64,000 nucleotides of DNA from Alphaproteobacteria bacterium (GTDB taxonomy: Bacteria; Pseudomonadota; Alphaproteobacteria; Micavibrionales; UBA2020). The translations under genes were made by a program, and so were the position numbers. This document shows, in pieces, positions 1 through 64,000 of this stretch. The notes under the pieces were generated by a model. The model was given only the letters and a program-made list of their open reading frames with translations, was not told the origin of the DNA and ran no database searches. The stretch spans positions 1 through 64,000 of the forward strand of contig SCTB01000186.1 in NCBI GenBank assembly GCA_004297545.1, in the 5' to 3' direction. Within the stretch, counting starts at the first letter, position 1; every line of letters begins with the position of its first letter.

Positions 1-1954
1 CGACCATTTTGCGAAACAAGGATACAGCGGCTGCCTGAGAGGCCACGCCTGCGACATAGGGCATTTTCTTCAGCTCGCGGTAAAAATCGCCCAGCTTCGC
101 CTTGTCAACCATCAGCACCGCCGTATTGGCGACCGGCCCTTCACGCAGCAGGCGATTCAGCGCGTCGCGGTTCATATAGGCGGACAGGCCGATGTTCTCC
201 GTGGTGATGCCGGTCACCGGCACAACCCTTTCCGGCATCCTTCCCTCGAGAATGCTGACGTCCAGAAGACCGCCCGCCCGGACTCCCAGGTAGCTTGCCA
301 GGCGCTCGTTCAGGACAATCCCTTCGGGCGGGAGGAAGACCTTCTTGCCTTGCGCATCCAGCGGACGGCTCAGTTCGGCGTCTTCTCCCAGCCCCCTGAT
401 CGCCACGCGCTTGGAAATATGCCCGGACACCAGCCTTGCAGAGACATTTCGCTGCAATTCCACGCCGAGCACGCCGGGAAGGTGGGCCAGGTCCTGCGCC
501 GCGCTGTCCGGCCGTATGTCGGTGAAACTGACCGTGGCGTCCTGCCGGTTATTGCGGAAGAAAAAAGAATCCAGCATCAGGTCGACGGAGTCGTAGAAAT
601 TCATCATCGACAAGAACAAGGCGAGCGCGAGACCGATACCGAGCACCGTAAAGGCGGAGCGCAACGGCCAGCGCACGAGATGGCGGATGACCATCTGTCC
701 CGAAGGCGTAATCCCCCGGAGCACCCCAATCCGTTCCAGCAGGCTGGGGCGGTAGACCGGCGGCGGCGGCGGCATCATGGCTGCGGCCGGAGCCAGGAGA
801 ACGGACCGGCGGGTGGCGAACAGGGTTCCCGCGCAGGCCGCAACAAGGCTGATGGAGGCCGCGCCCAGGAAGACACCCGGCGTGATCTTGTACTCAAGGA
901 TGGGAAAGCGGAAGTATTCGATATAAAGCCGGGTCATGCCCTGCCCCATCCACATACCCGCGCCCCAGCCTAGAAGAATGCCCATCAGCACAATAACAAC
1001 GGCGGTTTTCAGATAATGAACCCCCACAGCCATGTCGGTATAACCGATGGCCTTGAGAAGTCCGATCTGCTGGCGTTCCGTTTCCGCCAGCCGGCTCATC
1101 GCGATATTGAGCAGGAAGACAGCAGTTACCAGGAAAATGGGCGGCACAATCAGGGTCATCATCTCCAGCTGGTGAAGCTCGCTGTCCACAAAGGCGTTGG
1201 AGAGCTGGTCCTTGCGCAGGAACGCGCCGGTCCCACCGTAGGGTTTGAGAATATTGTCAAGCGCCGCAATAACGTCTTCAGGCGCGGCCGAATGCTGCAG
1301 ACGCAGGGAAACGTCGTTGAAGGCGCCCTCGAGATTGGCGGCCGCCGCCAGCGCCTTTCGGTTCATCCATAAAACCCCGAAGCGCTTGTTGTCCGGCACA
1401 AGATCCCCGGGACCGAGGGAATACACGAACTCCGGCGACAGAGCGATGCCGGAGACGGCAAGCGTCCTTTGCTTGCCGTTGATCGTCGCGCGAATATGGT
1501 CGCCCGGGTGCAGGCCATGCCCTTCGGCAAAGGCTTCATGCACAAGCACCTCATCAGGATTATCGGGACGCGGCCAGCGTCCCTCCCGCAGCACGGGAAT
1601 ATTCAGCCTGACCTGTCCTTCGGGCGCAAGCGAGGCAATCAGCCCCCGCACGGGCTCGATGACCGAAGGCATGTCCAGCAGCGCGTACTGGTGGAGGCGG
1701 GTTTCCTCCCTGCCCACGCCGGGGATTGCGGCGATCTCGGCGGCCAAGCTGTCGGGCGCGCGCTTCAGGCCGGCGAAAATATCGCCGAAATAATACCGGT
1801 CATAGTACAGGTCGCGCGTCAGTTCCAGCGAACGGTAGGTGCCGGACGAAAGCACGATCGTGGCCACCGCGGCCGCGATCACCAGCGCAATCGCGAGGAC
1901 CTGCCCCCGGATGAGCCAGAGATCGCGGATCAGCTTGCGGTCAAGGGATTGCAT
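1..1954 (-). CDS. FtsX/MacB-family ABC transporter permease (3' end beyond window)
   Basis: Integral membrane subunit of an ABC exporter. The start is ATG at 1954, and 651 codons are visible before the gene runs off the left edge. A first membrane span (about residues 15-35) is followed by a large extracytoplasmic domain. Then come three closely spaced spans, a Pro-rich loop, another span near the start of a second half, and a second extracytoplasmic domain, which is the doubled FtsX layout. The gene begins 6 nt after the stop of the ATPase gene, so the two are almost certainly cotranscribed and form one transporter. The substrate cannot be read from the sequence. A membrane-fusion partner may lie outside the window. 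Confidence 0.85.
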   Translation of the reverse strand, partial: MQSLDRKLIRDLWLIRGQVLAIALVIAAAVATIVLSSGTYRSLELTRDLYYDRYYFGDIFAGLKRAPDSLAAEIAAIPGVGREETRLHQYALLDMPSVIEPVRGLIASLAPEGQVRLNIPVLREGRWPRPDNPDEVLVHEAFAEGHGLHPGDHIRATINGKQRTLAVSGIALSPEFVYSLGPGDLVPDNKRFGVLWMNRKALAAAANLEGAFNDVSLRLQHSAAPEDVIAALDNILKPYGGTGAFLRKDQLSNAFVDSELHQLEMMTLIVPPIFLVTAVFLLNIAMSRLAETERQQIGLLKAIGYTDMAVGVHYLKTAVVIVLMGILLGWGAGMWMGQGMTRLYIEYFRFPILEYKITPGVFLGAASISLVAACAGTLFATRRSVLLAPAAAMMPPPPPVYRPSLLERIGVLRGITPSGQMVIRHLVRWPLRSAFTVLGIGLALALFLSMMNFYDSVDLMLDSFFFRNNRQDATVSFTDIRPDSAAQDLAHLPGVLGVELQRNVSARLVSGHISKRVAIRGLGEDAELSRPLDAQGKKVFLPPEGIVLNERLASYLGVRAGGLLDVSILEGRMPERVVPVTGITTENIGLSAYMNRDALNRLLREGPVANTAVLMVDKAKLGDFYRELKKMPYVAGVASQAAAVSLFRKMV

Positions 1955-1960
1955 GCCGCC

Positions 1961-2686
1961 TCACCATTGCAGCGCCGAGGGTGGCAATTTCTTTGCATTC
2001 CGTTCCTCCCGCGCAATGCGGCCATCGGCGAAGTGCAGCACGCGATCCCCGATCGCAGAGATTGACGCATTATGAGTGATGATGACGGTGGTCGTGCCCA
2101 GCCTTTCATTGACGCCGACAAGCGCCTCCAGCACGCGAATGCCCGTGGCGCTGTCCAGCGCGCCTGTCGGCTCGTCGCACAGCAGAACACTTGGTTTCTT
2201 GACAAGCGCGCGCGCCACCGCGACACGCTGCTGTTCCCCGCCGGAGAGCTGGGACGGAAAATGCTCCATGCGCTCCGCAAGGCCGACCAGCGTCAGGGCG
2301 TCCCCCGCTGGCATCGGATCCGGAACGATATCGGCGGCCAGGGAGACATTCTCCCGCGCATTCAGGCTGGGAATGAGATTGTAGAACTGAAAGACGAACC
2401 CGACATGGCTGCGGCGGTATTGGGTAAGCTCCCGATCGTTCTGCGCCGTCAGGTCCGCGCCCTGAAAACTGACTTTTCCCGATGTCGGACGATCAAGGCC
2501 GCCCAGCACATTCAGGAACGTCGACTTGCCGCCGCCGGAAGGACCGAGCAGGATGACGATCTCGCCCGTTCTGATATCCAGATCGACGCCGCGCAACGCA
2601 TGCACATCCACATCGCCGCTGTGATAAACCTTGGTCAGACCTTCGACATGAAAGGCCGTATTTTCAGCCGGTTTTCCTGAAATCAT
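1961..2686 (-). CDS. ABC transporter ATP-binding protein, LolD/MacB type
   Basis: 241-residue ATPase that powers the downstream FtsX-type permease. Walker [10 protein letters not shown], signature [15 protein letters not shown], Walker [13 protein letters not shown] and the H-loop in TVIITHN are all intact, and the length is normal for the LolD/MacB/FtsE group. It is the first gene of a two-gene unit with the permease (6-nt gap). FtsX-type exporters of this group move lipoproteins, peptides or other amphipathic substrates, and which one applies here is not shown. No specific regulator site is recognised upstream. Confidence 0.93.
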
Positions 2687-2784
2687 TCTCTTTGACTGCT
2701 CAACATTCAGCGCTTATTTATCCTAGACAGAAAGCCTGATGCAAGCGATTGATTTCTATCAAAAAATTCTATAAACCGCTTTTG

Positions 2785-3035
2785 TCATCGATGGCGGCTG
2801 ATCCAGTGGGCCGCATAGCCGCAGATGGGGGTTACCTACAGCTTTTCCCTGGCTGCGAAGGCCATGATCTCCTCCATCAGCTTGCCTGCTGCGCCCGTTC
2901 CGCGCAGCTCCGGAGGGGCCTCTACATAGTCTATAAACAGGGTCGATCCTTCCCGCCGGTAATCGGCAACGGCCATGAACTCCCCACCAGGTACTCGAAC
3001 CGGTGTTTCGCCGGATTGTCTGAAAATGCGCCCAT
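2785..3035 (-). pseudogene. Decayed small GNAT-family N-acetyltransferase
   Basis: Remnant of a short GCN5-like acetyltransferase (YidJ/At1g24040-like type, normally about 90-100 residues). From ATG at 3035 the frame reads DNPAKHRFEYLVG, typical of the family N-terminus. It must then shift to a second frame to continue EFMAVADYRREG...ELRGTGAAGKLMEE, the acetyl-CoA loop region. A run of four G near 2985 appears one base short. The second frame then meets an in-frame TAG at 2836-2838, after which the conserved ending VTPICGYAAHWISRHR continues to TGA at 2785. Two independent lesions make a functional product unlikely. A homopolymer sequencing error could explain the frameshift but not the TAG. 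Confidence 0.75.
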
Positions 3036-3112
3036 AAATCACATACTAATCAATGAATTGAAGAAGCATAGTTTTAGCGGGTTTTCGTCCGAATTTTAAA
3101 TGGAAAAACATG

Positions 3113-3141
3113 TTGACATAACAGCCGTCTATAATTATACA
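3113..3141 (+). promoter_or_regulatory. Probable sigma-70 promoter for the 3175 lipoprotein
   Basis: TTGACA (3113-3118), a 17-base spacer, then TATACA (3136-3141), 34 bases before the ATG. The -35 is perfect and the -10 matches 4 of 6. Inferred from spacing and consensus only. Confidence 0.5.
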
Positions 3142-3174
3142 TAACTCTGCTTTTCAACTGCAGGAATTTCATCC

Positions 3175-3504
3175 ATGTCTTCTTTCACAAAAAATGCGCT
3201 CCTGACCGTGGCTTTCGCCGCCGCCGCACTTACCGGATGCACCCCGCCTCCCCCTCCGCCCCCGCCGCCGCATAACGAGTTCAACGTCACGATGGATTGC
3301 ATCGGCCGCGCGCCCGAGCGTTTTGAAGGCGTATCACTGGAAACCATGCCGCTCTATTACCACGTCACGAGATATGAAGTGGTCGAGGGCAACAAGCTGC
3401 GCCTCACCTTCGAAAAGAATTTCAGGAAGCTTGGCTGCAGCATGACGCGCGAAGCCGTCGAAAGCAAAGCCCAGACTCCAACCGCCCCTTCCCCGAAACA
3501 GTAA
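3175..3504 (+). CDS. Small lipoprotein with polyproline stretch
   Basis: 109 residues. The N-terminus has positive charge (K6), a hydrophobic core and the lipobox LTGC, so it should be exported and lipidated on Cys22. Directly after the Cys come Thr and about nine consecutive prolines, a rigid spacer holding the rest away from the membrane. The mature part (about 75 residues) contains two more cysteines that could form a disulfide, and it matches no family I recognise. A good promoter precedes it, and two lysine-rich microgenes follow 23 bases downstream on the same strand. Confidence 0.7.
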   Translation: MSSFTKNALLTVAFAAAALTGCTPPPPPPPPPHNEFNVTMDCIGRAPERFEGVSLETMPLYYHVTRYEVVEGNKLRLTFEKNFRKLGCSMTREAVESKAQTPTAPSPKQ

Positions 3505-3527
3505 ACATTTAACGAGAGGATTTTCAA

Positions 3528-3698
3528 ATGACCGCGAAGAAAAAAGACTCCACGAAAGAACAGTTCAAGAAGGCCAAGACCAAAAAGAAAAAGCCCTCTG
3601 CCAAGAAAGAGCAGCCGTATACAGGCGGCGGCTCTCTCTGCCGCGTACCGGGCAAAAGCGCGCCGACGCCGGGCTGGATCCGCAAGGAGCAGTGGTAA
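3528..3698 (+). CDS. Lysine-rich microprotein (56 aa)
   Basis: Short basic protein. The first about 35 residues are dominated by Lys, with runs such as KKAKTKKKKPSAKK. A compact tail follows: GGGSLCRVPGKSAPTPGWIRKEQW. A ribosome-binding site (AGAGGA) lies 10 bases before the ATG. Its stop codon overlaps the start of the next microgene (TAATG), which implies translational coupling. The composition suggests nucleic-acid or ribosome binding, but no domain is recognised, so function is unknown. No hydrophobic segment is present, so it should be cytoplasmic. Confidence 0.55.
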   Translation: MTAKKKDSTKEQFKKAKTKKKKPSAKKEQPYTGGGSLCRVPGKSAPTPGWIRKEQW

Positions 3699-3835
3699 TG
3701 ACGAAGAAAGACAAAAAATCCGCGAAGAAAAACTTTCCGAAAGGGAAAAAGGAGAAGCCGGCCGAAGGCGGCATGAGCATCTCCGACCCGAAAGTCCGCT
3801 GGAACTGCCGCCCCGGTCCCCGGAAAGGCAAGTAA
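3698..3835 (+). CDS. Lysine-rich microprotein (45 aa)
   Basis: Starts in the TAATG overlap with the preceding microgene, so it is probably translationally coupled to it. The layout repeats its neighbour: a Lys-rich N-terminal half (MTKKDKKSAKKNFPKGKK) and a short tail with one Cys (VRWNCRPGPRKGK). The shared design suggests a duplicated or cooperating pair of basic peptides. Function unknown. It ends 18 bases before a strong bidirectional terminator. Confidence 0.5.
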   Translation: MTKKDKKSAKKNFPKGKKEKPAEGGMSISDPKVRWNCRPGPRKGK

Positions 3836-3853
3836 CCAGTCTTTACGCGTTAC

Positions 3854-3889
3854 AAATCCCCGGCAGCTTTTCGGCTGTTCGGGGATTTT
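3854..3889. terminator. Bidirectional Rho-independent terminator
   Basis: AAATCCCCG (3854-3862) pairs with CGGGGATTT (3880-3888), and CAGC/GCTG pair inside. The T-rich flank follows on the plus strand, and the A-run serves the minus strand. It sits between the convergent microgenes and lpdA. Confidence 0.85.
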
Positions 3890-3891
3890 AT

Positions 3892-5292
3892 TTACATGTG
3901 GATGACTTTGCCGTAAGCGTCGAGCACGGATTCATGCATCATCTCCGACAACGTCGGATGCGGGAAGATCGTGTGCATGAGGTCGAGCTCGGTGGTTTCC
4001 AGTGTCTTGGCGATACCGTAGCCCTGAATCAGCTCCGTCACTTCTGCGCCGATCATATGCGCGCCCAGCAACTCGCCGGTCTTGGCGTCGAATACAGTCT
4101 TGACCATGCCTTCCGGCTCGCCCAATGCAATCGCCTTGCCGTTGCCGATAAAGGGGAATTTGCCGACCTTGACCTGATAGCCCTTCTCTTTCGCCTTGGC
4201 TTCGGTGAGGCCGACGGAAGCGACCTGCGGCATGCAATAGGTGCAGCCGGGGATATTTTCGATCTTCATCGGGTGGACGTCGTTGAGGCCCTTGATCTTC
4301 TCGACGCAGATGACGCCTTCATGGCTGGCCTTATGCGCCAGCCACGGGCCCGCGACGCAGTCGCCGATGGCATAGACGCCGGGTTCTTCCGTCTGCAGCC
4401 ACTGGTTCACGACGATATGGTTGCGGTCCAGCTTTACCTTCGTGTTCTCGAGGCCGATGTTTTCGGTATTGGCCGTAATGCCGACAGCGGAAATGACGCG
4501 GTCGACCTTTACCTTTTCAATCTTGCCGCCGACGTCGATTTCGACCTCCACGTCGTTCGCGGCCTTGTTCAGCTTCACGACCTTGGCGGAGGTCATGATC
4601 TTCATGCCTTGTTTCTCGAATGCCTTGCGGGCGAAGTTTGAAATATCGATGTCCTCGACCGGCAGCACGCGGTCCATGACTTCCACAACCGTCACAGCAG
4701 CGCCCATGTTGCGGTAGAAGCTCGCGAACTCGATGCCGATGGCGCCCGAGCCGACGACCAGCAGCGATTTCGGCATTTCGGTGGGCACCATCGCTTCCTT
4801 ATAGGTCCAGATCAGTTTCTGATCCGGCTCCAGCCCCGGCAGCACGCGCGCGCGGGCGCCGGTTGCGATGATGATATGCGCGGCTTTCAGGTCGGCGACA
4901 GGTTTATTGTCTTTCGTAACAGCAATCTTTCCTTTACCGAGTAATTTGCCGTGGCCGTCGAAGACCGTGATGTTGTTCTTCTTCATCAAGTGCTTGATGC
5001 CGCCAGACAGCTGCGCCGCGACCTTGCGGGAGCGCTGCACGATTTTGGTGAAATCGAACGAAATGTTTTCGGCCTTGAAGCCATAGGCGTCGAGGTTATG
5101 CAGCAGGTGATTGATTTCCGAGCAGCGCAGCAGCGCCTTGGTCGGGATGCAGCCCCAGTTCAGGCAGATGCCGCCCAGATGCTCGCGCTCCACTACCGCG
5201 GTCTTGAAACCCAGCTGCGCGGCGCGGATGGCAGCCACATAACCGCCCGGCCCGCTGCCGATAACGACGATGTCGAATGATTGTTCGGACAT
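3892..5292 (-). CDS. lpdA: Dihydrolipoyl dehydrogenase (E3)
   Basis: Flavoprotein that reoxidises dihydrolipoamide of the pyruvate dehydrogenase complex with NAD+. 466 residues, the usual length. The FAD-binding GSGPGG (about residues 12-17) and redox pair C43/C48 in GGICLNWGCIPTKALL are present. So are the NAD-binding GSGAIGIEFASF, the second FAD motif GVYAIGDC, and the C-terminal HPTLSE that supplies the His-Glu dyad. It is the last gene of the pdh cluster, 126 bases after pdhC, with a palindromic repeat in that gap and a terminator after the stop. It may also serve 2-oxoglutarate dehydrogenase. Confidence 0.97.
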   Translation of the reverse strand: MSEQSFDIVVIGSGPGGYVAAIRAAQLGFKTAVVEREHLGGICLNWGCIPTKALLRCSEINHLLHNLDAYGFKAENISFDFTKIVQRSRKVAAQLSGGIKHLMKKNNITVFDGHGKLLGKGKIAVTKDNKPVADLKAAHIIIATGARARVLPGLEPDQKLIWTYKEAMVPTEMPKSLLVVGSGAIGIEFASFYRNMGAAVTVVEVMDRVLPVEDIDISNFARKAFEKQGMKIMTSAKVVKLNKAANDVEVEIDVGGKIEKVKVDRVISAVGITANTENIGLENTKVKLDRNHIVVNQWLQTEEPGVYAIGDCVAGPWLAHKASHEGVICVEKIKGLNDVHPMKIENIPGCTYCMPQVASVGLTEAKAKEKGYQVKVGKFPFIGNGKAIALGEPEGMVKTVFDAKTGELLGAHMIGAEVTELIQGYGIAKTLETTELDLMHTIFPHPTLSEMMHESVLDAYGKVIHM

Positions 5293-5314
5293 AAAACCAC
5301 ACTCCCCACTTCAC

Positions 5315-5413
5315 GTCACCCCCGCGAAGGCGGGGGTCTGGACCGCTGCCGACAGGCAGCATTTATAAATGCGGCGTTGCCGCGGGCCGGATGCCCGCCT
5401 TCGCGGGCATGAC
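5315..5413. repeat. Palindromic intergenic element between pdhC and lpdA
   Basis: Begins GTCACCCCCGCGAAGGCGGG and ends with the inverted counterpart CCCGCCTTCGCGGGCATGAC. The centre holds further short dyads (CTGCCGACAGGCAG). It lies wholly in the pdhC-lpdA spacer and may stabilise or attenuate the mRNA. I see no ORF in it. Confidence 0.6.
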
Positions 5414-5418
5414 GGCGG

Positions 5419-6693
5419 CTAGAGTATCAAACTCATCGGGCTTTCGATAAGCTTCTTGAAAACCTGCAGGTATTCCGCGCCGATGGCGCCGTCGATGCAG
5501 CGGTGGTCGGTCGACATGGTCACGGTCATGACAGTGGCGGCTTTCACCTGACCGTCCTTGATGACCGCGCGCTGTTCACCCGCGCCGATGGCGAGGATAG
5601 CGCCCTGCGGCGGGTTCACGATGGCGGCGAATTCGCGCACGCCGAACATGCCGAGGTTGGAAACCGAAATCGTGCCGCCCTGGAATTCCTGCGGCTTCAG
5701 CTTGCCGTCTTTCGCCTTGGCAGCCAGTTCCTTCATTTCGTTGGAAATGTCCTTCAGGCTCTTGTTCGCGGCATCCTTGATGATGGGCGTGATAAGACCG
5801 TTGGGCGTCGCCACAGCAACCGACACGTCAGCACGTTCATACTGGACAATATTATCGTCCGTCCATGACACGTTGGCGGCGGGATATTTCACCAGAGCCA
5901 TGCCGGTCGCCTTGATGACGAAATCATTGACAGAAATTTTGTAGCCCTGCGCTGCATCGTTGAGTTCCTTGCGTACGTTCAAAAGCGCATCCAGTTCGCA
6001 ATCGACCGACAGGTAGAAATGCGGAATGGTCTGCTTGGCTTCCGTCAGGCGGCGGGCGATGACTTTGCGGATGCCGTTGTTGGGCACCAGCTTGTAGGGA
6101 ATGCCGTATGCGTCGGCCAGCGCCTTTGCGTCGAGACCGGGCGCCCTTGCGGCGGGCGCTGCTGCGGCCACAGGCGCAGCGCCGGGTTTCGCTTTTTCAA
6201 GGTCGTACTTCACAATGCGACCATGCGGGCCGGAGCCTTTAACGGAGGCAAGGTCGATGCCCTTTTCTTTCGCGATGCGTTTGGCCAGCGGGCTGGCAAA
6301 GATGCGGTTCGAGGCTTTACCCTGCTGGGCGGGCTGTTGTTGTGTGGGCATGACGGCCATCGCGGGTGCGGGTTTCAGGGATTCTGCAGGCTGGTTGGCG
6401 GGCGTCACCGTCTTGGGCGCGTCGGCTTTCGCAAGCGCAGAGGCGTCTTCCCCCTCCTCCAGCAGCACGGCGATGAGTGTATTCACCTTCACGCCTTCGG
6501 TGCCGGCGGGGACGAGGATTTTGGCAAGCGTGCCTTCATCGACCGCCTCCACTTCCATCGTGGCCTTGTCGGTCTCGATCTCGGCGATCACCGTGCCGGG
6601 TTTGATCTTGTCGCCTTCTTTCTTGAGCCATTTGGCAAGCTTGCCCTCGGTCATGGTCGGCGAGAGCGCGGGCATCAATACGTTATGCGGCAT
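5419..6693 (-). CDS. pdhC: Pyruvate dehydrogenase E2, dihydrolipoyl acetyltransferase
   Basis: 424 residues from ATG at 6693. The open frame extends further upstream, but that part overlaps pdhB and is not conserved. The N-terminal lipoyl domain carries the lipoylation lysine K43 in ETDKATM. It is followed by an Ala/Pro linker, the peripheral-subunit-binding domain ([21 protein letters not shown]), a second linker and the catalytic domain ending with DHRCIDG, whose His and Asp are catalytic. The gene overlaps the 3' end of pdhB by 11 bases. Its lipoyl domain is nearly identical to that of PdhB, which suggests duplication or gene conversion. Confidence 0.96.
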
Positions 6694-8053
6694 AGGCCAC
6701 CTTTTTCGCAGCTTCGACGATTTCAGGGACTTGCGGCAGCGCCAGTTTTTCGAGGTTCGCGGCATAGGGCATCGGAACATCGGCGCCATAAACGCGGATG
6801 ACCGGGGCATCGAGGTAATCGAAGCAGCTTTCCATCATCAGCGCCGCCATTTCGGAGCCGATGCCGGAGAAGTGCCAGCCTTCTTCGACCGAGACGAGGC
6901 GGTTGGTCTTTTTCACGCTGTTGACGATGGTTTCGGTATCCAGCGGGCGCAGGGTGCGCAGGTTGATGACCTCGGCGCTGATGCCCTGCTCGGCCAGCTT
7001 CTCGGCCGCCTGCAGCGCGACGCCCACCATGCGCGAGAACGCAGTGATGGTCACATGCTCGCCCGCGCGCTCGATCTTCGCCTTGCCGAGCGGCAGGATG
7101 AAATCGGGGTCGGCGGGAATTTCGAAAGACTGGCCGTACATCATCTCGTTCTCGAGGCAAACGACCGGGTTCGGGTTGCGGATGGCCGCTTTCAGCAGGC
7201 CTTTCGCATCTGCCGCAGACCAGGGCGCGATCACGATAAGCCCCGGGCAATGCGCATACCAGCTGGCATAGCATTGCGAGTGCTGCGCGCCGACGCGCGA
7301 CGCCGCGCCGTTGGGGCCGCGGAACACGATGGGACAGCCAAGCTGACCGCCCGCCATATACAGCGTCTTGGCGGCGGAGTTGATGACATGGTCGATGGCC
7401 TGCATTGCGAAGTTCCACGTCATGAATTCGACGATGGGCTTCAGGCCCGCGAAAGCGGCGCCGACGGCGACGCCTGCGAAGCCGTATTCGGTGATCGGCG
7501 TATCGATGATGCGCTTGTCGCCGAATTCCTGCAGCAGGCCTTGAGTAACCTTGTAAGCGCCCTGATATTCGGCCACTTCCTCGCCCATCACGAATACTTC
7601 GGGATCGCGGCGCAGTTCTTCAGCCATGGCGTCGCGCAGCGCTTCGCGCACCGTCACGGTGACTTTCGGGCCGGTCCATTCCTTTTCGGCAGCGGCCGCC
7701 GGCATTTGCGGCTGGGGGGCCGATTGCGGATGGCAGGACGGCGCGGCCACGGGTGCTTCCACAGCGGCTTTCTTCGCAGGGGCAGCGGCGGGTACATCGC
7801 CCGCGCTTTCGCCTTCTTCGAGCAGAACGGCGATAGGCGTATTCACGGCGACGCCTTCGGTCCCGGCGGGCACGAGGATTTTGCCAAGGATGCCTTCGTC
7901 GACAGCCTCGACTTCCATCGTGGCCTTGTCGGTTTCAATTTCGGCGATCACCGTGCCGGGCTTGATCTTGTCGCCTTCTTTTTTAAGCCATTTGGCAAGC
8001 TTGCCTTCGGTCATCGTGGGCGACAGGGCGGGCATTAAAATCTGTGTGGACAT
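6683..8053 (-). CDS. pdhB: Pyruvate dehydrogenase E1 beta with N-terminal lipoyl domain
   Basis: 456 residues. Residues 1-80 are a lipoyl domain (K43 in ETDKATM), an arrangement known from alphaproteobacterial PdhB. An Ala/Pro linker leads to the transketolase-like E1 beta core, which starts about residue 128 ([15 protein letters not shown]). The core contains [20 protein letters not shown] and the C-terminal transketolase domain. With PdhA it forms the thiamine-diphosphate-dependent E1 that decarboxylates pyruvate. It overlaps pdhC by 11 bases. Upstream, it is split from pdhA by an inserted GxxExxY gene, about 517 bases between pdhA stop and pdhB start. Confidence 0.96.
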
Positions 8054-8077
8054 GTTGTTTTTGTTACCCCTCTAAGG

Positions 8078-8106
8078 TTTTAACGCGGAGACCCGGAGAC
8101 CCGGAG
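8078..8106. repeat. 29-bp inverted repeat, left copy (GxxExxY cassette)
   Basis: TTTTAACGCGGAGACCCGGA plus GACCCGGAG. It matches the reverse complement of 8530-8558 at 28 of 29 positions. The repeat covers the stop codon and last codons of the GxxExxY gene. Internally it repeats GGAGACCC. Confidence 0.85.
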
Positions 8107-8514
8107 TTCTTTTGGGACGAAACGGCGTAAGCCATCCTTAATAAGCGCCACGTTAAAATTCACTAAAAAACCTAACGGCAGTCCGGACATCTTCAAGTAC
8201 GAATACATTTGCGCTTCATGGACTGAGTGCAGCTGTTCCACCGCTTTCAGCTCGATCAGAATCTTATTATCGACAACCAGGTCGATGCGGAAATCGGCAG
8301 GCACTTGCCTGCCATTATACGTCATATTCACTTGAACCTGACGTTGAAATGGAATTTTCCTGTCGGAAAATTCGATGCAGAGGCATTCTTCATATACTTT
8401 CTCAAGAAACCCCGGACCCAATTCTTTATGAACTTTAAAAATAGCATCGACAACCTTGCCTGACAGCAGGTTCATTTCATCAGGAACGTCGCGATATTTT
8501 TCCAGTACCGTCAT
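8080..8514 (-). CDS. GxxExxY family protein (PDDEXK-like fold)
   Basis: 144 residues. The family motif is visible as GPGFLEKVYEECL (about residues 34-46). A nuclease-like core follows: DFRIDLVVDNKILIELKAVEQL, with the Asp and E-x-K pattern of restriction-endonuclease folds, then the conserved YLKMSGLPLGFLVNFN. The biochemical role of the family is not established. The gene sits between pdhA and pdhB, where no such gene belongs, and near-perfect 29-bp inverted repeats lie at its two ends. Its last residues are encoded by the left repeat. This looks like a compact mobile cassette that inserted without breaking the operon's direction. Confidence 0.85.
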   Translation of the reverse strand: MTVLEKYRDVPDEMNLLSGKVVDAIFKVHKELGPGFLEKVYEECLCIEFSDRKIPFQRQVQVNMTYNGRQVPADFRIDLVVDNKILIELKAVEQLHSVHEAQMYSYLKMSGLPLGFLVNFNVALIKDGLRRFVPKELRVSGSPR

Positions 8515-8529
8515 TTCAAAGCTATTCTT

Positions 8530-8558
8530 CTCCGGGTCTCCGGATCTCCGCGTTAAAA
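8530..8558. repeat. 29-bp inverted repeat, right copy (GxxExxY cassette)
   Basis: CTCCGGGTCTCCGGATCTCC plus GCGTTAAAA. Inverted counterpart of 8078-8106 with one mismatch. It lies between the pdhA stop (8571) and the GxxExxY start (8514). Confidence 0.85.
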
Positions 8559-8570
8559 TCCCTCAAAATC

Positions 8571-9587
8571 CTACAACAACACATCCGTCCACAGTTCCGA
8601 TGGATCCGGCTCGGGGCTTTGCTGGGCGAATTCGGCGGACTCGTTCACGACTGCCTTCACGTCCTTCTCGATGGTCTTGAAGTCGTTCTCGGAGTATTTG
8701 CCGAGGTCGAGCAGCACCTTCTTGATGCTTTCGAGCGGGTCGTGGTGCTCGCGCATTTCCTCGACTTCCTCCTTCGTGCGGTATTTGCCGGGGTCGGACA
8801 TCGAGTGGCCGCGGTAGCGGTAGGTCGAGAATTCCAAAATCATCGGGCCATTGCCGCCGCGAATGTGATCGACCGCTTTCAGCGAAGCCTGGCGCACGGC
8901 CAGCACATCCATGCCGTTCACCTTCTCGCCGGGGATGCCATAGGCCGCGCCGCGCGCGTAAAGCTCGCCGGCCGCGTGGCGCGTCTGGCTGGTGCCCATG
9001 CCGTACTTGTTGTTCTCGATAACGAACAGGACCGGGAGCTTCCAGAGGGATGCCATGTTATAGGCTTCGTAAATCTGGCCCTGGTTCGCGGCGCCGTCGC
9101 CGTAATAAGCGACGCTGATGCCGCCGTCGCCGCGATACTTGTGCGCGAACGCGAGGCCCGCGCCCAGCGGGCCCGTGACGCCCACGATGCCGTGGCCGCC
9201 GAAGAACCCTTTTTCGCGGCTGAACATATGCATCGAGCCGCCCTTGCCCTTGGAATAGCCGCCCTTCCTGCCCGTCAGCTCGGCCATAACGCCCTTGGCA
9301 TCCATGCCGCAGGCCAGCATGTGGCCGTGGTCGCGGTAGGCGGTGATGACGGTGTCTTTTTCCTGCAGCGTCGACTGCACGCCGACCACCACGGCCTCCT
9401 GCCCGATGTACAGGTGGCAGAAGCCGCCGATGAGGCCCATGCCGTAAAGCTGGCCGGCCTTTTCCTCGAACCTGCGGATCAGCAGCATGTCTTTATAATA
9501 CTGGAGCATCTGCTCCGGCGAGGCGATGTTGGACGGCGATTTCACCGTCTCCAGCTTGGCCTTGCCCGTCGGTGCGGAAGATGACAC
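8571..9587 (-). CDS. pdhA: Pyruvate dehydrogenase E1 alpha
   Basis: 338 residues from a GTG start preceded by GAGGG. It is the thiamine-diphosphate-binding subunit of E1. The TPP motif runs from GDGAANQG to VIENN (about residues 168-193). The phosphorylation-loop-like region YRYRGHSMSDPGKYRTKEE is present, as are RRFEEKAGQLYGMGLIGGF near the N-terminus and IGQEAVVVG. First gene of the pdh cluster. Downstream pdhB is separated from it by an inserted GxxExxY cassette, so continued cotranscription would have to read through that cassette. Confidence 0.96.
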   Translation of the reverse strand: MSSSAPTGKAKLETVKSPSNIASPEQMLQYYKDMLLIRRFEEKAGQLYGMGLIGGFCHLYIGQEAVVVGVQSTLQEKDTVITAYRDHGHMLACGMDAKGVMAELTGRKGGYSKGKGGSMHMFSREKGFFGGHGIVGVTGPLGAGLAFAHKYRGDGGISVAYYGDGAANQGQIYEAYNMASLWKLPVLFVIENNKYGMGTSQTRHAAGELYARGAAYGIPGEKVNGMDVLAVRQASLKAVDHIRGGNGPMILEFSTYRYRGHSMSDPGKYRTKEEVEEMREHHDPLESIKKVLLDLGKYSENDFKTIEKDVKAVVNESAEFAQQSPEPDPSELWTDVLL

Positions 9588-9624
9588 TTAACCCTCATAA
9601 TGACCGTCAAAAATAAACCTTCAT

Positions 9625-9653
9625 TAATTAAGCAAATTGCGGGCGGGGTGCAA
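9625..9653 (-). promoter_or_regulatory. pdhA: Candidate promoter for pdhA
   Basis: On the minus strand, TTGCAC (9653-9648), a 17-base spacer and TAATTA (9630-9625), about 38 bases before the GTG start. Moderate consensus match only. Confidence 0.35.
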
Positions 9654-9664
9654 GAGGAAGAAAG

Positions 9665-9687
9665 TTTGCAATATTACATAATGCAAA
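9665..9687. promoter_or_regulatory. Dyad-symmetric candidate operator upstream of pdhA
   Basis: TTTGCA (9665-9670) and TGCAAA (9682-9687) flank an AT-rich centre that is itself partly symmetric (ATAT...ATA). It lies in the divergent region between pdhA and the acetyltransferase gene, just upstream of the candidate pdhA -35. The shape fits a dimeric repressor or activator of pyruvate metabolism. The regulator is not identifiable from the site. Confidence 0.4.
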
Positions 9688-9766
9688 TATTAGTTGCCCA
9701 TAACGCACCTCCTTGCCGCGGACAGCCCGCAAAGCTACAGTGCCCTCAAACAAGGCAGCAACACGT

Positions 9767-10285
9767 ATGAAACCAGTTCAGGAGCATGGCCCGATCGACA
9801 TCCGCCCCGCAACCGTGGCGGATCTGGATGACATTGTGAACCTGGAAAAGAAAAGCTTCGGCGATCAGGCCTGGCGGCGCGAGATATTGCGCCGTTATCT
9901 GCAATCAGGGGAAGACAACCCCACGCGCGTGCCCATCTTCGTCGCTTTCGCAAAGGCTGCGAATGGCGAGACCGGGTTTGCGGGCTATACCATCGGCTGC
10001 CGCGGCGGGAAAGACAACGGCATGGTCCTCGACCTTGTCGTATCCCCGGAATTCAAGGGACAGCACCTCGGCCGCGCGCTGCTGGAGCAGGTCAGCGAGA
10101 GCTTGAAAGATGCGGGCGCTTCCAGACTCACGCTCGAAGTGGAATCGACCAACAAACCCGCCATCCGTCTGTATGAAAGCGTCGGCTTCGTCAAAGACCG
10201 CCTGCTGCCGGATTGCTACGGCGAGAAGCGGGATGCTTACTGGATGATTAAGCCCGCCGCAAAGGGCCCCCGCCCCGGGCCATGA
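9767..10285 (+). CDS. GNAT N-acetyltransferase, RimI-like
   Basis: 172 residues from ATG at 9767. It has the full GNAT pattern: IRPATVADLDDIVNLEKKSF at the N-terminus, strand 4 VLDLVVSPEF, the acetyl-CoA loop KGQHLGRALLEQ (Q/R-x-x-G-x-G/A type), then LEVESTNKPAIRLYESVGFV, which is characteristic of RimI-type protein N-terminal acetyltransferases. Substrate is inferred, not shown. An earlier in-frame start at 9713 exists but adds a non-conserved basic stretch. The gene overlaps the next one by ATGA, so the two are translationally coupled. Confidence 0.85.
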   Translation: MKPVQEHGPIDIRPATVADLDDIVNLEKKSFGDQAWRREILRRYLQSGEDNPTRVPIFVAFAKAANGETGFAGYTIGCRGGKDNGMVLDLVVSPEFKGQHLGRALLEQVSESLKDAGASRLTLEVESTNKPAIRLYESVGFVKDRLLPDCYGEKRDAYWMIKPAAKGPRPGP

Positions 10286-10671
10286 GCACCCTCTCCCTCT
10301 TCATCATCGGTTTTTGTCTGTTTGGCGGGATGATTGCCTGCGTGCTGTACCTGAAAAATGTCCGGCCCGTGCTGGTCTGCCTGCGCGACAGGCATCCGGG
10401 ACTCTGGGACAGCCTTGGCATGCCTGAAATAGAGCCGGGCGCCGAAAAGAGGCAGATCGACAAAATGCTCGCCTCCGCCTTCAGCAAGCCGCTCGCGTTT
10501 TTCCTGCTGCTGCGGAAATACGAAACCGCGGGCGACGCGGGTCTGGCGGCGCTGTGCGCCAAGGCGCGCAAGCCCCTGCTATTCGCGGTTAGCTGCGGCG
10601 CTGTCTTTCTTGTCCTTGCCGTGCCGCAGCTGGCGGTATGGCTCTTTAAGAATCCCTTTACGGTGTTCTGA
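10282..10671 (+). CDS. Two-span membrane protein, UspB-like topology
   Basis: 129 residues with a membrane span at about 5-24 and another at about 99-120. Between them lies a cytoplasmic segment containing VRPVLVCLRDRHPGLWDSLG. The layout resembles universal stress protein B of enterobacteria (N-terminal span, R-x-x-L-x-x-LR segment, C-terminal span), but similarity is too low to name it. It overlaps the acetyltransferase gene by 4 bases and ends just before a terminator. Confidence 0.6.
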   Translation: MSTLSLFIIGFCLFGGMIACVLYLKNVRPVLVCLRDRHPGLWDSLGMPEIEPGAEKRQIDKMLASAFSKPLAFFLLLRKYETAGDAGLAALCAKARKPLLFAVSCGAVFLVLAVPQLAVWLFKNPFTVF

Positions 10672-10676
10672 AATTT

Positions 10677-10715
10677 AAAGAGCCCTCCCGCCGTTTTCGG
10701 CGGAGAGCTCTTTAT
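10677..10715 (+). terminator. Rho-independent terminator
   Basis: AAAGAGC-CCTCCCGCCG loop TTTT CGGCGGA-GA-GCTCTTT, followed by ATT. It lies 5 bases after the stop of the membrane-protein gene and between convergent genes, so it can act on both. Confidence 0.8.
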
Positions 10716-10737
10716 TGTATCACCCTCTGTTGTTCTT

Positions 10738-11361
10738 TTAGAAACGATACCCGATGCCAAGACCGATGACCCAGGGGTCGAGGTCCACGTCTGCCGTCAC
10801 GGCGCCGCCGTTCACGTTGACGTCCGTATTCAGGAATATTTTCTTCACATCGGCATTCAGCATCCAATGGATGTCGAGTTTGTAATCCACGCCCGCCTGC
10901 AGCGCGTATCCGAACCCGTCGTCGTATTTCACGCTGGAATAGGCGCCCGGGTCCACGTTGTAGAAAAACGTATAGTTGAGACCTGCGCCCACATACGGAC
11001 TGAGTGAATTTCCGGGCGTAAAGTGATACTGCGCCGTCAGCGTCGGCGGAAGAACCCAGACATGGCCGAGGTCGAGCCCGCCCGGCTGCCAGCCCATATC
11101 ATGACGCGACGTCGCCAGGATAAGCTCCGCCGAGATGTTGTCGTTAAAAAAATAGCTGATATCCAGCTCCGGCACGACCGAACTGTCGGCCGTCGCTTCG
11201 CCCGCGATGCTGCCGCTGCTCGATTCCTGCGGCGCAACGTCGATGGCGCGCAGGCGCAACTGCCAATGGTGGGCGTCAAAGTTGCCCATATCCGACGCGG
11301 CCGGTTTCCCGTGCATCAGGCAGCAGGCGCAAATGGAAATTATGGCGAGCATTTTCTTCAT
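10738..11361 (-). CDS. OmpW-family outer membrane protein
   Basis: 207 residues. I chose ATG at 11361, 6 bases after GGAGA, which gives a clean signal peptide MKKMLAIISICACCLMHGKPAASD. The mature chain is a beta-barrel: WQLRLRAIDVAPQ at the start, ELDISYFFNDNISAELILAT, the OmpW hallmark LPPTLTAQYHF, SPYVGAGLNYTFFY, and a C-terminal GLGIGYRF ending in Phe, as the BAM system requires. OmpW proteins form narrow hydrophobic channels for small amphiphiles. The longer frame (start 11427) lacks a signal and is rejected. Confidence 0.9.
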   Translation of the reverse strand: MKKMLAIISICACCLMHGKPAASDMGNFDAHHWQLRLRAIDVAPQESSSGSIAGEATADSSVVPELDISYFFNDNISAELILATSRHDMGWQPGGLDLGHVWVLPPTLTAQYHFTPGNSLSPYVGAGLNYTFFYNVDPGAYSSVKYDDGFGYALQAGVDYKLDIHWMLNADVKKIFLNTDVNVNGGAVTADVDLDPWVIGLGIGYRF

Positions 11362-11458
11362 GATTTTCTCCATTTCTCTCATGGTCAGCCCGTTTATAAC
11401 CGGGACGAAAAGAGGGCGAATTGACAAAAATCAAGAAACGCTGTGTGGAGGCCACAAG

Positions 11459-11833
11459 TCAGAGAAAATTCGAAATGATCAGATAGGCAATCATCGAAAC
11501 CGCCAGCGCCGCGATCGCGATATTAAGGATAAAGGCGAGGTTTGGATTGGAATGCGAGGGAATTTCGACCGGCTTGAGAGTCTTCAGGACATTTTTGTAT
11601 TGAAGCGCCGCCGTGAATGAAAAGAAGCATCCCAGCAGGATGAAAACCAGCCCGAACCAGAACGACGGCCCGGAATGGCCGGCGGCGCTGCCTTTTTCCA
11701 CCAGCATTTTCATGAAAAGGCCGAAACGCTCAATGGCGAAGCCGAAGGCCATCAGCGTCAGCGCCGTCCGGTTCCAGGCGAGGGCCGTGCGCTCGGCCGC
11801 AAAGAAGACGCGTGGGTCGTTTAACTCAGACAT
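11459..11833 (-). CDS. DUF202 / YidH-family inner membrane protein
   Basis: 124 residues. The family signature is visible near the N-terminus as RVFFAAERTALAWNRTALTL, followed by the first membrane span GFAIERFGLFM. Two further hydrophobic segments lie at about 60-80 and 100-122. The biochemical function of DUF202 proteins is unknown. It is downstream of the BigR-like regulator gene on the same strand (25-base gap), so it may be cotranscribed with it and be part of the sulfide response, though that link is inference. Confidence 0.85.
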   Translation of the reverse strand: MSELNDPRVFFAAERTALAWNRTALTLMAFGFAIERFGLFMKMLVEKGSAAGHSGPSFWFGLVFILLGCFFSFTAALQYKNVLKTLKPVEIPSHSNPNLAFILNIAIAALAVSMIAYLIISNFL

Positions 11834-11858
11834 GAATTTTTCCTGTTGCCGGTTTGAC

Positions 11859-12203
11859 TTACTTCGGGGGGTCGCCGCAGTAAATACCGTAGAGGGTTTC
11901 GACGACTTTTTTGACGTTTTTATCGCTGATGGAATACCAGATAACCTGCCCCTCGCGCCGCGTGGCGACGTAGTTCATCTCCCGCAGCATGCCTAGATAC
12001 TGCGAGACCTGCGACTGGCTGAAATTTCCGGATTCCGCATCGACAAGATCGCCCGCCGTCATCTCCCCCTTGTGGATCAGGTTGCACAGGATGGACAGGC
12101 GCAGCGGATGGGCCAAGATCTTCATGAGATTGACCGCCTGCTCCAGCCTCGCCTTCTTTTCCGCCTCCTGCTTATTCACGGCTTGCCCCGTCCTCTTTTG
12201 CAC
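11859..12203 (-). CDS. bigR: ArsR-family repressor, BigR/SqrR-like persulfide sensor
   Basis: 114 residues with a winged-helix domain: AHPLRLSILCNLIHKGEM, then recognition helix SQSQVSQYLGMLREMNYV, then wing RREGQVIWYSI. Two cysteines, C40 in the first helix region and C109 near the C-terminus (LYGIYCGD), match the redox pair that forms a tetrasulfide bridge in SqrR/BigR sensors. Divergent genes encode a rhodanese and a persulfide dioxygenase, the known regulon of such sensors. The start is uncertain: GTG at 12203 has a poor ribosome site, and GTG at 12179 is an alternative that would keep both cysteines. Confidence 0.87.
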   Translation of the reverse strand: MQKRTGQAVNKQEAEKKARLEQAVNLMKILAHPLRLSILCNLIHKGEMTAGDLVDAESGNFSQSQVSQYLGMLREMNYVATRREGQVIWYSISDKNVKKVVETLYGIYCGDPPK

Positions 12204-12264
12204 TTGACTTTTATATTAAGATAATGTAAATTAAAAATATATAATTTAAGTATATATAATATAA
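12204..12264. promoter_or_regulatory. Divergent operator/promoter region of the persulfide locus
   Basis: Very AT-rich intergenic stretch between bigR and the rhodanese gene. TTATATTA (12211-12218) and TAATATAA (12257-12264) form an inverted pair, and ATATATA (about 12238-12244) with TATATAT (12251-12257) forms a second dyad. TATAAT occurs at 12240-12245, and TTGACT at 12204-12209 with TAAATT 17 bases on is a possible plus-strand promoter. AT-rich dyads are what BigR-type repressors bind, and the exact box is inferred. Confidence 0.6.
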
Positions 12265-12298
12265 TACCGAAACGCAACAGGAAAATGAGGGAAAAGCC

Positions 12299-13039
12299 AT
12301 GAAAACACCGCATCAGACTGCGCCGCAGGCGGTTCCTTTCAGCGAATCATGCATCGTGCTGGATGTCCGTACAGGCCTGGAACACGCTGAAGTTGCGCTC
12401 AAATCCCCCCATGTGAACATTCCCCTGGGCGACCTTGACCCTGCCAGATTCCTGCAGGACAACCATATCCGCGCCACCCAGCCGGTTTATGTCCTGTGCC
12501 GCGGCGGCAAGCGCGCGACGGCGGCGGCAGAGGCGTTTATCGCCGCGGGCCATGAGAACGTGCACGTTATCGAAGGCGGCATCATCGCCTGCGAGGCTGC
12601 GGGCGTCCCCCTTCGCAAAGGCGGACAGGTTACGATACCGCTGGAACGGCAGGTGCGCATCGCGGCGGGCCTGCTGGTTGTCACCGGCGTCGCTCTGGGC
12701 GCGCTGGTGACGCCATGGTTCTACGGGCTGTCTGCTTTCGTCGGCGCGGGCCTGGTCTTCGCGGGCGTCACGGACAGATGCGGCATGGCCCTGGTTCTCG
12801 CGAAGGCGCCGTGGAATAAAAACATTCAGCAACCCGGACAGCCTGCTGCCATCGCCTGCGCGGCGGCGCCGCCCCCGGTCACGGAGTCCTGCTGCGCGGT
12901 ATCGACCGCGCCGGCAGATGACACCTATGTGAAGATGCCCGAGGGCGCTGCCTTTTATTCTCCCGGCAGCGGAAAGCCCGCGCCCCTGCAGGTTCACAAG
13001 CTGACCAAAACAGGCGCCAGCGCCGGCGGCTGCGCCTGA
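12299..13039 (+). CDS. Rhodanese fused to DUF2892 membrane domain (YgaP-like)
   Basis: 246 residues. Rhodanese domain about 10-105 with active-site loop CRGGKRA (C67), which should carry the persulfide. A DUF2892 segment about 116-175 (ERQVRIAAGLLVVTGVALG) contains two membrane spans and ends RCGMALVLAKAPWN. The C-terminal 65 residues add ESCCAV and a final GGCA, cysteines not usual in YgaP. It moves sulfane sulfur at the inner membrane, probably handing it to the dioxygenase encoded next. First gene of the operon opposite the BigR-like repressor. Confidence 0.88.
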   Translation: MKTPHQTAPQAVPFSESCIVLDVRTGLEHAEVALKSPHVNIPLGDLDPARFLQDNHIRATQPVYVLCRGGKRATAAAEAFIAAGHENVHVIEGGIIACEAAGVPLRKGGQVTIPLERQVRIAAGLLVVTGVALGALVTPWFYGLSAFVGAGLVFAGVTDRCGMALVLAKAPWNKNIQQPGQPAAIACAAAPPPVTESCCAVSTAPADDTYVKMPEGAAFYSPGSGKPAPLQVHKLTKTGASAGGCA

Positions 13040-13056
13040 TGTCCAAGGAGGCTGCC

Positions 13057-13926
13057 ATGAGTGTCAAACCTGACGTAATGGGTTTTTTTGACGAGGAAAC
13101 CTCGACCTGGAGTTATGTCGTCTGGGAAGAGGACCATATCGCCCGGCCCTGCGCGATCATCGACAGCGTTCTCGATTTTGACCTGTCGTCAGGACGCACG
13201 CGCACAGATTCCGCCGACCGCATCATCAAGTTCATCCGGGACAACCACCTGCTCACCGAATGGATACTCGAAACCCATATCCACGCCGACCACCTGACGG
13301 CAGCCGCCTACCTGAAGGAGCGACTGGGCGGCAAGACCGCCATCAGCAAACACATCCTGAAAGTCATTGAAACCTGGGAGCCGGTTTTCAACAGCGGCGC
13401 GGATACGCCTCGCGACGGCAGACAGTTTGACCGCCTTTTCGACGACGACGAGGAATTCTTCGTCGGGTCCATGCCGGCGAAGATCATCCACACCCCGGGA
13501 CACACGCCCGCCGACACCTCATACCTCATTGGCGACGCCTTGTTTGTGGGCGACGCCATCTTCCTCCCCGATGTCGGCACGGGCCGCTGCGATTTCCCGG
13601 GCGGCGACGCCGGGGACTCTTATGATTCCACGCGCAAGATTTTCGCGCTTCCGGACGATACGCGCATTTTCGTCGGTCATGACTATCCGCCGGAAGGGCG
13701 CGGGCCTGCCTGCCTGACGACGGTGGCCGAGCAGAAGGCGCAAAATGTCCGGGTCCGCGAAAGCATTGCCCGCGACGACTACGTATCGAAACGCCGCAGC
13801 GACGACGCGGGAAAGCCCGTGCCGCACCTGTTGCTGCCCTCGCTGCAGGTCAACCTGCGCGCGGGAGGCTTCGGGAACCCCACGAATGGCGTCAAATATG
13901 TGAAGGTGCCCGTCGACAAGATTTAG
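13057..13926 (+). CDS. ETHE1-like persulfide dioxygenase (metallo-beta-lactamase fold)
   Basis: 289 residues from ATG at 13057, placed 6 bases after a perfect AAGGAGG. An earlier ATG (13039) overlaps the rhodanese stop but lacks a ribosome site. The metal motif THIHADH (H74, H76, D78, H79), the HTPGHTPADTSY loop and FVGDAIF/D are present, as is FVGHDYPPEGR near the C-terminus. ETHE1/Blh enzymes use one Fe(II) to oxidise glutathione persulfide to sulfite. Context with the rhodanese and BigR-like repressor supports that role rather than glyoxalase II. Confidence 0.9.
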   Translation: MSVKPDVMGFFDEETSTWSYVVWEEDHIARPCAIIDSVLDFDLSSGRTRTDSADRIIKFIRDNHLLTEWILETHIHADHLTAAAYLKERLGGKTAISKHILKVIETWEPVFNSGADTPRDGRQFDRLFDDDEEFFVGSMPAKIIHTPGHTPADTSYLIGDALFVGDAIFLPDVGTGRCDFPGGDAGDSYDSTRKIFALPDDTRIFVGHDYPPEGRGPACLTTVAEQKAQNVRVRESIARDDYVSKRRSDDAGKPVPHLLLPSLQVNLRAGGFGNPTNGVKYVKVPVDKI

Positions 13927-13944
13927 ACATGCAGGAGGGATGAT

Positions 13945-14172
13945 ATGGCGTCATGCAATCTGGTGAAGGCACAGGTCGTCCGCGGCGTTATCGGCGCGGT
14001 CGCGCTGGTCATCGCTTACTTCCTGTTTCAACCCTACCCTATTGTCGCTTTCGTCTTCATCGGGCTGTCGGCGCTGGCGATGAAAGGTTGCCCGGTCTGC
14101 TGGATCGTTGAAACGGGCGCCACGCTCTGCAAAGTGAGTGATGATAAAAAGAAGGCGGAAAAGAAGAGTTAG
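13945..14172 (+). CDS. DUF2892-like small membrane protein with CxxC
   Basis: 75 residues with spans at about 13-30 and 34-46. A motif KGCPVCWIVE follows, and the C-terminus is Lys-rich. Its ribosome site GGAGGG lies 5-10 bases upstream. It resembles a stand-alone version of the membrane part of the rhodanese fusion encoded two genes upstream, but carries a CPVC dithiol. A role in membrane sulfur relay in the same operon is likely but not shown. Confidence 0.7.
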   Translation: MASCNLVKAQVVRGVIGAVALVIAYFLFQPYPIVAFVFIGLSALAMKGCPVCWIVETGATLCKVSDDKKKAEKKS

Positions 14173-14174
14173 GC

Positions 14175-15074
14175 TCAGCCCGGCCCCGCAGGCTTCGCAC
14201 CCGGCAATTCCCTGAAGGTCGAGAACATGCGGTCGGCCCCCTGAAGGGCGCGGGCACGCTTTTCAAGCTCGTCGGCGGGAAGGTTCGCATAACCGCCCTG
14301 CTCCCGCACCTTGTTGCGGTTCCATCCTTCCGGCAGCAGGCTGCGCTCGGTCCCGGGCGTCCAGATGCGACCGCCAAGAGCCTGCAGACGGTACGGCACG
14401 AACAGGGCAGGCTGTTCTATGCCTTGCATATCAAGCATCGTGCGCTGGAAGCTGTTGCTGTTGTAATCGAGAAGGATATAGGGCGGGTTTTCCCTGTTCA
14501 GCTTGTCGACATAGGTCATGCCGTCGAGATACATCTTCAGCACTTCTTCTTTCGAACCATAGAAAACATCGACGTACGCCACAGAAGGCTGCGCGAAATA
14601 CTTGCGGTCATGGTCGAAGTTAATGCCAAGCCCTTTGAGCACATAATCGCCGTGCAGATACTGGCGGTAGTTGGACGGCTGGTCGTAATGCAGCTGCGCC
14701 CAGGTGCGCCTGACTTCATCGCAGGCGATACCGTGAATCTGGTAGACCTCATTTTTGTTCACGCGCGATTTGTCGTTTTCATCGTAGGGCGAGAATTCGA
14801 CGAATGTATGAAACCCGCCCGCGCCGATTTCCCAGGCGCCCACGCGCACGCGCCACAAGTCCTTCGCGGCAGCGGCATCAGGTTCCTTGAGGGACGGAAG
14901 ACGGTATTCCGTCGCGGTCTGCGCCGGCACGGCGGCGGCGTTATTGAATACCTGCGTCACGTCCGGCGCCGGCGCGCATGCCTCGGCGCCCCTGTAAACG
15001 CCGACTGCCAGCGCAAAGCTCAGCGCAAGCTTCTTGAGAAAGAGTTTAACTTTCACCGGGTAATCCCGCTTCAA
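14175..15074 (-). CDS. Exported protein of unknown function (299 aa)
   Basis: Basic start, hydrophobic stretch KKLALSFALAVGVYRGAEA, then CAPAPD, suggesting Sec export with cleavage near residue 33. The mature part contains TFVEFSPYDEN, IHGIACDEVRRTWAQLHYDQPSNYRQ and LLDYNSNSFQRTMLDMQG, none tied by me to a known family. There is no ATG at the front. The frame opens with TTG at 15074, and GTG at 15056 is an alternative. It is the first, in map order, of five minus-strand exported or anchored proteins. Confidence 0.65.
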   Translation of the reverse strand: MKRDYPVKVKLFLKKLALSFALAVGVYRGAEACAPAPDVTQVFNNAAAVPAQTATEYRLPSLKEPDAAAAKDLWRVRVGAWEIGAGGFHTFVEFSPYDENDKSRVNKNEVYQIHGIACDEVRRTWAQLHYDQPSNYRQYLHGDYVLKGLGINFDHDRKYFAQPSVAYVDVFYGSKEEVLKMYLDGMTYVDKLNRENPPYILLDYNSNSFQRTMLDMQGIEQPALFVPYRLQALGGRIWTPGTERSLLPEGWNRNKVREQGGYANLPADELEKRARALQGADRMFSTFRELPGAKPAGPG

Positions 15075-15151
15075 TTATGAATGGCAGGATTATAGACAGC
15101 GCCTGCGTTTAGGCAAGACGCGCGGAGTTTGTGCGGTGCAGAATTCCAGAA

Positions 15152-15826
15152 TTACGACTTGCCGCAGGCTTCCGACAGTGTTTCGATGTCCTCGACGTGC
15201 TTGCCGTCATAGTCGAAGGCCGAAAGCTCCACCGCCCTGAATTTCCTGGCAACGGCGCAGGATGTCTTCTTCTTGCCTGTCAGTTTTTCTTCCTTCAGGG
15301 TGGCGTAATTGATATCGAGCGTGACATCCGGCTCGTCGCCGGCCGTGTCGGTCACGCGGCGGGTTTCTCCAATCAGCAGGAACTTGTTCTTCTTCGGATC
15401 AAGGCGCCATTTCAACTCGTCGCTGAATACCTCGCGCGACCCGCCTTCGTAGGTGATATGCAGCAGCCCTTTGGAAATGTCCACCTCGCCCAGAACCTCT
15501 CCCATTGCGGCCTTCGGCCCGCCGCAGCCCACGCAGACCGCCTTGCGTGCCTTGGTGTGGAGCTTGTAGCCGCCATGCCCGTCGTCGAGATAGACGACCA
15601 GCAGCGCCTGCCCGTTCTCGTCGGTGCCCTCGGCGGGCCTCGACAGGATCGCCGCCATGTCGTCGTCGATATCGCCGTTCAGGCTGCCCCTGACTTGCTG
15701 ATGGATTTTCCAGCCCGGAAAATCGCGGTGGATGAAGCTGTCCGGCTCCGCCGCCCATGCCCGCCCGGCGGCCATAAATAACAATGCGGAAACAAGAAAG
15801 CGCTTTAGTCTCTGACTGTTGTACAT
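15152..15826 (-). CDS. Exported protein with cysteine pair (224 aa)
   Basis: Signal peptide RFLVSALLFMAAGRAWAA with probable cleavage after AWA. The mature region has an acidic repeat-like GDIDDDMAAILS resembling calcium-binding or VCBS-like loops, then KAVCVGCGGPKAAMGEV with a CxxC, then beta-rich sequence ending in EACGKS. Bacterial proteins of this shape that bind or cross the envelope are common, but I cannot name the family. It starts 22 bases after the stop of the YqgE-like gene, so it is probably cotranscribed with it. Confidence 0.65.
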   Translation of the reverse strand: MYNSQRLKRFLVSALLFMAAGRAWAAEPDSFIHRDFPGWKIHQQVRGSLNGDIDDDMAAILSRPAEGTDENGQALLVVYLDDGHGGYKLHTKARKAVCVGCGGPKAAMGEVLGEVDISKGLLHITYEGGSREVFSDELKWRLDPKKNKFLLIGETRRVTDTAGDEPDVTLDINYATLKEEKLTGKKKTSCAVARKFRAVELSAFDYDGKHVEDIETLSEACGKS

Positions 15827-15847
15827 GGCTGTTTTCTCCAGTTTCTG

Positions 15848-16429
15848 TTATTTCTTTACCTTGATCTCCGGCTGTCCCATCGCCGCATCCCACATTTTTT
15901 CAGGCCTCGTTCGTTCCACAATTTTCTCGCTGAAGGCGACGACCTTCCAGTCGCCGCGGTCAAGCTCGCTGGTCAGCTGACGCTTTCCCCATCCCGAATA
16001 ACCTTTCAGGACGATATACCATTCCGGTTTTTTCCTCTCGTTCATGAGCCTGTCGACAGCCTCCTGCCCCTCGACGATGCCCAGGTCAAGGCCCTTTATC
16101 AAAATCGTATCTTTCAGCCTCACGTCCATCGAATGAAGCGCATAGATTTTTTTGTCCCGCTCCATCGGGCCGCCGAAGAAGTAATCCCCGCCCGGCGCCG
16201 GCCGGTTCACGACAAAGCCGAAAGACCCCTCTTTCCGCTGCAACAGGACGAGAATAACGGCCTTTTCAAACCGCGCATCCCGCGCATCGGGCGCCGCGAC
16301 AAGCAGCTGGTGATGCGCGATGTTGGGCGGGTTGTCGAAAAAATCGCCCAGCCACATCAACAGCGCCGCCGCAGCCAGCATCATAAAGGCGCTGGCGTAG
16401 GATTTTATCCCGGACTCCGCCATCGGCAA
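15848..16429 (-). CDS. Membrane-anchored YqgE/AlgH-family (DUF179) protein
   Basis: 193 residues. The YqgE core is clear: QLLVAAPDARDARFEKAVILVL, GSFGFVVNRPA, YFFGGPMERDKKIYALHS and KGYSGWGKRQLTSELDRGDW. Ordinary YqgE proteins are cytoplasmic and lack a signal. This one begins with a hydrophobic segment at about residues 12-28 (ASAFMMLAAAALLMWLG), implying inner-membrane anchoring with the domain in the periplasm. It lies among exported proteins, which fits. Function of DUF179 is unknown. It starts 15 bases after the SIMPL gene's stop. Confidence 0.85.
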   Translation of the reverse strand: MPMAESGIKSYASAFMMLAAAALLMWLGDFFDNPPNIAHHQLLVAAPDARDARFEKAVILVLLQRKEGSFGFVVNRPAPGGDYFFGGPMERDKKIYALHSMDVRLKDTILIKGLDLGIVEGQEAVDRLMNERKKPEWYIVLKGYSGWGKRQLTSELDRGDWKVVAFSEKIVERTRPEKMWDAAMGQPEIKVKK

Positions 16430-16444
16430 AATTACTCCCGGCGG

Positions 16445-17236
16445 TTACTCCAATTCATAGGTCACATTCACCTGGGCGGTAACATTGATCTGCCCGATCG
16501 CAAGGTCGCCCGTATTATCGCTTTCCGAGGGCGACGACGGCGCCTGCTGGACGACGTTCTGCGACATATAACTGTTATTGCCGCGCTGACCGCCGCCGTA
16601 GCTGCCATGCCAGTAATAGGACGAATAATTCTCGGCATTGATGGAAATGGGCTTGCCCACTTTCATGTTGAGCGTCGTGGCCAGCGCCTGCGCCTTCTCC
16701 AGCGCGGCCTTGGCAGCCAGCTGGCGCGCGTTGTCGCGATGCTTGCGCAGGGCTGTCGTGACAAATTCAATATTGTCGATTCGGTTTACGCCCAGCTGCA
16801 GCGCCTTGGTCACAAGGCCTTCATACTTCGTCAGGTCCTTCAGGCAGATCTGGATACCCTTGCGCACGTTGTAATAGGTGATCTGCAGCGGGCTGCACTT
16901 GCCGGACATTTCATCGTCATAGTTGCAGCTGCGATACGTCGGCTCGACGGTGACGAAATCCGTCTGCACATGCCGCGCCTCGATGCCAAGCGTATCCGTC
17001 GCATAGGCCACCAGAGCCTTGACCGTCTTGTCGTTCTGTTCCTTGGCCGTCATCAGGTCGGCCGCGCGGGTTTCCGCGGTCATCGAAATCTGCACCAGAT
17101 CGGGCACCACTTTCACAGCGGCTTCACCGTTAACGGAAATCGTCCTGTTCACCGTGCTCGCGCTGATGGCCTGCGCGGAAGCCGGAGGAATGGCCAGCGC
17201 TGCCGCCAGCAAAACTGCAAAAACAAATTTTTTCAT
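16445..17236 (-). CDS. SIMPL-domain (DUF541) periplasmic protein
   Basis: 263 residues with signal peptide KKFVFAVLLAAALAIPPASAQA. The SIMPL core starts TVNRTISVNGEAAVKVVPDLVQISM (the SGEG/PD pattern), continues with NDKTVKALVAYATDTLGI and ends YNVRKGIQICLKDLTKYEGLVTKALQLG...NIEF. This is the BP26/YggE group of periplasmic oligomers of uncertain role. It has two cysteines (SCNYDDEMSGKC) that could form a disulfide, and a Gly/Ser/Tyr-rich loop near residue 215. GGAG lies 10 bases before the ATG. Confidence 0.88.
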   Translation of the reverse strand: MKKFVFAVLLAAALAIPPASAQAISASTVNRTISVNGEAAVKVVPDLVQISMTAETRAADLMTAKEQNDKTVKALVAYATDTLGIEARHVQTDFVTVEPTYRSCNYDDEMSGKCSPLQITYYNVRKGIQICLKDLTKYEGLVTKALQLGVNRIDNIEFVTTALRKHRDNARQLAAKAALEKAQALATTLNMKVGKPISINAENYSSYYWHGSYGGGQRGNNSYMSQNVVQQAPSSPSESDNTGDLAIGQINVTAQVNVTYELE

Positions 17237-17293
17237 GAAAAAGCTCCTTCGGATTGGTCCGGCAAGGAGTCTCGCACCCGCCCTATGGCGGTG

Positions 17294-18460
17294 TCAATTC
17301 GGCGCGCCCGCCTTCCGGAAAGCCGCATGGATGGTATCCGCGGGAATTCCCAGAACCCTTGCCGCCTGGTTGAAATCCGGCGGCGGACCGCCGACGGCCT
17401 GCCGCAAGGTTTCCGCGTTCACGCCCAAAATTTGGGCCGCCCCCTGAAGGATAAGCAGCGGATTGTTCTGTTGCTGCTGGTATTGCTGCCGCTGAGAGCC
17501 GCGCTGCTGCATCCGGCCGTTGCCCGCTTGACCCTGCATCTGCTGGGTTTGCATCTGCTGTCCGCCCGCCGGCTGCATGCCCTGGCTGCCCCATTCGGCA
17601 TTATAGCTGCCCCATTCGGCATTATAATTGACCCAGTTGCCCTTGAAACAGCCGACGGAATACGGGTATTCCGGCGTCATGTGATAGTGATAGATGTCCT
17701 TCTCCGCACCGTCCCACACCACCTTGTGCTTGTGGCCGTGGCAGGCGTCGAGGTCGGCGTTACGCAGCTTCTTGCCGCCCTCGCCTTTCAATCCATAGAT
17801 GCCAAAGCCGTCGAAAGCATAGCCGACGAGGTCGCTGTGCATGTTGCGCGCGCCGCTTGCGTCCTTCATGCACGGGCTGGGGCCGTGATAGTGGTATTGC
17901 CCTTTTATCTCCGGATGGCCGCTGCACTTGTCCTGAATTTCATGCGCGACCGCATCGCGTCCCTCGCCGTCGACGCTGTTGAATATCCAGGCGCCGGACA
18001 GACTGAACCCCACCGCGCCGCCCGTGCAGGAAGGATACTGCGCCTCTTCGGGGTTGAGCGGCAGGTAGAACAGCACGTTCTGCTCGCGGATGGTATTGGG
18101 GTTGCGGTCGTACTGATAGGCCGGGTCGTTCTGCTGCACGGGATAGACGCCGGTATTATGCTTGGGCAAATCATTCGCGCGCACGACGCGGGCGCCGTTT
18201 TCGACGGAGACCGTCAGTTTGGAATTGGGCCAAGCCACATCGCCCTGCACCTGTATCTTGCGGCCCGGATACCAGACATTGCCCTGTATCCAGTCGCCGT
18301 CACGAAACGCCCCGCCGCCGCCCTTCTGCTGATGGCAGACCCAGAGATAGCCGATTTGCGGCGCGTTCGAAATTTTTCCGTCGCCAAGAGGAAGAGTCTC
18401 TTCGGCACAAGCCGAGAAGGAAAACAGAAGCAACAGAACGAAAAAAATCCTTACCATCAT
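17294..18460 (-). CDS. YHYH-domain exported protein
   Basis: 388 residues. The N-terminus MMVRIFFVLLLLFSFSAC is a signal with a possible lipobox (FSAC). The YHYH domain covers about 90-275, with YHYHGPSPC, LVGYAFDGFGIYG, a second YHYH (KDIYHYHMT) and YPYSVGCF. Histidine-rich domains of this type are thought to bind metal, but function is unproven. After the domain comes a duplicated heptapeptide YNAEWGS, then a Gln-rich low-complexity stretch, then a short helical C-terminus with two similar motifs (LGVNAETLRQAVG and LGIPADTIHAAFR). Last of the five exported genes. Confidence 0.85.
   Translation of the reverse strand: MMVRIFFVLLLLFSFSACAEETLPLGDGKISNAPQIGYLWVCHQQKGGGGAFRDGDWIQGNVWYPGRKIQVQGDVAWPNSKLTVSVENGARVVRANDLPKHNTGVYPVQQNDPAYQYDRNPNTIREQNVLFYLPLNPEEAQYPSCTGGAVGFSLSGAWIFNSVDGEGRDAVAHEIQDKCSGHPEIKGQYHYHGPSPCMKDASGARNMHSDLVGYAFDGFGIYGLKGEGGKKLRNADLDACHGHKHKVVWDGAEKDIYHYHMTPEYPYSVGCFKGNWVNYNAEWGSYNAEWGSQGMQPAGGQQMQTQQMQGQAGNGRMQQRGSQRQQYQQQQNNPLLILQGAAQILGVNAETLRQAVGGPPPDFNQAARVLGIPADTIHAAFRKAGAPN
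17585..17626 (-). repeat. 21-bp perfect tandem duplication inside YHYH gene
   Basis: GCTGCCCCATTCGGCATTAT(A) occurs twice in a row (17585-17605 and 17606-17626) and encodes the doubled YNAEWGS. A recent slippage event is the simplest explanation. Confidence 0.9.
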
Positions 18461-18538
18461 GTCATTCCGAGCGTAGCAAGGAATCTTATCACCATTCCCC
18501 TGAGACCGGGAAAGATTCCTCGCTACGCCCGGAATGAC
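18461..18538. repeat. Palindromic intergenic element (GTCATTCCG type)
   Basis: GTCATTCCGAGCGTAGCAAG runs into GAATCTT. The inverted partner AAAGATTCCTCGCTACGCCC leads to GGAATGAC. The arms flank a short loop. It lies between the YHYH gene and ftsB and could fold into a long hairpin in either transcript. A shorter member with the same ends is at 21734-21802. Confidence 0.8.
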
Positions 18539-18545
18539 AGGAAGA

Positions 18546-18863
18546 TTAATTATGTTCTATAACGACTTTTTCATTCGGCTTCACGAAGCCAAGCACCGTG
18601 CGGGCGCGCTCGTCGAGCATGTCGAGGTCGAGGCTGTCGGGGCGCAAGAGCTTGACGCGATTTTCCAGCGCCTGCCGCTCGGCCCGTTTCTGGTCGTATT
18701 GCGCTTCGGCCTCGGTCAGCTTTTTCTGCAGGCCTTTCCAGGCGAAATATCCGCGGTCGCCGTGCGCCAGGTGATAGGCGAAGTAAAAAAACAGCCCGAA
18801 ACTGATGAAAGTGGCCAGATAGTGCGAAATGGATTTATGTTGTCGTTGTTCAGAAACCCTCAT
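18546..18863 (-). CDS. ftsB: FtsB/DivIC septum formation protein
   Basis: 105 residues: cytoplasmic N-terminus, one membrane span about 15-33 (YLATFISFGLFFYFAYHL), then a periplasmic coiled coil (KGLQKKLTEAEAQYDQKRAERQ) and the DivIC ending LDMLDERARTVLGFVKPNE. FtsB joins FtsL and FtsQ in the division complex that activates septal peptidoglycan synthesis. In many alphaproteobacteria ftsB stands directly upstream of pdhA. Here it is separated from the pdh cluster by about 9 kb and faces kdsA divergently. Confidence 0.92.
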   Translation of the reverse strand: MRVSEQRQHKSISHYLATFISFGLFFYFAYHLAHGDRGYFAWKGLQKKLTEAEAQYDQKRAERQALENRVKLLRPDSLDLDMLDERARTVLGFVKPNEKVVIEHN

Positions 18864-19032
18864 ATCTCCATGGAATCACAGACGAGTCACCGGGTCAACA
18901 AAAAAGCGAATCGAAGGCCTGCACACGTGAATACACTCTTGAAATATGTAAACAAAATATGCTATTGAGCAGGATGGATTTGACCATACAATGCCGCATA
19001 TCAAATCGAGGCATGAAAGGATAAGAAACGCG

Positions 19033-19887
19033 ATGAGCCAGCATCATATCTCCCTGCATAACTTTAAAATCGGCAACGACCTTCCCTTCGTGCTGATCGC
19101 AGGCCCCTGCGCGCTGGAAAGCCGCGATCATGCCTTCGATATGTCGGGCAAGCTGAAAGAACTGACACAGAAGCTCGGCCTGCCGCTAATTTATAAAACG
19201 TCGTTCGACAAGGCAAACCGCACCTCGCTGAAAGCGGGCCGCGGCATGGGCATCGAGAAAAGCCTGCCCATCCTCGCCGACATCCGCAAGGAACTCAAAA
19301 TCCCCGTTGTGACCGACGTGCACACGGCCGAGCAATGCGCGGAAGTGGCTGAAGCCGTCGACGTGCTGCAGATTCCCGCCTTCCTGTGCCGCCAGACCGA
19401 TTTGCTGATCGCTGCCGCGAAGACAGGCAAAGTCATCAACGTAAAAAAAGGTCAGTTCCTCGCCCCCTGGGACATGAAGAACGTCGCCGCCAAAATCACC
19501 GACAGCGGCAACCCGAATGTGATGCTGTGCGAACGCGGCGTGACCTTCGGCTATAACACGCTGGTCAATGACATGCGCGCGCTGCCCATCATGGCCGAAA
19601 CAGGCCACCCCGTCGTGTTCGACGCGACCCATTCCGTGCAGCAGCCGGGCGGCGCCGGCACCGCCACCAGCGGTGATCGCCGCATGGTGCCCTACCTCGC
19701 CCGCGGCGCACTTGCTGTCGGCTGCGCGGCTGTGTTCATGGAAACGCATGAGAACCCGGACGCCGCGCCCTCCGACGGGCCGAACATGGTGAAGTTCTCC
19801 GACCTGCCCGCCATTCTCGAGCAAATGATCGCGGTTGACCGGGTCATCAAGCCGCAAGCCTACGCCGCGCAGAAGCGCGTGGCCTGA
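19033..19887 (+). CDS. kdsA: 3-deoxy-D-manno-octulosonate 8-phosphate synthase
   Basis: 284 residues from ATG at 19033. It condenses phosphoenolpyruvate with arabinose 5-phosphate in the KDO branch of LPS synthesis. Motifs: [72 protein letters not shown]. The cysteine in AGPCA (C26) is the metal-ligand position of class II, metal-dependent KDO8P synthases (Asn in the E. coli type), so a metal-dependent enzyme is expected. An ATG at 18991 would add a basic, non-conserved leader. The exonuclease gene follows 5 bases later. Confidence 0.96.
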
Positions 19888-19892
19888 AGGCC

Positions 19893-20420
19893 ATGTACGT
19901 CACGGCCATCGACTTTGAAACGGCCTATTACGCGGCGCATAGCGCGATTGCGCTGGGTATCTCGCGCATCAAGGATAACGTCGTCATCGAAACGCGCTCC
20001 TGGCTGTTCCGCCCGCCCGGCAAGACCATTTACATCCGCCCCGATTTTATCGACATCCACGGCATCAAGCCGCGCGACCTGGTCGGCAGGCCGCAGTTCG
20101 ATGGCGTCTGGCCCGAAATGGCGCCGTACTTTGAAACCGCGACGATGCTGCTGGCCCATAACGCGCGCTTCGACAAAAACGTGCTCTATTCGACCGCCTG
20201 GCACTACGGCATCAACCTGCCCGCCTTCGACTGGGTCTGCACCGTGAATCTCGCGCGGGCGAAATGGCCGGATATCGAGAACCACAAGCTTTCGACCGTG
20301 TGCAAGCATCTGGATATTCCGTTGCAGCACCACGACCCCGCCTCGGACGCGCAGGCCTGCGCGAACATTTACATTCAGGCATGCAAGATGGAAGAGCAGC
20401 AACCGGAACAGGCGGCCTAA
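19893..20420 (+). CDS. DnaQ-like 3'-5' exonuclease (DEDDh)
   Basis: 175 residues. Exo I motif AIDFETAYYAAHSAIALGI supplies the first Asp and Glu. Exo II is LLAHNARFDKNVL (Asp). Exo III is LQHHDPASDAQACANI (His and Asp), the DEDDh pattern. The IHGI motif (DIHGIKPRDLVG) is also typical. The small single-domain form resembles the stand-alone exonucleases that trim DNA ends, rather than the Pol III epsilon subunit. It follows kdsA by 5 bases and overlaps the convergent gene by 4 bases at its 3' end. Confidence 0.88.
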   Translation: MYVTAIDFETAYYAAHSAIALGISRIKDNVVIETRSWLFRPPGKTIYIRPDFIDIHGIKPRDLVGRPQFDGVWPEMAPYFETATMLLAHNARFDKNVLYSTAWHYGINLPAFDWVCTVNLARAKWPDIENHKLSTVCKHLDIPLQHHDPASDAQACANIYIQACKMEEQQPEQAA

Positions 20421-21124
20421 AGGCCGGGCGTTTTGGCTGCCAGCTGAAGAGGCTTGAGAACGGTGATTTTCTGCAGGTCCTGCAGACGAAGTTCCTCGAA
20501 AGTTTTATCCATCGCTGCATCGAGAATACGGCCGACGTCCATTACGTTGGGCTGTTCATTGAACTCATGAATCTGGAGCAGTATCTTCCGGTCGAATTCC
20601 GCGATCTCACTGCCGGTATCGAAACCGGGGATGCGGTTCAGCAGGCGCAACGACAAGGCAGCCTGCATATAGTGGAAAAGGTAAGGCGCCTTATCATTAC
20701 CGCAACACTGGGACCACATAATGCCTTCGGCGAACATTGTCCGGAGGGCCCCGTCAAGCGCCTTGATAAGGTGCAGATTGCGCGGAATCCCTTCCGCTGC
20801 TTGCGCGGGCAAGCCGTTGGCCTTCTTCCACGCCGGCCGGCCTTTTATGGCCTCGATGGTTTCCGCAGCCGCAGTATCAAGCGCGCGCGTCACCTCGTGT
20901 TCACCAGCGGCAGGATTTAATTTCTGGACTTCCCGCAGCACATAGGGATCACAGCTGTCGCCTAGGTTGATGCCGGGCAGAAGAGCGAGAAACCGCCTGC
21001 AGATCGCCTGGTTGACGTAGTCTGTTATCTCTACCTGGTTCTCCCTGGGAATGTCCGATGGCAGGATGCCGCCGTTCTTCAGCGTCTGAAGCATCTTGTC
21101 ATGGGTATCGCTGATATCGGTCAC
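20417..21124 (-). CDS. Unknown alpha-helical protein (235 aa)
   Basis: GTG start at 21124 preceded by AAGGGAGAG. No signal peptide or membrane span, so it should be cytoplasmic. The sequence is mostly amphipathic helix (ALDTAAAETIEAIKGRPAWK, ALSLRLLNRIPGF). A Cys pair (SQCCGND) sits in the middle. I do not recognise the family. Convergent with the exonuclease gene (3' ends overlap by 4 bases). Confidence 0.6.
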   Translation of the reverse strand: MTDISDTHDKMLQTLKNGGILPSDIPRENQVEITDYVNQAICRRFLALLPGINLGDSCDPYVLREVQKLNPAAGEHEVTRALDTAAAETIEAIKGRPAWKKANGLPAQAAEGIPRNLHLIKALDGALRTMFAEGIMWSQCCGNDKAPYLFHYMQAALSLRLLNRIPGFDTGSEIAEFDRKILLQIHEFNEQPNVMDVGRILDAAMDKTFEELRLQDLQKITVLKPLQLAAKTPGL

Positions 21125-21423
21125 GCGTCTCTCCCTTGGGCAACCGTCCCTTTTTAACCTATGAGGATGATTATGTCAAATTAACGATGATCCGGAGTCG
21201 TTTATTAAACCCAGATTTTTCGCCGATTTTGCTGTTTCAGAGCGCAACCTGTGTACCTCAAAGAGTTACTTTGAGAACTCATCGCATTTACAGCCACTTC
21301 CGCACGACTGTACCCCAGAAGAAACGCCTGTTCTGCTATCCTGCTGATTTGACGTAAAAAAGTTAATAATGTATTATTAAAGTATTAAGGAAGAGTTAAA
21401 ACCATCCCACCAAGAGGTCTGTC
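21125..21423. other. Intergenic stretch with promoter at its right end
   Basis: No credible gene. A 73-codon open frame on the plus strand lacks a ribosome site and plausible composition. The right end holds the promoter for the 97-residue protein. Confidence 0.5.
21349..21377 (+). promoter_or_regulatory. Sigma-70 promoter for the 21424 gene
   Basis: TTGACG (21349-21354), exactly 17 bases, TATTAT (21372-21377). The spacer is AT-rich. A start site near 21384 would give a leader of about 40 bases. Confidence 0.6.
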
Positions 21424-21717
21424 ATGAGTCATACAGTCATCAATGAATTCAATATGTTATTCAATCTTGTTTGTACGCACCATGAAGGGCCGATCGTTGT
21501 CGATTTTGGCCGTCAGATGCAATGGGACGGCATCGTTGCCGGGCAGTGCACCCAGCACGTCCATTTTCTGCAGACACGCGGCATCAACGCCTTTCTCGAC
21601 GTGCGCACGAACAAACTGATCTTCAGCGAGGGCACCCCGGAAACGCTCCATGATGTGCTTTCCTCCGCCCTGGCCAAAGAACAGACTGCTCTTGCCTCCA
21701 GCAGCTGCCGGGCCTGA
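21424..21717 (+). CDS. Unknown small protein (97 aa)
   Basis: ATG preceded by AAGAGG at 8 bases, plus a good promoter. Cytoplasmic, no membrane span. The fold looks mixed: VVDFGRQMQWDGIVAGQC, then HVHFLQTRGINAFLDVRTNKL, then an acidic helix. Four Cys are spread through the chain, one in a C-terminal SSSCRA. No family recognised. A GTCATTCC-type palindrome follows the stop. Confidence 0.6.
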   Translation: MSHTVINEFNMLFNLVCTHHEGPIVVDFGRQMQWDGIVAGQCTQHVHFLQTRGINAFLDVRTNKLIFSEGTPETLHDVLSSALAKEQTALASSSCRA

Positions 21718-21733
21718 CCCCTGGCAGATACGT

Positions 21734-21802
21734 TGTCATTCCGGGTGTTGACGGGGAATTTCAACCCCTTTTTCCCCCACCCCGTTTTTCCCCGGAATGA
21801 CA
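21734..21802. repeat. Palindromic intergenic element (GTCATTCCGG type)
   Basis: TGTCATTCCGG (about 21734-21744) and CCGGAATGACA (21792-21802) are inverted. Inside, GGGGAATTTCAACCCC and CCACCCCGTTTTTCCCC add weaker dyads. Same outer ends as the element at 18461. The rest of the 21718-22075 gap shows no gene. Confidence 0.7.
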
Positions 21803-22075
21803 TCTCTTTCTTACGTTGAATAGAACGAGAGTGCCTCTACCAGATAGAACGGTTTTACCTTAAACGGTTTGTTTCTCGTCTATCTCCTTAGCCCACGCAC
21901 TCCGAAAACAGCCTTGGAATAGACTCCATATAGGTTGTTTTATGACGGGCTTTCCGAAAAAAATCTTGAGCATCAGCGACAGTGCCGACGCAATCGCCGG
22001 GCAGCTTTCGCGATGCCTGAATTGCTTCGCGGGCGGCCCCAGCACCGGTCTTCTTCATTCATCAGGGAGCATCAC

Positions 22076-22858
22076 ATGACCACATTGGCGGATCTTTTTT
22101 CTGATAAGGAACTTCCCTTCCAGTCCCCGTCGGAAGACGAGAAGGATGCTTTCATCGGCATCTCCTCTGGCGCCAACTACGCGCTGCAGTCGGTTGCCGC
22201 CGGCCGTGTGACGAACGCCCCGACACTTCAGAATTACGTGGACCACGACGCCGCGCGTTTCTGCATGATCGCCAATCACGAAGACCTCGCCTACAAAGGC
22301 GCGAAGATACTGTCCGTGAAAATGGAGGCGCTGCCCGAATACAAGGCCAAGATGGAAAAGGAAAACCCGCTGGTGTTCAGGATGATCCAGGACTGGGCGG
22401 CGGAAGGCGCGCAGATGCAGCAGCCCTACGTGCAGCCAGCATCGCAGAAATGGACAGCGGACGAGCATAATGCTTCCTCTGAGATCTGCGAGCGCGCAAA
22501 CGCCCTGTCACGCCATCGGCTGCCGGACGCCACGGTCCGCAAATACGCGGAGCAGGACTCGCGGGATTTCACCACTCTCTCCGGCAATGAAAAACTGGCG
22601 ATACAGACCCTGTATGAAATCCACTGGAACACGGAAAACGACCCCCGTTACAGAACCGCCATGCAGGACGCCAATCCCGCGCTCCTCCGCGCCGCCGACC
22701 GCGCCATCGCCGATAACCACGCCTTCGCGGACCGCAACTGGTCGGCGACACTTACGGACAAGGTTCTGGCTTTCGCGGAAGGCATCGGGATCGGCGCGGC
22801 GGTCCCGGCGAAAATAGCGGGGCCCGCAGTCTCTGCGCCTGCAAGTCCAAACTTATAA
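22076..22858 (+). CDS. Unknown helical protein (260 aa)
   Basis: ATG at 22076 preceded by AGGGAG. A longer in-frame opening upstream has no conserved look and is not used. All-helical, soluble body with two similar-feeling halves (residues 40-120 and 140-220, each rich in Glu, Asp and Ala). The C-terminal Ala/Pro-rich end, AVPAKIAGPAVSAPASP, is weakly hydrophobic. I do not recognise it. No operon partner is evident, since a hairpin element follows and the next gene is convergent. Confidence 0.6.
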   Translation: MTTLADLFSDKELPFQSPSEDEKDAFIGISSGANYALQSVAAGRVTNAPTLQNYVDHDAARFCMIANHEDLAYKGAKILSVKMEALPEYKAKMEKENPLVFRMIQDWAAEGAQMQQPYVQPASQKWTADEHNASSEICERANALSRHRLPDATVRKYAEQDSRDFTTLSGNEKLAIQTLYEIHWNTENDPRYRTAMQDANPALLRAADRAIADNHAFADRNWSATLTDKVLAFAEGIGIGAAVPAKIAGPAVSAPASPNL

Positions 22859-22861
22859 ACT

Positions 22862-22908
22862 CTTTCGCGAAGCGAAAGTCTGTAAGTCTCCTCCCCTTTT
22901 GGGGGAGG
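22862..22908. repeat. Double hairpin between convergent genes
   Basis: CTTTCGC-GAA-GCGAAAG (22862-22878) and CTCCTCCCC-TTTT-GGGGGAGG (22889-22908). The second hairpin resembles the element at 53593. It may serve as a terminator, but no long T-run follows. Confidence 0.6.
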
Positions 22909-22959
22909 ATTAAGGTGGGGGTACTATCAAACTTTCAGTTATTGCCGCACGAAGTACCA

Positions 22960-23301
22960 TCAACGACCCTTGACCGGCTTTCGCCCGGCCAGCTTATCCT
23001 GCCGCGCCATTTCCTCCACGAGTTCATCGTAAATCTTGCCGTCGCCAAGCTTCTCCCGGCAATGATGGCCCTGAGCCTCCGCTTTCAATGCCCATCGGGC
23101 AGCTTCGGCGATGTCCTGTTTGACTCCGTTTCCTATCGCGTAGTTCAGGCACGTCCTGTACTCTCCGGCAGGATCGCCTTTCTCCGCGAGCGCAAGCTCA
23201 TACTGCGCCCGGTATTGAGGGCTCCGCAGGTAGATGAACGCGGCAACCGGGATAAGCAACAGGACAATAACGGTCAGCACGGGCGTTTTTGATATTTTCA
23301 C
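22960..23301 (-). CDS. Membrane-anchored Sel1-like repeat protein
   Basis: 113 residues from GTG at 23301, immediately after the TAA of the deacetylase-like gene. N-terminal membrane span about 6-24 (TPVLTVIVLLLIPVAAFIYL). The rest is a single Sel1/TPR-like repeat unit: RTCLNYAIGNGVKQDIAEAARWALKAEAQG. Two Cys flank the repeat (C48, C78) and may be disulfide-bonded in the periplasm. Probably cotranscribed with the upstream gene. It would be a small periplasmic adaptor, partner unknown. Confidence 0.7.
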   Translation of the reverse strand: MKISKTPVLTVIVLLLIPVAAFIYLRSPQYRAQYELALAEKGDPAGEYRTCLNYAIGNGVKQDIAEAARWALKAEAQGHHCREKLGDGKIYDELVEEMARQDKLAGRKPVKGR

Positions 23302-24402
23302 TTATTCCCGCTTCGCCTTTTTTGCCGCCTTCTCCGGAATGGGCTTCGCCGCGGCCTTGATCGAGGCACTGGCCACCGCCGGCTTCGGCGCGTTGCGCAA
23401 AGTGATCACCATGTCCACCGGAACGAGGTCGAAGCCTTTCTCTTTTAACGTCGGCAGCCATTTTTCAAGCGCGCTCAGCGTCACTTCCTTCGGGTGGCCG
23501 ATCGCGATGGCGGCGCCGGCGTGCCTTGCGATGCTCTCGATGCGCAGAAGGGATTTTTCGACCTCCTCCGGCTTTTCGTCGTCGTCGATAAAGACATCGC
23601 GGTGGCTGGTCTCGATATGATGCGCCCGCGCGATATCCTCGGCCACCGTTTTCGGCGAGGTGCGGGAGTCGAGGAATATCAGTTTTTTCTCCTTGAGCGC
23701 GGCCATCACGATGTTAAGCCCGTCCCTGTCGCGCGTGAATTTGCTGCCCATATGGTTGTTTACGCCGACATAGCCGGTGAATGCGGTCAGGTTCCTGGCA
23801 ATGCGTTCGTGCAGTTCCAGCGGCGACATATCGGTACCCAGGTAATTCTCCCCGGGATCAGCTGTCTTGCGGTCGGGCTGCATCGGCATGTGGACCAGCA
23901 GCTCATGCCCGTCCGTCTTTGCTGCGTCGGTCTGTTCCTTGATCTGCGGGCTGTAGGGCAGATATGAGAGGGTCACGGCAGGCGGCAGCTTCACGGCGCG
24001 CGCGGAATGCTTGCGGTCAAGGCCCATGTCGTCGATGACAATCGCGATCACGGGCTTGTGGTTTTCAAGATGCGCGGGCGGAATGGGCTCGGGCAGCGTC
24101 ATCATTTCGGCGCCGGGGGCCAGGGACTCATACTGGTAATCGCCGGAATCCGACGACAGGATGCCGGTTTGGTCCTTCACATCCTCCGGTTCCGGCGTTA
24201 ACCAGGTGATTTGGGGCGGCATGAGCGACATAGGCGGGCCGAAGAACTGCCCTTTTGGAACCAGATTGTAGGCTTTTGGAATCGTAACATGCCGGATTCC
24301 GGCCGTGCGCGCCTCGACAGTATCCGCGGAAACAGCATTGCCTGCCTGGGCCGGAACGGCGCCGAGCGCGAGGAGAATAACCGCCAGATACCCGTGTTTC
24401 AT
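23302..24402 (-). CDS. Divergent polysaccharide deacetylase (YibQ/DUF610)
   Basis: 366 residues from ATG at 24402, which gives the signal peptide KHGYLAVILLALGAVPAQAG. Upstream in-frame codons are not conserved. The NodB-like fold shows AIVIDDMGLDRKHSARAVKLP (metal Asp pair), TLSYLPYSP, HELLVHMPMQP, GVNNHMGSKFT and IFLDSRTSPKT. The C-terminal AIAIGHPKEVTLSALEKWLP is typical. YibQ-type proteins are periplasmic and near-universal in Gram-negatives, but their substrate is not established. The C-terminus is Lys/Ala-rich. Confidence 0.88.
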   Translation of the reverse strand: MKHGYLAVILLALGAVPAQAGNAVSADTVEARTAGIRHVTIPKAYNLVPKGQFFGPPMSLMPPQITWLTPEPEDVKDQTGILSSDSGDYQYESLAPGAEMMTLPEPIPPAHLENHKPVIAIVIDDMGLDRKHSARAVKLPPAVTLSYLPYSPQIKEQTDAAKTDGHELLVHMPMQPDRKTADPGENYLGTDMSPLELHERIARNLTAFTGYVGVNNHMGSKFTRDRDGLNIVMAALKEKKLIFLDSRTSPKTVAEDIARAHHIETSHRDVFIDDDEKPEEVEKSLLRIESIARHAGAAIAIGHPKEVTLSALEKWLPTLKEKGFDLVPVDMVITLRNAPKPAVASASIKAAAKPIPEKAAKKAKRE

Positions 24403-24503
24403 GGATGCAAGAACCTCGAATTTATCGCATCTATCATCGCGTTTTTGGCGGCGCGAGACCAGTATAAAATCTTCAGCAATTCCCTTGGCTTCGGAGATTG
24501 GCA

Positions 24504-24532
24504 TTGACAGAGGAACAGAACTAAATTAGAAC
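24504..24532 (+). promoter_or_regulatory. lexA promoter with alphaproteobacterial SOS box
   Basis: TTGACA (24504-24509), 17 bases, TAGAAC (24527-24532). Overlapping the -10 is GAAC-TAAATTA-GAAC (24518-24532), i.e. GTTC-N7-GTTC on the other strand, the LexA-binding consensus of alphaproteobacteria. LexA bound here would block RNA polymerase, giving autoregulation. Confidence 0.9.
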
Positions 24533-24566
24533 AAAGAGAGAATGAACTGTCATGGGGGAGTCTCAC

Positions 24567-25235
24567 ATGCTCACGAAAAAACAGCGCGATTTACTTATAT
24601 TTATCAATGACTACATACAAAAGACCGGCCTTTCCCCCTCGTTCGAGGAAATGAAGATCGGCCTCGACCTGAAATCCAAGTCCGGCATCCACCGCCTCAT
24701 CAATGCGCTGGTCGAACGCGGCTTCCTGGAACGTCTGCCGAACAAAGCCCGGGCCCTCGAAGTCAAAAGGCTTCCCGAAAACGTCGTGCAAATAGCGCCG
24801 CGGAACAGCGGCAAGCCCAATCTGCGGCCCGCCAATGCCAACAACACGAATGAGGTCGTCTCCCTGCCCCTCCACGGCAAGATCGCGGCCGGCACGCCCA
24901 TCGACGCCGTGCGCAACGAGATTGACACCATCGACGTCCCGATGAGCATGCTGGGCATGCAGCCCTGCTATGCTCTGACGATCGAGGGAGATTCAATGAT
25001 GAAGGCCGGCATCATGGACGGCGATATCGTCATCATCGAGAAATGCGACCGCGCCAATGACGGCGACATTGTCGTCGCCCTCGTGGACGAGGAAGAAGTG
25101 ACGCTGAAGCGCCTGCGCCGCGAAATCGGCTCGGTTGTGCTCATGCCCGAGAACGACGCCTACCAGCCCATCCGCCTGCCGCCCAACCGGGTGCGCATCC
25201 AAGGCAAGCTGCGCAGCCTTTTCCGCAATTACTGA
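24567..25235 (+). CDS. lexA: LexA SOS repressor
   Basis: 222 residues from ATG at 24567, 7 bases after GGGGGAG. Winged-helix domain with the usual MLTKKQRDLLIFINDYI start and SPSFEEMKIGLDLKSKSGIH recognition region. The peptidase domain carries the Ala-Gly self-cleavage site at A108-G109 (GKIAAGTP), nucleophile S143 (EGDSMM) and general base K181 (EEVTLKRL). A perfect SOS box overlaps its promoter. RecA-stimulated self-cleavage would derepress DNA-damage genes. The gene stands alone on its strand with an unknown gene 56 bases downstream. Confidence 0.97.
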   Translation: MLTKKQRDLLIFINDYIQKTGLSPSFEEMKIGLDLKSKSGIHRLINALVERGFLERLPNKARALEVKRLPENVVQIAPRNSGKPNLRPANANNTNEVVSLPLHGKIAAGTPIDAVRNEIDTIDVPMSMLGMQPCYALTIEGDSMMKAGIMDGDIVIIEKCDRANDGDIVVALVDEEEVTLKRLRREIGSVVLMPENDAYQPIRLPPNRVRIQGKLRSLFRNY

Positions 25236-25291
25236 CCGGATTTGATGCAGGCCGCTCCTTCTGCTACCCTTCAGCGCAGGGGGAGAACATC

Positions 25292-26107
25292 ATGAAAGTA
25301 TTCCGTTACTGGGCCAGTGCCGAGCTGCCCGCGCAAGACGCCGAAGGCAAGAACCTGCTCCTGAAGAAATGGGCGGGATCCAACAACAGCCTTGCCGAAG
25401 CCAAAGGCGCCGCCGAACGCGCCGTGCGCGGCGTCAAGGACCGTCTGGGCTCCACGCGCCCGCAGGATCATTATTCATACGGCGTGCGCGACATCCCCGA
25501 AGAGCTCATCCGCGAAGTGAGCCCGAAGACCGCGATCACCCGCAACCGGATGGGATGCCTTGTGCTGAATACCATGGAGGCCCTCTTCGCCGACGTCGAC
25601 CTGCCGGAGCCCGGATTTTTTGCGAAGCTCCGGGGCGCATCGCGGCAAAAGAGCGAAGACGCCGCCATCGCCCGGCTGCGCCAATTCATGGAAACACGCC
25701 CTTCCCTCGGCGCACGCATCTACCGCACCAAAGCCGGCCTGCGTTACCTGTTCACCCATGCGCCGATGGCGGTCAACGACGAAACGCTGGGCTGGCTGGC
25801 CGAGCTGGGCAGCGACAAGCTGTATACCAAGCTGTGCCGCGAGCAGGATTGCTTCCGCGCGCGCCTGACCCCGAAACCCTGGCGCATCGACATGGGACCG
25901 CCCAACCAGCCCTATCCGCGCGAAGCGCCGGAAGCGCAATCGATCTTCTCCAGATGGCTCAGCCAGTACGAAGAAAACAGCGGTAAATACGCGGTCTGCA
26001 AGTTCCTCGGCGCCGCCGGGCGGGACAGCACCCACAGCGCGCTGTCATCCCTCGTCCGCGAGCATGACAGCGCGACGCGCAGCGATTCCGACCTGCCACT
26101 GGCCTGA
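25292..26107 (+). CDS. Unknown protein, possibly nucleic-acid related (271 aa)
   Basis: ATG preceded by GGGGGAGAA. Soluble, basic and acidic patches alternate. The segment IYRTKAGLRYLFTHAPM, then LGSDKLYTKLCREQDCFRARLTPKPWRIDM, resembles proteins I have seen annotated as hypothetical in diverse bacteria, some close to archaeo-eukaryotic primase folds. That link is weak. Its place right after lexA (56 bases, same strand) could put it under SOS control by read-through, as no terminator is visible between them. Function unassigned. Confidence 0.6.
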   Translation: MKVFRYWASAELPAQDAEGKNLLLKKWAGSNNSLAEAKGAAERAVRGVKDRLGSTRPQDHYSYGVRDIPEELIREVSPKTAITRNRMGCLVLNTMEALFADVDLPEPGFFAKLRGASRQKSEDAAIARLRQFMETRPSLGARIYRTKAGLRYLFTHAPMAVNDETLGWLAELGSDKLYTKLCREQDCFRARLTPKPWRIDMGPPNQPYPREAPEAQSIFSRWLSQYEENSGKYAVCKFLGAAGRDSTHSALSSLVREHDSATRSDSDLPLA

Positions 26108-26112
26108 AGAAT

Positions 26113-28218
26113 TCAATCCTCCTTGACGGGCCATCGCGTGCGCTTTCCCGTCCACGGCCTGACGCCGCGGGTGTTCAGCACGGTCTGGATGCGCAGGCCT
26201 TCAGGTTCGGCGTAGACCGCCTGCGCGCCCTGACGCCAGATATCCCATTTATCGCGCAAAACGGTTTTGTAGCGGCAAGTCTCGCCTTTCAGCGCAAGCG
26301 CGCTGAAAACGACGCCGGATTTGCCGCAGGCGTTCGGCAGCGCTTCGGGCTGGCGGATGAAGGTTATGATCTGCCCGTTCATTTTGTATTCGCAGGCGCC
26401 CCCGTCGCAGGAGAGAAACCCGTCCCCCGCCGTGCCGTTGTCGGGCCAGACGCCGTAATCCTCCATGCCTCCCTGAAGCTGCAGCCATTCGTTCCGCACG
26501 AATTTCTCCTTACGTCCGGAGGAGAACCACAGCTTTCCCTCCGCATCGCGCACGGCAAATATCCCGGCATTCTCCGCCACCAGCACGTCCGGCCGTGGCG
26601 TCAGGGGCAAAAGCGCAACGGCAAGACCGATCGGCGTCAGACCGGCCGCACGCAGCTTTCCGCGCCAGAAGCAGATCCACAACCCGCCCAGCGTCACCGG
26701 TATCAGGAACCAGGCCGGCACCGCACCGCCCTGCCAGGCGGCATAGGGCCAGTCCACCACGGCTTCCGCCGCCGCCATGACGAAGGCGATGCTTTTTTCC
26801 GTCACCCATAGCGGCCATTCTTCAAGGCCCAGCGGCATCATGAGGCAGGCGAAAAGCCCCGCCGGGAAGGTCACGAAGGACGTGACCGGCACGGCGACAA
26901 TATTGGCTGCCAGCCCCGCCAGCAGCGGCATGCGCGCAAAATTGTACAAGGCATAGGCGCTCGTCGCCGTGCTCGCCACCACCGTGGTCATCGCGCAGCC
27001 CATCAGGTAGGACGCATAGCGACGCACGATGTTCTCGTCGCGGAAGCGGCGTATCCACCATTCCCGGGTCATTTCATAGAAGGCGATCAGCGCGACAATG
27101 GCCGCGAAGGACAGCTGGAAACTCGCCCCCATCAGGCTTTCAGGCTCGATAAGCAGGATAAAAAAAGCCGAAAATGCCGCGAGGCGCAGCGTGAAAGGGT
27201 CGCGGTCCAGCATGATCGCCAGCATCACGACGGTGACGGACATGACGGCGCGTTGCGCGGGTATCGGCGCGCCGATCAGCATCATGTAAAAGACAGATAC
27301 GGCGATCGCCATCGCCGCGGCAATCTTCTTGATCGGCCAGCGCAGCGCGATAAAAGGTATCGCCGCCAGCAGCGCGCGTAACAGGAAAAATGGCAGCCCC
27401 GCAATCAGGACGAAATGCGACCCGGAGATCGCGATCAGGTGCGCGATGCCCGAGCGTCGGCAGATATCCCAGGTATGAGCCGAGATGCCGTTGCTTTCAC
27501 CAACCATGAACGCCGTCAGAAGTGCCGCATGGTCCTTGTCGGAGACATCCGCCTCGATATGCTCGCGGATATAGCGGCGCAGGCGGTCGAAGAAAAATCC
27601 CGTTTCATGCCGTTGCACCAGCTCAAGGTCGCCCAAGGCATATCCGGTCGCGCCCAGCTGCTCGAAAAAGGCATAGCGCTGGAAGTCGAATGCGCCCGGC
27701 AGCACCGGCGGCGAAATCGGCTGCAGGATGGCCTTGACGGCAACGATGTCGCCTGCCGAGGGCTCTGCCTCATCATTCGGCTTCAGCCGCACGCGCACGC
27801 GGCGCGGCAGGTCGTCCTGCCAGATGTGCCCCTGCCGCACCGCGATATTCTCGAGCACGATGCGGTAGGATTTCGGCATGGGGTCGACGGATACGACCTT
27901 GCCCTCGACGGTCACCGGATATGTTTTCTTGTGCAGCACCGGCGCGTCAACAAGCCACGTCCGCCCCTGCGCGGCCGTGAAGCCGAGCGCGACGAGGATC
28001 ACGGCGCTCCAGACATAAAGAAACACCCGGTTGCGGTGGAAGGCCGCCGCCACCAGACAGGCCATAACAAGTGCGGCAACACCCGCATATCCCGGCGGCT
28101 CGGAGGTGAGTGTAAAATAGATAATAATGCCGCAACCCAGCGGCACGGGCAGCCATAAAACCCAGCGGTCCCGCTGCGCCAGGAGTTGATTACCAAATAA
28201 TGACAACCACTTGTTCAA
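26113..28218 (-). CDS. comEC: ComEC/Rec2-family DNA uptake channel
   Basis: 701 residues. N-terminal DUF4131 region with spans and an OB-like segment (PVTVEGKVVSVDPMPKSYRI), then the Competence domain: ALLTAFMVGESNGIS, CRRSGIAHLIAISGSHFVLI and many membrane spans to about residue 525. The C-terminal soluble part sits where a metallo-beta-lactamase domain is in Bacillus-type ComEC, but the HxHxDH metal motif is not present. The protein would translocate one DNA strand across the inner membrane. The start codon is uncertain: the frame opens with TTG and lacks a clear ribosome site. Confidence 0.88.
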   Translation of the reverse strand: MNKWLSLFGNQLLAQRDRWVLWLPVPLGCGIIIYFTLTSEPPGYAGVAALVMACLVAAAFHRNRVFLYVWSAVILVALGFTAAQGRTWLVDAPVLHKKTYPVTVEGKVVSVDPMPKSYRIVLENIAVRQGHIWQDDLPRRVRVRLKPNDEAEPSAGDIVAVKAILQPISPPVLPGAFDFQRYAFFEQLGATGYALGDLELVQRHETGFFFDRLRRYIREHIEADVSDKDHAALLTAFMVGESNGISAHTWDICRRSGIAHLIAISGSHFVLIAGLPFFLLRALLAAIPFIALRWPIKKIAAAMAIAVSVFYMMLIGAPIPAQRAVMSVTVVMLAIMLDRDPFTLRLAAFSAFFILLIEPESLMGASFQLSFAAIVALIAFYEMTREWWIRRFRDENIVRRYASYLMGCAMTTVVASTATSAYALYNFARMPLLAGLAANIVAVPVTSFVTFPAGLFACLMMPLGLEEWPLWVTEKSIAFVMAAAEAVVDWPYAAWQGGAVPAWFLIPVTLGGLWICFWRGKLRAAGLTPIGLAVALLPLTPRPDVLVAENAGIFAVRDAEGKLWFSSGRKEKFVRNEWLQLQGGMEDYGVWPDNGTAGDGFLSCDGGACEYKMNGQIITFIRQPEALPNACGKSGVVFSALALKGETCRYKTVLRDKWDIWRQGAQAVYAEPEGLRIQTVLNTRGVRPWTGKRTRWPVKED

Positions 28219-28300
28219 GGCAATGACTTATCATATTGAGTTCGCCAGACAAAACCCTTACGATACACGGACTGAAATTGCAAACTAAAGGCTTTGGATA

Positions 28301-29701
28301 ATGTCGAAAATCATCACCCGCTTCGCCCCCTCGCCGACCGGCTACCTGCATATCGGTTCGGCGCGCACGGCCCTGTTCAACTGGCTGTTCTCCCGCCATG
28401 TCGGGGGCACGTTCCTGTTGCGCATCGAGGATACCGACCGCGCAAGGTCGACGGAACCAGCGGTGGAAGCAATCTTCAACGGCTTGAAATGGCTGGGGAT
28501 TGACTGGGATGGCGACCCCATCTTCCAGTTCGCGCGCATGAACCGCCACGCCGAAATCGCCCACGAACTGGTCAAGCGCGATAAGGCCTACCTCTGCTAT
28601 ACGACCCCCACCCAGTTGGAAGAGATGCGCAAGGAAATGGGCGCGCATGCCGCCCTTAGTCCCAAATTGAGACAGTTGGCCGAAAAGGGCCCGCCCTCAC
28701 CCGACGCCAAGCCTGTCGTACGGATCAAGGCGCCCGCCACGCAGAACGATGAAATGGTCATCCAGGACGTCGTGCAGGGCGAGGTGAAGGTTCCTTATAC
28801 GCAGCTCGACGATATGATTATGTTGCGTTCCGACGGCACGCCGACCTATATGCTGTCGGTCGTCGTGGACGACCACGATATGGGCATCACGCATATCATC
28901 CGCGGCGACGACCATCTGACGAACGCCTTCCGCCAGCGCATGATTTACGACGCGATGGGCTGGGATGTGCCGTCCTTCTCGCATATTCCGCTGATTCACG
29001 GCCCCGACGGCGCGAAGCTGTCCAAGCGCCACGGCGCGCTTGGCGTCGAGGCCTATCGCGACATGGGCTACCTGCCCGAAGCCATGCGCAACTACCTGCT
29101 GCGCCTCGGCTGGGGCCACGGCGATACGGACATCATCTCCACCGAAGACGCCATCCGCATCTTCGAGCTGGAAGATATCGGCCGTTCCCCCTCGCGCATG
29201 GATTTCGCGAAGCTGGCAAACGTGAACGCGCATTACATGAAGCTATGCCCTGATGACCGCCTCATCGGCCTGCTGATGCCCTTCATCGAAAAAGAACTCG
29301 GCAGCAAGCCAGACGAAGTGGGCCTGCAACGCCTGAAACACGGACTGCACGACCTGAAGGAACGCGCGCAGACCCTGATCGATCTCGCAAAAGTGGGCAT
29401 GTTCTACCTGCACAAGCGCCCCCTGCCGCTCGACGAACAGGCCGCGAAGGTGCTCGACCAGCCCACGCGCACGCTGCTCGGCGAGATGAGGCAGACCCTG
29501 ACAGGCCTTAGCGACTTCAAGCACGACAAAATCGAAACAGCGCTGAAGGAGTTTTCGGCGAAGAAGGACCTGAAGCTGGGTAAGGTGGCCATGCCGCTGC
29601 GCGCGGCCATTACGGGCACGACCAACAGCCCTTCTATCTTCCATGTCGCTGAAATTCTTGGAAAAGACGAGACTCTGGCGCGCCTGAGCGATGTCGCCTG
29701 A
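28301..29701 (+). CDS. gltX: Glutamyl-tRNA synthetase, copy 1
   Basis: 466 residues, class I synthetase. The HIGH motif appears as PSPTGYLHIGSARTA and KMSKS as KLSKRHGALG. Also present are the LRIEDTDRARS stretch and the GDDHLTNAFRQ region. The C-terminal helical anticodon-binding domain is complete. A second gltX lies at 53805. When two occur in one genome, one usually charges tRNA-Glu and the other may misacylate tRNA-Gln for the GatCAB amidotransferase route. Which is which cannot be decided by eye. AAAGG lies 9-10 bases before the ATG. Confidence 0.96.
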   Translation: MSKIITRFAPSPTGYLHIGSARTALFNWLFSRHVGGTFLLRIEDTDRARSTEPAVEAIFNGLKWLGIDWDGDPIFQFARMNRHAEIAHELVKRDKAYLCYTTPTQLEEMRKEMGAHAALSPKLRQLAEKGPPSPDAKPVVRIKAPATQNDEMVIQDVVQGEVKVPYTQLDDMIMLRSDGTPTYMLSVVVDDHDMGITHIIRGDDHLTNAFRQRMIYDAMGWDVPSFSHIPLIHGPDGAKLSKRHGALGVEAYRDMGYLPEAMRNYLLRLGWGHGDTDIISTEDAIRIFELEDIGRSPSRMDFAKLANVNAHYMKLCPDDRLIGLLMPFIEKELGSKPDEVGLQRLKHGLHDLKERAQTLIDLAKVGMFYLHKRPLPLDEQAAKVLDQPTRTLLGEMRQTLTGLSDFKHDKIETALKEFSAKKDLKLGKVAMPLRAAITGTTNSPSIFHVAEILGKDETLARLSDVA

Positions 29702-29801
29702 GCTTGACATAATATTGTAAAACCGCTAGATTTCCGGCCAGACGGAAAGATCGCCTTGCTTGGCAGACTTTCACGCCTTTTCTCTTACCGGCTGGACAGT
29801 C

Positions 29802-30749
29802 ATGAACAAGCTCAACGTCTACTATCACCCGTCATCCCTCGAGCATAAGGGCTTTCCCGGTTTTGCCGAACGGCCCGCACGCCTGAAGAAGCTGACGGCC
29901 ATCTTCAATGAGATGTCCCTGCCCGTCATCCAGCCGAACGGCGCAACCGAAGCAATGCTGCACCGCGCTCATACGCCCGAATATGTCGCGCATGTGAAAT
30001 CCATCGGCGAAAAAGGGCTGATCCGCGCGACGGCCGCAAACATTACAAGCAACCATGTGCAATGGTACACGCGCGTATCTAAAGGATCTTACAAGGCTGC
30101 AACGGATGCCGCGGGCGCCGTCTGCCAGGCGGTGGAAGACACCCTCTCCGGCAAATGCAACCGCGCCTTCTGCGCCGTGCGCCCGCCCGGCCACCACGCA
30201 GGGCCGGAACGCGGCGAAGGCTTTTGCCTGTTCAATAACGTCGCCGTCGGCGCTCTGCATGCGCTTGAATCCGGCGCGCAACGCGTCGCCATCATCGACT
30301 TCGACCGTCACCACGGCAACGGCACGCAGGACATCGTCGAAAAGGGCGGCGGCGGGAAGATATTGTTCGTTTCTTCCTATCAGGACGGCTGTAAATACAA
30401 TCGCAACGACACGGAAGGCCGCATTTCGCCGGAAGTGCTCACGGTTCCCCTGCCTGAAAACAGCGGATTCACAACGGTTGAAGCGCTTTTCCGCCAGCAG
30501 GTCATCCCCGCGCTTTACGAGTTCAAGCCTGACATCATCCTCATCTCGGCCGGCTTCGACATGCATAAATCCGACCCGCTGACGAACCTGAAGCTGGAAT
30601 CAAAAGACTATGAAACGCTGACCGGCATGATCGTGGATGCCGCGAATAACCTGTGCCAGGGCCGCGTCGTCTCGGCGCTGGAAGGCGGCTATGAATTAAA
30701 GGCTTTAGAGTCCTGCGTGCGCCATCACCTGACGGCGCTGAACCGATAA
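29802..30749 (+). CDS. Histone-deacetylase-family amidohydrolase
   Basis: 315 residues from ATG at 29802. The class II HDAC/AcuC/acetylpolyamine amidohydrolase fold is evident: HPSSLEHKGFPGFAERPARL at the start, RPPGHHAGPERGEGFCLFNNVA (the tandem His), VAIIDFDRHHGNGTQ (zinc ligands), ILISAGFDMHKSDPL (third ligand Asp) and LEGGYEL. The Zn site is complete, so activity on an acetyl-lysine or acetylpolyamine substrate is expected, though which one is unknown. It ends flush against the convergent membrane-protein gene with zero spacing. Confidence 0.92.
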   Translation: MNKLNVYYHPSSLEHKGFPGFAERPARLKKLTAIFNEMSLPVIQPNGATEAMLHRAHTPEYVAHVKSIGEKGLIRATAANITSNHVQWYTRVSKGSYKAATDAAGAVCQAVEDTLSGKCNRAFCAVRPPGHHAGPERGEGFCLFNNVAVGALHALESGAQRVAIIDFDRHHGNGTQDIVEKGGGGKILFVSSYQDGCKYNRNDTEGRISPEVLTVPLPENSGFTTVEALFRQQVIPALYEFKPDIILISAGFDMHKSDPLTNLKLESKDYETLTGMIVDAANNLCQGRVVSALEGGYELKALESCVRHHLTALNR

Positions 30750-31133
30750 TTACATCGAGGGCGGTGGCGGCATGTCGCTGGACGACGATGCCGGCTGGCG
30801 CGAAATTTCCTTGCCTGCCTTGACGAGCATAATGCCCGTTCCCATGATGCCGCTGAAAATCCGGGAAACGATGCCGAGCCCCAGCAGCCCAAAATAAAAG
30901 AAAATGATATATCTCATGGGTTCGGAGATCTGGATAACGAATTTCTTGCCTTCCGCCTCGCCGGAAAACGCACCGTCCGTCGTTATCTTGTCCTGCAGAA
31001 ACTGAACGAACTTCACCTGTGCGGGGTCGGTGAATATCATGTATATCGTGTTGGAGAGGTACAGCAGCATCGCCAGCGAGATGGCGATTAACACAGTGCC
31101 CAGCAGCATCAACCCTTGCTTAACTCCATCCAT
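30750..31133 (-). CDS. Two-span membrane protein at end of the AAA/VWA cluster
   Basis: 127 residues from ATG at 31133. Spans at about 8-30 (GLMLLGTVLIAISLAMLLYL) and 74-95 (YIIFFYFGLLGLGIVSRIFSG), with an extracytoplasmic loop between them. The C-terminus is Ser/Pro-rich (SSSSDMPPPPSM). No family recognised. It is separated from the gene upstream by a terminator, so it must have its own promoter. Membership of the cluster rests on position and strand. Confidence 0.65.
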   Translation of the reverse strand: MDGVKQGLMLLGTVLIAISLAMLLYLSNTIYMIFTDPAQVKFVQFLQDKITTDGAFSGEAEGKKFVIQISEPMRYIIFFYFGLLGLGIVSRIFSGIMGTGIMLVKAGKEISRQPASSSSDMPPPPSM

Positions 31134-31189
31134 GCGTATTCCCCAAAGCAAATTTCCCTTGTCCGGATGATAGCAAATATCCGCGCATC

Positions 31190-31221
31190 AAAAAAGACCG
31201 CCCCTCTTTCAAGGGACGGTC
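31190..31221 (-). terminator. Rho-independent terminator after the 297-aa gene
   Basis: On the minus strand, GACCG-TCCCT loop AGGGG-CGGTC, followed by TTTTTT (31195-31190). It ends the transcript from 34545/32149. Confidence 0.85.
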
Positions 31222-31255
31222 TCTTATAGCAAGGAAAGTTAGGAGTAGTACTTCG

Positions 31256-32149
31256 TTATGGACCTCCGGGAGCTTTGGGTGCAGGCGTGTTGTGCTGCAC
31301 TGTCGGCGCCGGAGCTTCCTGTTGCACCGGCGGCTTCGCTTCGTCCTTCTTGGCTGCGGCATTAAAATCAGCCGGGACTGCCTTGACATCCAGCAGTTCC
31401 GGATAAGCCTGCAGCCAGGTGAACAGGCGCCAGCGATGGCCATAATACGTGACAATGTACTTGTTGTTCGCGCCGGGCGCGACAGGCGCCACGACCTGGT
31501 CGGGGATAAAGAACGGGTTGCCCTTGTTCTTCCAGCTCCAGAGGTCGTTCATCAGGCTCGGCTTCACGTTGAAGAGAACCGCATCGTTCACGTCGCCGTC
31601 GGGTTTCGTGGTGCCTTTCACGACCCAGACGTTGTTCTTGTGATCGACAACGTGCTGGTCGTTGAGGTACATGACCTCTTCCTTGTGCATCATCGTCACC
31701 ATCCGCGAACCGTCGAAGATCGGCTCCGCGATGGCGCCGATGGTCGCGCGCGCGGGAACGCCGATCATGCCGGGAATGGCGGCCGAAGCCAGGAACGCCG
31801 TCGTCAGGACCATGGCCTTGGCGCGGGTCGGGCGCAGTGTCAATTCGCCCGTTTCCTTGTCCTTCTTGTAGCATATCTTCTTGAACAGCCACTTGTAAGC
31901 GCGAACAGGCCAGGTGCGGCCCAGGAAATGCCAGATGCTCTTGCCGGTTTCCTTGACCAGCGCCATGCCGCCATGGACTTCCTCGGCCGTGTCGTTCAGC
32001 ACCTTGACCTTTTTCAGCGCATCGCCGGCGACGGAACCCTTGATGTCCGTCTTGCTTGCTTCCTGCGCCGTCTGGCCGACCTGATTTTTCAGCCTGCGGG
32101 CGTCCGCAAGCAGCTCGTCGATCGACTTAACCTTGCCTCCGTCTGCCAT
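31256..32149 (-). CDS. Membrane-anchored protein of the AAA/VWA cluster (297 aa)
   Basis: ATG 7 bases after AGGAGG, 20 bases after the stop of the AAA+ gene, so cotranscribed with it. An N-terminal helical cytoplasmic part (about 1-105, with SIDELLADARRLKNQVGQ) leads to one membrane span about 108-135 (AKAMVLTTAFLASAAIPGMI). The second part has aromatic-rich beta sequence (IVTYYGHRWRLFTWLQAYPE) and a Pro/Ala/Lys tail (PAPTVQHNTPAPKAPGGP). No family recognised. It could tether the ATPase complex to the inner membrane, which is inference from operon position only. Confidence 0.65.
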   Translation of the reverse strand: MADGGKVKSIDELLADARRLKNQVGQTAQEASKTDIKGSVAGDALKKVKVLNDTAEEVHGGMALVKETGKSIWHFLGRTWPVRAYKWLFKKICYKKDKETGELTLRPTRAKAMVLTTAFLASAAIPGMIGVPARATIGAIAEPIFDGSRMVTMMHKEEVMYLNDQHVVDHKNNVWVVKGTTKPDGDVNDAVLFNVKPSLMNDLWSWKNKGNPFFIPDQVVAPVAPGANNKYIVTYYGHRWRLFTWLQAYPELLDVKAVPADFNAAAKKDEAKPPVQQEAPAPTVQHNTPAPKAPGGP

Positions 32150-32169
32150 CTTTATCTCCTCCTAAAGCA

Positions 32170-34545
32170 TCACTTGGATGCGTTAAATACCGTGCCGACC
32201 GGTTTGGGCTTCGCCGGCGCGTTTTCATTCGCGGGAGCCTTCTTCTCGACGCCTTCCGAAACGAATGTCGTCGTCGCCACCTTCGCGTCCTTGTCGTAGG
32301 TGACTTTCAGCGTGCCTGCCTCGCCGGGATGACGCAGGATCGTATCCGAAATATCCGAGGTGATGTTATTCTCGATATATTTCTGGATGGAACGCGCGCC
32401 GCCGCGGGGGATGTACTGGTCCTGGCACATCTTTTCCTTGTCGGCCTTGTCCATCGAAACGGACAGCCCCTGTTCGGCGATCCAGCTGTTGATCTCCTTG
32501 AAAGTCTTGTCGGCGATCATCATGATCTCCGGCTGGCCCAGGCGGTTGAAGCAGAAGATACCCGTGAAACGGTTCAGGAACTCGGGGCGATAGCCGCTGC
32601 CGCCGTTTTCCTTGTCCGGGTTCCAGAGGACCGCAAGAGCGCGCTTCTTGGCTTCGTCGAAACTTATTGTTTCGTCGAGGAAGTGTTCGGCGCCGATGTT
32701 GGAAGTCATGATGTTGATGGAGTTCGCGAAAGACGCCGTCAGGCCGCGGCGGTCGGTCAGCATGCCCTCGTCCAGGATCTGGAGGAAGAGGTCGTAGACG
32801 TCCTTGTGGCCTTTTTCGATCTCGTCGAACACGTTCACGCAATAGGGCTGGCGCCGCATCGCGTTGGTGAGGATACCGCCGTCCGCATAGCCTTCGTAGC
32901 CCGGCGGCGCGCCGATAAGCGTCGAGACCGAGTGCTTTTCCTGGTATTCGGACATGTTGTAGACTTTGAGCGACGATTCGTCGCCGAACAGCGCTTCGGC
33001 AAGCGCCTTCGCGAGCTCGGTCTTGCCGACGCCCGAAGGGCCCAGGAACAGGAACGAGCCGATGGGCTTGTTCGCCTTCTTGAGGCCGGTACGGCCGCGG
33101 CGCACGGATTTCGCGACGGCCTTGACGGGCTCGTCCTGGCCGAAGACGCGCTTCTTGAGCGTCTCGTCGAGGGCGAGCAGTTTGGTGGTTTCATCCTGAC
33201 CGAGGCGGCTGACAGGAACGCCGGACAGGCGGCTGAATTCCTGCAGGATGTGCTCGTTCTTCAGCTCGAGACCTTCGTTGATTTCGGCGGTCAGCGCGTC
33301 AAACTTCGCCCTGTTGTCGCGGGCCAGCTTGTCCCACTGGGCGCGTTCTTCGCTGAGCTGCTGCTCGACGGTGCCCTTGAAGCCGCTCTTGGAGAGCTTG
33401 AACTGCAGGCCCTTGGTCGTAACGGGAGCCTCTGATTCCTTCTGGGCGGCCTGGTCTTTCTCAAGCTGCTTGGCCGCTTCGATCTGCTTGATGCGCTCTT
33501 CCTCGATCTTGCTGTCGAGAATGCGGATTTCTTCTTCCGCCTTGCGCTGGTCGGCGTAAAGCGCGCGCAGCTTTTTCTGGCGGTCTTCCCAGCTTGCGTT
33601 GATTTCGACAATCTCCTGCTCCGCCTCGATTTTCATGGTCTGGAGCTCGCCAGCCGATTTTCCTTTCAGGTCTTCCGGCGGCTTTCCGCCAAGCGCGCTG
33701 GCGATACCCTGCAGTTGCGCTTCAACCGCATCGCGCTCGCGCGGGTGTGTATGCGCCGCATGGCGCAACTCGGTCAGGGCGCCTTCCAGCAGCATGAAAG
33801 CGCGCTTGGGCTGCGCGCTGTCGAGTTCGCGGATGAAGTACTTGCAGGTCAGGTCGATGGCGGTCTTCCTGGCATCGTCGCTGATTTTGATCTTGTGATG
33901 GTCTTCCAGCTCTTTGCACCCGGCATCCACCATCTGGACAAGCGCCGGTCGCGTCGGCTCCTTGATTTCCATGAGGGTGAAGATTTCTTTCATGTCCGAA
34001 TGGCATTTCAGAGCCTCGGCAAGATCCGTGTCGCGGATTTCGAATATTGCCTGGAAGGCGCTGTTCATGCGCACTTCGCGCATGAGGGAGTTGATGACGT
34101 TGGTGGCGCCTGTGTTGCGGCAGCCATCCAGAAAGTCCTTGAAGTCATCGATGACGAGAACGGTGTCAGGGGCGCGCGACAGCGTCGCGATCGCCTTCTG
34201 GAAACCTTCGTTCACCTTTGTCGCGTCACCCGATGCGAAGAGCGCGTCGGTGTCGAGCCAGTAAAAACGCTTGCCCACGATGTCGGAGGGAGAATTCAGG
34301 TCTTCCTTGCTGGCCTGCAAACCCATGCTGACGGACGAAACGCCGACCCCCGGGAGACCGACGAGCAGGACGTTGTTGCTGTCCTTGCGCATCAGGATGT
34401 TGGAGACCTGTTTCATTTCGGTTTCGCGGCCGATGGCCTTGAAGCCGGGTTTTTTCGCGAGGTAGTCGGAGCCGCGAATGAGGTAGTCGCTGTTGGGGCC
34501 GAGGTTTGCGGCCGGTGCGGGCTTCTGGTTGTTGTCGTCTGCCAT
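32170..34545 (-). CDS. Clp/Hsp100-like double AAA+ ATPase with inactive first site
   Basis: 791 residues. No Clp N-domain. AAA-1 (about 37-270) has the Walker A position GLPGVGVSS (63-71), where the essential Lys is Val, and Walker B VLVIDDF with Asp in place of Glu, so it probably does not hydrolyse ATP. A long coiled coil (about 310-450) takes the place of the ClpB M-domain. AAA-2 starts RVFGQDEPVKAVAKSVRRGR and has GPSGVGKTEL (about 501), FDEIEK (about 571), sensor MTSNIG, arginine-finger region GYRPEFLNRF and a ClpB-type C-domain. The tail is Ala/Pro/Lys-rich. It likely remodels or disassembles a partner complex, perhaps the neighbouring coiled-coil or VWA protein. Confidence 0.85.
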   Translation of the reverse strand: MADDNNQKPAPAANLGPNSDYLIRGSDYLAKKPGFKAIGRETEMKQVSNILMRKDSNNVLLVGLPGVGVSSVSMGLQASKEDLNSPSDIVGKRFYWLDTDALFASGDATKVNEGFQKAIATLSRAPDTVLVIDDFKDFLDGCRNTGATNVINSLMREVRMNSAFQAIFEIRDTDLAEALKCHSDMKEIFTLMEIKEPTRPALVQMVDAGCKELEDHHKIKISDDARKTAIDLTCKYFIRELDSAQPKRAFMLLEGALTELRHAAHTHPRERDAVEAQLQGIASALGGKPPEDLKGKSAGELQTMKIEAEQEIVEINASWEDRQKKLRALYADQRKAEEEIRILDSKIEEERIKQIEAAKQLEKDQAAQKESEAPVTTKGLQFKLSKSGFKGTVEQQLSEERAQWDKLARDNRAKFDALTAEINEGLELKNEHILQEFSRLSGVPVSRLGQDETTKLLALDETLKKRVFGQDEPVKAVAKSVRRGRTGLKKANKPIGSFLFLGPSGVGKTELAKALAEALFGDESSLKVYNMSEYQEKHSVSTLIGAPPGYEGYADGGILTNAMRRQPYCVNVFDEIEKGHKDVYDLFLQILDEGMLTDRRGLTASFANSINIMTSNIGAEHFLDETISFDEAKKRALAVLWNPDKENGGSGYRPEFLNRFTGIFCFNRLGQPEIMMIADKTFKEINSWIAEQGLSVSMDKADKEKMCQDQYIPRGGARSIQKYIENNITSDISDTILRHPGEAGTLKVTYDKDAKVATTTFVSEGVEKKAPANENAPAKPKPVGTVFNASK

Positions 34546-34626
34546 TGTCGTAATCCGTCCCTCTGTTTACACGTCGCCCGTTGAGGCAGACCGTGTTTTG
34601 AATTCGGTGTCTCTTATCCGTCCCAC

Positions 34627-34658
34627 CCGGGCGCAGCCTTCAAAGTGACTGCGCCCGG
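34627..34658 (-). other. Strong hairpin between coiled-coil and AAA+ genes
   Basis: CCGGGCGCAG (34627-34636) pairs perfectly with CTGCGCCCGG (34649-34658). The stem can extend by three more pairs past a bulge. No T-run follows in the minus direction, so it looks like an attenuator or mRNA-stabilising stem that lets the 580-residue protein be made in excess over the ATPase. Confidence 0.65.
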
Positions 34659-34671
34659 TGTGACGTTATGC

Positions 34672-36414
34672 TTACTTGTTGAACTGTGCGAAGGGATCCG
34701 CGAGCTTGCCTTCTTTCTTGGCGGCAGGCTTGGGCGCATCTTCCTTCTTGTTCTCGTTCGAAGGCGCAGTACCATCGGCTGCACCAACTTCGGCGTTGAC
34801 GGCGTAAGCGTCCTTGAGGTCAGCAGTCGTCTTCTTGATGCTTTCCTGCAGGTTGCTGAGGCCTTGCTTGATCTCCTGCACGCCGTCGCGGGTAATCTGC
34901 GAGGAAGTACGGAGAACTTCGCCGTAGGCAGCCAGGTCGTCGACAGCCTTGTTCAGGCCGATCGCCGCGTCCTTGATGCCCATCGCCGTGCGGATGGACT
35001 CTTTCATCGCAACCGCGTTGGTCTTGTCAGTCATGGTGCCGATCGACTGCTTCGCAGCTTCCGCCGATTCGTTCAGCGCAGCTGCCGAGACAGCTTGCAG
35101 GACGGTCGACAGACGATCCGCGACGCCGGCGATACCCGACGAGTGCAGTTCGCGCGTTTTGGAAACCTGCTCGCGGTTGGCATCCTTCATCTGCTTGATG
35201 CGGACGGCCTGCGAGGACAGGTCCGAGTAGGTTTTCATCGTATCAACAGTCGAAGAGTCCATCGCGGTGATGAATTCCTCGGCAGCCTGCTTCTTGTTCT
35301 CACGCTGCATCTGCTGGATCGGGGTTTCCCCTCCCTCTTTCGGGGGCATGTAGCTTTCGCGGACTTTCTGGTTGCCGTCTGAGGCGTCCTTGGAAGCTTC
35401 GGAAACGATCGCGTAGATGCTCTGCATGCCGTTGTTGACGTTCGACAGGCCTTCGATCTGGCCGGTCATGCCGTCAAGGTGACCCAGGACGGAACCGACG
35501 CGCTCATCGCAGTTATTGACGAAGTCCTGCGCGGCGTTGACAAGGGCTTTCTGACGCGTCTTGTGCTCTTCGGAGGTCAGGTCGAGGAGCTCGCGCAGCT
35601 TGGCCTTTTGTTCCGCGAACTGGGCGTATTGCGTTTCGCGCGCCTTGTTCGGGTCCTTGAGGTCTTCCAGTTCCTTCGCCGTATTCTCGACGGTCGTGCC
35701 GATGCCGGCCAGTTCATCGTTTTTCGCGGCGATGTCGCGGATAGCCTGGTCTTTCAGGCCGCCGAAGCCCAGCCACTTGCGGTTCTTGCGGCTGTTTTGC
35801 AGCACAGCAAGGTCGCCCTTGGCGGTATCAGCCTGGCGCTGCAGGTCCTGCAGGTTGCGCTCATGCTCGGCGACTTTCTTCTTGCGCTCTTCCTCGGCTG
35901 CCTGGTCTTCCTTGATCTCCTTGAAGACGCCAAGGACGGTTTCGCCGCCCTGCAGGCGAAGCTGGTAGACTGCTTCGATGATGTCGGTGAGCGGGGTCAT
36001 ACGCTTGTCGAACTCCAGGACGCCGCTGTTCAGCTGCTCGATGACGCCTTGCAGTTCGGAGAACGCGCCGGTGTCGGTCAGCTTGATGATTTCCTGCGCG
36101 AGACGCTTGCGTTCATTCTGCAGGTATTCCTTGAAGGTCACGAATTCCTTCAGGCGGGTCAGGCATTCTTCCTTCAGGTCTGGATCGAAGGTGAGCGCCT
36201 TGGCGACTTCGGCTTTCTTCTGCTCGGCATCAAGCTTCTCGTTGAAGATGATCTTGTAGAAGGTGTTCGTGCCGATATCGGAGTACTTGTCGTCCGTCTT
36301 GACTTGCGGCGTCGTTGCGGTGTTGACGGTAGTGTTCGTCTTCCGCTTCGTTGCTGCTTGTGCCTGCTCGGCTAGTTCCTTTGCTTTCTGCAGGGAGGTT
36401 GCTGTGTCTGCCAT
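34672..36414 (-). CDS. Large coiled-coil protein, distantly TelA-like (580 aa)
   Basis: Almost entirely helical and charged. No signal and no membrane span, though a short non-helical turn RKWLGFGGLKDQ sits near residue 215. Long heptad stretches cover about 120-330. The C-terminal half (QAVRIKQMKDANREQVSKT, then YGEVLRTSSQITRDG, then VQEIKQGLSNLQESIKK) recalls the helical layout of TelA/KlaA toxic-anion-resistance proteins, but identity is too low to assign. Tail Lys/Ala/Pro-rich, ending DPFAQFNK. AAGGAG lies 9 bases before the ATG. It is likely the structural or regulatory partner of the AAA+ protein. Confidence 0.7.
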   Translation of the reverse strand: MADTATSLQKAKELAEQAQAATKRKTNTTVNTATTPQVKTDDKYSDIGTNTFYKIIFNEKLDAEQKKAEVAKALTFDPDLKEECLTRLKEFVTFKEYLQNERKRLAQEIIKLTDTGAFSELQGVIEQLNSGVLEFDKRMTPLTDIIEAVYQLRLQGGETVLGVFKEIKEDQAAEEERKKKVAEHERNLQDLQRQADTAKGDLAVLQNSRKNRKWLGFGGLKDQAIRDIAAKNDELAGIGTTVENTAKELEDLKDPNKARETQYAQFAEQKAKLRELLDLTSEEHKTRQKALVNAAQDFVNNCDERVGSVLGHLDGMTGQIEGLSNVNNGMQSIYAIVSEASKDASDGNQKVRESYMPPKEGGETPIQQMQRENKKQAAEEFITAMDSSTVDTMKTYSDLSSQAVRIKQMKDANREQVSKTRELHSSGIAGVADRLSTVLQAVSAAALNESAEAAKQSIGTMTDKTNAVAMKESIRTAMGIKDAAIGLNKAVDDLAAYGEVLRTSSQITRDGVQEIKQGLSNLQESIKKTTADLKDAYAVNAEVGAADGTAPSNENKKEDAPKPAAKKEGKLADPFAQFNK

Positions 36415-36931
36415 CTGTTAGTCTCCTTCTTCTTTCCTTGTCAGTTCGTTTCTTGGTTGTAGTTTTCGTTTTGGTTTATGTTAATAGATTTTATTTGACG
36501 TTCATTTTCTGTAAATGAATTATGGCTAAGCTATACGGAAAATATATTTTGAAAGCAAGCGATTTCGAGGTGCGCACCGCAGCAAAAAATCTTCTGCTAA
36601 GTTTATGCAAAATGAAAGTATAATTATGCAAATTAATTAGGCGCTTTTTAAGATTTTCAAATAAAAAGGAGCCGAACTTTTTTTCAAAGTTTTCGGCCCC
36701 TGCTGTATTTACTGCTGATTTCATCAGCGTAAAGATTATGTAAATCACTAAACCTCTCAGCTTCCGTTCTGGACGCTAATTCACTGTAGCAGGTACTAAC
36801 GTACCGTCAAATTTTTCCCAAAAAACGCAGGGATTTCATGAAGTTAACAGCGTCAAGATTCTGCGCCACAATTCATAGTTATCGAATCGGAATTGATTCT
36901 CTGAAGCCTTTCGTGCGATCGCGCGAAAGAA
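36415..36931. other. AT-rich intergenic region with terminator and promoter area
   Basis: 517 bases, clearly more AT-rich than its surroundings. It holds the terminator of the VWA gene and must hold the promoter of the 580-residue protein. An 85-codon minus-strand frame (36491-36748) is present but has no ribosome site. It may contain an unrecognised regulatory RNA. Confidence 0.5.
36658..36700 (-). terminator. Rho-independent terminator after the VWA gene
   Basis: Minus strand GGGGCCGAA ... TTCGGCTCC with one G-U pair, followed by TTTTTATTT. It lies 230 bases after the VWA stop and isolates the next gene. Confidence 0.75.
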
Positions 36932-37924
36932 TTATTGACGCGGTCCGAAGATGATCCAGCGGCGGCGGCCCTTGCCTTCAGCCGGCGCAGCGGGCCCCGC
37001 TTTCGGCGTTTCAGGCGCGGACGCAGCGACAGCTGTTTCAACAATTACCGCAGGTGCTTCCGGTTTTTTTACTTCAGCGACCACGGGGGCATCCGGTTTC
37101 GTTTCGGTTGCAACAGGTGCTGCAGTTTTTGTTTCTTCCACGACAACTTTCGGCGCTTCAGGCGCGACGCCTGCGAAGCGGCCGGTCAGCACGGACATCA
37201 CGGCGCCATGAAGCTCTTCATGCTTCGCGACGTTGTAGACGCCTGATTTCTGCGCATCGGTCGGCGGCGTGAGTTTCGCGGCGAGATCCTTGATATTGCC
37301 TTCGCCGGAGCCAAAGCTGATGAAATCGACGGTGACGCGCGGGTTCATCTGCATGGCCGTGTTCAGCATCTGGGCGGTGTGATCGATGTTATCCGACACG
37401 CTGCCCGTGGAAACGACGATGTAGTGCTTTTTGCGCTCGCCCTGCTTGTCAGGCGTATTGGCAATCATGATGTCCTTTGCAACCGGCAGGAGTTCCTTGC
37501 CGTTTGTTTTGGTCTTCTCGCGCGCTTTTTCCATGCGATCGGAATCGCTGAGATTGACCCATTTTGTATTATTGCCCGCCTCCCAGAGGCCTGCGGAAAC
37601 TGCTGTATCATGACCACCGGTGGCAGCGTGCAGGGAACGCGCGATATCGATAGCAGCGCCTATGGGGCTTGCAAAACCTTCGCCCATGCCTTCCGACTTG
37701 TTGATCAGGAACACGATGTCATGTCCTTTCAGCGCGGATTTGTCGACGGTCGGAATGAATTCATCGAGCACCTTGTTCAGCTCGGCGCGTATCTCCGCTG
37801 ATTTCGCCTCGAAAGCGGCGCTCTGCAGTTTTGCGGCGGCTGCTTTGGAACGCGCTGCGAGATCGTTGAACTCGGCTGCCAGGGCTTCCAGTTTCTCGGA
37901 CATTGGCTTGGGCGCATCGGACAT
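36932..37924 (-). CDS. VWA-domain protein with degenerate metal site
   Basis: 330 residues. A helical N-terminus (about 1-65), then a von Willebrand A fold: DIVFLINKSEGMGEG (69-83) at the MIDAS position. The usual D-x-S-x-S reads N-K-S-E-G, and later KHYIVVSTGSVSDN stands where T-D-G is expected. Metal-dependent adhesion is therefore doubtful. VTVDFISFGSGEGNIKDLA closes the fold. A long Val/Ala/Pro/Lys/Glu linker (about 250-315) ends in GRRRWIIFGPRQ. No signal peptide, so cytoplasmic. VWA proteins often work with AAA+ ATPases (for example MoxR/RavA), and one is encoded nearby. Confidence 0.75.
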   Translation of the reverse strand: MSDAPKPMSEKLEALAAEFNDLAARSKAAAAKLQSAAFEAKSAEIRAELNKVLDEFIPTVDKSALKGHDIVFLINKSEGMGEGFASPIGAAIDIARSLHAATGGHDTAVSAGLWEAGNNTKWVNLSDSDRMEKAREKTKTNGKELLPVAKDIMIANTPDKQGERKKHYIVVSTGSVSDNIDHTAQMLNTAMQMNPRVTVDFISFGSGEGNIKDLAAKLTPPTDAQKSGVYNVAKHEELHGAVMSVLTGRFAGVAPEAPKVVVEETKTAAPVATETKPDAPVVAEVKKPEAPAVIVETAVAASAPETPKAGPAAPAEGKGRRRWIIFGPRQ

Positions 37925-38016
37925 GGGTATTTCCTTTCGGGTGATTGAATTTTCATATACCCCTATATGCCGGTTGTCAACAGGGTAAAAGATTTGAAAA
38001 AAGTGAACTTAGATCA

Positions 38017-38502
38017 TTATTGTCGCGGTTTGATGATCCGCAGGGGTTTCAGGGGATCGACCTCAACTCCTTCATGACAAGCGCGCGCAAGATCGGAAGC
38101 TTCCTTCTGCTGGACGGCCTTCGCTGCGGCATCGGCCTTTACCTTTATGTAGGCCTCTTTTTTGATCAGGATGGCCGGCTTTTCGTCGAAGAACATCTTC
38201 GCCCAGCTCCGCTCGTCCACACCGTCCTGAACGCCGCGGTTATACTCGAGCGTGCCGGGATATTTTAGCTTTATCTCCCCCTCCCACAGCACGTCTTTCC
38301 GGGCGGCATCGTTGAATACCCTCAGAAAGTCGCCGTCTTCAAGGCAATTGAGCCCGTCGTAGGACCACTGCTTCCCGTCCGGCGAGATATGCTTCTCGTC
38401 CTGCAACGACCAAATAACGCCTTCCGTGCCCGTCTCGCAAAAGGCGTGGGCGACCCCCCTGATAGGATCTTCCGGTGGTGAACTTGGGATTTCTTCGGAC
38501 AT
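38017..38502 (-). CDS. Unknown acidic protein (161 aa)
   Basis: Soluble. The central part, EGVIWSLQDEKHI, then YDGLNCLEDGDFLRVFND, then VLWEGEIKLKYPG, looks like a small beta-sandwich that I have seen in other hypothetical proteins but cannot name. WAKMFFDEKPAILIKKEAYI follows, then a charged helix. It is 92 bases upstream of the VWA gene on the same strand and may be its operon leader. No terminator is seen between them. Confidence 0.6.
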   Translation of the reverse strand: MSEEIPSSPPEDPIRGVAHAFCETGTEGVIWSLQDEKHISPDGKQWSYDGLNCLEDGDFLRVFNDAARKDVLWEGEIKLKYPGTLEYNRGVQDGVDERSWAKMFFDEKPAILIKKEAYIKVKADAAAKAVQQKEASDLARACHEGVEVDPLKPLRIIKPRQ

Positions 38503-38567
38503 CTTGCTGCCTGTTTATTTTTTACCATAATGATGAAAATATGACAGATGTCAACGGGTATTGTTTA

Positions 38568-38596
38568 TTGACATAACTTTGTCATTTCGGTAATAC
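38568..38596 (+). promoter_or_regulatory. Near-consensus sigma-70 promoter
   Basis: TTGACA (38568-38573), 17 bases, TAATAC (38591-38596). A start site near 38602 leaves about 18 bases before the glycosidase ATG. It faces away from the VWA cluster. Confidence 0.7.
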
Positions 38597-38619
38597 TTTC
38601 ATGCATTCCAGAGGATCAA

Positions 38620-39741
38620 ATGTCAGACGCTGAAAAGAACGCCAACACGCAACGCTGGACAGAAGCACGCGCGAACGAATGGTACGCTGCGCAGCCCTGG
38701 CTCGTCGGCGCCAATTACGTTCCCGCCGACGCGAGCAACCAGCTCGAAATGTGGCAGGCCGGGACTTTCAACCCGGAAAAAATCGATCAGGAACTCGGAT
38801 GGGCGAAAAGCCTTGGCATGAATACCATGCGCGTGTTCCTGCATGACCTGTTGTGGCAGGAAGATCCGACAGGATTCAAGGCGCGTATTGAGACTTTCCT
38901 GACCCTCGCCGACAAACACGGCATCAAGCCGCTCCTGGTCCTGTTCGACTCCGTCTGGGACCCGAACCCGCGTCTGGGTACGCAGGAAGAACCGGTGCCC
39001 GGTGTCCACAATTCGCGCTGGGTACAGGGCCCCGGCGCAACAGTGTTAAAGGACACTGCGCAACAGGCGCGGCTTCAGGAATATGTCGAAGGCGTCGTCG
39101 GCGCCTTTGCAAAAGACAAACGCGTGCTCGGATGGGACGTATGGAATGAGCCGGACAACACGAATGGCGCAAGTTACGGCGCACAGGAACCGGCAAACAA
39201 AATCGACCTCGTCGCCCCGTTGCTGAACAATGTTTTCACATGGGCGCGCAACGCGAAGCCGGACCAGCCTCTGACCAGCGGCGTCTGGATCGGTGAATGG
39301 GATGATGTGTCCAAAGTAAACGCTGTACAAAAAGTACAACTGGAACAATCGGACATTATCTCTTTCCACAACTACGCCCCGGCGGATGATTTCGAGCGCC
39401 GCGTGAAATACCTGCAGGACCATAACCGCCCGCTGATGTGCACAGAATACATGGCGCGCCCGGCAGGCAGCACCTTCGAAGCCATCATGCCCGTCATGCA
39501 AAAATTCAACATCGCCGCCTACAACTGGGGCTTCGTGCAGGGCCGCACCCAGACGCACCTGCCCTGGGATTCCTGGCAGAAGCCCTATGCCGCCGAACCG
39601 CCGGTCTGGTTCCATGAAATCCTGCGGCAGGACGGAACGCCCTACATTCAGGCGGAGGCCGAATTCATCAAAAGTATGACCGGAGTTACTGAAACCGCGA
39701 TTGCAGCGCCAAAACGCAAGCCATCCATTAAAGGAGTCTGA
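38620..39741 (+). CDS. GH5-like (cellulase-superfamily) glycoside hydrolase
   Basis: 373 residues, TIM-barrel of clan GH-A type. WLVGANYVPADASNQLEMWQ starts the barrel and SLGMNTMRVFLHDLLWQ is strand 2. Acid/base Glu is E177 in GWDVWNEPDN and the probable nucleophile is E276 in PLMCTEYMAR. No signal peptide, so it is intracellular and probably acts on a short imported glycoside or a cell-made glycan. It is the first gene of a unit with two peptidase-like hydrolases (2-base gap), behind a strong promoter. Substrate cannot be told. Confidence 0.85.
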   Translation: MSDAEKNANTQRWTEARANEWYAAQPWLVGANYVPADASNQLEMWQAGTFNPEKIDQELGWAKSLGMNTMRVFLHDLLWQEDPTGFKARIETFLTLADKHGIKPLLVLFDSVWDPNPRLGTQEEPVPGVHNSRWVQGPGATVLKDTAQQARLQEYVEGVVGAFAKDKRVLGWDVWNEPDNTNGASYGAQEPANKIDLVAPLLNNVFTWARNAKPDQPLTSGVWIGEWDDVSKVNAVQKVQLEQSDIISFHNYAPADDFERRVKYLQDHNRPLMCTEYMARPAGSTFEAIMPVMQKFNIAAYNWGFVQGRTQTHLPWDSWQKPYAAEPPVWFHEILRQDGTPYIQAEAEFIKSMTGVTETAIAAPKRKPSIKGV

Positions 39742-39743
39742 GC

Positions 39744-40781
39744 ATGGCCGACGAGAAAGACAGCATTCTTTATAAAGAAAGCAAACCGTTCAAGGAAGGC
39801 ACCCTGGATGTCGGCGACGGCCATGTCATCGCCTATCAGGAATACGGCAACAAGGATGGCATTTCCATCGTGTACCTGCACGGCGGCCCCGGCGCGGGAT
39901 GCGGCCCTTACTTCCACCGCTTTTTCGATCCGGAAGCCTTCCACATCATTACCTACGACCAGCGCGCTGCGCCCCTGTCGTCGCCCGAGGCCTTCAAGGC
40001 CGACGGCAACCCCATCCATCTTATCGAGAACAACACGCCGGCCATCCTTGTCGAGGACAACGAAAAACTGCGCCAGCACCTCGGCATCGACAAATGGCAT
40101 CTGTTCGGCGGCTCCTGGGGCTCCACCCTTGCCCTGATGTATGCCGAAAAATATCCGGAGCGCACCGAAAGCATGACCCTGCGCGGCGTCTTCATGATGC
40201 GCGAGCAGGAACTGGACTGGTACCTGAACAAGATGGGCACGTTCTTTCCCGAGGTTTACAAGGAATTCATCGAATTCCTGAAGCCCGAAGAACGCGATAA
40301 CGTCATCGAAGCCTATTACCAGCGGCTCACCGATCCCGACCCCGCCGTGCACCTGCCGGCCGCCGCCGCCTGGGTGCGGTTCGAGAACGGCTGCGCCTTC
40401 CTTGAAATCCCTCCCGATGACATTCGCAACGCGCCCCCGGTGCAGGCCCTGCCCTTCGCGCTGATTGAAGTTTACTTCATGCGCAACTTCATGCCGGACG
40501 ACAGCATCATGCAGAATGTCGGAAAGATTAAGGACATTCCCACCGCCATCGTCCAGGGCCGTCATGACAACGTCTGCCCGCCGATGTCAGCCTTCGACCT
40601 GTCGGAGAATCTGACCAACTGCAGCCTTGAATTCACGCAGTCCGGCCATTCGGGCAGCATGCCGGAGACGATGAAACGGCTTGTCGCCGCGACCGACCGT
40701 ATCCGCGACACGGGTTCGCCTGTCCTGAAAAAACAGGCTGTGCCCAATCCCGCTTCCACCCCCAAGCCGAAGGTGCCCTGA
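39744..40781 (+). CDS. Alpha/beta hydrolase, prolyl-iminopeptidase-like, copy 1
   Basis: 345 residues. Oxyanion HGGPGAGCG, nucleophile S124 in FGGSWGSTLA, acid Asp in VQGRHDNVCP, His in QSGHSG: a full catalytic triad. In true prolyl iminopeptidases the stretch after strand 4 reads DQRG-x-G-x-S. Here it reads DQRAAPLSS, unlike copy 2, so substrate preference may differ. It may remove N-terminal Pro or cleave another small amide or ester. It overlaps copy 2 by one base (TGATG), so the two are translationally coupled. The C-terminal about 25 residues are Pro/Lys-rich. Confidence 0.87.
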   Translation: MADEKDSILYKESKPFKEGTLDVGDGHVIAYQEYGNKDGISIVYLHGGPGAGCGPYFHRFFDPEAFHIITYDQRAAPLSSPEAFKADGNPIHLIENNTPAILVEDNEKLRQHLGIDKWHLFGGSWGSTLALMYAEKYPERTESMTLRGVFMMREQELDWYLNKMGTFFPEVYKEFIEFLKPEERDNVIEAYYQRLTDPDPAVHLPAAAAWVRFENGCAFLEIPPDDIRNAPPVQALPFALIEVYFMRNFMPDDSIMQNVGKIKDIPTAIVQGRHDNVCPPMSAFDLSENLTNCSLEFTQSGHSGSMPETMKRLVAATDRIRDTGSPVLKKQAVPNPASTPKPKVP

Positions 40782-41824
40782 TGGCCGACGCACAGCCCAG
40801 CAAAGACCCGAAAGACGAATTTCTTTACCCCGCCAGCGAAAAAAACGGCGAAGGCACGCTGAAGCTGGATGGCATCCATACGATGCATTACGAAGAATTC
40901 GGCAATCCGCAGGGCATTCCGATCGTCTACCTACACGGCGGCCCGGGCGCGGGACATGGTGACCACTTCCACCGCTATTTCGACCCGAAAGTCTTCCGCG
41001 TCATCATTTACGATCAGCGCGGCGCGGGGCTTTCGACGCCGGCGGCGGAAACGCGCGACAATACGCCTGACCTGCTGGTCGAAGACCTGCACAAGCTGAA
41101 GAACCACCTCGGCATCGACAAGTGGCATGTTTATGGAGGCTCCTGGGGCTCGACGCTGGCGCTGCTGTACGGCGAAGAACACCCGGAAAGCACGCTCAGC
41201 CTGACGCTGCGCGGCATCTTCCTGATGCGCAAGATGGACATCGAGATGTTCTATGACGCAGCCGAGCTGTTCCGCCCCGAAGAGGCGAAGCGCATTGCGG
41301 AATTCCTGCCCGAGAATGAACGCAGCGACTTCTTTGAAAATTTCTACAAGCGCCTGATGAGCGACGACCCGGCCATCAGCTTCCCGGCGGCGCAGGCCTG
41401 GGCGCGTTTCGAAAACGTCTGCTGCTATCTGCAGCAACCGCCCGACGGGGATCCGCGCATTGTCGAAAGCAATCAGGACGCTCTGAACGTGGCGCGGATC
41501 GAGGCGCATTACTTCCGCAACTGCCTCTTTGACCCCGACGATCGCATCCTGAAGAACATCGACCGTATCCGCCATATCCCGACAATCATGGTTCAGGGCC
41601 TTTACGACATCGTCTGCCCGCCGCAGATCGCCTATGACCTGAAACAGGCTTTCCCCGAGGCGCACCTGCAGCTGACCGTTTCAGGGCATGCCGCGATCGA
41701 ACCCGAGATCATGAAAGCGCTGGTCGCAGCTACAAACCGCATCCGCGAAACCGGATCACCCCTTCCGAAAGCGGAAGCGCCCGGCCCTGCAGCGGCGTTC
41801 AAGGCACAGCAGCCGAAACCCTGA
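40781..41824 (+). CDS. Alpha/beta hydrolase, prolyl-iminopeptidase-like, copy 2
   Basis: 347 residues, clear paralogue of the preceding gene. HGGPGAGHG, intact DQRGAGLST, nucleophile S121 in YGGSWGSTLA, acid in VQGLYDIVCP and His in VSGHAAIEP. This copy keeps the canonical RG-x-G motif. Translational coupling through the TGATG overlap suggests the two are made together, possibly as a heteromer. It ends with an Ala/Pro/Lys tail similar to copy 1. The methyltransferase gene is convergent downstream. Confidence 0.88.
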   Translation: MADAQPSKDPKDEFLYPASEKNGEGTLKLDGIHTMHYEEFGNPQGIPIVYLHGGPGAGHGDHFHRYFDPKVFRVIIYDQRGAGLSTPAAETRDNTPDLLVEDLHKLKNHLGIDKWHVYGGSWGSTLALLYGEEHPESTLSLTLRGIFLMRKMDIEMFYDAAELFRPEEAKRIAEFLPENERSDFFENFYKRLMSDDPAISFPAAQAWARFENVCCYLQQPPDGDPRIVESNQDALNVARIEAHYFRNCLFDPDDRILKNIDRIRHIPTIMVQGLYDIVCPPQIAYDLKQAFPEAHLQLTVSGHAAIEPEIMKALVAATNRIRETGSPLPKAEAPGPAAAFKAQQPKP

Positions 41825-41866
41825 CTTCAGGGGGGCTTGCCAAGGGCCGCCATTCCTCTAAGCGCG

Positions 41867-43549
41867 TCAGGCCTTTTCCCGGCACCATATGTGATACATA
41901 TGGCTGAAGGTATCCGGGTTTTCTTTCTCGAATGCGTGCCAGTTGTCCAGGCTGGCGCCCACAGGATCCGACGGATATTTTGCGCGGTATGACTCGGGGA
42001 TGCCCGTATTAAACCCGAAGCCCAGGAATTCCAGGCCAAGCTGCTGCAAGGCGCCGGCGATGCCTGGAATATCGAAACTATGTTCCCGCACATGAAACAG
42101 CATGTCACGGTACATCGAGAGGTGATAATAGTCCCCTCTGTGGGTGATATCCTGCATCGTCTGCTTTCTCAGGATTTTCGGGCTTCTTGCCCGAAACGCC
42201 TTCATGCTTTCGACATTCGGAAGATAGCTGTTGGCGGCGACCGCCCGCCGCGCCTCCGCGATGAAGCGGCGCGCCAGGCGGCTATAAAGGCCCACCCGCA
42301 TATACCCGCCGGGCTTCAGTATCCCGCGCAGCACGGCCCAACCCTCCAAAGGATCGGCCATGTGGTGCAACACGCCCGAAGAAGAGACCAGATCGAACGT
42401 CCGGCCGATCACGCCTAAATGCAGGATATCCGCCTGGCGGAACGTCACATTCCCGATGCCGAAATCCTCGGCGCGGCCCGCTGCATAGGCAAGACTTGCG
42501 CGGCTGAGATCGACCGCCAGAATTTCCGAATCCGGAAAGGCCGAGGCAAGCGTAATCGCCTCCCTGCCCGTGCCGCAACCGGCCACAAGTATCTGCGCCT
42601 TCTTCCCCCGCAGCGCCCGTTCTTCTTTTTCAGGCGCCACCTTTGCGAAACCGGTCCAGCACGGGTAAGGAAATTCTTCGTACTGCGCCTGAACCTTGAG
42701 TGACAGGGCATCGCGGATTTCCGTCAAAGCTGCGACACCCTCTTTTCTCCGCTCAAGCGCTGCATGATCGGCGATCTGCGCCTTTATAAGGCCGGCGGCG
42801 GGTCCCCCCGCATGAAGCTTGGCGATTTTCTCCGCCGTTTTCAATTCCCACAGCGGCGCATAACAGGCATAAATGGCGATGGCGCAAGGATCGTTCATCA
42901 CCTCATCGTCCGTTTCAAGGAGATGGCGAAGCTCTGCGATCTTCCGCATCTCGTCCTGGGTCGTCGCGAAAATATACTCGGTAGACTGGCAATAATGCGC
43001 AAGGGCTTCCGCGATGCCGGCGACTTCCGCCCGCATCGGCTTCGACGGTTCCGTGCCGCAAGTATCCAGCAGCCAAAGCCTGAGATGGGTCAGGAATTCC
43101 TCAAAAGGAAAGCTGTAAACGGTCACCTTTCGGAGACCGCAGAGAAAAAACGGGTTCAACAGCGGCTGCCAGTTCGCTTTGCCGAATGCATCCCGGTCGA
43201 AAGTCGCAACGCCGCCCGCTGTCGAGTGCTTATATATTTTACTAAAATCCGGATCCTGCATCAGTATCTGCTGCCACAATGCCCGCGCCTCGGAACAATC
43301 GACCTCCGGGCTGCTCAGGCAGGCGAACAGCGCCGCCTCCATCTCCGGATGAGGGCAGGAGACGGTTATAAAGGCAGCCAGCTCGATGAACCTGCTTTTC
43401 AAGGCCGGATTGGCGGGATCTGCCTTGATGGCCAAAGCGTAATGGTCGGCAGCTTTTTGAATATCCCCCTGCGCGAGACAGAGCTCTCCCTGTAAGGCAA
43501 GCGCATCAGGGCTGGACGTATCCGCCGCAATATTCACAGGCGCTGCCAT
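41867..43549 (-). CDS. TPR-containing class I SAM methyltransferase
   Basis: 560 residues. TPR-like N-terminus (DALALQGELCLAQGDIQKAA, then DHYALAIKADPANP), a helical middle, then a Rossmann methyltransferase domain from about residue 315. That domain has motif I ILVAGCGTGREAITLA, acidic motif II EILAVDLS, FRQADILHLG, VSSSGVLHHMADP and LKPGGYMRVGLYS. The ending LQQLGLEFLGFGFNTG matches TPR-methyltransferases often annotated in alphaproteobacteria. Substrate unknown, probably a small molecule or protein. The start follows GGGAG. Terminators were not found on either side. Confidence 0.88.
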   Translation of the reverse strand: MAAPVNIAADTSSPDALALQGELCLAQGDIQKAADHYALAIKADPANPALKSRFIELAAFITVSCPHPEMEAALFACLSSPEVDCSEARALWQQILMQDPDFSKIYKHSTAGGVATFDRDAFGKANWQPLLNPFFLCGLRKVTVYSFPFEEFLTHLRLWLLDTCGTEPSKPMRAEVAGIAEALAHYCQSTEYIFATTQDEMRKIAELRHLLETDDEVMNDPCAIAIYACYAPLWELKTAEKIAKLHAGGPAAGLIKAQIADHAALERRKEGVAALTEIRDALSLKVQAQYEEFPYPCWTGFAKVAPEKEERALRGKKAQILVAGCGTGREAITLASAFPDSEILAVDLSRASLAYAAGRAEDFGIGNVTFRQADILHLGVIGRTFDLVSSSGVLHHMADPLEGWAVLRGILKPGGYMRVGLYSRLARRFIAEARRAVAANSYLPNVESMKAFRARSPKILRKQTMQDITHRGDYYHLSMYRDMLFHVREHSFDIPGIAGALQQLGLEFLGFGFNTGIPESYRAKYPSDPVGASLDNWHAFEKENPDTFSHMYHIWCREKA

Positions 43550-43716
43550 TCATTTCTCCCTTAAAAAAAATTCTAGTCCGGCGCAGGAGCGCTCTCCAGA
43601 AAATTAAAGTTTCCAGAACTAATCAGAACAAGCGAGGCCGCTTTGACTTTCTCCGGCCCGCCACTAATATGTAGCCGGGCGGCGATGGGGAAGCGCCTGG
43701 AAATGACGAAAGAGGC

Positions 43717-44322
43717 ATGCCTTTTCCGCTGAACGACATCACGCGCAGTATGATCGAAAAGCACTTCCGCCGCCGGAATCTTGCGTGGGATGAGGCGTAT
43801 TTCCTGAACGTGCTGGCGACATCGGAGAAAAAACATGATGTCTATTGCGCCGTGCTGGCGCTGCGTGATTGCGGAACGCTGCAGGCTGTCCCTGCTCTCA
43901 AGGAAAAACTGCATTTCCCGATGATGGACGTGCAGGCCACTGCCCTGCTGACGATTGCGCATATCGCGCGGGCTGCGGAAACGCCGCTCTATGCGGCAAT
44001 GCTCCTCGACCCGGCCTACAGGCAGAAAGGCTATGCCACCTGGGCGATCCGCGACGCTGCCGACGCGCGCGCCATCGATGCCGTACTGGAATATTTCACC
44101 CGCAACCTCGGCAAGCTGAAGAGCGGAAAGCTCTACAACGCCACGCTTCCCGACGGGGTTGAATATCTGCAGCGCCATGTCGAAACGGATAAACGAATTC
44201 CGGATTTCTTTCGCGCCATCGAAAGCATCTGGCCGAAACTGGCCGAGGGAGAACGGAAGGAAATCGTCAAACGCGCCGAATGGTTCCGCCACCTTTCTCC
44301 CGATGCGACCGTCGCCGGATAA
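43717..44322 (+). CDS. HEAT-like repeat protein (201 aa)
   Basis: Helical repeats: AYFLNVLATSEKKHDVYCAVLAL, GTLQAVPALKEKLHFPMMDV, QATALLTIAHIARAAET and YATWAIRDAADARAIDAVLEYF, in the HEAT/PBS-lyase style. AAAGAGG precedes the ATG by 4 bases. Cytoplasmic. HEAT proteins of this size act as scaffolds, and no partner is suggested by the neighbours. Confidence 0.7.
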   Translation: MPFPLNDITRSMIEKHFRRRNLAWDEAYFLNVLATSEKKHDVYCAVLALRDCGTLQAVPALKEKLHFPMMDVQATALLTIAHIARAAETPLYAAMLLDPAYRQKGYATWAIRDAADARAIDAVLEYFTRNLGKLKSGKLYNATLPDGVEYLQRHVETDKRIPDFFRAIESIWPKLAEGERKEIVKRAEWFRHLSPDATVAG

Positions 44323-44470
44323 TACATAATGAGCCAGCGGAGGCCGCCAAAACTCCCATTATAGAAACTACTAGCTCCTGACAGGCTTTGACGCAGGTGC
44401 GTTCCTTTACTACGATGGCCTCACTTGAACAGCATGAAACCTGTTTTCCGTCTTCAGGAGACGCATAGGC

Positions 44471-45298
44471 GTGTCGTTAAGGGACTGGTTCAATAGACAA
44501 AAAGAAAAGCGCGCGGCACGCAAGGCCGCCGCGCAGGCGAAGCCGAAGAAGAAACGGCATTACGGAATCAAAATCAGCGGCAAGGTTTTTCTCTGCGCGC
44601 ATTTCGTGCTCGCCGCGCAATATCCGGCATCGCTGTATGAACTCAAGCTTCCGGATATGGCATCCGGCGCGATATCCGCAACATTCAGCGAGACCGTGAA
44701 GAAAGTGCCCGACCGCTACGGCACCTTCCCCGCCTTCGGCGACCTGCCGCAGGGCTACCAGCGCGTGCTGAACGAAAGCGCTGTCACGGCGGGCGCCGCG
44801 AACGGCGGCGTCTTTTACGACGCCCTGCCGCCGCGCTACAAGGCCGCCGCTTTGAATATGTTCGCCAAGTCCGAAGCCACTTACCTGCCGGACGGCAAGA
44901 ACGTGCTCGATCACCTGCACAACCTGCGCGAAATCCATCAGGACCGGATCTTCGTGAATGCCGACGGCTCTCTCGCCGCCGCACTCAATCAGGGGGCGCA
45001 GGACGGCCAGTTCAGCCATCGCGGAAAATTCGGCAGCAGCCTGCATCAGGGCGAAGGCGCATTCAAGAAATACGCAAGCTACAAGTCCGACGACCGGAAA
45101 GGCAATCTCGACATCACGCTGTCGCACGACGGCAAAAACTGGATGGCAGAAATCGACATCGACTATTACAAGGGGTGGCGGCATTTCTTCCAGGAAGTCG
45201 TCTACCACCACGCCTTCGAGATGCGCACCGACCCGTATAAGGTCGGCAATATCCTGCGCAACGACCAGGGGATCGATCCGGGGTACAGACCGAAATGA
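44471..45298 (+). CDS. Unknown basic-N-terminus protein (275 aa)
   Basis: GTG start at 44471 with AGGAG about 10 bases upstream. The first 30 residues are strongly basic (RQKEKRAARKAAAQAKPKKKR). A possible short span near 40-55 (GKVFLCAHFVLAAQYP) is weak. The remainder is mixed alpha/beta with HNLREIHQDRIFVNADG and DITLSHDGKNWMAEIDIDYYKGWRHF. No family recognised. Monocistronic as far as visible. Confidence 0.6.
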   Translation: MSLRDWFNRQKEKRAARKAAAQAKPKKKRHYGIKISGKVFLCAHFVLAAQYPASLYELKLPDMASGAISATFSETVKKVPDRYGTFPAFGDLPQGYQRVLNESAVTAGAANGGVFYDALPPRYKAAALNMFAKSEATYLPDGKNVLDHLHNLREIHQDRIFVNADGSLAAALNQGAQDGQFSHRGKFGSSLHQGEGAFKKYASYKSDDRKGNLDITLSHDGKNWMAEIDIDYYKGWRHFFQEVVYHHAFEMRTDPYKVGNILRNDQGIDPGYRPK

Positions 45299-45412
45299 AA
45301 GGGTGGCTTTTCGCCACCCGAAGCGCGGTAAATGCTGGATCAGTCCCCCTTCGCCAAGGCTTCGGGAGAAAGTGGGCTTGCCAGCCGTAGTCCGGCTCGA
45401 GACTTCATCGGT

Positions 45413-45481
45413 CCACCTACGCTCCTTCGGAGCTTCGGCGGACAGCCTTCGAAGTTATGAACATTTTAAGGACGAAGGCTG
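45413..45481. repeat. Palindromic element abutting tRNA-Val
   Basis: Contains CTCCTTCGGAG hairpin and arms CAGCCTTCG (45443-45451) / CGAAGGCTG (45473-45481). The right arm runs into the encoded CCA of the tRNA. A related element adjoins tRNA-Leu at 52252-52348, with the matching arms changed in step (CAGTCTTCG / CGAAGACTG). Confidence 0.75.
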
Positions 45482-45554
45482 GTGGGTGCTGAGAGGATTG
45501 AACTCCCGACATTCTCGGTGTAAACGAGACGCTCTACCGCTGAGCTAAGCACCC
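45480..45554 (-). tRNA. tRNA-Val (UAC)
   Basis: Minus strand. Acceptor GGGTGCT/AGCACCC, D-arm GCTC...GAGC, anticodon stem TCTCG/CGAGA with loop TTTACAC (anticodon UAC), T-arm GGGAG-TTCAATC-CTCTC. CCA is encoded at 45482-45480. It lies downstream of hup on the same strand. Confidence 0.97.
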
Positions 45555-45631
45555 TTCCCAGAGCTGCATTATTGATAATCCAGATGAGGCTCAGATGTCA
45601 AGTTGCCTGACCCTGCCACCTGAGGAACCGC

Positions 45632-45670
45632 AAAATAAAGCAGCCGGACCAATAAGGCCCGGCTGCTTTT
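45632..45670 (-). terminator. Rho-independent terminator after hup
   Basis: AAAGCAGCCGG (45637-45647) pairs with CCGGCTGCTTT (45659-45669). On the minus strand the stem is followed by ATTTT. Confidence 0.85.
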
Positions 45671-45686
45671 GGGAAGAAACCTAAAA

Positions 45687-45968
45687 TTACTTGTTCACGG
45701 CTTCCTTCAGCTCTTTGCCTGGCGTGAATTTCACGCGGTTGGAAGCGGAGATCTTGATGGTCTCGCCCGTCCGCGGATTGCGGCCCGTGGAAGCCTTGCG
45801 GCGGGTGACCTTGAAGGAGCCAAAGCCGACGAAGCGCGCTTCGCCGCCGTTTTTCAGCTCGGCTTCGATGCCCTGGAAGGCGAGATCGACGATTTCGGTG
45901 ATAAGGACTTTCGAGACTTCGCTCGAGGTCTTCTTCGAAATGAAATCGATAAGTTCGTTCTTGTTCAC
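45687..45968 (-). CDS. hup: HU-family DNA-binding protein
   Basis: 93 residues from GTG at 45968, 8 bases after AAGGAG. Typical HU: NKNELIDFISKKTSSEVSK, VLITEIVDLAFQGIEAELKNG, RFVGFGSFKVTRRKAS, the beta-arm RNPRTGETIKISAS and VKFTPGKELKEAVNK. It bends and compacts the nucleoid DNA. Downstream of lon, as in the common tig-clpP-clpX-lon-hupB order, with its own terminator. Confidence 0.96.
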   Translation of the reverse strand: MNKNELIDFISKKTSSEVSKVLITEIVDLAFQGIEAELKNGGEARFVGFGSFKVTRRKASTGRNPRTGETIKISASNRVKFTPGKELKEAVNK

Positions 45969-46037
45969 GGGGTAGACTCCTTCATAAGCGTTGAACCATG
46001 ACGTGATGCGCTATTTTGCGCGGAAACCACGCCGTTT

Positions 46038-48440
46038 TCAATGATGAAGGACGTCTTCTTCGGCGCCGTCGGTCCTTGTCGTAACTGCGGCGGGCTTCTC
46101 TTCCACAGGCTCCGGCATTTTCGTGAGCGCGTGGGAGAGCACTTCCGTGATCGTCGAGACCGGCACGATTTCAAGCCCCTTCTTAACATTGTCCGGTATC
46201 TCCGTGAGATCCTTGACGTTGTCTTTCGGGATAAGAACCTTCGTAATGCCGCCGCGCAGGGCCGCCAGAAGCTTCTCCTTCAGGCCACCGATCGGCAGCG
46301 CCTGGCCCAGCAGGTCGACCTCGCCGGTCATTGCGACGTTCTTGCGCACAGCGATGCCCGTCAGGCAGGAGACAATGGAAGTTACCATAGCAAGGCCGGC
46401 GGACGGTCCGTCTTTCGGCGTCGCGCCTTCCGGAACGTGGACGTGAACGCCTGTCTGGTCCAGCACTTCCTGCCGGATACCCAGCGCGTGACTGCGCGAT
46501 TTGACGAGCATTTCGGCGACCTGGATCGACTCTTTCATCACGTCGCCCAGCTTGCCGGTCATGGAAACCTTGCCCTTGCCGCCCGGGAAGGTGACGGATT
46601 CAATCTGCAGCAGTTCGCCGCCGACTTCCGTCCAGGCAAGACCTGTCACGCAGCCGATGCGGTCCTGTTCTTCCGCCATGCCGAAGCGATAGCGCGGGAC
46701 GCCAGCGTATTTCTCGATGTTCTTCGGCGTGATGCTGATGGACGTCTTCTTGCCCATCATGATGTCCTTGATCGCCTTGCGGGCGAGGTTGGACAGTTCG
46801 CGCTCAAGATTGCGAACGCCGGCTTCCCGCGTGTAAACGCGAATGAGATGGCGTATCGCCGTATCGGAAATCGTGAACTCGTTCTTTTTCAGGCCGTTGG
46901 CCTCCAGCACCTTGCTGAGCAGGTGGCGCTTGGCGATTTCAACCTTCTCGTCTTCCGTATAGCCGGAGATGCGGATGATCTCCATGCGATCGAGCAGCGG
47001 GCGCGGCAGGTCGAGCGTGTTCGCCGTGCAGATGAACATCACGTCGGACAGGTCGTAATCGACTTCGAGGTAATGGTCGTTGAAGGTGTGGTTCTGCTCG
47101 GGGTCGAGGACTTCGAGCAGCGCCGCCGCGGGATCGCCGCGCCAGTCGTGCGCCAGCTTGTCCACCTCGTCGAGGAGGAACAGGGGGTTCGAGGTCTTGG
47201 CCTTTTTCATGCCCTGGATGATGCGTCCCGGCATGGAGCCGATATAGGTGCGGCGGTGGCCGCGGATCTCGGATTCATCCCGCACGCCGCCCAGCGACAT
47301 GCGCACGAAGTTGCGGTTGGTCGCCTTGGCGACGGATTTGCCGAGCGACGTTTTACCGACGCCGGGCGGACCGACGAGGCACAGGATGGGCCCCTTCACC
47401 TTGTTGGCGCGGTGCTGCACGGCAAGGTATTCGAGAATGCGTTCTTTCACCTTCTCAAGGCCGTAATGGTCTCGTTCGAGGATGTCCTCGGCATACTTCA
47501 GGTCCTTGAGCACTTTCGAGCGCTTGTTCCACGGCACGCCCAGCATCCAGTCGAGATAGTTTCGCACGACGGTGGCTTCGGCCGACATCGGGCTCATCTG
47601 GCGCAGTTTCTTCAATTCGGCATGGGCCTTCGTCTTGGCCTCCTTGGTCATGCGCGTTTTCTTGATTTTCTGCTCAATCTCGGTGAGCTCGTCGACGCCG
47701 TCCTCGCCCTCGTTGAGCTCTTTCTGGATGGCCTTCATCTGCTCGTTGAGGTAATACTCGCGCTGGGTCTTCTCCATCTGGCGCTTGACGCGGCCGCGAA
47801 TACGCTTTTCGACCTCGAGCACGCTTATCTCGCCTTCCATGAAAGCGAATATCTGCTCCAGCCGCTCGGCCACGCCGGCGATCTCAAGCAACTTCTGGCG
47901 ATCGGGAATCTTGAGCGACAGGTGCGAGGCGACGGTGTCCGCCAGCTTGTGCGGGTTATCGATCTGCCCGATCGAGGTGATAATCTCGGGCGGGATTTTC
48001 TTGTTCAGCTTCACGTACTGGTCGAACTGCGACACGCAGGCGCGCACGAGGCCTTCGATGGCGTCGCCGGTCACGGGACGTTCCTCGATAATTTCGGCCA
48101 CGGCTTCGAAATATTCGGCCTTGTCGGTATAAGACTTGATACTGGCGCGCTTCTGGCCCTCGACCAGCACCTTCACCGTGCCGTCCGGCAGCTTCAGGAG
48201 CTGCAGCACCGTGCCCAGCGTGCCGATGTTGTAAAGGTCCCCCGCCCCGGGATCGTCCTGCTGCGCGGATTTCTGGGTCACCAGAAGAACCTGCCGGTTA
48301 TCCTGCATGGCGCTTTCGAGCGCCTTCACGGACTTCTCCCTGCCCACGAACAGGGGGACGATCATATGGGGGAAAACGACGATGTCTCTTAAAGGAAGAA
48401 CGGGGTGTTTTGTACCGGCAGCCACTGCTTCTTCTGTCAT
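46038..48440 (-). CDS. lon: Lon ATP-dependent protease
   Basis: 800 residues. N-terminal LON substrate domain (HPVLPLRDIVVFPHMIVPLF) and coiled coil (QREYYLNEQMKAIQKELN). The AAA+ module has GPPGVGKTSLGKSVA and NPLFLLDEVDKL. The protease domain has nucleophile S680 in KDGPSAGLAM and Lys in IGGLKEKLLAALRGG. It degrades misfolded and regulatory proteins. It is preceded by a terminator (48651-48683), so it has its own promoter in the 48441-48650 region. No clear heat-shock sigma site is visible to me. Confidence 0.97.
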   Translation of the reverse strand: MTEEAVAAGTKHPVLPLRDIVVFPHMIVPLFVGREKSVKALESAMQDNRQVLLVTQKSAQQDDPGAGDLYNIGTLGTVLQLLKLPDGTVKVLVEGQKRASIKSYTDKAEYFEAVAEIIEERPVTGDAIEGLVRACVSQFDQYVKLNKKIPPEIITSIGQIDNPHKLADTVASHLSLKIPDRQKLLEIAGVAERLEQIFAFMEGEISVLEVEKRIRGRVKRQMEKTQREYYLNEQMKAIQKELNEGEDGVDELTEIEQKIKKTRMTKEAKTKAHAELKKLRQMSPMSAEATVVRNYLDWMLGVPWNKRSKVLKDLKYAEDILERDHYGLEKVKERILEYLAVQHRANKVKGPILCLVGPPGVGKTSLGKSVAKATNRNFVRMSLGGVRDESEIRGHRRTYIGSMPGRIIQGMKKAKTSNPLFLLDEVDKLAHDWRGDPAAALLEVLDPEQNHTFNDHYLEVDYDLSDVMFICTANTLDLPRPLLDRMEIIRISGYTEDEKVEIAKRHLLSKVLEANGLKKNEFTISDTAIRHLIRVYTREAGVRNLERELSNLARKAIKDIMMGKKTSISITPKNIEKYAGVPRYRFGMAEEQDRIGCVTGLAWTEVGGELLQIESVTFPGGKGKVSMTGKLGDVMKESIQVAEMLVKSRSHALGIRQEVLDQTGVHVHVPEGATPKDGPSAGLAMVTSIVSCLTGIAVRKNVAMTGEVDLLGQALPIGGLKEKLLAALRGGITKVLIPKDNVKDLTEIPDNVKKGLEIVPVSTITEVLSHALTKMPEPVEEKPAAVTTRTDGAEEDVLHH

Positions 48441-48650
48441 TTTGTACCCTCTGTTGTCCCTAGATTATGCCTTGGAATGGTTTATTTTTAGCGAATAGGG
48501 CATTTTTTGAGGCTGTTTTGACGATTTTGGCCCCTTGTCGGCCCTTATAACACATGAACTAGACAAATTTTAAGCATTTACAAGCCTGCTGCGGGTAAAG
48601 TTAACCGAAATTTATATTTTACAGATTAACATCCCCCGACGGGCTGAATC

Positions 48651-48683
48651 AGAAAAGGCACCCCGACAGGGGGCGCCTTTTCT
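48651..48683. terminator. Terminator between clpP and lon
   Basis: AGAAAAGGC-ACCCC GACA GGGGG-C-GCCTTTTCT. Perfect stem with T-rich exit on both strands. It ends clpP transcription, 22 bases after the stop. Confidence 0.88.
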
Positions 48684-48704
48684 GTATTCTAATCCCTTAT
48701 AGGA

Positions 48705-49340
48705 TCAGGCGGCTTTCTTCTCTTCGCCACCGAAGGGCTGCTTTTCGACAATCAGGTCGATAAGGCCGAAGGCCTTGGCTTCTTCGGGCGACATGAAGCG
48801 GTCGCGCTCAAGGGCTTCCTCGATCTGGTTGATCTTCTTGCCCGTGTGCTTGACGTAGATTTCGTTGAGGCGCTTGCGCAGGCTCAGGATTTCCTTGGCC
48901 TGGATCTCGATGTCTGTCGCCTGCCCCTGTGCGCCGCCGGAAGGCTGGTGCACCATGATGCGGGAATTGGGCAGGCTGTAGCGCTTGCCCGCAGCCCCTG
49001 CGCAGAGCAGCAGGGAGCCCATGGAGCAGGCCTGGCCGATGCAGACGGTAGCCACCGGGGGCTTGATATACTGCATCGTATCGTACATGGCGAGGCCGGA
49101 GGTCACAACGCCGCCCGGCGAGTTGATATAAAGGTAAATGTCCTTCTTCGGGTTCTCGGATTCGAGGAACAGGAGCTGGGCGCAGACCAGGCTGGATACC
49201 GCATCGTTAACGGGCCCCGAGAGGAAGATGATGCGCTCCTTCAGGAGGCGCGAGTAGATGTCGTAGGAACGTTCGCCGCGGGCCGTCTGCTCGATGACCA
49301 TCGGCACCAGAAAGCTGGCATGTTCAAAATTGTTCGTCAT
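48705..49340 (-). CDS. clpP: ClpP protease subunit
   Basis: 211 residues, the normal length. Catalytic triad: S106 ([10 protein letters not shown]), H131 ([11 protein letters not shown]) and D180 ([13 protein letters not shown]). [20 protein letters not shown] supports the oxyanion region. It forms the tetradecameric chamber fed by ClpX or ClpA. clpX, usually directly downstream, is not here: the space to lon is 264 bases and holds only a terminator. GGGGAG precedes the ATG. A divergent, longer paralogue lies immediately upstream. Confidence 0.97.
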
Positions 49341-49384
49341 AGGGCTCCCCTTGCTTGTTTATCTTTATATAGCCCGTTTCGGGC

Positions 49385-49424
49385 AAAAGAAAAAGAGATG
49401 GCCGGCGGTTAGACCGGCCATCTC
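49385..49424 (-). terminator. Terminator after the ClpP-like gene
   Basis: GAGATGGCCGG (49395-49405) and CCGGCCATCTC (49414-49424), perfect 11-bp stem. In the minus direction CTCTTTTTCTTTT follows. Confidence 0.88.
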
Positions 49425-49461
49425 ATATTAGCAAGGATAGTTAAAGGACTGGAAGCCTTAT

Positions 49462-50589
49462 TTAGAGCATCGAGGGGCCGTCAACGACCTTGGCAGGCGC
49501 CGTAGCGGGCTGCTTGTTGTCGTTGGTTGCGCCCTTGGCGGCTGCCGCCGCCTTTGCGTCTTCCATAGCGATTTTGGACGGCGTCCAGAATTCCCGGAAT
49601 TGCGCCAGCGCGGTCACCAGCTCGGGGCGGATGCGGAAGCTGTCCTCATCCACGTTGCTGTTGCTGCTGTTGATCATTTCCATGATGCCAGCGGCGGTCT
49701 TCGGCACTTTTGCTTCGCGCTTCGCGTCGTTATCGGCGCGGTGCGAGAATTCTTCATGCAGAGTCCGCTTCGCGGTGCCCATAATGATCTCGTCGATGAC
49801 GCCCATTTTCTTGGCCTGTTCGGCGGAGAGCCAGGTGTTGCGCTCCAGCACGATGTCCCAGAACTTGTGGTTGAGGCCGGTGTGGCGGACGTAGATGTCC
49901 GTCAAATCTTCGCGCAGGCGCTTCGTGAACTCGGCATCGATCTCGATGTCGGTCTGTTGCGTGCTGCGTTCATTGCCCGACAGCGGCTGGTGGATCATGT
50001 ACTTGGAGTTGCGCGTCATCTTGCGCTCGTCGCCTGCGACCAGCAGGATCGAGCCCATCGACGCCTGCATGCCATAGCCGATGGTGGTGATTTTCGGCTT
50101 GATGGAACGCATCGTGTCGTAGATCGCAAGGCCGGCCAGAACGGAACCGCCCGGCGAGTTCACGTGAACCGTGATATCGTCATCCGGACGTCCCGAAGCT
50201 TCGGATTTCAGGTACAGGAAAGACGCGCAGGCGACGGACGCCATGGCATCGTCAACCTGGCCTTCCAGCAGAACCACGCGCTGCTTCATAAGCAGCGAGA
50301 AGAGGTCGTAAGAGCGCGTCATCCCGCCTTCGGTTTCGGTCACGGTCGGAACCATGCGGCCTTCAGCCGTCGGTTTCGCTTCCATGTCGCGTTGCGCCTT
50401 CACAGCGGAAGCCGTGATTTTGCGCAGAGCAGAGAGGCCTGCATCATCCATGTATGCGTCGACGGATTTGCCTTCGCTATGGGCCTTCATCATCTGTTCG
50501 AAATATTTCTGGCCTTGCTCGCTGATGTACTGGAGCTTTCCTGCGTCAACGCTGTCGCGGATACGTGAAAAATCTTCTTCTTTTGCCAT
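49462..50589 (-). CDS. Extended ClpP paralogue with Asn in the triad
   Basis: 375 residues, about 165 more than ClpP. A helical N-terminal extension (about 1-90) precedes the ClpP fold (about 95-275), and a C-terminal extension (about 275-375) ends in an Ala/Pro-rich tail. Nucleophile S177 (GMQASMGSILL) and H200 (SKYMIHQPLSG) are kept. The catalytic Asp position is N251 (VLERNTWLSAEQA). A Ser-His-Asn triad is known in Listeria ClpP1, which is weak alone and works in a mixed ring. It may pair with the ClpP encoded next. It has its own terminator, and 117 bases separate it from tig. Confidence 0.88.
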   Translation of the reverse strand: MAKEEDFSRIRDSVDAGKLQYISEQGQKYFEQMMKAHSEGKSVDAYMDDAGLSALRKITASAVKAQRDMEAKPTAEGRMVPTVTETEGGMTRSYDLFSLLMKQRVVLLEGQVDDAMASVACASFLYLKSEASGRPDDDITVHVNSPGGSVLAGLAIYDTMRSIKPKITTIGYGMQASMGSILLVAGDERKMTRNSKYMIHQPLSGNERSTQQTDIEIDAEFTKRLREDLTDIYVRHTGLNHKFWDIVLERNTWLSAEQAKKMGVIDEIIMGTAKRTLHEEFSHRADNDAKREAKVPKTAAGIMEMINSSNSNVDEDSFRIRPELVTALAQFREFWTPSKIAMEDAKAAAAAKGATNDNKQPATAPAKVVDGPSML

Positions 50590-50706
50590 TTTAGTCGTGC
50601 CTTTCCTTGCTAAAGTTTTGGTACCAGTTTTTGTGCTTCACCCAGTCTACATATCCCGCCCGTTTTTTGTTGAGGCGTATTTTGGTAAAAGTGATGCCAG
50701 GGATTA

Positions 50707-52182
50707 TTATTTCTTTTTTCCTGACTTCTTTGTTTCTTTCTTGTCGTCTGCAGCCCCGGAAGTGTTATTTTCTTCCTTCTTTGAAACTGAACTTTTCTTG
50801 GCGCTGGAAGCGGACTTCGCTTTCTTGGGCGGCTCCTGTTCCGATGCCTGTGTCAGTTCTTCAATGGCTACTTGACGAGTGTCGATAGTAGACCTTTCCA
50901 GAATAAAGTCAACTACTTTATCTTCATAAATCGGGGCCTTTACGGCCTCAAGCGCTTGAGGGTTTTGTTGATAATATTCAAATACTTGGCGCTCTTTTCC
51001 TGGATATTTCCGGGCCTCATTAATCACGGCCTGTTGCAGCTCCTGGTTCGTCACTTCGACCTTGTTGATTCGACCGACTTCGGCGAGCACAAGACCGAGC
51101 TTTACGCGGCGTTCTGCGATCGCCTTGTACTCTTCCTTCTCTTCTTCCGTGCCTTCCGCTTCGTGGTTGCAATCGGGACCATGGACGTGATTGGGATCGT
51201 CATGCGCATGCGCATGCGCCTGCCCTTTGATCTGCGCCCAGATGCCCTGGAATTCCGATTCAACCATGCCGGCGGGAACGGCGAAATCATGCTCTTCATC
51301 CAGCACGTCGAGCAGCGCGCGCTTCAGGTTCATACGCGCGAGCTGGTCGTATTCGTTCTGGATCTGCTTGCTCACGACCTCTTCCACTTTCTCGAGGCTC
51401 TCGAAGCCGAGTTTTTTCGCGAGTTCGTCGTCGATCGCGGGCTTGATCGGCTTGCGCAGTTCTTTCACGTCGACCTTGAATTCCGCCTTTACGCCGCGCA
51501 GCTTGTCATGCGCGTAGTCTTCGGGGAACGTGACTTTCACGAGTTTGTGGTCGCCCGCTTTCGCGCCGATCAGCTGGTCCTCGAAGCCTTCAATGAAACT
51601 CTTCGATCCGAGCTCAAGCGGAAAATCGTTGCCTTTCATGCCGGGGAACGGATTGCCGTCGACCGTGCCGTCGAAATCGATGACGACGATGTCGCCGGTT
51701 TTCGCGGCGCGCTTCTCTTCGATTTTCTCGCTGGTCTTGTTGGCGCTTGCGATGCGCTCGATGGATTCGGTGACGATTTTCTTTTCGGGGGCCGAGGTCA
51801 GCTTCTCCAGCTTGATCGTGGCGAGGTCCATGACCTTGATCTCGGGCAGGATCTCGATCGCCATCGTGTACTCGAGGCCTTTGGCTTCGTCGAAGGTCTT
51901 CACTTCGATTTTCGGGCGCATGGCGGGGCGCAGGCTGTTTTCGTTGATGGCCTTCAGCGTCGAGTCATTGACCGCGCTTTCCAGCACTTCGCCCATGACG
52001 GCCTTGCCGTATTTGCTTTTCAGCAGCTTGAGCGGAACCTTGCCGGGGCGAAAGCCCGGCATCTTGACCGTTTTTCCCAGCTCCTCCAGGCGCTCGTTGA
52101 TCTTCTGGTCGATTTCTTCCGCCGACATCGTGACGATAAATTCGCGCTTGAGGTTCTCGTTCTTGGTCTGTGTGATCTGCAT
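50707..52182 (-). CDS. tig: Trigger factor with His-rich insertion
   Basis: 491 residues from ATG at 52182. The N-terminal ribosome-binding domain contains the signature GFRPGKVP. The PPIase domain (about 150-245) has GDIVVIDFDGTVDGNPFPGM. The C-terminal chaperone domain contains an unusual insertion at about 316-344, AHAHAHDDPNHVHGPDCNHE, with six His and one Cys, followed by an acidic run. It also has a Lys/Ser-rich tail. The insertion looks like a metal-binding loop similar in idea to the His-rich tail of SlyD. The protein is the ribosome-associated folding factor. First gene of the proteostasis block after tRNA-Leu. Confidence 0.93.
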   Translation of the reverse strand: MQITQTKNENLKREFIVTMSAEEIDQKINERLEELGKTVKMPGFRPGKVPLKLLKSKYGKAVMGEVLESAVNDSTLKAINENSLRPAMRPKIEVKTFDEAKGLEYTMAIEILPEIKVMDLATIKLEKLTSAPEKKIVTESIERIASANKTSEKIEEKRAAKTGDIVVIDFDGTVDGNPFPGMKGNDFPLELGSKSFIEGFEDQLIGAKAGDHKLVKVTFPEDYAHDKLRGVKAEFKVDVKELRKPIKPAIDDELAKKLGFESLEKVEEVVSKQIQNEYDQLARMNLKRALLDVLDEEHDFAVPAGMVESEFQGIWAQIKGQAHAHAHDDPNHVHGPDCNHEAEGTEEEKEEYKAIAERRVKLGLVLAEVGRINKVEVTNQELQQAVINEARKYPGKERQVFEYYQQNPQALEAVKAPIYEDKVVDFILERSTIDTRQVAIEELTQASEQEPPKKAKSASSAKKSSVSKKEENNTSGAADDKKETKKSGKKK

Positions 52183-52251
52183 GGTCAAAACTTTCTTTTC
52201 TCTTTCCGTTATTTCCGCCGTCTTAAGCCGGTTAATCTTGTCTGTTCTTCA

Positions 52252-52346
52252 CCAGTCCGCCTTCGCTCCAAGAGGAGCTTCGGCGTGACAGTCTTCGCCC
52301 TTTTTAAGGCTGGCTCGCCAAGTCGTAGCCCCGAAGGGGCGAAGAC

Positions 52347-52348
<2 letters not shown>
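52252..52348. repeat. Palindromic element abutting tRNA-Leu
   Basis: CTCCAAGAGGAG hairpin, arms CAGTCTTCG (52289-52297) / CGAAGACTG (52340-52348), plus outer ACCAGTC/GACTGGT. Shares GAGCTTCGGCG and the CTTCG arms with the element at 45413-45481, and also ends at the encoded CCA of a tRNA. Confidence 0.75.
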
Positions 52349-52431
<83 letters not shown>

Positions 52432-52595
52432 CTGACAAGCCGTAAAGCCTATAATAAATAGGAAAAATGCCGGTCTTTCGCAAGCATATTAAAGTGCAAT
52501 CTGCGGCCACCCAATTATTAGGTAAAATAAAAGCGCATACCCCGCCGGAAAGTCTCGTCCTATGATGGAAACGGGGAAGCGATGGGGGAGCGCAT

Positions 52596-53588
52596 TTGAG
52601 AGGACACCGACAGCCATACTACATGCAATTGAAAGCCCCGCTGGTGCGCAGATTCGTTGGAATCTTCGCCGGCACGATCGTCCTGTGCCTGCTCGTGAAT
52701 ATCGGCCTTATCCGCACGTGGTGGATGGTCATGGATCATTCCAGCAACCACCTGATCGTCCATGGCATCGAACGCGGCTATGGGCTGACGTTGCCCACGC
52801 GCACGAAAGGCCCCGTGCCGCTTGTCATCGCTCTTCACGGGTTGACTGAAACAGGGAAGATTGCGAAATACCGCATGAGATTTGACGACGTCGCAAGGCG
52901 GGAAGGCTTCGCCGTCGCCTATCCGGACGGGATCGCCAGGGGCTGGACGATTATTCCGCCGTCGATGAGCGGGGAATATTCCCGCGCCGCGGCGGCCATG
53001 GCCGACATGGATTTTATCGACGCACTGGTGGACGACCTGGTGAAGCGCGAGGTCGTGGACCCGCACCGGGTTTACCTGACGGGGATTTCCAACGGCGGAC
53101 AGCTGACGTTCCTGCTGGCCTGTTTCCGGCCCGCCAGATACGCCGCCGCGGCGCCCATCGTCGCCACGATCACGGCATTGACGTCCCGCGCCTGTAAGGC
53201 GCCGAACCCCATGCCGATGCTGATCATGGCCGGCACGAACGACCAGTATGTTTTCTGGAACGGCAAAAAGAACGGCGAACCGATTGATAACTTTCTCTCC
53301 GTGAGGGACAGCCTGAACTTCTGGAAGCGCGTGAACGGCTGCAGCGATGTCGCCGTCAAACAGGTGTTCCCGCATCTGCGGGCCGAGGACCCTACCACAG
53401 TGCAAACGGAACTCTACTCAAATTGCTCCACAGGAAAGAAAGTCGCGCTGTACAAGATTGTCAACGGCGGCCATCAGTCGCCGTCGATCGCCGGCGACGA
53501 CCTCTGGACCCCCATACTCGGCCCGCGCAACCACGACATTGAAGCGAGCGAGGAAGTCTGGAAGTTTTTCAAGGAGTACAGGAAGTAG
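52596..53588 (+). CDS. PHB-depolymerase-like (LpqC-type) exported esterase
   Basis: 330 residues from TTG at 52596, 6 bases after GGGGGAG. ATG at 52623 is possible but has no ribosome site. Membrane span or uncleaved signal about 18-40. Alpha/beta hydrolase: VIALHGLTETGK (oxyanion), nucleophile S165 in LTGISNGGQL, acid Asp in AGTNDQYVFW and His in NGGHQSPS. Similar proteins cleave short polyesters or feruloyl esters. It has Cys residues typical of exported enzymes. No operon partner, and gltX follows after a hairpin-rich gap. Confidence 0.87.
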   Translation: MRGHRQPYYMQLKAPLVRRFVGIFAGTIVLCLLVNIGLIRTWWMVMDHSSNHLIVHGIERGYGLTLPTRTKGPVPLVIALHGLTETGKIAKYRMRFDDVARREGFAVAYPDGIARGWTIIPPSMSGEYSRAAAAMADMDFIDALVDDLVKREVVDPHRVYLTGISNGGQLTFLLACFRPARYAAAAPIVATITALTSRACKAPNPMPMLIMAGTNDQYVFWNGKKNGEPIDNFLSVRDSLNFWKRVNGCSDVAVKQVFPHLRAEDPTTVQTELYSNCSTGKKVALYKIVNGGHQSPSIAGDDLWTPILGPRNHDIEASEEVWKFFKEYRK

Positions 53589-53592
53589 GATA

Positions 53593-53649
53593 TCCTCCCC
53601 TTTGGGGGACGATGGGGAGTACCCCGATCTTCCCCCAAGAGGGGAAGAG
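53593..53649. repeat. CTCCCC palindromic element
   Basis: TCCTCCCC-TTTGGGGGA (53593-53609), then TCTTCCCCCAAGAGGGGAAGA (about 53629-53649). The type resembles 22889-22908. It lies just after the esterase stop. Confidence 0.6.
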
Positions 53650-53804
53650 ATTAAGCCAGCGCCTACGCCAACCCCGCCAGCATTCCCCCGCCCCTCTTTC
53701 GTGCGCTCGGCATATTTTTGCTTATTTATTTCCCTAATATCTACTTGGCTTTTCCGGCATCTATAGTATATTGGCTATTCTGTAATTTAAGGGACTTAGA
53801 AGAA

Positions 53805-55142
53805 ATGACTGTCGCAGTAAGATTTGCACCCAGCCCCACCGGCAAGCTCCATGTCGGCAGCGCCCGCACGGCGCTGATCGTCTGGCTCTGGGCGCGCAAG
53901 AACAAGGGCACGTTTATGCTCCGTATCGACGATACGGACCTCGTGCGATCGACCGAAGAGAACGTCGAGGACATCATGGCGGGCCTGAAGTGGCTGGGCC
54001 TGAACTGGGACAGCTTCGCCCGCCAGCGCGATCGCGGCGAAGATTACGCGCGCACGATTCAAAAGCTGAAAGACAACGGCCGCCTCTACCCCTGCTATGA
54101 AACCGAGGAAGAACTGGCGCTGAAACGCAAAGTCCAGCTCTCCCGAAGCCTGCCGCCGATTTACGATCGCGAGGCCCTGAACCTGACGCCCGAGCAAAAG
54201 GCGAAATACGAAGCCGAAGGGCGTAAGCCGCACTGGCGCTTCAAGCTGAATCTGGAGCCGATCAAATGGCACGACCTTGTGCGCGGCGACGTCGAATTCC
54301 ACGGCAAGGATATGTCTGACCCCGTTCTCGTGCGCGAAGATGGCCGGCCGCTGTATCATATCTGCTCCGTCATCGACGACATCGATTTTAAAATCACGCA
54401 TATCGTGCGCGGCGAAGACCATGTGACGAACACCGCCTGCCACGTACAGATGTTCGAGGCCCTCGGCGCGAAACCGCCGCAGTTCGCCCACGTCACGCTG
54501 CTGGGCGACATGGAAGGCGGCAAGCTCTCCAAGCGCAAGGGCGGCTTTGGCATCAAGTCGCTGCAGGAAGAAGTCGGCATCGAGCCGATGGCGCTAATCT
54601 CGCTCGTCTCCCGCATCGGCACCTCCGACCCCATCGAGCCGCTGTTCAGGATGGAAGACGTCATCAACAGTTTTGATTTTTCCAAATTCTCGCGCAACCT
54701 GCCGAAGTTCGATGAAGACGAGCTGTATCGCCTGAACGCGAAAATTTTGCACCAGACGCCTTTCAGCGGCGTGAAAGACCGCCTCGCGGCGCTGGGCCTC
54801 AAGGATATCGACGAAGGTTTCTGGAACGCCGTGCGCCCGAACCTCGAAGTGCTCTCCGACATCGCGGACTGGTGGCATGTGGCCAAGGGTAATGTGAAGC
54901 CGGTCATACAGGATGCGGAATTCGCGAAGATCGCGGCCGACCTGCTGCCGACCGACCCCTGGGACAACACCACCTGGCAGAAATGGACCGACCAGATCAA
55001 ACTGAAAACCAACCGCCGCGGCAAGGAGCTCTTTATGCCCCTGCGCTGCGCCATCACCGGCCAGGAACACGGCCCGGAGCTGAAAGAGCTGCTGCCGCTG
55101 ATCGGCAGGCAGCGGGTATTGGAGCGCCTCAAGGCGGCTTAG
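53805..55142 (+). CDS. gltX: Glutamyl-tRNA synthetase, copy 2
   Basis: 445 residues from ATG at 53805. The frame upstream is hydrophobic but not conserved. PSPTGKLHVGSARTA is the HIGH motif, KLSKRKGGFG the KMSKS motif and MLRIDDTDLVRS the ATP region. It differs clearly from copy 1 and is about 20 residues shorter, with a distinct C-terminal anticodon domain. It is probably the specialised partner of copy 1. Two downstream genes follow within a few bases (a small membrane protein after 1 base, then trmJ), so tRNA charging and tRNA modification are coexpressed. Confidence 0.95.
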   Translation: MTVAVRFAPSPTGKLHVGSARTALIVWLWARKNKGTFMLRIDDTDLVRSTEENVEDIMAGLKWLGLNWDSFARQRDRGEDYARTIQKLKDNGRLYPCYETEEELALKRKVQLSRSLPPIYDREALNLTPEQKAKYEAEGRKPHWRFKLNLEPIKWHDLVRGDVEFHGKDMSDPVLVREDGRPLYHICSVIDDIDFKITHIVRGEDHVTNTACHVQMFEALGAKPPQFAHVTLLGDMEGGKLSKRKGGFGIKSLQEEVGIEPMALISLVSRIGTSDPIEPLFRMEDVINSFDFSKFSRNLPKFDEDELYRLNAKILHQTPFSGVKDRLAALGLKDIDEGFWNAVRPNLEVLSDIADWWHVAKGNVKPVIQDAEFAKIAADLLPTDPWDNTTWQKWTDQIKLKTNRRGKELFMPLRCAITGQEHGPELKELLPLIGRQRVLERLKAA

Positions 55143-55143
55143 C

Positions 55144-55395
55144 ATGCCCGAGCCGAAACCGTTTATCGCCAAGTCAAAAATTGGGTTGCTAGCAATCCGG
55201 TGTATTGCCTGTACAGGCTTATCACTTTTTCTTTTCTATTCTGCCTTCGATAGGCTGTATGCGCCGGTTGGCGGTATCGATGAGGCTGCGAAATTCTGGG
55301 TGTTGTTGTACATCATTGTAGGTTTCGGCCTTATGATGGTCGCAATCAATCATGCAAGAGCTTTTTGGGGCTGCATAAAGCGAAAAGAAAAGTAA
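55144..55395 (+). CDS. Small two-span membrane protein (83 aa)
   Basis: Starts 1 base after the gltX stop and ends 5 bases before trmJ. Spans at about 14-34 (LLAIRCIACTGLSLFLFYSAF) and 50-68 (FWVLLYIIVGFGLMMVAI). Basic ends (KSK, KRKEK) place both termini in the cytoplasm. Family not recognised. Operon membership suggests translational coupling but not function. Confidence 0.65.
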   Translation: MPEPKPFIAKSKIGLLAIRCIACTGLSLFLFYSAFDRLYAPVGGIDEAAKFWVLLYIIVGFGLMMVAINHARAFWGCIKRKEK

Positions 55396-55400
55396 CCTGA

Positions 55401-56186
55401 ATGGCCGGAACAAACGCAGCCCGGGGCACCCTGCCCGACAAAATGCCGCTCGGCCCCGCCATCATCCTTGTGAATCCGCAACTCGGCGAAAACATCGGCA
55501 TGTGCGCCCGCGCGATGCTGAACTGCGCCGTGACAGAACTGCGCATCGTCAAGCCCCGCGACGGCTGGCCGAATGAGGCTGCGATTTCGGCGGCATCCGG
55601 CGCCATCTGCGTTCTTGAGAATGCGAAGATTTTCGAAACCACGAAAGAAGCCGTTGCCGACCTCGAATTCGTGCTTGCCACCACCGCGCGCAACCGCGGC
55701 ATCGTGAAGGATATCTGCACGACGGAAGCCGCGGCGAAGCTTATTCACGAAAAGAACGCCGCCAAAGTGCAAAGATGTGGCATCCTGTTCGGGCCGGAAC
55801 GCACGGGGCTGGAGAACGACGACGTCGCGCTGGCCAATGCGATTTTAAATATTCCCCTCAACCCCGGCTTTTCATCGCTGAACCTTGCGCAGGCCGTGCT
55901 GCTCACATGCTATTCGTGGCTGACCTGCGATAACCCCTTCAAGATCGCTGAAGTCGAGCGGACGCTGGGCGAAACCGAGCCCGCGAAAAAAGACGACATC
56001 GAAAACCTGATGAAGCATATGGAAGACGAACTCGACAAGGGCGGTTTCTTCCGTAGCCCCGAACAGCGCCCCACCATCCTGCGCAATATCCGCAATTTCT
56101 TCTTCCGCTCGGGCATGACCCAGCAGGACGTGCGCACGATGCACGGCATCTTGTCGTGCCTTACGGGGAAACGGAGCTGGAAGTAG
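55401..56186 (+). CDS. trmJ: tRNA (Cm32/Um32) methyltransferase TrmJ
   Basis: 261 residues, SPOUT class. Begins IILVNPQLGENIGMCARAMLNC, then LRIVKPRDGWPN. The knot region is GILFGPERTGLENDDVALAN, then LNIPLNPGFSSLNLAQAVLLTCYSW. A helical C-terminal extension follows. TrmJ 2'-O-methylates position 32 of tRNA anticodon loops. It is third in an operon with gltX copy 2. Its 3' end overlaps the convergent gene by 26 bases. Confidence 0.92.
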   Translation: MAGTNAARGTLPDKMPLGPAIILVNPQLGENIGMCARAMLNCAVTELRIVKPRDGWPNEAAISAASGAICVLENAKIFETTKEAVADLEFVLATTARNRGIVKDICTTEAAAKLIHEKNAAKVQRCGILFGPERTGLENDDVALANAILNIPLNPGFSSLNLAQAVLLTCYSWLTCDNPFKIAEVERTLGETEPAKKDDIENLMKHMEDELDKGGFFRSPEQRPTILRNIRNFFFRSGMTQQDVRTMHGILSCLTGKRSWK

Positions 56187-56997
56187 CCGGAGATGATTTG
56201 GACGCGGTTTTCACCGGCGCTTCGCCGCGCTGATGCACTGTCTCCCACATCTCGAGGGGCGCTTCTCCATTGTACTTGTCATTGATTTCCGGCGTCATGG
56301 CGGGCCGCAGCAGCAGCCTGTCGACGGGCAGCGGCTCCCGGCTGACATACTTGATGCAGCCCCTGTTGTTCTCCGCCATGTCTGTGAGAATTTTCAGGTT
56401 TTCCTCCGCATATCTTTGCAGAGCCGTTGTTTTCAATATCTCATGCAGCTTGTCGATAAAAAAGGCGTTATCCCGGTCCCCCAGATCCCGCGCATCCCAC
56501 GGCAGCTTGATCGTCCTGTCCAGCCCGGTGCGGCTGACGTGATAATCTATTTCCAGCCCGTCGCCGCAATCGCGCAGCGCCGTCAGGCGTATCCGGGTCG
56601 GAATCCAGCCGGTGTGCTCATATTCCTGGCCGGTTGGCAACGACGGCAGCATATCCCTCATGCTTTTGAGGACTTTCATGCTGTCTCTCTGGCTCATTTC
56701 GTGATCGATCTGCCAGTTTTCGCCATCGAGCGCTGTCCGAATTTCGACGAGCATGCCACGGCCGACGCGCAGGGGGGTAATCCCATCGTCCCGCTCGCTG
56801 TCAGGTTTCTCCTGATCATTCGCGAACATAAAAGCCCATCCCACGCCGGGACACATATAAACTCCCGGCTGCTGGTCCCAGGCATCGCGGTTTTTGCCGC
56901 TGATCGCGCCGGTCACCATAAACCTTTCCAGGAAAACATCGTCCTTACCGGTCACCGTGCCGTGATAAAGACGGAATTGTTTTGACGCTTCGGGCAC
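56161..56997 (-). CDS. Unknown protein with possible ADP-ribosyltransferase-like N-terminus
   Basis: 278 residues from GTG at 56997, 8 bases after GGGAGG. The first 75 residues, FRLYHGTVTGKDDVFLERF, then DAWDQQPGVYMCPGVGWAFMFAND, follow the pattern of ART-superfamily folds (YHGT near the start, G-x-Y at the second core strand, A-x-x-F-A helix). The rest has DGLEIDYHVSRTGLDRTIKLPWD and LLLRPAMTPEIND, possibly supplying the third motif Glu. The tail is Lys/Ser-rich. I see no signal peptide. The family link is tentative, and other small beta-rich folds could look alike. Confidence 0.55.
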   Translation of the reverse strand: MPEASKQFRLYHGTVTGKDDVFLERFMVTGAISGKNRDAWDQQPGVYMCPGVGWAFMFANDQEKPDSERDDGITPLRVGRGMLVEIRTALDGENWQIDHEMSQRDSMKVLKSMRDMLPSLPTGQEYEHTGWIPTRIRLTALRDCGDGLEIDYHVSRTGLDRTIKLPWDARDLGDRDNAFFIDKLHEILKTTALQRYAEENLKILTDMAENNRGCIKYVSREPLPVDRLLLRPAMTPEINDKYNGEAPLEMWETVHQRGEAPVKTASKSSPATSSSVSP

Positions 56998-57075
56998 AGC
57001 AGGAGCCTCCCAGCGCCATTATACTGCAGGACGGTTAAATAATGATTATGTCCAATAAACGACTGAAACAGAAGA

Positions 57076-58335
57076 CTAATGCACCGTCTCCGTCGGCGGC
57101 CTTGGCGGCTGCGAGGGGCGGTCGGAGATTGCTTCCAGCAGCTTGTTGCGAAATGCTTCGAATTCCTTCTCGGTGATCGCCCCCTGCTCTTTCAGCCAGG
57201 TAAATTTGCGCAATTCTCCCTGCGGCGAATTGGCGCGGTCGATGACGGCCTGCGCGCGCAGGGCGGCGTAACGGCGCTGCTTCATCTCGCCGATCAGACG
57301 GTCGTGCAGCGGGTCCTGCAGCACGCGGATGACACCCTTGGTGACGGGCAGTATCGTGAATTCCTTACGCGAATAGCGGCGCGCGCCGAAAACGAGGAAC
57401 ACCACCGCCGGAATGAAGATCAGCATGCCGAGCACCGTCTGGCGGAACCCCTCCGCCGTCGCAAAGTACTTCTCGCCGGAATAGGTATCGATCAGCGCGA
57501 GCGCCACCAGCATGCAGAGGCACAGCACCAGCGCGGCCAATCCGTCGTTGCGCATGAAGGTCCGGTATTCAGTCGGGTGCGGCAATTCGCCGTATTTGAT
57601 ATTGAACGCCGTCTGCGCGCCGTCGTTCATCGAATATTCAAGGTGATCGCCGTGGAACGCGAACTGCGCATGGAAACGGAATGAATCCTGCGCGAGGGTC
57701 AGCGGCGGGCCGTCGCGGCTTTCATCCGCCTCGGGGAAAACAGCCCCGCCGGCGGCGACGCTGAGCGCGCGGCGGTAATTGGCGAATTCCTCCGCCGTAA
57801 TCGCGCCCTCCTCTTTCAGCCAGCGCAGCCGTTTCAGTTCCGCATACGGCGCGTTCAGCGCGTCGACCATCGCGAATTTGCGCAACGCCTTCAGGCGGCG
57901 GGCCTCGATCTCGTGCAAAATGTCATCATGCCGCGCATCGCACAGGATCAGAAGCTTGCCGTTGCGGGTGGGCAGCGAGGTATAGAGCCGCCGGAAATAA
58001 GGGCGGCGGCGCAGCAGCGCCGATATGCCAATGACGAAAGCCCCGTAAACGGCGACGCTGCCCAGCAGCGGCAGCGAGTCGTTCGGGTTGATGAGGATCA
58101 GCATCAGCGCGAGCGCCATCAGCGTGACCAGCTGGACGGCAAGGATGGGACGCTTCGGCTCGAAGGTGCGGTAGTCGAAGCGAGACGGCAGTTCCTCGTA
58201 CTTCGCGCTGAAGGAAGCCTTGTCGCCGCGGCTGTCGATAATGGTGTATTCGACATAGGCATCGAACAGGCGATACGTTATTTTCGTCCGCCAGGCCTTT
58301 TGTTCCATTATCTGTTCAGGAGCGAGGATTTGCAC
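57076..58335 (-). CDS. Internally duplicated membrane protein with two SHOCT domains
   Basis: 419 residues made of two like halves. Each has an N-terminal beta region (KYEELPSRFDYRTFEP / KYGELPHPTEYRTFMR), two membrane spans, a link (KLLILCDARHDDILHEIEARR / IRVLQDPLHDRLIGEMKQRR) and a SHOCT helix pair (LKRLRWLKEEGAITAEEFAN / LRKFTWLKEQGAITEKEFEA). A tandem duplication and fusion is the simplest history. SHOCT modules usually mediate oligomerisation. The first codon is uncertain (GTG at 58335, ATG at 58308). It is directly downstream of the three-paralogue cluster. Confidence 0.75.
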   Translation of the reverse strand: MQILAPEQIMEQKAWRTKITYRLFDAYVEYTIIDSRGDKASFSAKYEELPSRFDYRTFEPKRPILAVQLVTLMALALMLILINPNDSLPLLGSVAVYGAFVIGISALLRRRPYFRRLYTSLPTRNGKLLILCDARHDDILHEIEARRLKALRKFAMVDALNAPYAELKRLRWLKEEGAITAEEFANYRRALSVAAGGAVFPEADESRDGPPLTLAQDSFRFHAQFAFHGDHLEYSMNDGAQTAFNIKYGELPHPTEYRTFMRNDGLAALVLCLCMLVALALIDTYSGEKYFATAEGFRQTVLGMLIFIPAVVFLVFGARRYSRKEFTILPVTKGVIRVLQDPLHDRLIGEMKQRRYAALRAQAVIDRANSPQGELRKFTWLKEQGAITEKEFEAFRNKLLEAISDRPSQPPRPPTETVH

Positions 58336-58383
58336 TGCTATTCACCGTCATTCGCCTCATCCATATAGGATGAAAGCCAAAAA

Positions 58384-59016
58384 CTACAACTGGAGCCCGC
58401 CGTTGCCGGAAGGAGGATTCTTCGGGGGCGGCGGCGGCGCACGGCGATCGTCTTCTTCCATGCGCTTCGCAAAAGCCCGCGTGAAATGATCGCGCACGCG
58501 CGGCGCCTTCTGCACGATTTCCTCGAACCGCGGGGAAACAGCCAGCGCCTTGAGATCGTTTTTCAGGATAACGTCTGCCATCTCCAGCGCCTTGTCCCGT
58601 TGTACCCGCAGATCGTCGAAGAACGGAGCGATATCCTGCAGCATCCGCGTTTCGGCCTTTTCAGCCGCCTTTTTGCCGGCATAGAGGCCGCCGAAGATCG
58701 CCGGGTAAATCAGGAAGATCAGCGCCGGCGGGAAAGCCATGCCGAAGATAAGAGCCGTGGCGGTCACCGTAGTGCCGCCTGCGATGGTCAGATAGGGTAC
58801 GGTGCGCTTGCCTTGCGCCAGCTCCCTGATCTGGTCTGTCGTATTAACGATCAACTCGTTGATCGTGTCCTTGCAGCTCTCGAGCTTCAGGAATTTCTCG
58901 GCGGGGTCGGCGCATCGTTCGGCGGCCTCGATTTCCTTGCGGAATCCGTCAAGCACACCTTCGCGCACTTCTTCCGCTTCTGCGCGCTTTTGCGCCTTGG
59001 ATTTGAAGAACCACAT
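58384..59016 (-). CDS. Tandem paralogue family, member 3 (210 aa)
   Basis: Start after GGGGAGGGG. The N-terminus is basic with Lys/Arg, then CADPAEKFLKLESCKDTIN. A Gly-rich hydrophobic hairpin at about 77-112 (TIAGGTTVTATALIFGMAFP, PALIFLIYPAIFGGLYAGKK) suggests a membrane insert. It then has VSPRFEEIVQKAPRVRDHFTRAF, and ends Pro-rich with GGLQL. It shares this whole layout with the next two genes, so the three are paralogues. Family not recognised. The Gly-zipper-like hairpin would place the protein in or through the inner membrane. Confidence 0.7.
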   Translation of the reverse strand: MWFFKSKAQKRAEAEEVREGVLDGFRKEIEAAERCADPAEKFLKLESCKDTINELIVNTTDQIRELAQGKRTVPYLTIAGGTTVTATALIFGMAFPPALIFLIYPAIFGGLYAGKKAAEKAETRMLQDIAPFFDDLRVQRDKALEMADVILKNDLKALAVSPRFEEIVQKAPRVRDHFTRAFAKRMEEDDRRAPPPPPKNPPSGNGGLQL

Positions 59017-59036
59017 GACGCCCCTCCCCTAAAATA

Positions 59037-59645
59037 TCAGAGCTTGAACCCGTCCGGCCCCTTGGGCTGCGGCGCTTTGGCCTCTTCAGATGCCACCTGC
59101 TTGCCGAAAGCGGCGGCAAACTGGTCGCGCAGGCGCGGCACTTTTTTCAGGATTTCTTCATAACGCGGCGATGCGGCAAGATCGCGCAGATGCGTGCGCT
59201 CGATCTCTGCGGCGGCGGCGTTGATCGTGCCGCGCTCAAGGTCCAGCGCATCGAGGAACGGTTTGGCTTCCTTCAAGCGTTCGTCCTGCGTGGTCGCGGC
59301 GAGGTCCCGGCCGGCGCGGTTGCCGTAGTAATAGCCAAGCGCAGGGCCGATCAGCACCAGAAGCGGCGGAAAGTGAAGACCGACAAGGGCCATGGCGCCG
59401 ACAGCCGTGCCCGCACCGAATGTGCCGATAAAAAGCCGCTGGCCTTTTGAAACTGCCTCTTCCTTTATCATGTCGCGCAGCGTCGAATCCGTCGTCTCGA
59501 TAATCGTGCGGATCTGCTCGAGCTTCAGGTATTTTTCGGCTACGTCGGGGCATTCCTTCGCCTCGCCGATCTGGCGCTGCAATTCCTTCAGCAGGGACTG
59601 GCGGGTTTCTTCTTCTCTCTCGCGGCGGTTCGGTCTGAAAAACAT
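59037..59645 (-). CDS. Tandem paralogue family, member 2 (202 aa)
   Basis: ATG at 59645 follows GGAG. ATG at 59678 adds a leader not shared by the paralogues. CPDVAEKYLKLEQIRTIIE, a hydrophobic Gly-rich hairpin about 72-105 (GTFGAGTAVGAMALVGLHFPP, LLVLIGPALGYYYGNRAG), LRDLAASPRYEEILKKVPRLRDQF and a short ending GFKL. Gene spacing of 20 bases to member 3 suggests one transcript. Function unknown. Confidence 0.7.
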   Translation of the reverse strand: MFFRPNRREREEETRQSLLKELQRQIGEAKECPDVAEKYLKLEQIRTIIETTDSTLRDMIKEEAVSKGQRLFIGTFGAGTAVGAMALVGLHFPPLLVLIGPALGYYYGNRAGRDLAATTQDERLKEAKPFLDALDLERGTINAAAAEIERTHLRDLAASPRYEEILKKVPRLRDQFAAAFGKQVASEEAKAPQPKGPDGFKL

Positions 59646-59747
59646 GGCGCGTGCTCCATTACTGGCTGATGCGGGCATGCTATAGCCTTATGGCAATAAG
59701 TCAATAGTTTGACTATCCTGTAACTAAGGCGGAGCGTTTTATGACAA

Positions 59748-60374
59748 TTAAAGCCGGAAGCCGCTATCCTGCGGCGGCTTGGGCGGGTTGCGGCCGGCCT
59801 TCTGGTCCTCCTCCGCAATCTTGCGGCCATAGGCCTTCATGAAATGCTCGCGCACGCGCGGCGCCTTCTCGACCAGTTCGTCGAAGCGCGGCGATGCGGC
59901 CATGTCGCGCAGACGGTTTTCCAGCAATGCATCCGCCGCTTCGGCAGCCTGAATTTTCTGCCCCTCCAGCGCTTCGATGAAAGTCCTGTTCTGCGCGAGA
60001 TGATGGCGATAGGAAGACTGGACGACCGCGCGGCCTGCCTTGACACCCCCGTAGAGACCGCCAGCAATAGCGACGAGGCCCAAAAGCGGCGGGAAGCTGA
60101 AACTTACAACTGCCAGAGCCGCGGCCGTTCCGGCGCTCATCGTCCCCAGCAGCGCGAACTGGCCTTTTTCGACGGCGCCTTCGGCGGCCTCGCCTTTCAT
60201 CTGTTTGACGACCACGTCAACGAAATCGCGGATTTCTTCGAGTTTCAGGAATCTTTCTCCGGCGTCAGGGCATTTCTGTGCGGCGTCGAAGCGATCCTGA
60301 AGATCCTTCAGCACGACCTGACGGGCCTCTTCCACAGCCGCCTTTTTGGCGTCGCGGCGCTTTTTAAAAAACAT
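59748..60374 (-). CDS. Tandem paralogue family, member 1 (208 aa)
   Basis: ATG at 60374, 7 bases after GGAG. An ATG two codons earlier lies too close to the ribosome site. CPDAGERFLKLEEIRDFVD, a Gly/Ala-rich hydrophobic hairpin about 77-110 (GTMSAGTAAALAVVSFSFPP, LLGLVAIAGGLYGGVKAGRA), LRDMAASPRFDELVEKAPRVREHF and GFRL at the end. It heads the triplet and lies just downstream of the rpsD terminator. A lineage-specific expansion is likely. Function unknown. Confidence 0.7.
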   Translation of the reverse strand: MFFKKRRDAKKAAVEEARQVVLKDLQDRFDAAQKCPDAGERFLKLEEIRDFVDVVVKQMKGEAAEGAVEKGQFALLGTMSAGTAAALAVVSFSFPPLLGLVAIAGGLYGGVKAGRAVVQSSYRHHLAQNRTFIEALEGQKIQAAEAADALLENRLRDMAASPRFDELVEKAPRVREHFMKAYGRKIAEEDQKAGRNPPKPPQDSGFRL

Positions 60375-60433
60375 ATGCATGCTCCGTTGGTTGCCGGGCA
60401 TGTTAAGGACTTATGACATCAAGTCAATAGGCA

Positions 60434-60468
60434 TAAAAAAACCGCCTCCCGGAGGAAGCGGCTTTTTT
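60434..60468 (-). terminator. Rho-independent terminator after rpsD
   Basis: On the minus strand GCCGCTTCCTCC-GGGAGGCGG is followed by TTTTTTT. It ends rpsD transcription and separates it from the paralogue triplet. Confidence 0.9.
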
Positions 60469-60483
60469 TGAAAGAATTTTCTC

Positions 60484-61098
60484 TTAACGCGAATAGAATT
60501 CGACGATCAGGTTCGGCTCCATCTGGACGGGGTACGGAACCTCTTCCAGCTTGGGGCCGCGCACGAACTTGCCGGTGCCGGCCTTGTGGTCGACTTCGAC
60601 ATAGCCCGGGACTTCGCGGTCAGGCGCTTCGGTCGCCTGGATGTACAGGGCGAGAGAGCGGGATTTTTCCTTGATTTCGATGGTGTCGCCGTCGCTTAAG
60701 GAAAAGGACGCGATATTCACGCGCTTGCCGTTCACTTTCACGTGGCCATGGTTAACGAACTGGCGTGCGGCGAAAATGGTGGGCACGAATTTCATGCGGT
60801 AGATAGCGGCATCCAGGCGGCGCTCGAGCAGCTCGACCATGTTGTGGCCGGTGTCACCCTTGCGGCGGCGCGCTTCTTCGTAATAGCGGTAGAACTGGCG
60901 CTCGCCGATGTTCGCGTAATAGCCGCGCAGCTTCTGTTTTGCATGAAGCTGGACACCGTAGTCGGTGGGCTTTTTGCGGTTCTGGCCGTGCTGGCCGGGA
61001 CCGTATTCGCGCTTGTTGAACGGAGACTTGGGGCGGCCCCAGAGGTTGACGCCAAGACGGCGGTCAATCTTATGCTTGACTTGTGGACGTTTAGCCAT
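60484..61098 (-). CDS. rpsD: 30S ribosomal protein S4
   Basis: 204 residues, bacterial S4. [20 protein letters not shown] start, [41 protein letters not shown], then the S4 RNA-binding domain [35 protein letters not shown]. The N-terminal Cys cluster of Zn-binding S4 is absent. S4 nucleates 16S rRNA folding and binds its own mRNA in many bacteria. Here it stands alone with its own promoter and a structured leader of about 98 bases, suggesting autoregulation. Confidence 0.97.
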
Positions 61099-61197
61099 TG
61101 TTTTTACTCACTTTTTAAATTGTCCCGGTAGTTCGGCCCTCCCTCATGGAGGCGACGGGGTTGCGGCACATGGCCGCCACCCGCATTCCCGGGAATG
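61099..61197 (-). promoter_or_regulatory. Structured leader of rpsD mRNA
   Basis: The transcript predicted from the promoter at 61203 begins near the palindrome CATTCCCGGGAATG (61184-61197). It then contains a GCGGC-CATGT-GCCGC hairpin and a CCTCC / GGAGG element. Dense structure directly before rpsD fits S4 autogenous control. No named riboswitch is recognised. Confidence 0.45.
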
Positions 61198-61202
61198 GGG
61201 GA

Positions 61203-61230
61203 AATATAAGGGTTTTAGGGCAGTTGTCAA
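61203..61230 (-). promoter_or_regulatory. rpsD: rpsD promoter
   Basis: Minus strand TTGACA (61230-61225), 16 bases, TATATT (61208-61203). Perfect -35 and strong -10. Predicted start about 61196. Confidence 0.75.
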
Positions 61231-61266
61231 CTTGAATATTACGTATAAATCAGGCGTTTGCAGGCC

Positions 61267-61662
61267 CTATTTCAACCCGAAACCGGGCGGCTTTCTGGCT
61301 TTCAGCCGCCGCAGGGCTTCGTCCTTGATGCCTTGCTGATACGCCGGATTTTCCTGCCAGGGCGCCATGTCTTCCCGATGCCAGTTGACGGACGGGTGCG
61401 AGAAAGCCTCGTCGCCCGCGCAGGGGAATTTCTCTGCCGCCTGCCGGTCGAGTTCGGCGACAAGCCTAAACGCGTAATCATGCGACATATGGTCGGCGAC
61501 AGGTTTAGACGTCGAGCCGCCTTTATACAAATCATACTCCGTCACGAAAGACTTTTCGGGATCGAGGCCGGATTGGTGCATGACCCAGAACATGACATGC
61601 TCCTGCCCATTCGTCTCGACGCGATAGGCGGCCGTGCGCCAGTTTTTCTGCCCGGCTGGCAT
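61267..61662 (-). CDS. Unknown protein (131 aa)
   Basis: ATG at 61662 overlaps the stop of the PhnA-like gene (TAATG), so it is coupled to it. Upstream in-frame codons belong to that gene's other frame and are discarded. Soluble. NWRTAAYRVETNGQEHVMFWVMHQSG, then VADHMSHDYAFRLVAELDRQAAE, and a tail with PAYQQGIKDEALRRLKARK. Several His and one Cys. No family recognised. Confidence 0.6.
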   Translation of the reverse strand: MPAGQKNWRTAAYRVETNGQEHVMFWVMHQSGLDPEKSFVTEYDLYKGGSTSKPVADHMSHDYAFRLVAELDRQAAEKFPCAGDEAFSHPSVNWHREDMAPWQENPAYQQGIKDEALRRLKARKPPGFGLK

Positions 61663-61889
61663 TACGCCTTTTTCAGGAAGCAGGTCTTCAGCACCAGGCC
61701 TTTGATTTTCTCGACGCGGCATTCGATATGCTCGGGGTCGCCGGTCAGCCGGATGTTCTTGATGACGGTGCCGCGCTTTAGCGTGATCGTCGTTCCCTTC
61801 ACGGGCAGGTCCTTGATGAGGGATACGGAATCCCCTTCGTTCAGTACGTTGCCGTTTGAATCTTTGGTGACGACTGCTTCTTCGCTCAT
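61662..61889 (-). CDS. PhnA/YjdM-like C-terminal domain protein
   Basis: 75 residues. Matches the PhnA domain: VTKDSNGNVLNEGDSVSLIKDLPVKG, then LKRGTVIKNIRLTGDPEHIECR, then VLKTCFLKKA. The N-terminal zinc ribbon of full YjdM proteins is missing, giving the short version common in alphaproteobacteria. Despite the name, a role in phosphonate use is not established. The ATG overlaps the DUF962 stop (4 bases) and its own stop overlaps the next start. Confidence 0.9.
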   Translation of the reverse strand: MSEEAVVTKDSNGNVLNEGDSVSLIKDLPVKGTTITLKRGTVIKNIRLTGDPEHIECRVEKIKGLVLKTCFLKKA

Positions 61890-62383
61890 GGTTTCGGCCC
61901 TTGGGGTTTGGGTTGTGGCGTGGGTTTTGCTTCCGGCGCCTTCTTTTTGAAGGATATCGCGTCGGTGAATTGCTGCTTCAGGTCTTTGAAGCGCTGCATG
62001 AATGATTTGCCGGGCGCGGATGCTGCAGGTATGCGCCGCGGTTCAGCTTCTTGCGGGCCGATATGTTTTCCAACTTCCTTGTGCAGCGTGCCCGTCATCC
62101 AATGGCCGAGCATCTTGAAATCGCTTACCAGCGACCAGAGCGGATATTTGAAGGTCGCGGGTTTGTTCTTCTCGATAAACGCATGCGCCGTCCAGGCGGA
62201 ACCATAACCGACGCCGAGGCCCGCGAGCGGCAGCCACAGCTGCCCCGTCGCAATGCCAAGACCGGTCAGCGCCAAAGCCCCCGCCGTCCCGGCCAGATGC
62301 ACATTGCGCGTCGCGGATTTGCTGTGCTCCCGTAAATAATAGGGCCAGAATTCTTTGTAGGATTTGATGCGGTCGCCGCTCAT
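61886..62383 (-). CDS. DUF962 / Mpo1-like membrane protein
   Basis: 165 residues. YKEFWPYYLREHSKSATRNVHLAGT, then LWLPLAGLGVGYGSAWTAHAFIE, then KNKPATFKYPLWSLVSDFKM: the conserved YL-EH and H-IEKNKP signature of the Mpo1 family (2-hydroxy fatty-acid dioxygenase in yeast). Two membrane spans. The C-terminal about 50 residues are a Lys/Pro-rich tail not found in the family core. First gene of a three-gene overlapping unit with the PhnA-like and 131-aa genes. Confidence 0.9.
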   Translation of the reverse strand: MSGDRIKSYKEFWPYYLREHSKSATRNVHLAGTAGALALTGLGIATGQLWLPLAGLGVGYGSAWTAHAFIEKNKPATFKYPLWSLVSDFKMLGHWMTGTLHKEVGKHIGPQEAEPRRIPAASAPGKSFMQRFKDLKQQFTDAISFKKKAPEAKPTPQPKPQGPKP

Positions 62384-62398
62384 ACGTCCTCTTCGCTA

Positions 62399-62510
62399 CC
62401 CCGGCGCAGGCCGGGGTCAAGCATCTGTCCGCAAGAAATGGCCGAAACCGTTTCAAAATGGCAGCCGCCATTTTGTACTGGACCATTCTTGACCCCGGCC
62501 TGCGCCGGGG
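62399..62510. repeat. Perfect 23-bp inverted repeat with nested hairpin
   Basis: Left CCCCGGCGCAGGCCGGGGTC+AAG (62399-62421) is the exact inverse of 62488-62510. Inside, CAAAATGGC-AGCC-GCCATTTTG (about 62454-62475) forms a second hairpin. The two together would fold into one long structure. No gene inside. Confidence 0.85.
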
Positions 62511-62546
62511 TGGCTATATAATAACGGCGAAAGCTATCCACCGAAA

Positions 62547-62867
62547 TCATACGTTGAACTTCGGATTCTTGTTGGGCGGGTAGACCATCCGCTCCTGCTC
62601 CACCGCAGCGACGGAGGAGAGTTTCTTCACGAGGTTCGCGAAATGCCGGTCGCATTTGAGTTTCGCGACGCCCATGCCCAGCGTATTCTTGGTCTGGATG
62701 GAAATCGTCTCGCCATGCTTGCGCGCGAGCTTGCGGATATCCTCGACCATTTTCTTCGTGGCCTCGGTGACGTTGAATTCGCCGGAGAGATCGTCCTTCA
62801 CGCGCCTGCGCTTTGCCATCACAAGATAGCAATCCGGCACGATCGATGACTGGTTGGGACGCGCCAT
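62547..62867 (-). CDS. Unknown small protein (106 aa)
   Basis: KRRRVKDDLSGEFNVTEATK, then KKMVEDIRKLARKHGETISI, then LKCDRHFANLVKKLSSVAAVEQ. Basic, soluble, helical. Start uncertain (ATG 62867, or 62819 which would begin at the basic stretch). One Cys near a His. Family not recognised. A palindromic element lies just downstream. Confidence 0.5.
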   Translation of the reverse strand: MARPNQSSIVPDCYLVMAKRRRVKDDLSGEFNVTEATKKMVEDIRKLARKHGETISIQTKNTLGMGVAKLKCDRHFANLVKKLSSVAAVEQERMVYPPNKNPKFNV

Positions 62868-62999
62868 GCGTAAATGCAGCCCCTCCGCTGTCGCGGCTCA
62901 AGGCCTGCCCCTTCAAAATACAAATGAACTGAAGGATTCAGTACGCCCGTTTGGTTGCATAATCAAGGGGGGAATTTTATTTTACGAAATGTTCCAACT

Positions 63000-63176
63000 T
63001 TACAGGGGTGGCGCCTTGCCCCGCAGGACGTGCATCACCGCTGTTATGAGGAACAGAATGATGAATACGCCAAACAGGATGCGCGCCGCCTCCACCGACA
63101 AGGCAGCAATGCCGCCAAAACCGAGGATTGCCGCTGCCAAGGCGATAAGCAGGAATGTGATTGCCCAATGAAGCAT
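63000..63176 (-). CDS. DUF1328 (YtjA-type) small membrane protein
   Basis: 58 residues. [21 protein letters not shown] is followed by [21 protein letters not shown]: two spans with the conserved short loop of DUF1328. GGGAG lies 8 bases before the ATG at 63176. Function unknown, and such proteins are common in stress-response regions. Confidence 0.9.
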
Positions 63177-63635
63177 GATTTTTCTCCCAAAGAGTTAAAC
63201 GTCTTTCCAGGGGAATCCATCCGGCATCATTGCCGGGCGGCTTTCAGCGGAAGTTGATCAGTTGGCGATAGGCTTCTTGAAATTCCGAAAGTGGACCATA
63301 TAGCCTACTGTCAGCTGGAAATAGAGTTCCTCATTTAATGCTTTTTGGTTTCTTTCTTCCAAAAATGTGCAGCGCTCAGAAAGGGGGTATATCAAGCATG
63401 GCAGACGCTGGATAAGGATGCAGCGTGGCATCTGCCCTGCCGCATAAGGAAGGCGCAAGCTCCCATCCGCGGCGGCGACGTTCCCTCCCTTACATCACCC
63501 TTATACCCTCACCCTTATCCCGTATCGAACCCTTATCCGGCAGATGTCACACTAAATCATAGGGCGCCAGCAGTCAGGCACCAGAATCAACCGTTTCACC
63601 ATGACCGGCGCCCGCAACAACAAAGGAAATACACC
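63177..63635. other. Intergenic stretch without a convincing gene
   Basis: 459 bases. A 66-codon minus-strand frame (63258-63458) lacks a ribosome site. Near 63490-63540 ACCCTTAT recurs three times at irregular spacing. A promoter for the lipoprotein is expected here but none is clear. Confidence 0.5.
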
Positions 63636-63878
63636 ATGAAACCCGCATCTTCGTTTCTTACCAGATCGCTCGCATTCGCCTGCGTTCTGTCACTCGCAGC
63701 ATGCTCAGGCATGAGCACGACCCAGCAGCGTACGCTCTCCGGCGCGGGCGTGGGCGCAGGCGTGGGCGCTGTCGGCACGGTCATGACAGGCGGCTGCGTT
63801 ACCTGCGGAGCGGCAGTTGGCGCCGCCGTAGGCGCCGGGGCCGGATATGTCTATGACCGTTCGCGCCGTCATGATTAA
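63636..63878 (+). CDS. Glycine-zipper lipoprotein (80 aa)
   Basis: ATG at 63636 preceded by AAAGGA. Signal with lipobox LAAC (Cys22). The mature part is nearly all a Gly/Ala zipper (GAGVGAGVGAVGTVMTGG, GAAVGAAVGAGAGYVYD) with a CVTC pair, ending in basic RSRRHD. Matches the small glycine-zipper lipoproteins (OmpA-like osmotic-shock or entericidin type) of alphaproteobacteria. It is probably in the outer membrane. Confidence 0.85.
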   Translation: MKPASSFLTRSLAFACVLSLAACSGMSTTQQRTLSGAGVGAGVGAVGTVMTGGCVTCGAAVGAAVGAGAGYVYDRSRRHD

Positions 63879-63904
63879 TGAACACAGAACAGAAGGAAAA
63901 TTCC

Positions 63905-64000
63905 ATGCCAGACCCAAAGGTACTGATGGGCGTCGTTGCCACGCTCCTCGTCGTTATCGTCGTTATTCTCGCGACAGGAATTAACGTGCGTCATCATACG
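63905..64000 (+). CDS. Small membrane protein, cut by window end
   Basis: Begins 26 bases after the lipoprotein stop, preceded by AAGGA. Only 32 residues visible, with one span (LMGVVATLLVVIVVILATGI). Same strand and spacing suggest an operon with the lipoprotein. Confidence 0.6.
   Translation, partial: MPDPKVLMGVVATLLVVIVVILATGINVRHHT

Follow-up and report, generated by a model that had tools for sequence, protein, structure and literature searches.

A three-gene module encoding a helical protein, an HSP100 ATPase with one degenerate ring and a membrane protein in Micavibrionales and an Agrobacterium jumbo phage

The locus analysed here has a core of three genes. The first encodes a helical protein of 580 amino acids (hereafter referred to as cc580), the second an HSP100 ATPase whose first ring is degenerate and whose second is intact, and the third a membrane protein with a single predicted transmembrane segment (hereafter referred to as p297). 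The window, i.e. the whole stretch of 64,000 nucleotides, belongs to an assembly totalling 3.86 Mb over 197 contigs (completeness 99%, contamination 7.9%), close relatives of which are metagenome-assembled genomes of Micavibrio-type alphaproteobacteria. The first-pass annotation of this DNA suggested that six minus-strand genes, corresponding to no nameable system, could encode a membrane-tethered remodelling machine. All six ORFs were found in the window, and the proposal holds for the core, on the basis of its co-occurrence, active second ring, membrane partner and two components without a named family, but not for the six genes together. The six-gene unit was rejected, because the genes for a VWA-like protein and for proteins of 133 and 161 amino acids are not conserved with the core. 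The trio appears to be undescribed as a system, no description having been found in the open-access papers searched. The features of the locus and of its phage counterpart are listed in Table 1.

Table 1. Features of the locus in the window and of the homologous genes in phage Atu_ph07.
Feature	Position or accession	Strand	Basis
Intrinsic terminator downstream of p297, at the end of the core operon	31192..31225	-	hairpin with U-run
p297, single-pass membrane protein: predicted cytosolic N-terminal region, TM at about residues 113-131, C-terminal domain predicted periplasmic	31256..32149	-	TM prediction, family alignment
Predicted TM segment of p297	31757..31813	-	hydropathy 1.8, position shared by most homologs
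HSP100 ATPase of ClpB/ClpC-like type: N-domain absent, D1 degenerate, middle domain present, D2 active	32170..34545	-	profile matches, alignment
Intact D2 Walker A (GPSGVGKTE)	33016..33042	-	alignment
Dead D1 Walker A (GLPGVGVSS)	34333..34359	-	alignment
Strong mRNA hairpin right after the cc580 stop, no U-run	34619..34665	-	z=-5.1
cc580, 580-aa helical protein, first core gene; flexible C-terminal tail with a terminal aromatic motif (DPFAQFNK)	34672..36414	-	ORF
Candidate sigma-70 promoter (TTTACA-16-TAAAAT) ahead of the cc580 gene	36488..36515	-	consensus match only
Terminator-like hairpin between the VWA gene and the core operon	36661..36700	-	sequence
VWA-like protein, metal site lost; genus-level neighbour	36932..37924	-	upstream of cc580 in congeners
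Phage cc580 homolog	AUZ95252		36% identity over 88%, E=1e-76
Phage ATPase, annotated "ClpB", gp492	AUZ95251		37% identity, E=4e-129
Phage p297 homolog	AUZ95247		31% identity, E=1e-7

Co-occurrence of the families in other genomes, which the first-pass annotation had suggested as a check, was found for the core trio and not for the other three genes. The cc580 profile search covered all 142 genomes of the order and identified 25 positive genomes; another (G096), which had been considered to carry p297 without cc580, proved to contain a diverged full module and was added through its p297, giving 26. Both cc580 and p297 were present in 21 genomes, cc580 alone in five and neither in 116, with no genome containing p297 alone. 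Thus, p297 was found in 21/26 genomes with cc580 and in 0/116 of the others (Fisher P=1e-20, to be taken as a guide value, since relatives are not independent). The order cc580, ATPase, p297 was kept across loci. The first two genes adjoin in every fetched relative with a long enough contig, with the exception of one decayed copy, and p297 comes next in all lineages except one genus (hereafter referred to as g3), in which p297 is missing although the other two have been kept. One genome (G112) contains only a shortened cc580 gene, with no ATPase, a situation that we read as decay. Among bacteria beyond the order, the module was seen in a single genus, belonging to a different alphaproteobacterial order and represented by G478, in which it is complete, and G885, in which cc580 lies close to a contig end. 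A sample of 398 genomes from the phylum yielded nothing convincing (one marginal match over 97 profile positions, E=8e-4), and no cc580 was found on plasmids.

All three core proteins are also encoded, in the same order, by the Agrobacterium jumbo phage Atu_ph07, which was the only match in a search of IMG/VR. The phage module differs from those of the bacteria in having a shorter middle domain in its ATPase (661 aa) and 1.65 kb of unrelated small ORFs between the ATPase and p297 genes. In phylogenetic trees the phage sequences adjoin those of G478, with support of 83/92 for cc580 and 100/100 for the ATPase. The two trees share their main supported groups as well as the position of the phage, so the three-gene unit appears to move and to be inherited as one. 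The phage ATPase, gp492, has been read as a ClpB stress chaperone (PMC6102473), and phage papers name it ClpB or ClpA with no mention of partner proteins (PMC6102473, PMC7824862); no description of AUZ95252 and AUZ95247 as partners of gp492 was found in the literature.

The ATPase is an unusual HSP100 variant. It contains the two AAA modules of class I HSP100/Clp proteins (TIGR03346 ClpB, E=1e-117; PDB ClpC, E=2e-102), and its best relatives in the PDB are ClpC and ClpB. The first-pass annotation had identified a Clp-like ATPase with one dead site, and the alignment bears this out. By comparison with ClpC and ClpB, the Walker A lysine of D1 is replaced, the glutamate following the Walker B aspartate has become an aspartate (IDE to IDD), the arginine fingers are gone (ERRF to KEIF, within MKEIF) and so is the KYRG pore loop. 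By contrast, D2 is intact, with GPSGVGKTEL, FDEIEK, a GYEGY pore loop, RPEFLNR and a GAR sensor. The D1 lysine is kept by four diverged family members, and those without it form one group (100/100); D1 ATP binding was therefore probably lost once, before the split between the phage and bacterial sequences, assuming a root among the lysine-keeping members. The two-ring architecture, middle domain and intact D2 motor with its pore loop are shared with ClpB and ClpC (PDB 6em8, 1qvr), whereas the absence of an N-domain, the loss of the D1 motifs and the fixed pairing with cc580 and p297 are not. The score for the ClpB equivalog, 394.8 bits, is far below the cut-off of 1232 bits. The protein also lacks the hallmark of the ClpP-partner unfoldases (ClpA/C/X), as no ClpP-docking [LIV]GF loop is visible in D2, this position being occupied by TISF, TLTF or SMSY in the family alignment. 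As there is neither an N-domain nor a ClpP-docking loop, protein degradation seems unlikely, and the choice of substrate would have to come from a partner.

The other two core proteins match no family in Pfam or NCBIfam, PHROGs and PADLOC gave nothing credible for either, and neither profile had a credible match among PDB sequences. The family alignment of p297 reveals an N-terminal part that is charged and a C-terminal domain that is conserved; cysteines are found in this domain in most lineages, this genus being an exception. The proposal of two membrane-associated proteins at the locus was supported by the prediction of one transmembrane segment in p297 and two in the 133-aa protein. If the usual charge rule holds, the C-terminal domain of p297 would be periplasmic, a topology deduced from hydropathy only. 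The structure model of p297 was unusable (pLDDT 44). The protein is dispensable in one lineage, g3, which counts against the model proposed below.

The large coiled-coil protein of the first-pass annotation is cc580, which is predicted to be helical over almost its full length; its AF2 model is a chain of long helices of low to moderate confidence (mean pLDDT 67), and fold searches with this low-confidence model returned only generic, uninformative coiled-coil matches. The C-terminal tail is flexible and not conserved in sequence, but in most lineages, as in the phage, its end is aromatic (PFAQF, PFNF, PSPDFF, FGF). The absence of this motif from g3 and the basal clades, together with the poor models of p297 and cc580, also speaks against the model proposed below.

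A hairpin directly downstream of cc580 is present in 17/21 loci, including that of the phage, and its sequence varies freely; in one clade (L024, L026, L057 and L058) the gap is too small to contain it, which likewise counts against the model proposed below. The median energy of the hairpin is -31 kcal/mol in the module, versus -16.7 kcal/mol for 66 control gaps of similar size (P=2e-5, the related loci not being independent). An Rfam search gave no match. The hairpin is a probable 3' stabiliser or partial terminator raising the level of cc580 above that of the ATPase; its presence after cc580, with a true terminator after p297, suggests that cc580 may be made in excess over the ATPase. In terms of codon similarity to the ribosomal-protein cluster, the core genes rank 8, 9 and 11 among the 59 genes of the window, whereas those for the VWA-like, 133-aa and 161-aa proteins rank 36th, 49th and 53rd. 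The conserved hairpin and ribosomal-like codon usage are consistent with a highly expressed scaffold and a functional complex.

We tentatively favour, with somewhat less than even confidence, a model in which the core constitutes a membrane-tethered HSP100 unfoldase with a single active ring that remodels an abundant helical scaffold formed by cc580. According to this model, p297 would lie in the inner membrane with its N-terminal region facing the cytosol, and cc580, produced in excess, would build an elongated helical assembly, probably membrane-associated, to which p297 would provide an anchor. The ATPase would be hexameric, with a structural role for its D1 ring, D2 being the sole motor; it would dock on cc580, likely through the C-terminal aromatic peptide of the latter, and thread it, thereby disassembling or resetting the assembly. 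The components of the core, their order and joint inheritance, the state of the two rings, the phage copy and the conserved hairpin are established, whereas the topology, the surplus of cc580, its physical contact with the ATPase, its role as substrate and any function in reshaping the envelope or excluding phages are proposed. ClpV acts in this way on T6SS sheaths, as do NSF and Vps4 on helical bundles. ClpV (TssH), an HSP100 motor serving a single helical assembly, is used here as a working analogy, the proposed likeness being one of function only: the TIGR03345 profile aligns at 353 bits, with a cut-off of 885, the ATPase described here has no N-domain, and visual inspection of the neighbourhoods fetched revealed no T6SS genes, including those for sheath proteins.

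The strongest rival explanation, which we consider unlikely but far from negligible, is that cc580 is an adaptor replacing the missing N-domain, gathering other proteins at the membrane for D2, with the periplasmic domain of p297 sensing the state of the envelope. The lack of an N-domain in the ATPase, its strict pairing with cc580 and the conservation of the p297 C-terminal domain, with its cysteines in most lineages, would all be consistent with such a function. However, codon adaptation, a proxy for expression, and the hairpin suggest that cc580 may be at least as abundant as the ATPase, which would be unusual for an adaptor.

A second possibility, which we regard as improbable, is that the module builds a sub-membrane barrier of the Ter/TelA type used in conflicts with phages, bacteria blocking infection and the jumbo phage excluding its rivals. 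It has been proposed that TelA and the VWA protein TerF build sub-membrane structures blocking phage entry, and that jumbo phages deploy Ter systems against superinfection (PMC7824862). The patchy distribution of the module and its presence in a jumbo phage would be compatible with this role, as would a remote similarity between cc580 and TelA, the first-pass annotation having named TelA/TerY stress loci as a distant analogy. The C-terminal half of cc580 (about 200 residues) gave profile probabilities of 84-90% against TelA sets from the same genomes, with reversed or block-shuffled TelA reaching no more than 4.4% and other proteins of the same loci less than 1%. However, this signal disappeared against canonical TelA alone (1.4%), and none of the cc580 members scanned matched PF05816 (Toxic anion resistance protein; >30 bits). 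True TelA genes (PF05816) are found elsewhere in the same genomes, with neighbours different from those of the module; both families are helical, and their operon partners differ. We therefore treat the similarity as a weak lead, not established, and do not file cc580 as TelA. Furthermore, no Ter partner genes were recognised nearby, and the anti-phage models of PADLOC matched generic AAA+ regions only. We likewise do not file the locus as a Ter, TerY/TelA or MoxR-VWA system as currently defined.

The analogy with MoxR-VWA pairs (RavA-ViaA type) was based on the presence of a VWA gene near an AAA+ gene, and would correspond to a six-gene system with the VWA protein as an essential cochaperone. 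In all six genomes of this genus, the VWA gene immediately precedes cc580 on the same strand. Nevertheless, in g3 it sits elsewhere, beside other genes, and neither the other core lineages nor the phage contain it. In the window, a terminator-like hairpin separates it from the core operon and its codon adaptation is lower, and the ATPase is an HSP100 protein rather than a MoxR. The VWA gene thus probably lies outside the core, and we consider the cochaperone hypothesis very improbable. The loss of the metal site was confirmed, NKSEG/NKSKD-type residues replacing DxSxS in all members (NKSEG in the window), but the VWA assignment itself is weak (Pfam E=0.004, under the cut-off). The hairpin in the gap between the VWA gene and cc580 was present only in the window and at the locus of its closest relative (L018), and a conserved terminator or small RNA at this position was rejected for lack of conservation beyond that relative. 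The genes for the 133-aa and 161-aa proteins are likewise bystanders: their products match no family in Pfam or NCBIfam, the gene for the former has no relative at other loci and that for the latter is found near the module in one close relative only. The Ala/Pro/Lys-rich C-terminal tails noted in four of the six proteins were discarded as a signature of the locus, such tails being common in unrelated genes of the window (five of the eight richest lie outside the locus).

Finally, it is very unlikely that the ATPase is simply a duplicated disaggregase of the ClpB type, lying by chance beside genes with which it has no connection. Such an interpretation would be compatible with its HSP100 family membership and with the published reading of gp492, but its score is far below the ClpB cut-off, its D1 is dead and it is strictly linked to two other families in both bacteria and phage.

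In a broader and more doubtful extension of the scaffold model, Micavibrionales and a jumbo phage would have in common a new class of membrane-anchored AAA+/helical-scaffold systems: a divergent, TelA-like sub-membrane scaffold would be disassembled by a dedicated HSP100, one ring of which is dead, so as to reshape or guard the envelope. The link with TelA, if true, would also make it possible to test what TelA proteins do at the molecular level, which has long been unclear. Two unnamed protein families, cc580 and p297, gain a partner of known activity, and the "ClpB stress chaperone" of the phage becomes one part of a conserved three-gene unit. If the proposed mechanism is correct, this unit would provide a bacterial example of an AAA+ motor that serves one particular helical assembly linked to the membrane.

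The core of the module consists of the genes for cc580, a 580-aa helical protein, an HSP100 ATPase and p297, a single-pass membrane protein. The gap upstream of cc580 is AT-rich, with several promoter-like matches, and contains a terminator-like hairpin, found only in the window strain and at one relative's locus (L018), that could mark the end of a short RNA. In G112 the cc580 gene is shortened and accompanied by neither ATPase nor p297, so that the module there seems to be in decay. The ATPase gene of G139 is divided between two ORFs, reflecting either an assembly frameshift or a pseudogene. The closest relative, G005, carries a partial p297 paralog of 215 aa, located away from the module. 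In this genus, the genuine TelA genes (PF05816) each belong to a conserved cluster of three, whose other two products are unnamed and about 450-515 aa long.

Elsewhere in the window, a minus-strand run consists of a trigger-factor-like gene, two genes for ClpP-like proteins and a Lon-like gene. The first ClpP-like protein has 375 aa, with long N- and C-terminal extensions, and matches PF00574 (E=1e-52); the second has 211 aa, and clpX is located outside this run, on another contig (C42). The window also contains two glutamyl-tRNA synthetase-like genes, both with an RFAPSPTG signature close to the start, and two similar alpha/beta-hydrolase genes (prolyl aminopeptidase-like) in tandem, both with Ala/Pro/Lys-rich tails. 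Three successive genes of about 210 aa each, with similar N-termini, constitute a local tandem family, the single member tested having no match in Pfam.

Coordinates of the features in the window and in relatives
Feature	Location	Strand
Trigger-factor-like, ClpP-like, ClpP-like and Lon-like genes, in succession	window 46038-52188	-
Glutamyl-tRNA synthetase-like genes	window 28301-29701 and 53718-55142	
Alpha/beta-hydrolase pair	window 39744-41824	
~210-aa trio	window 58384-60401	-
cc580 upstream gap	window 36488-36810	
TelA three-gene clusters	L090 120-4692 and L092 6061-10518	
Shortened cc580 gene (G112)	L152 1694-3091	
Split ATPase gene (G139)	L060 6508-8831	
Partial p297 paralog (G005)	L151 7297-7944
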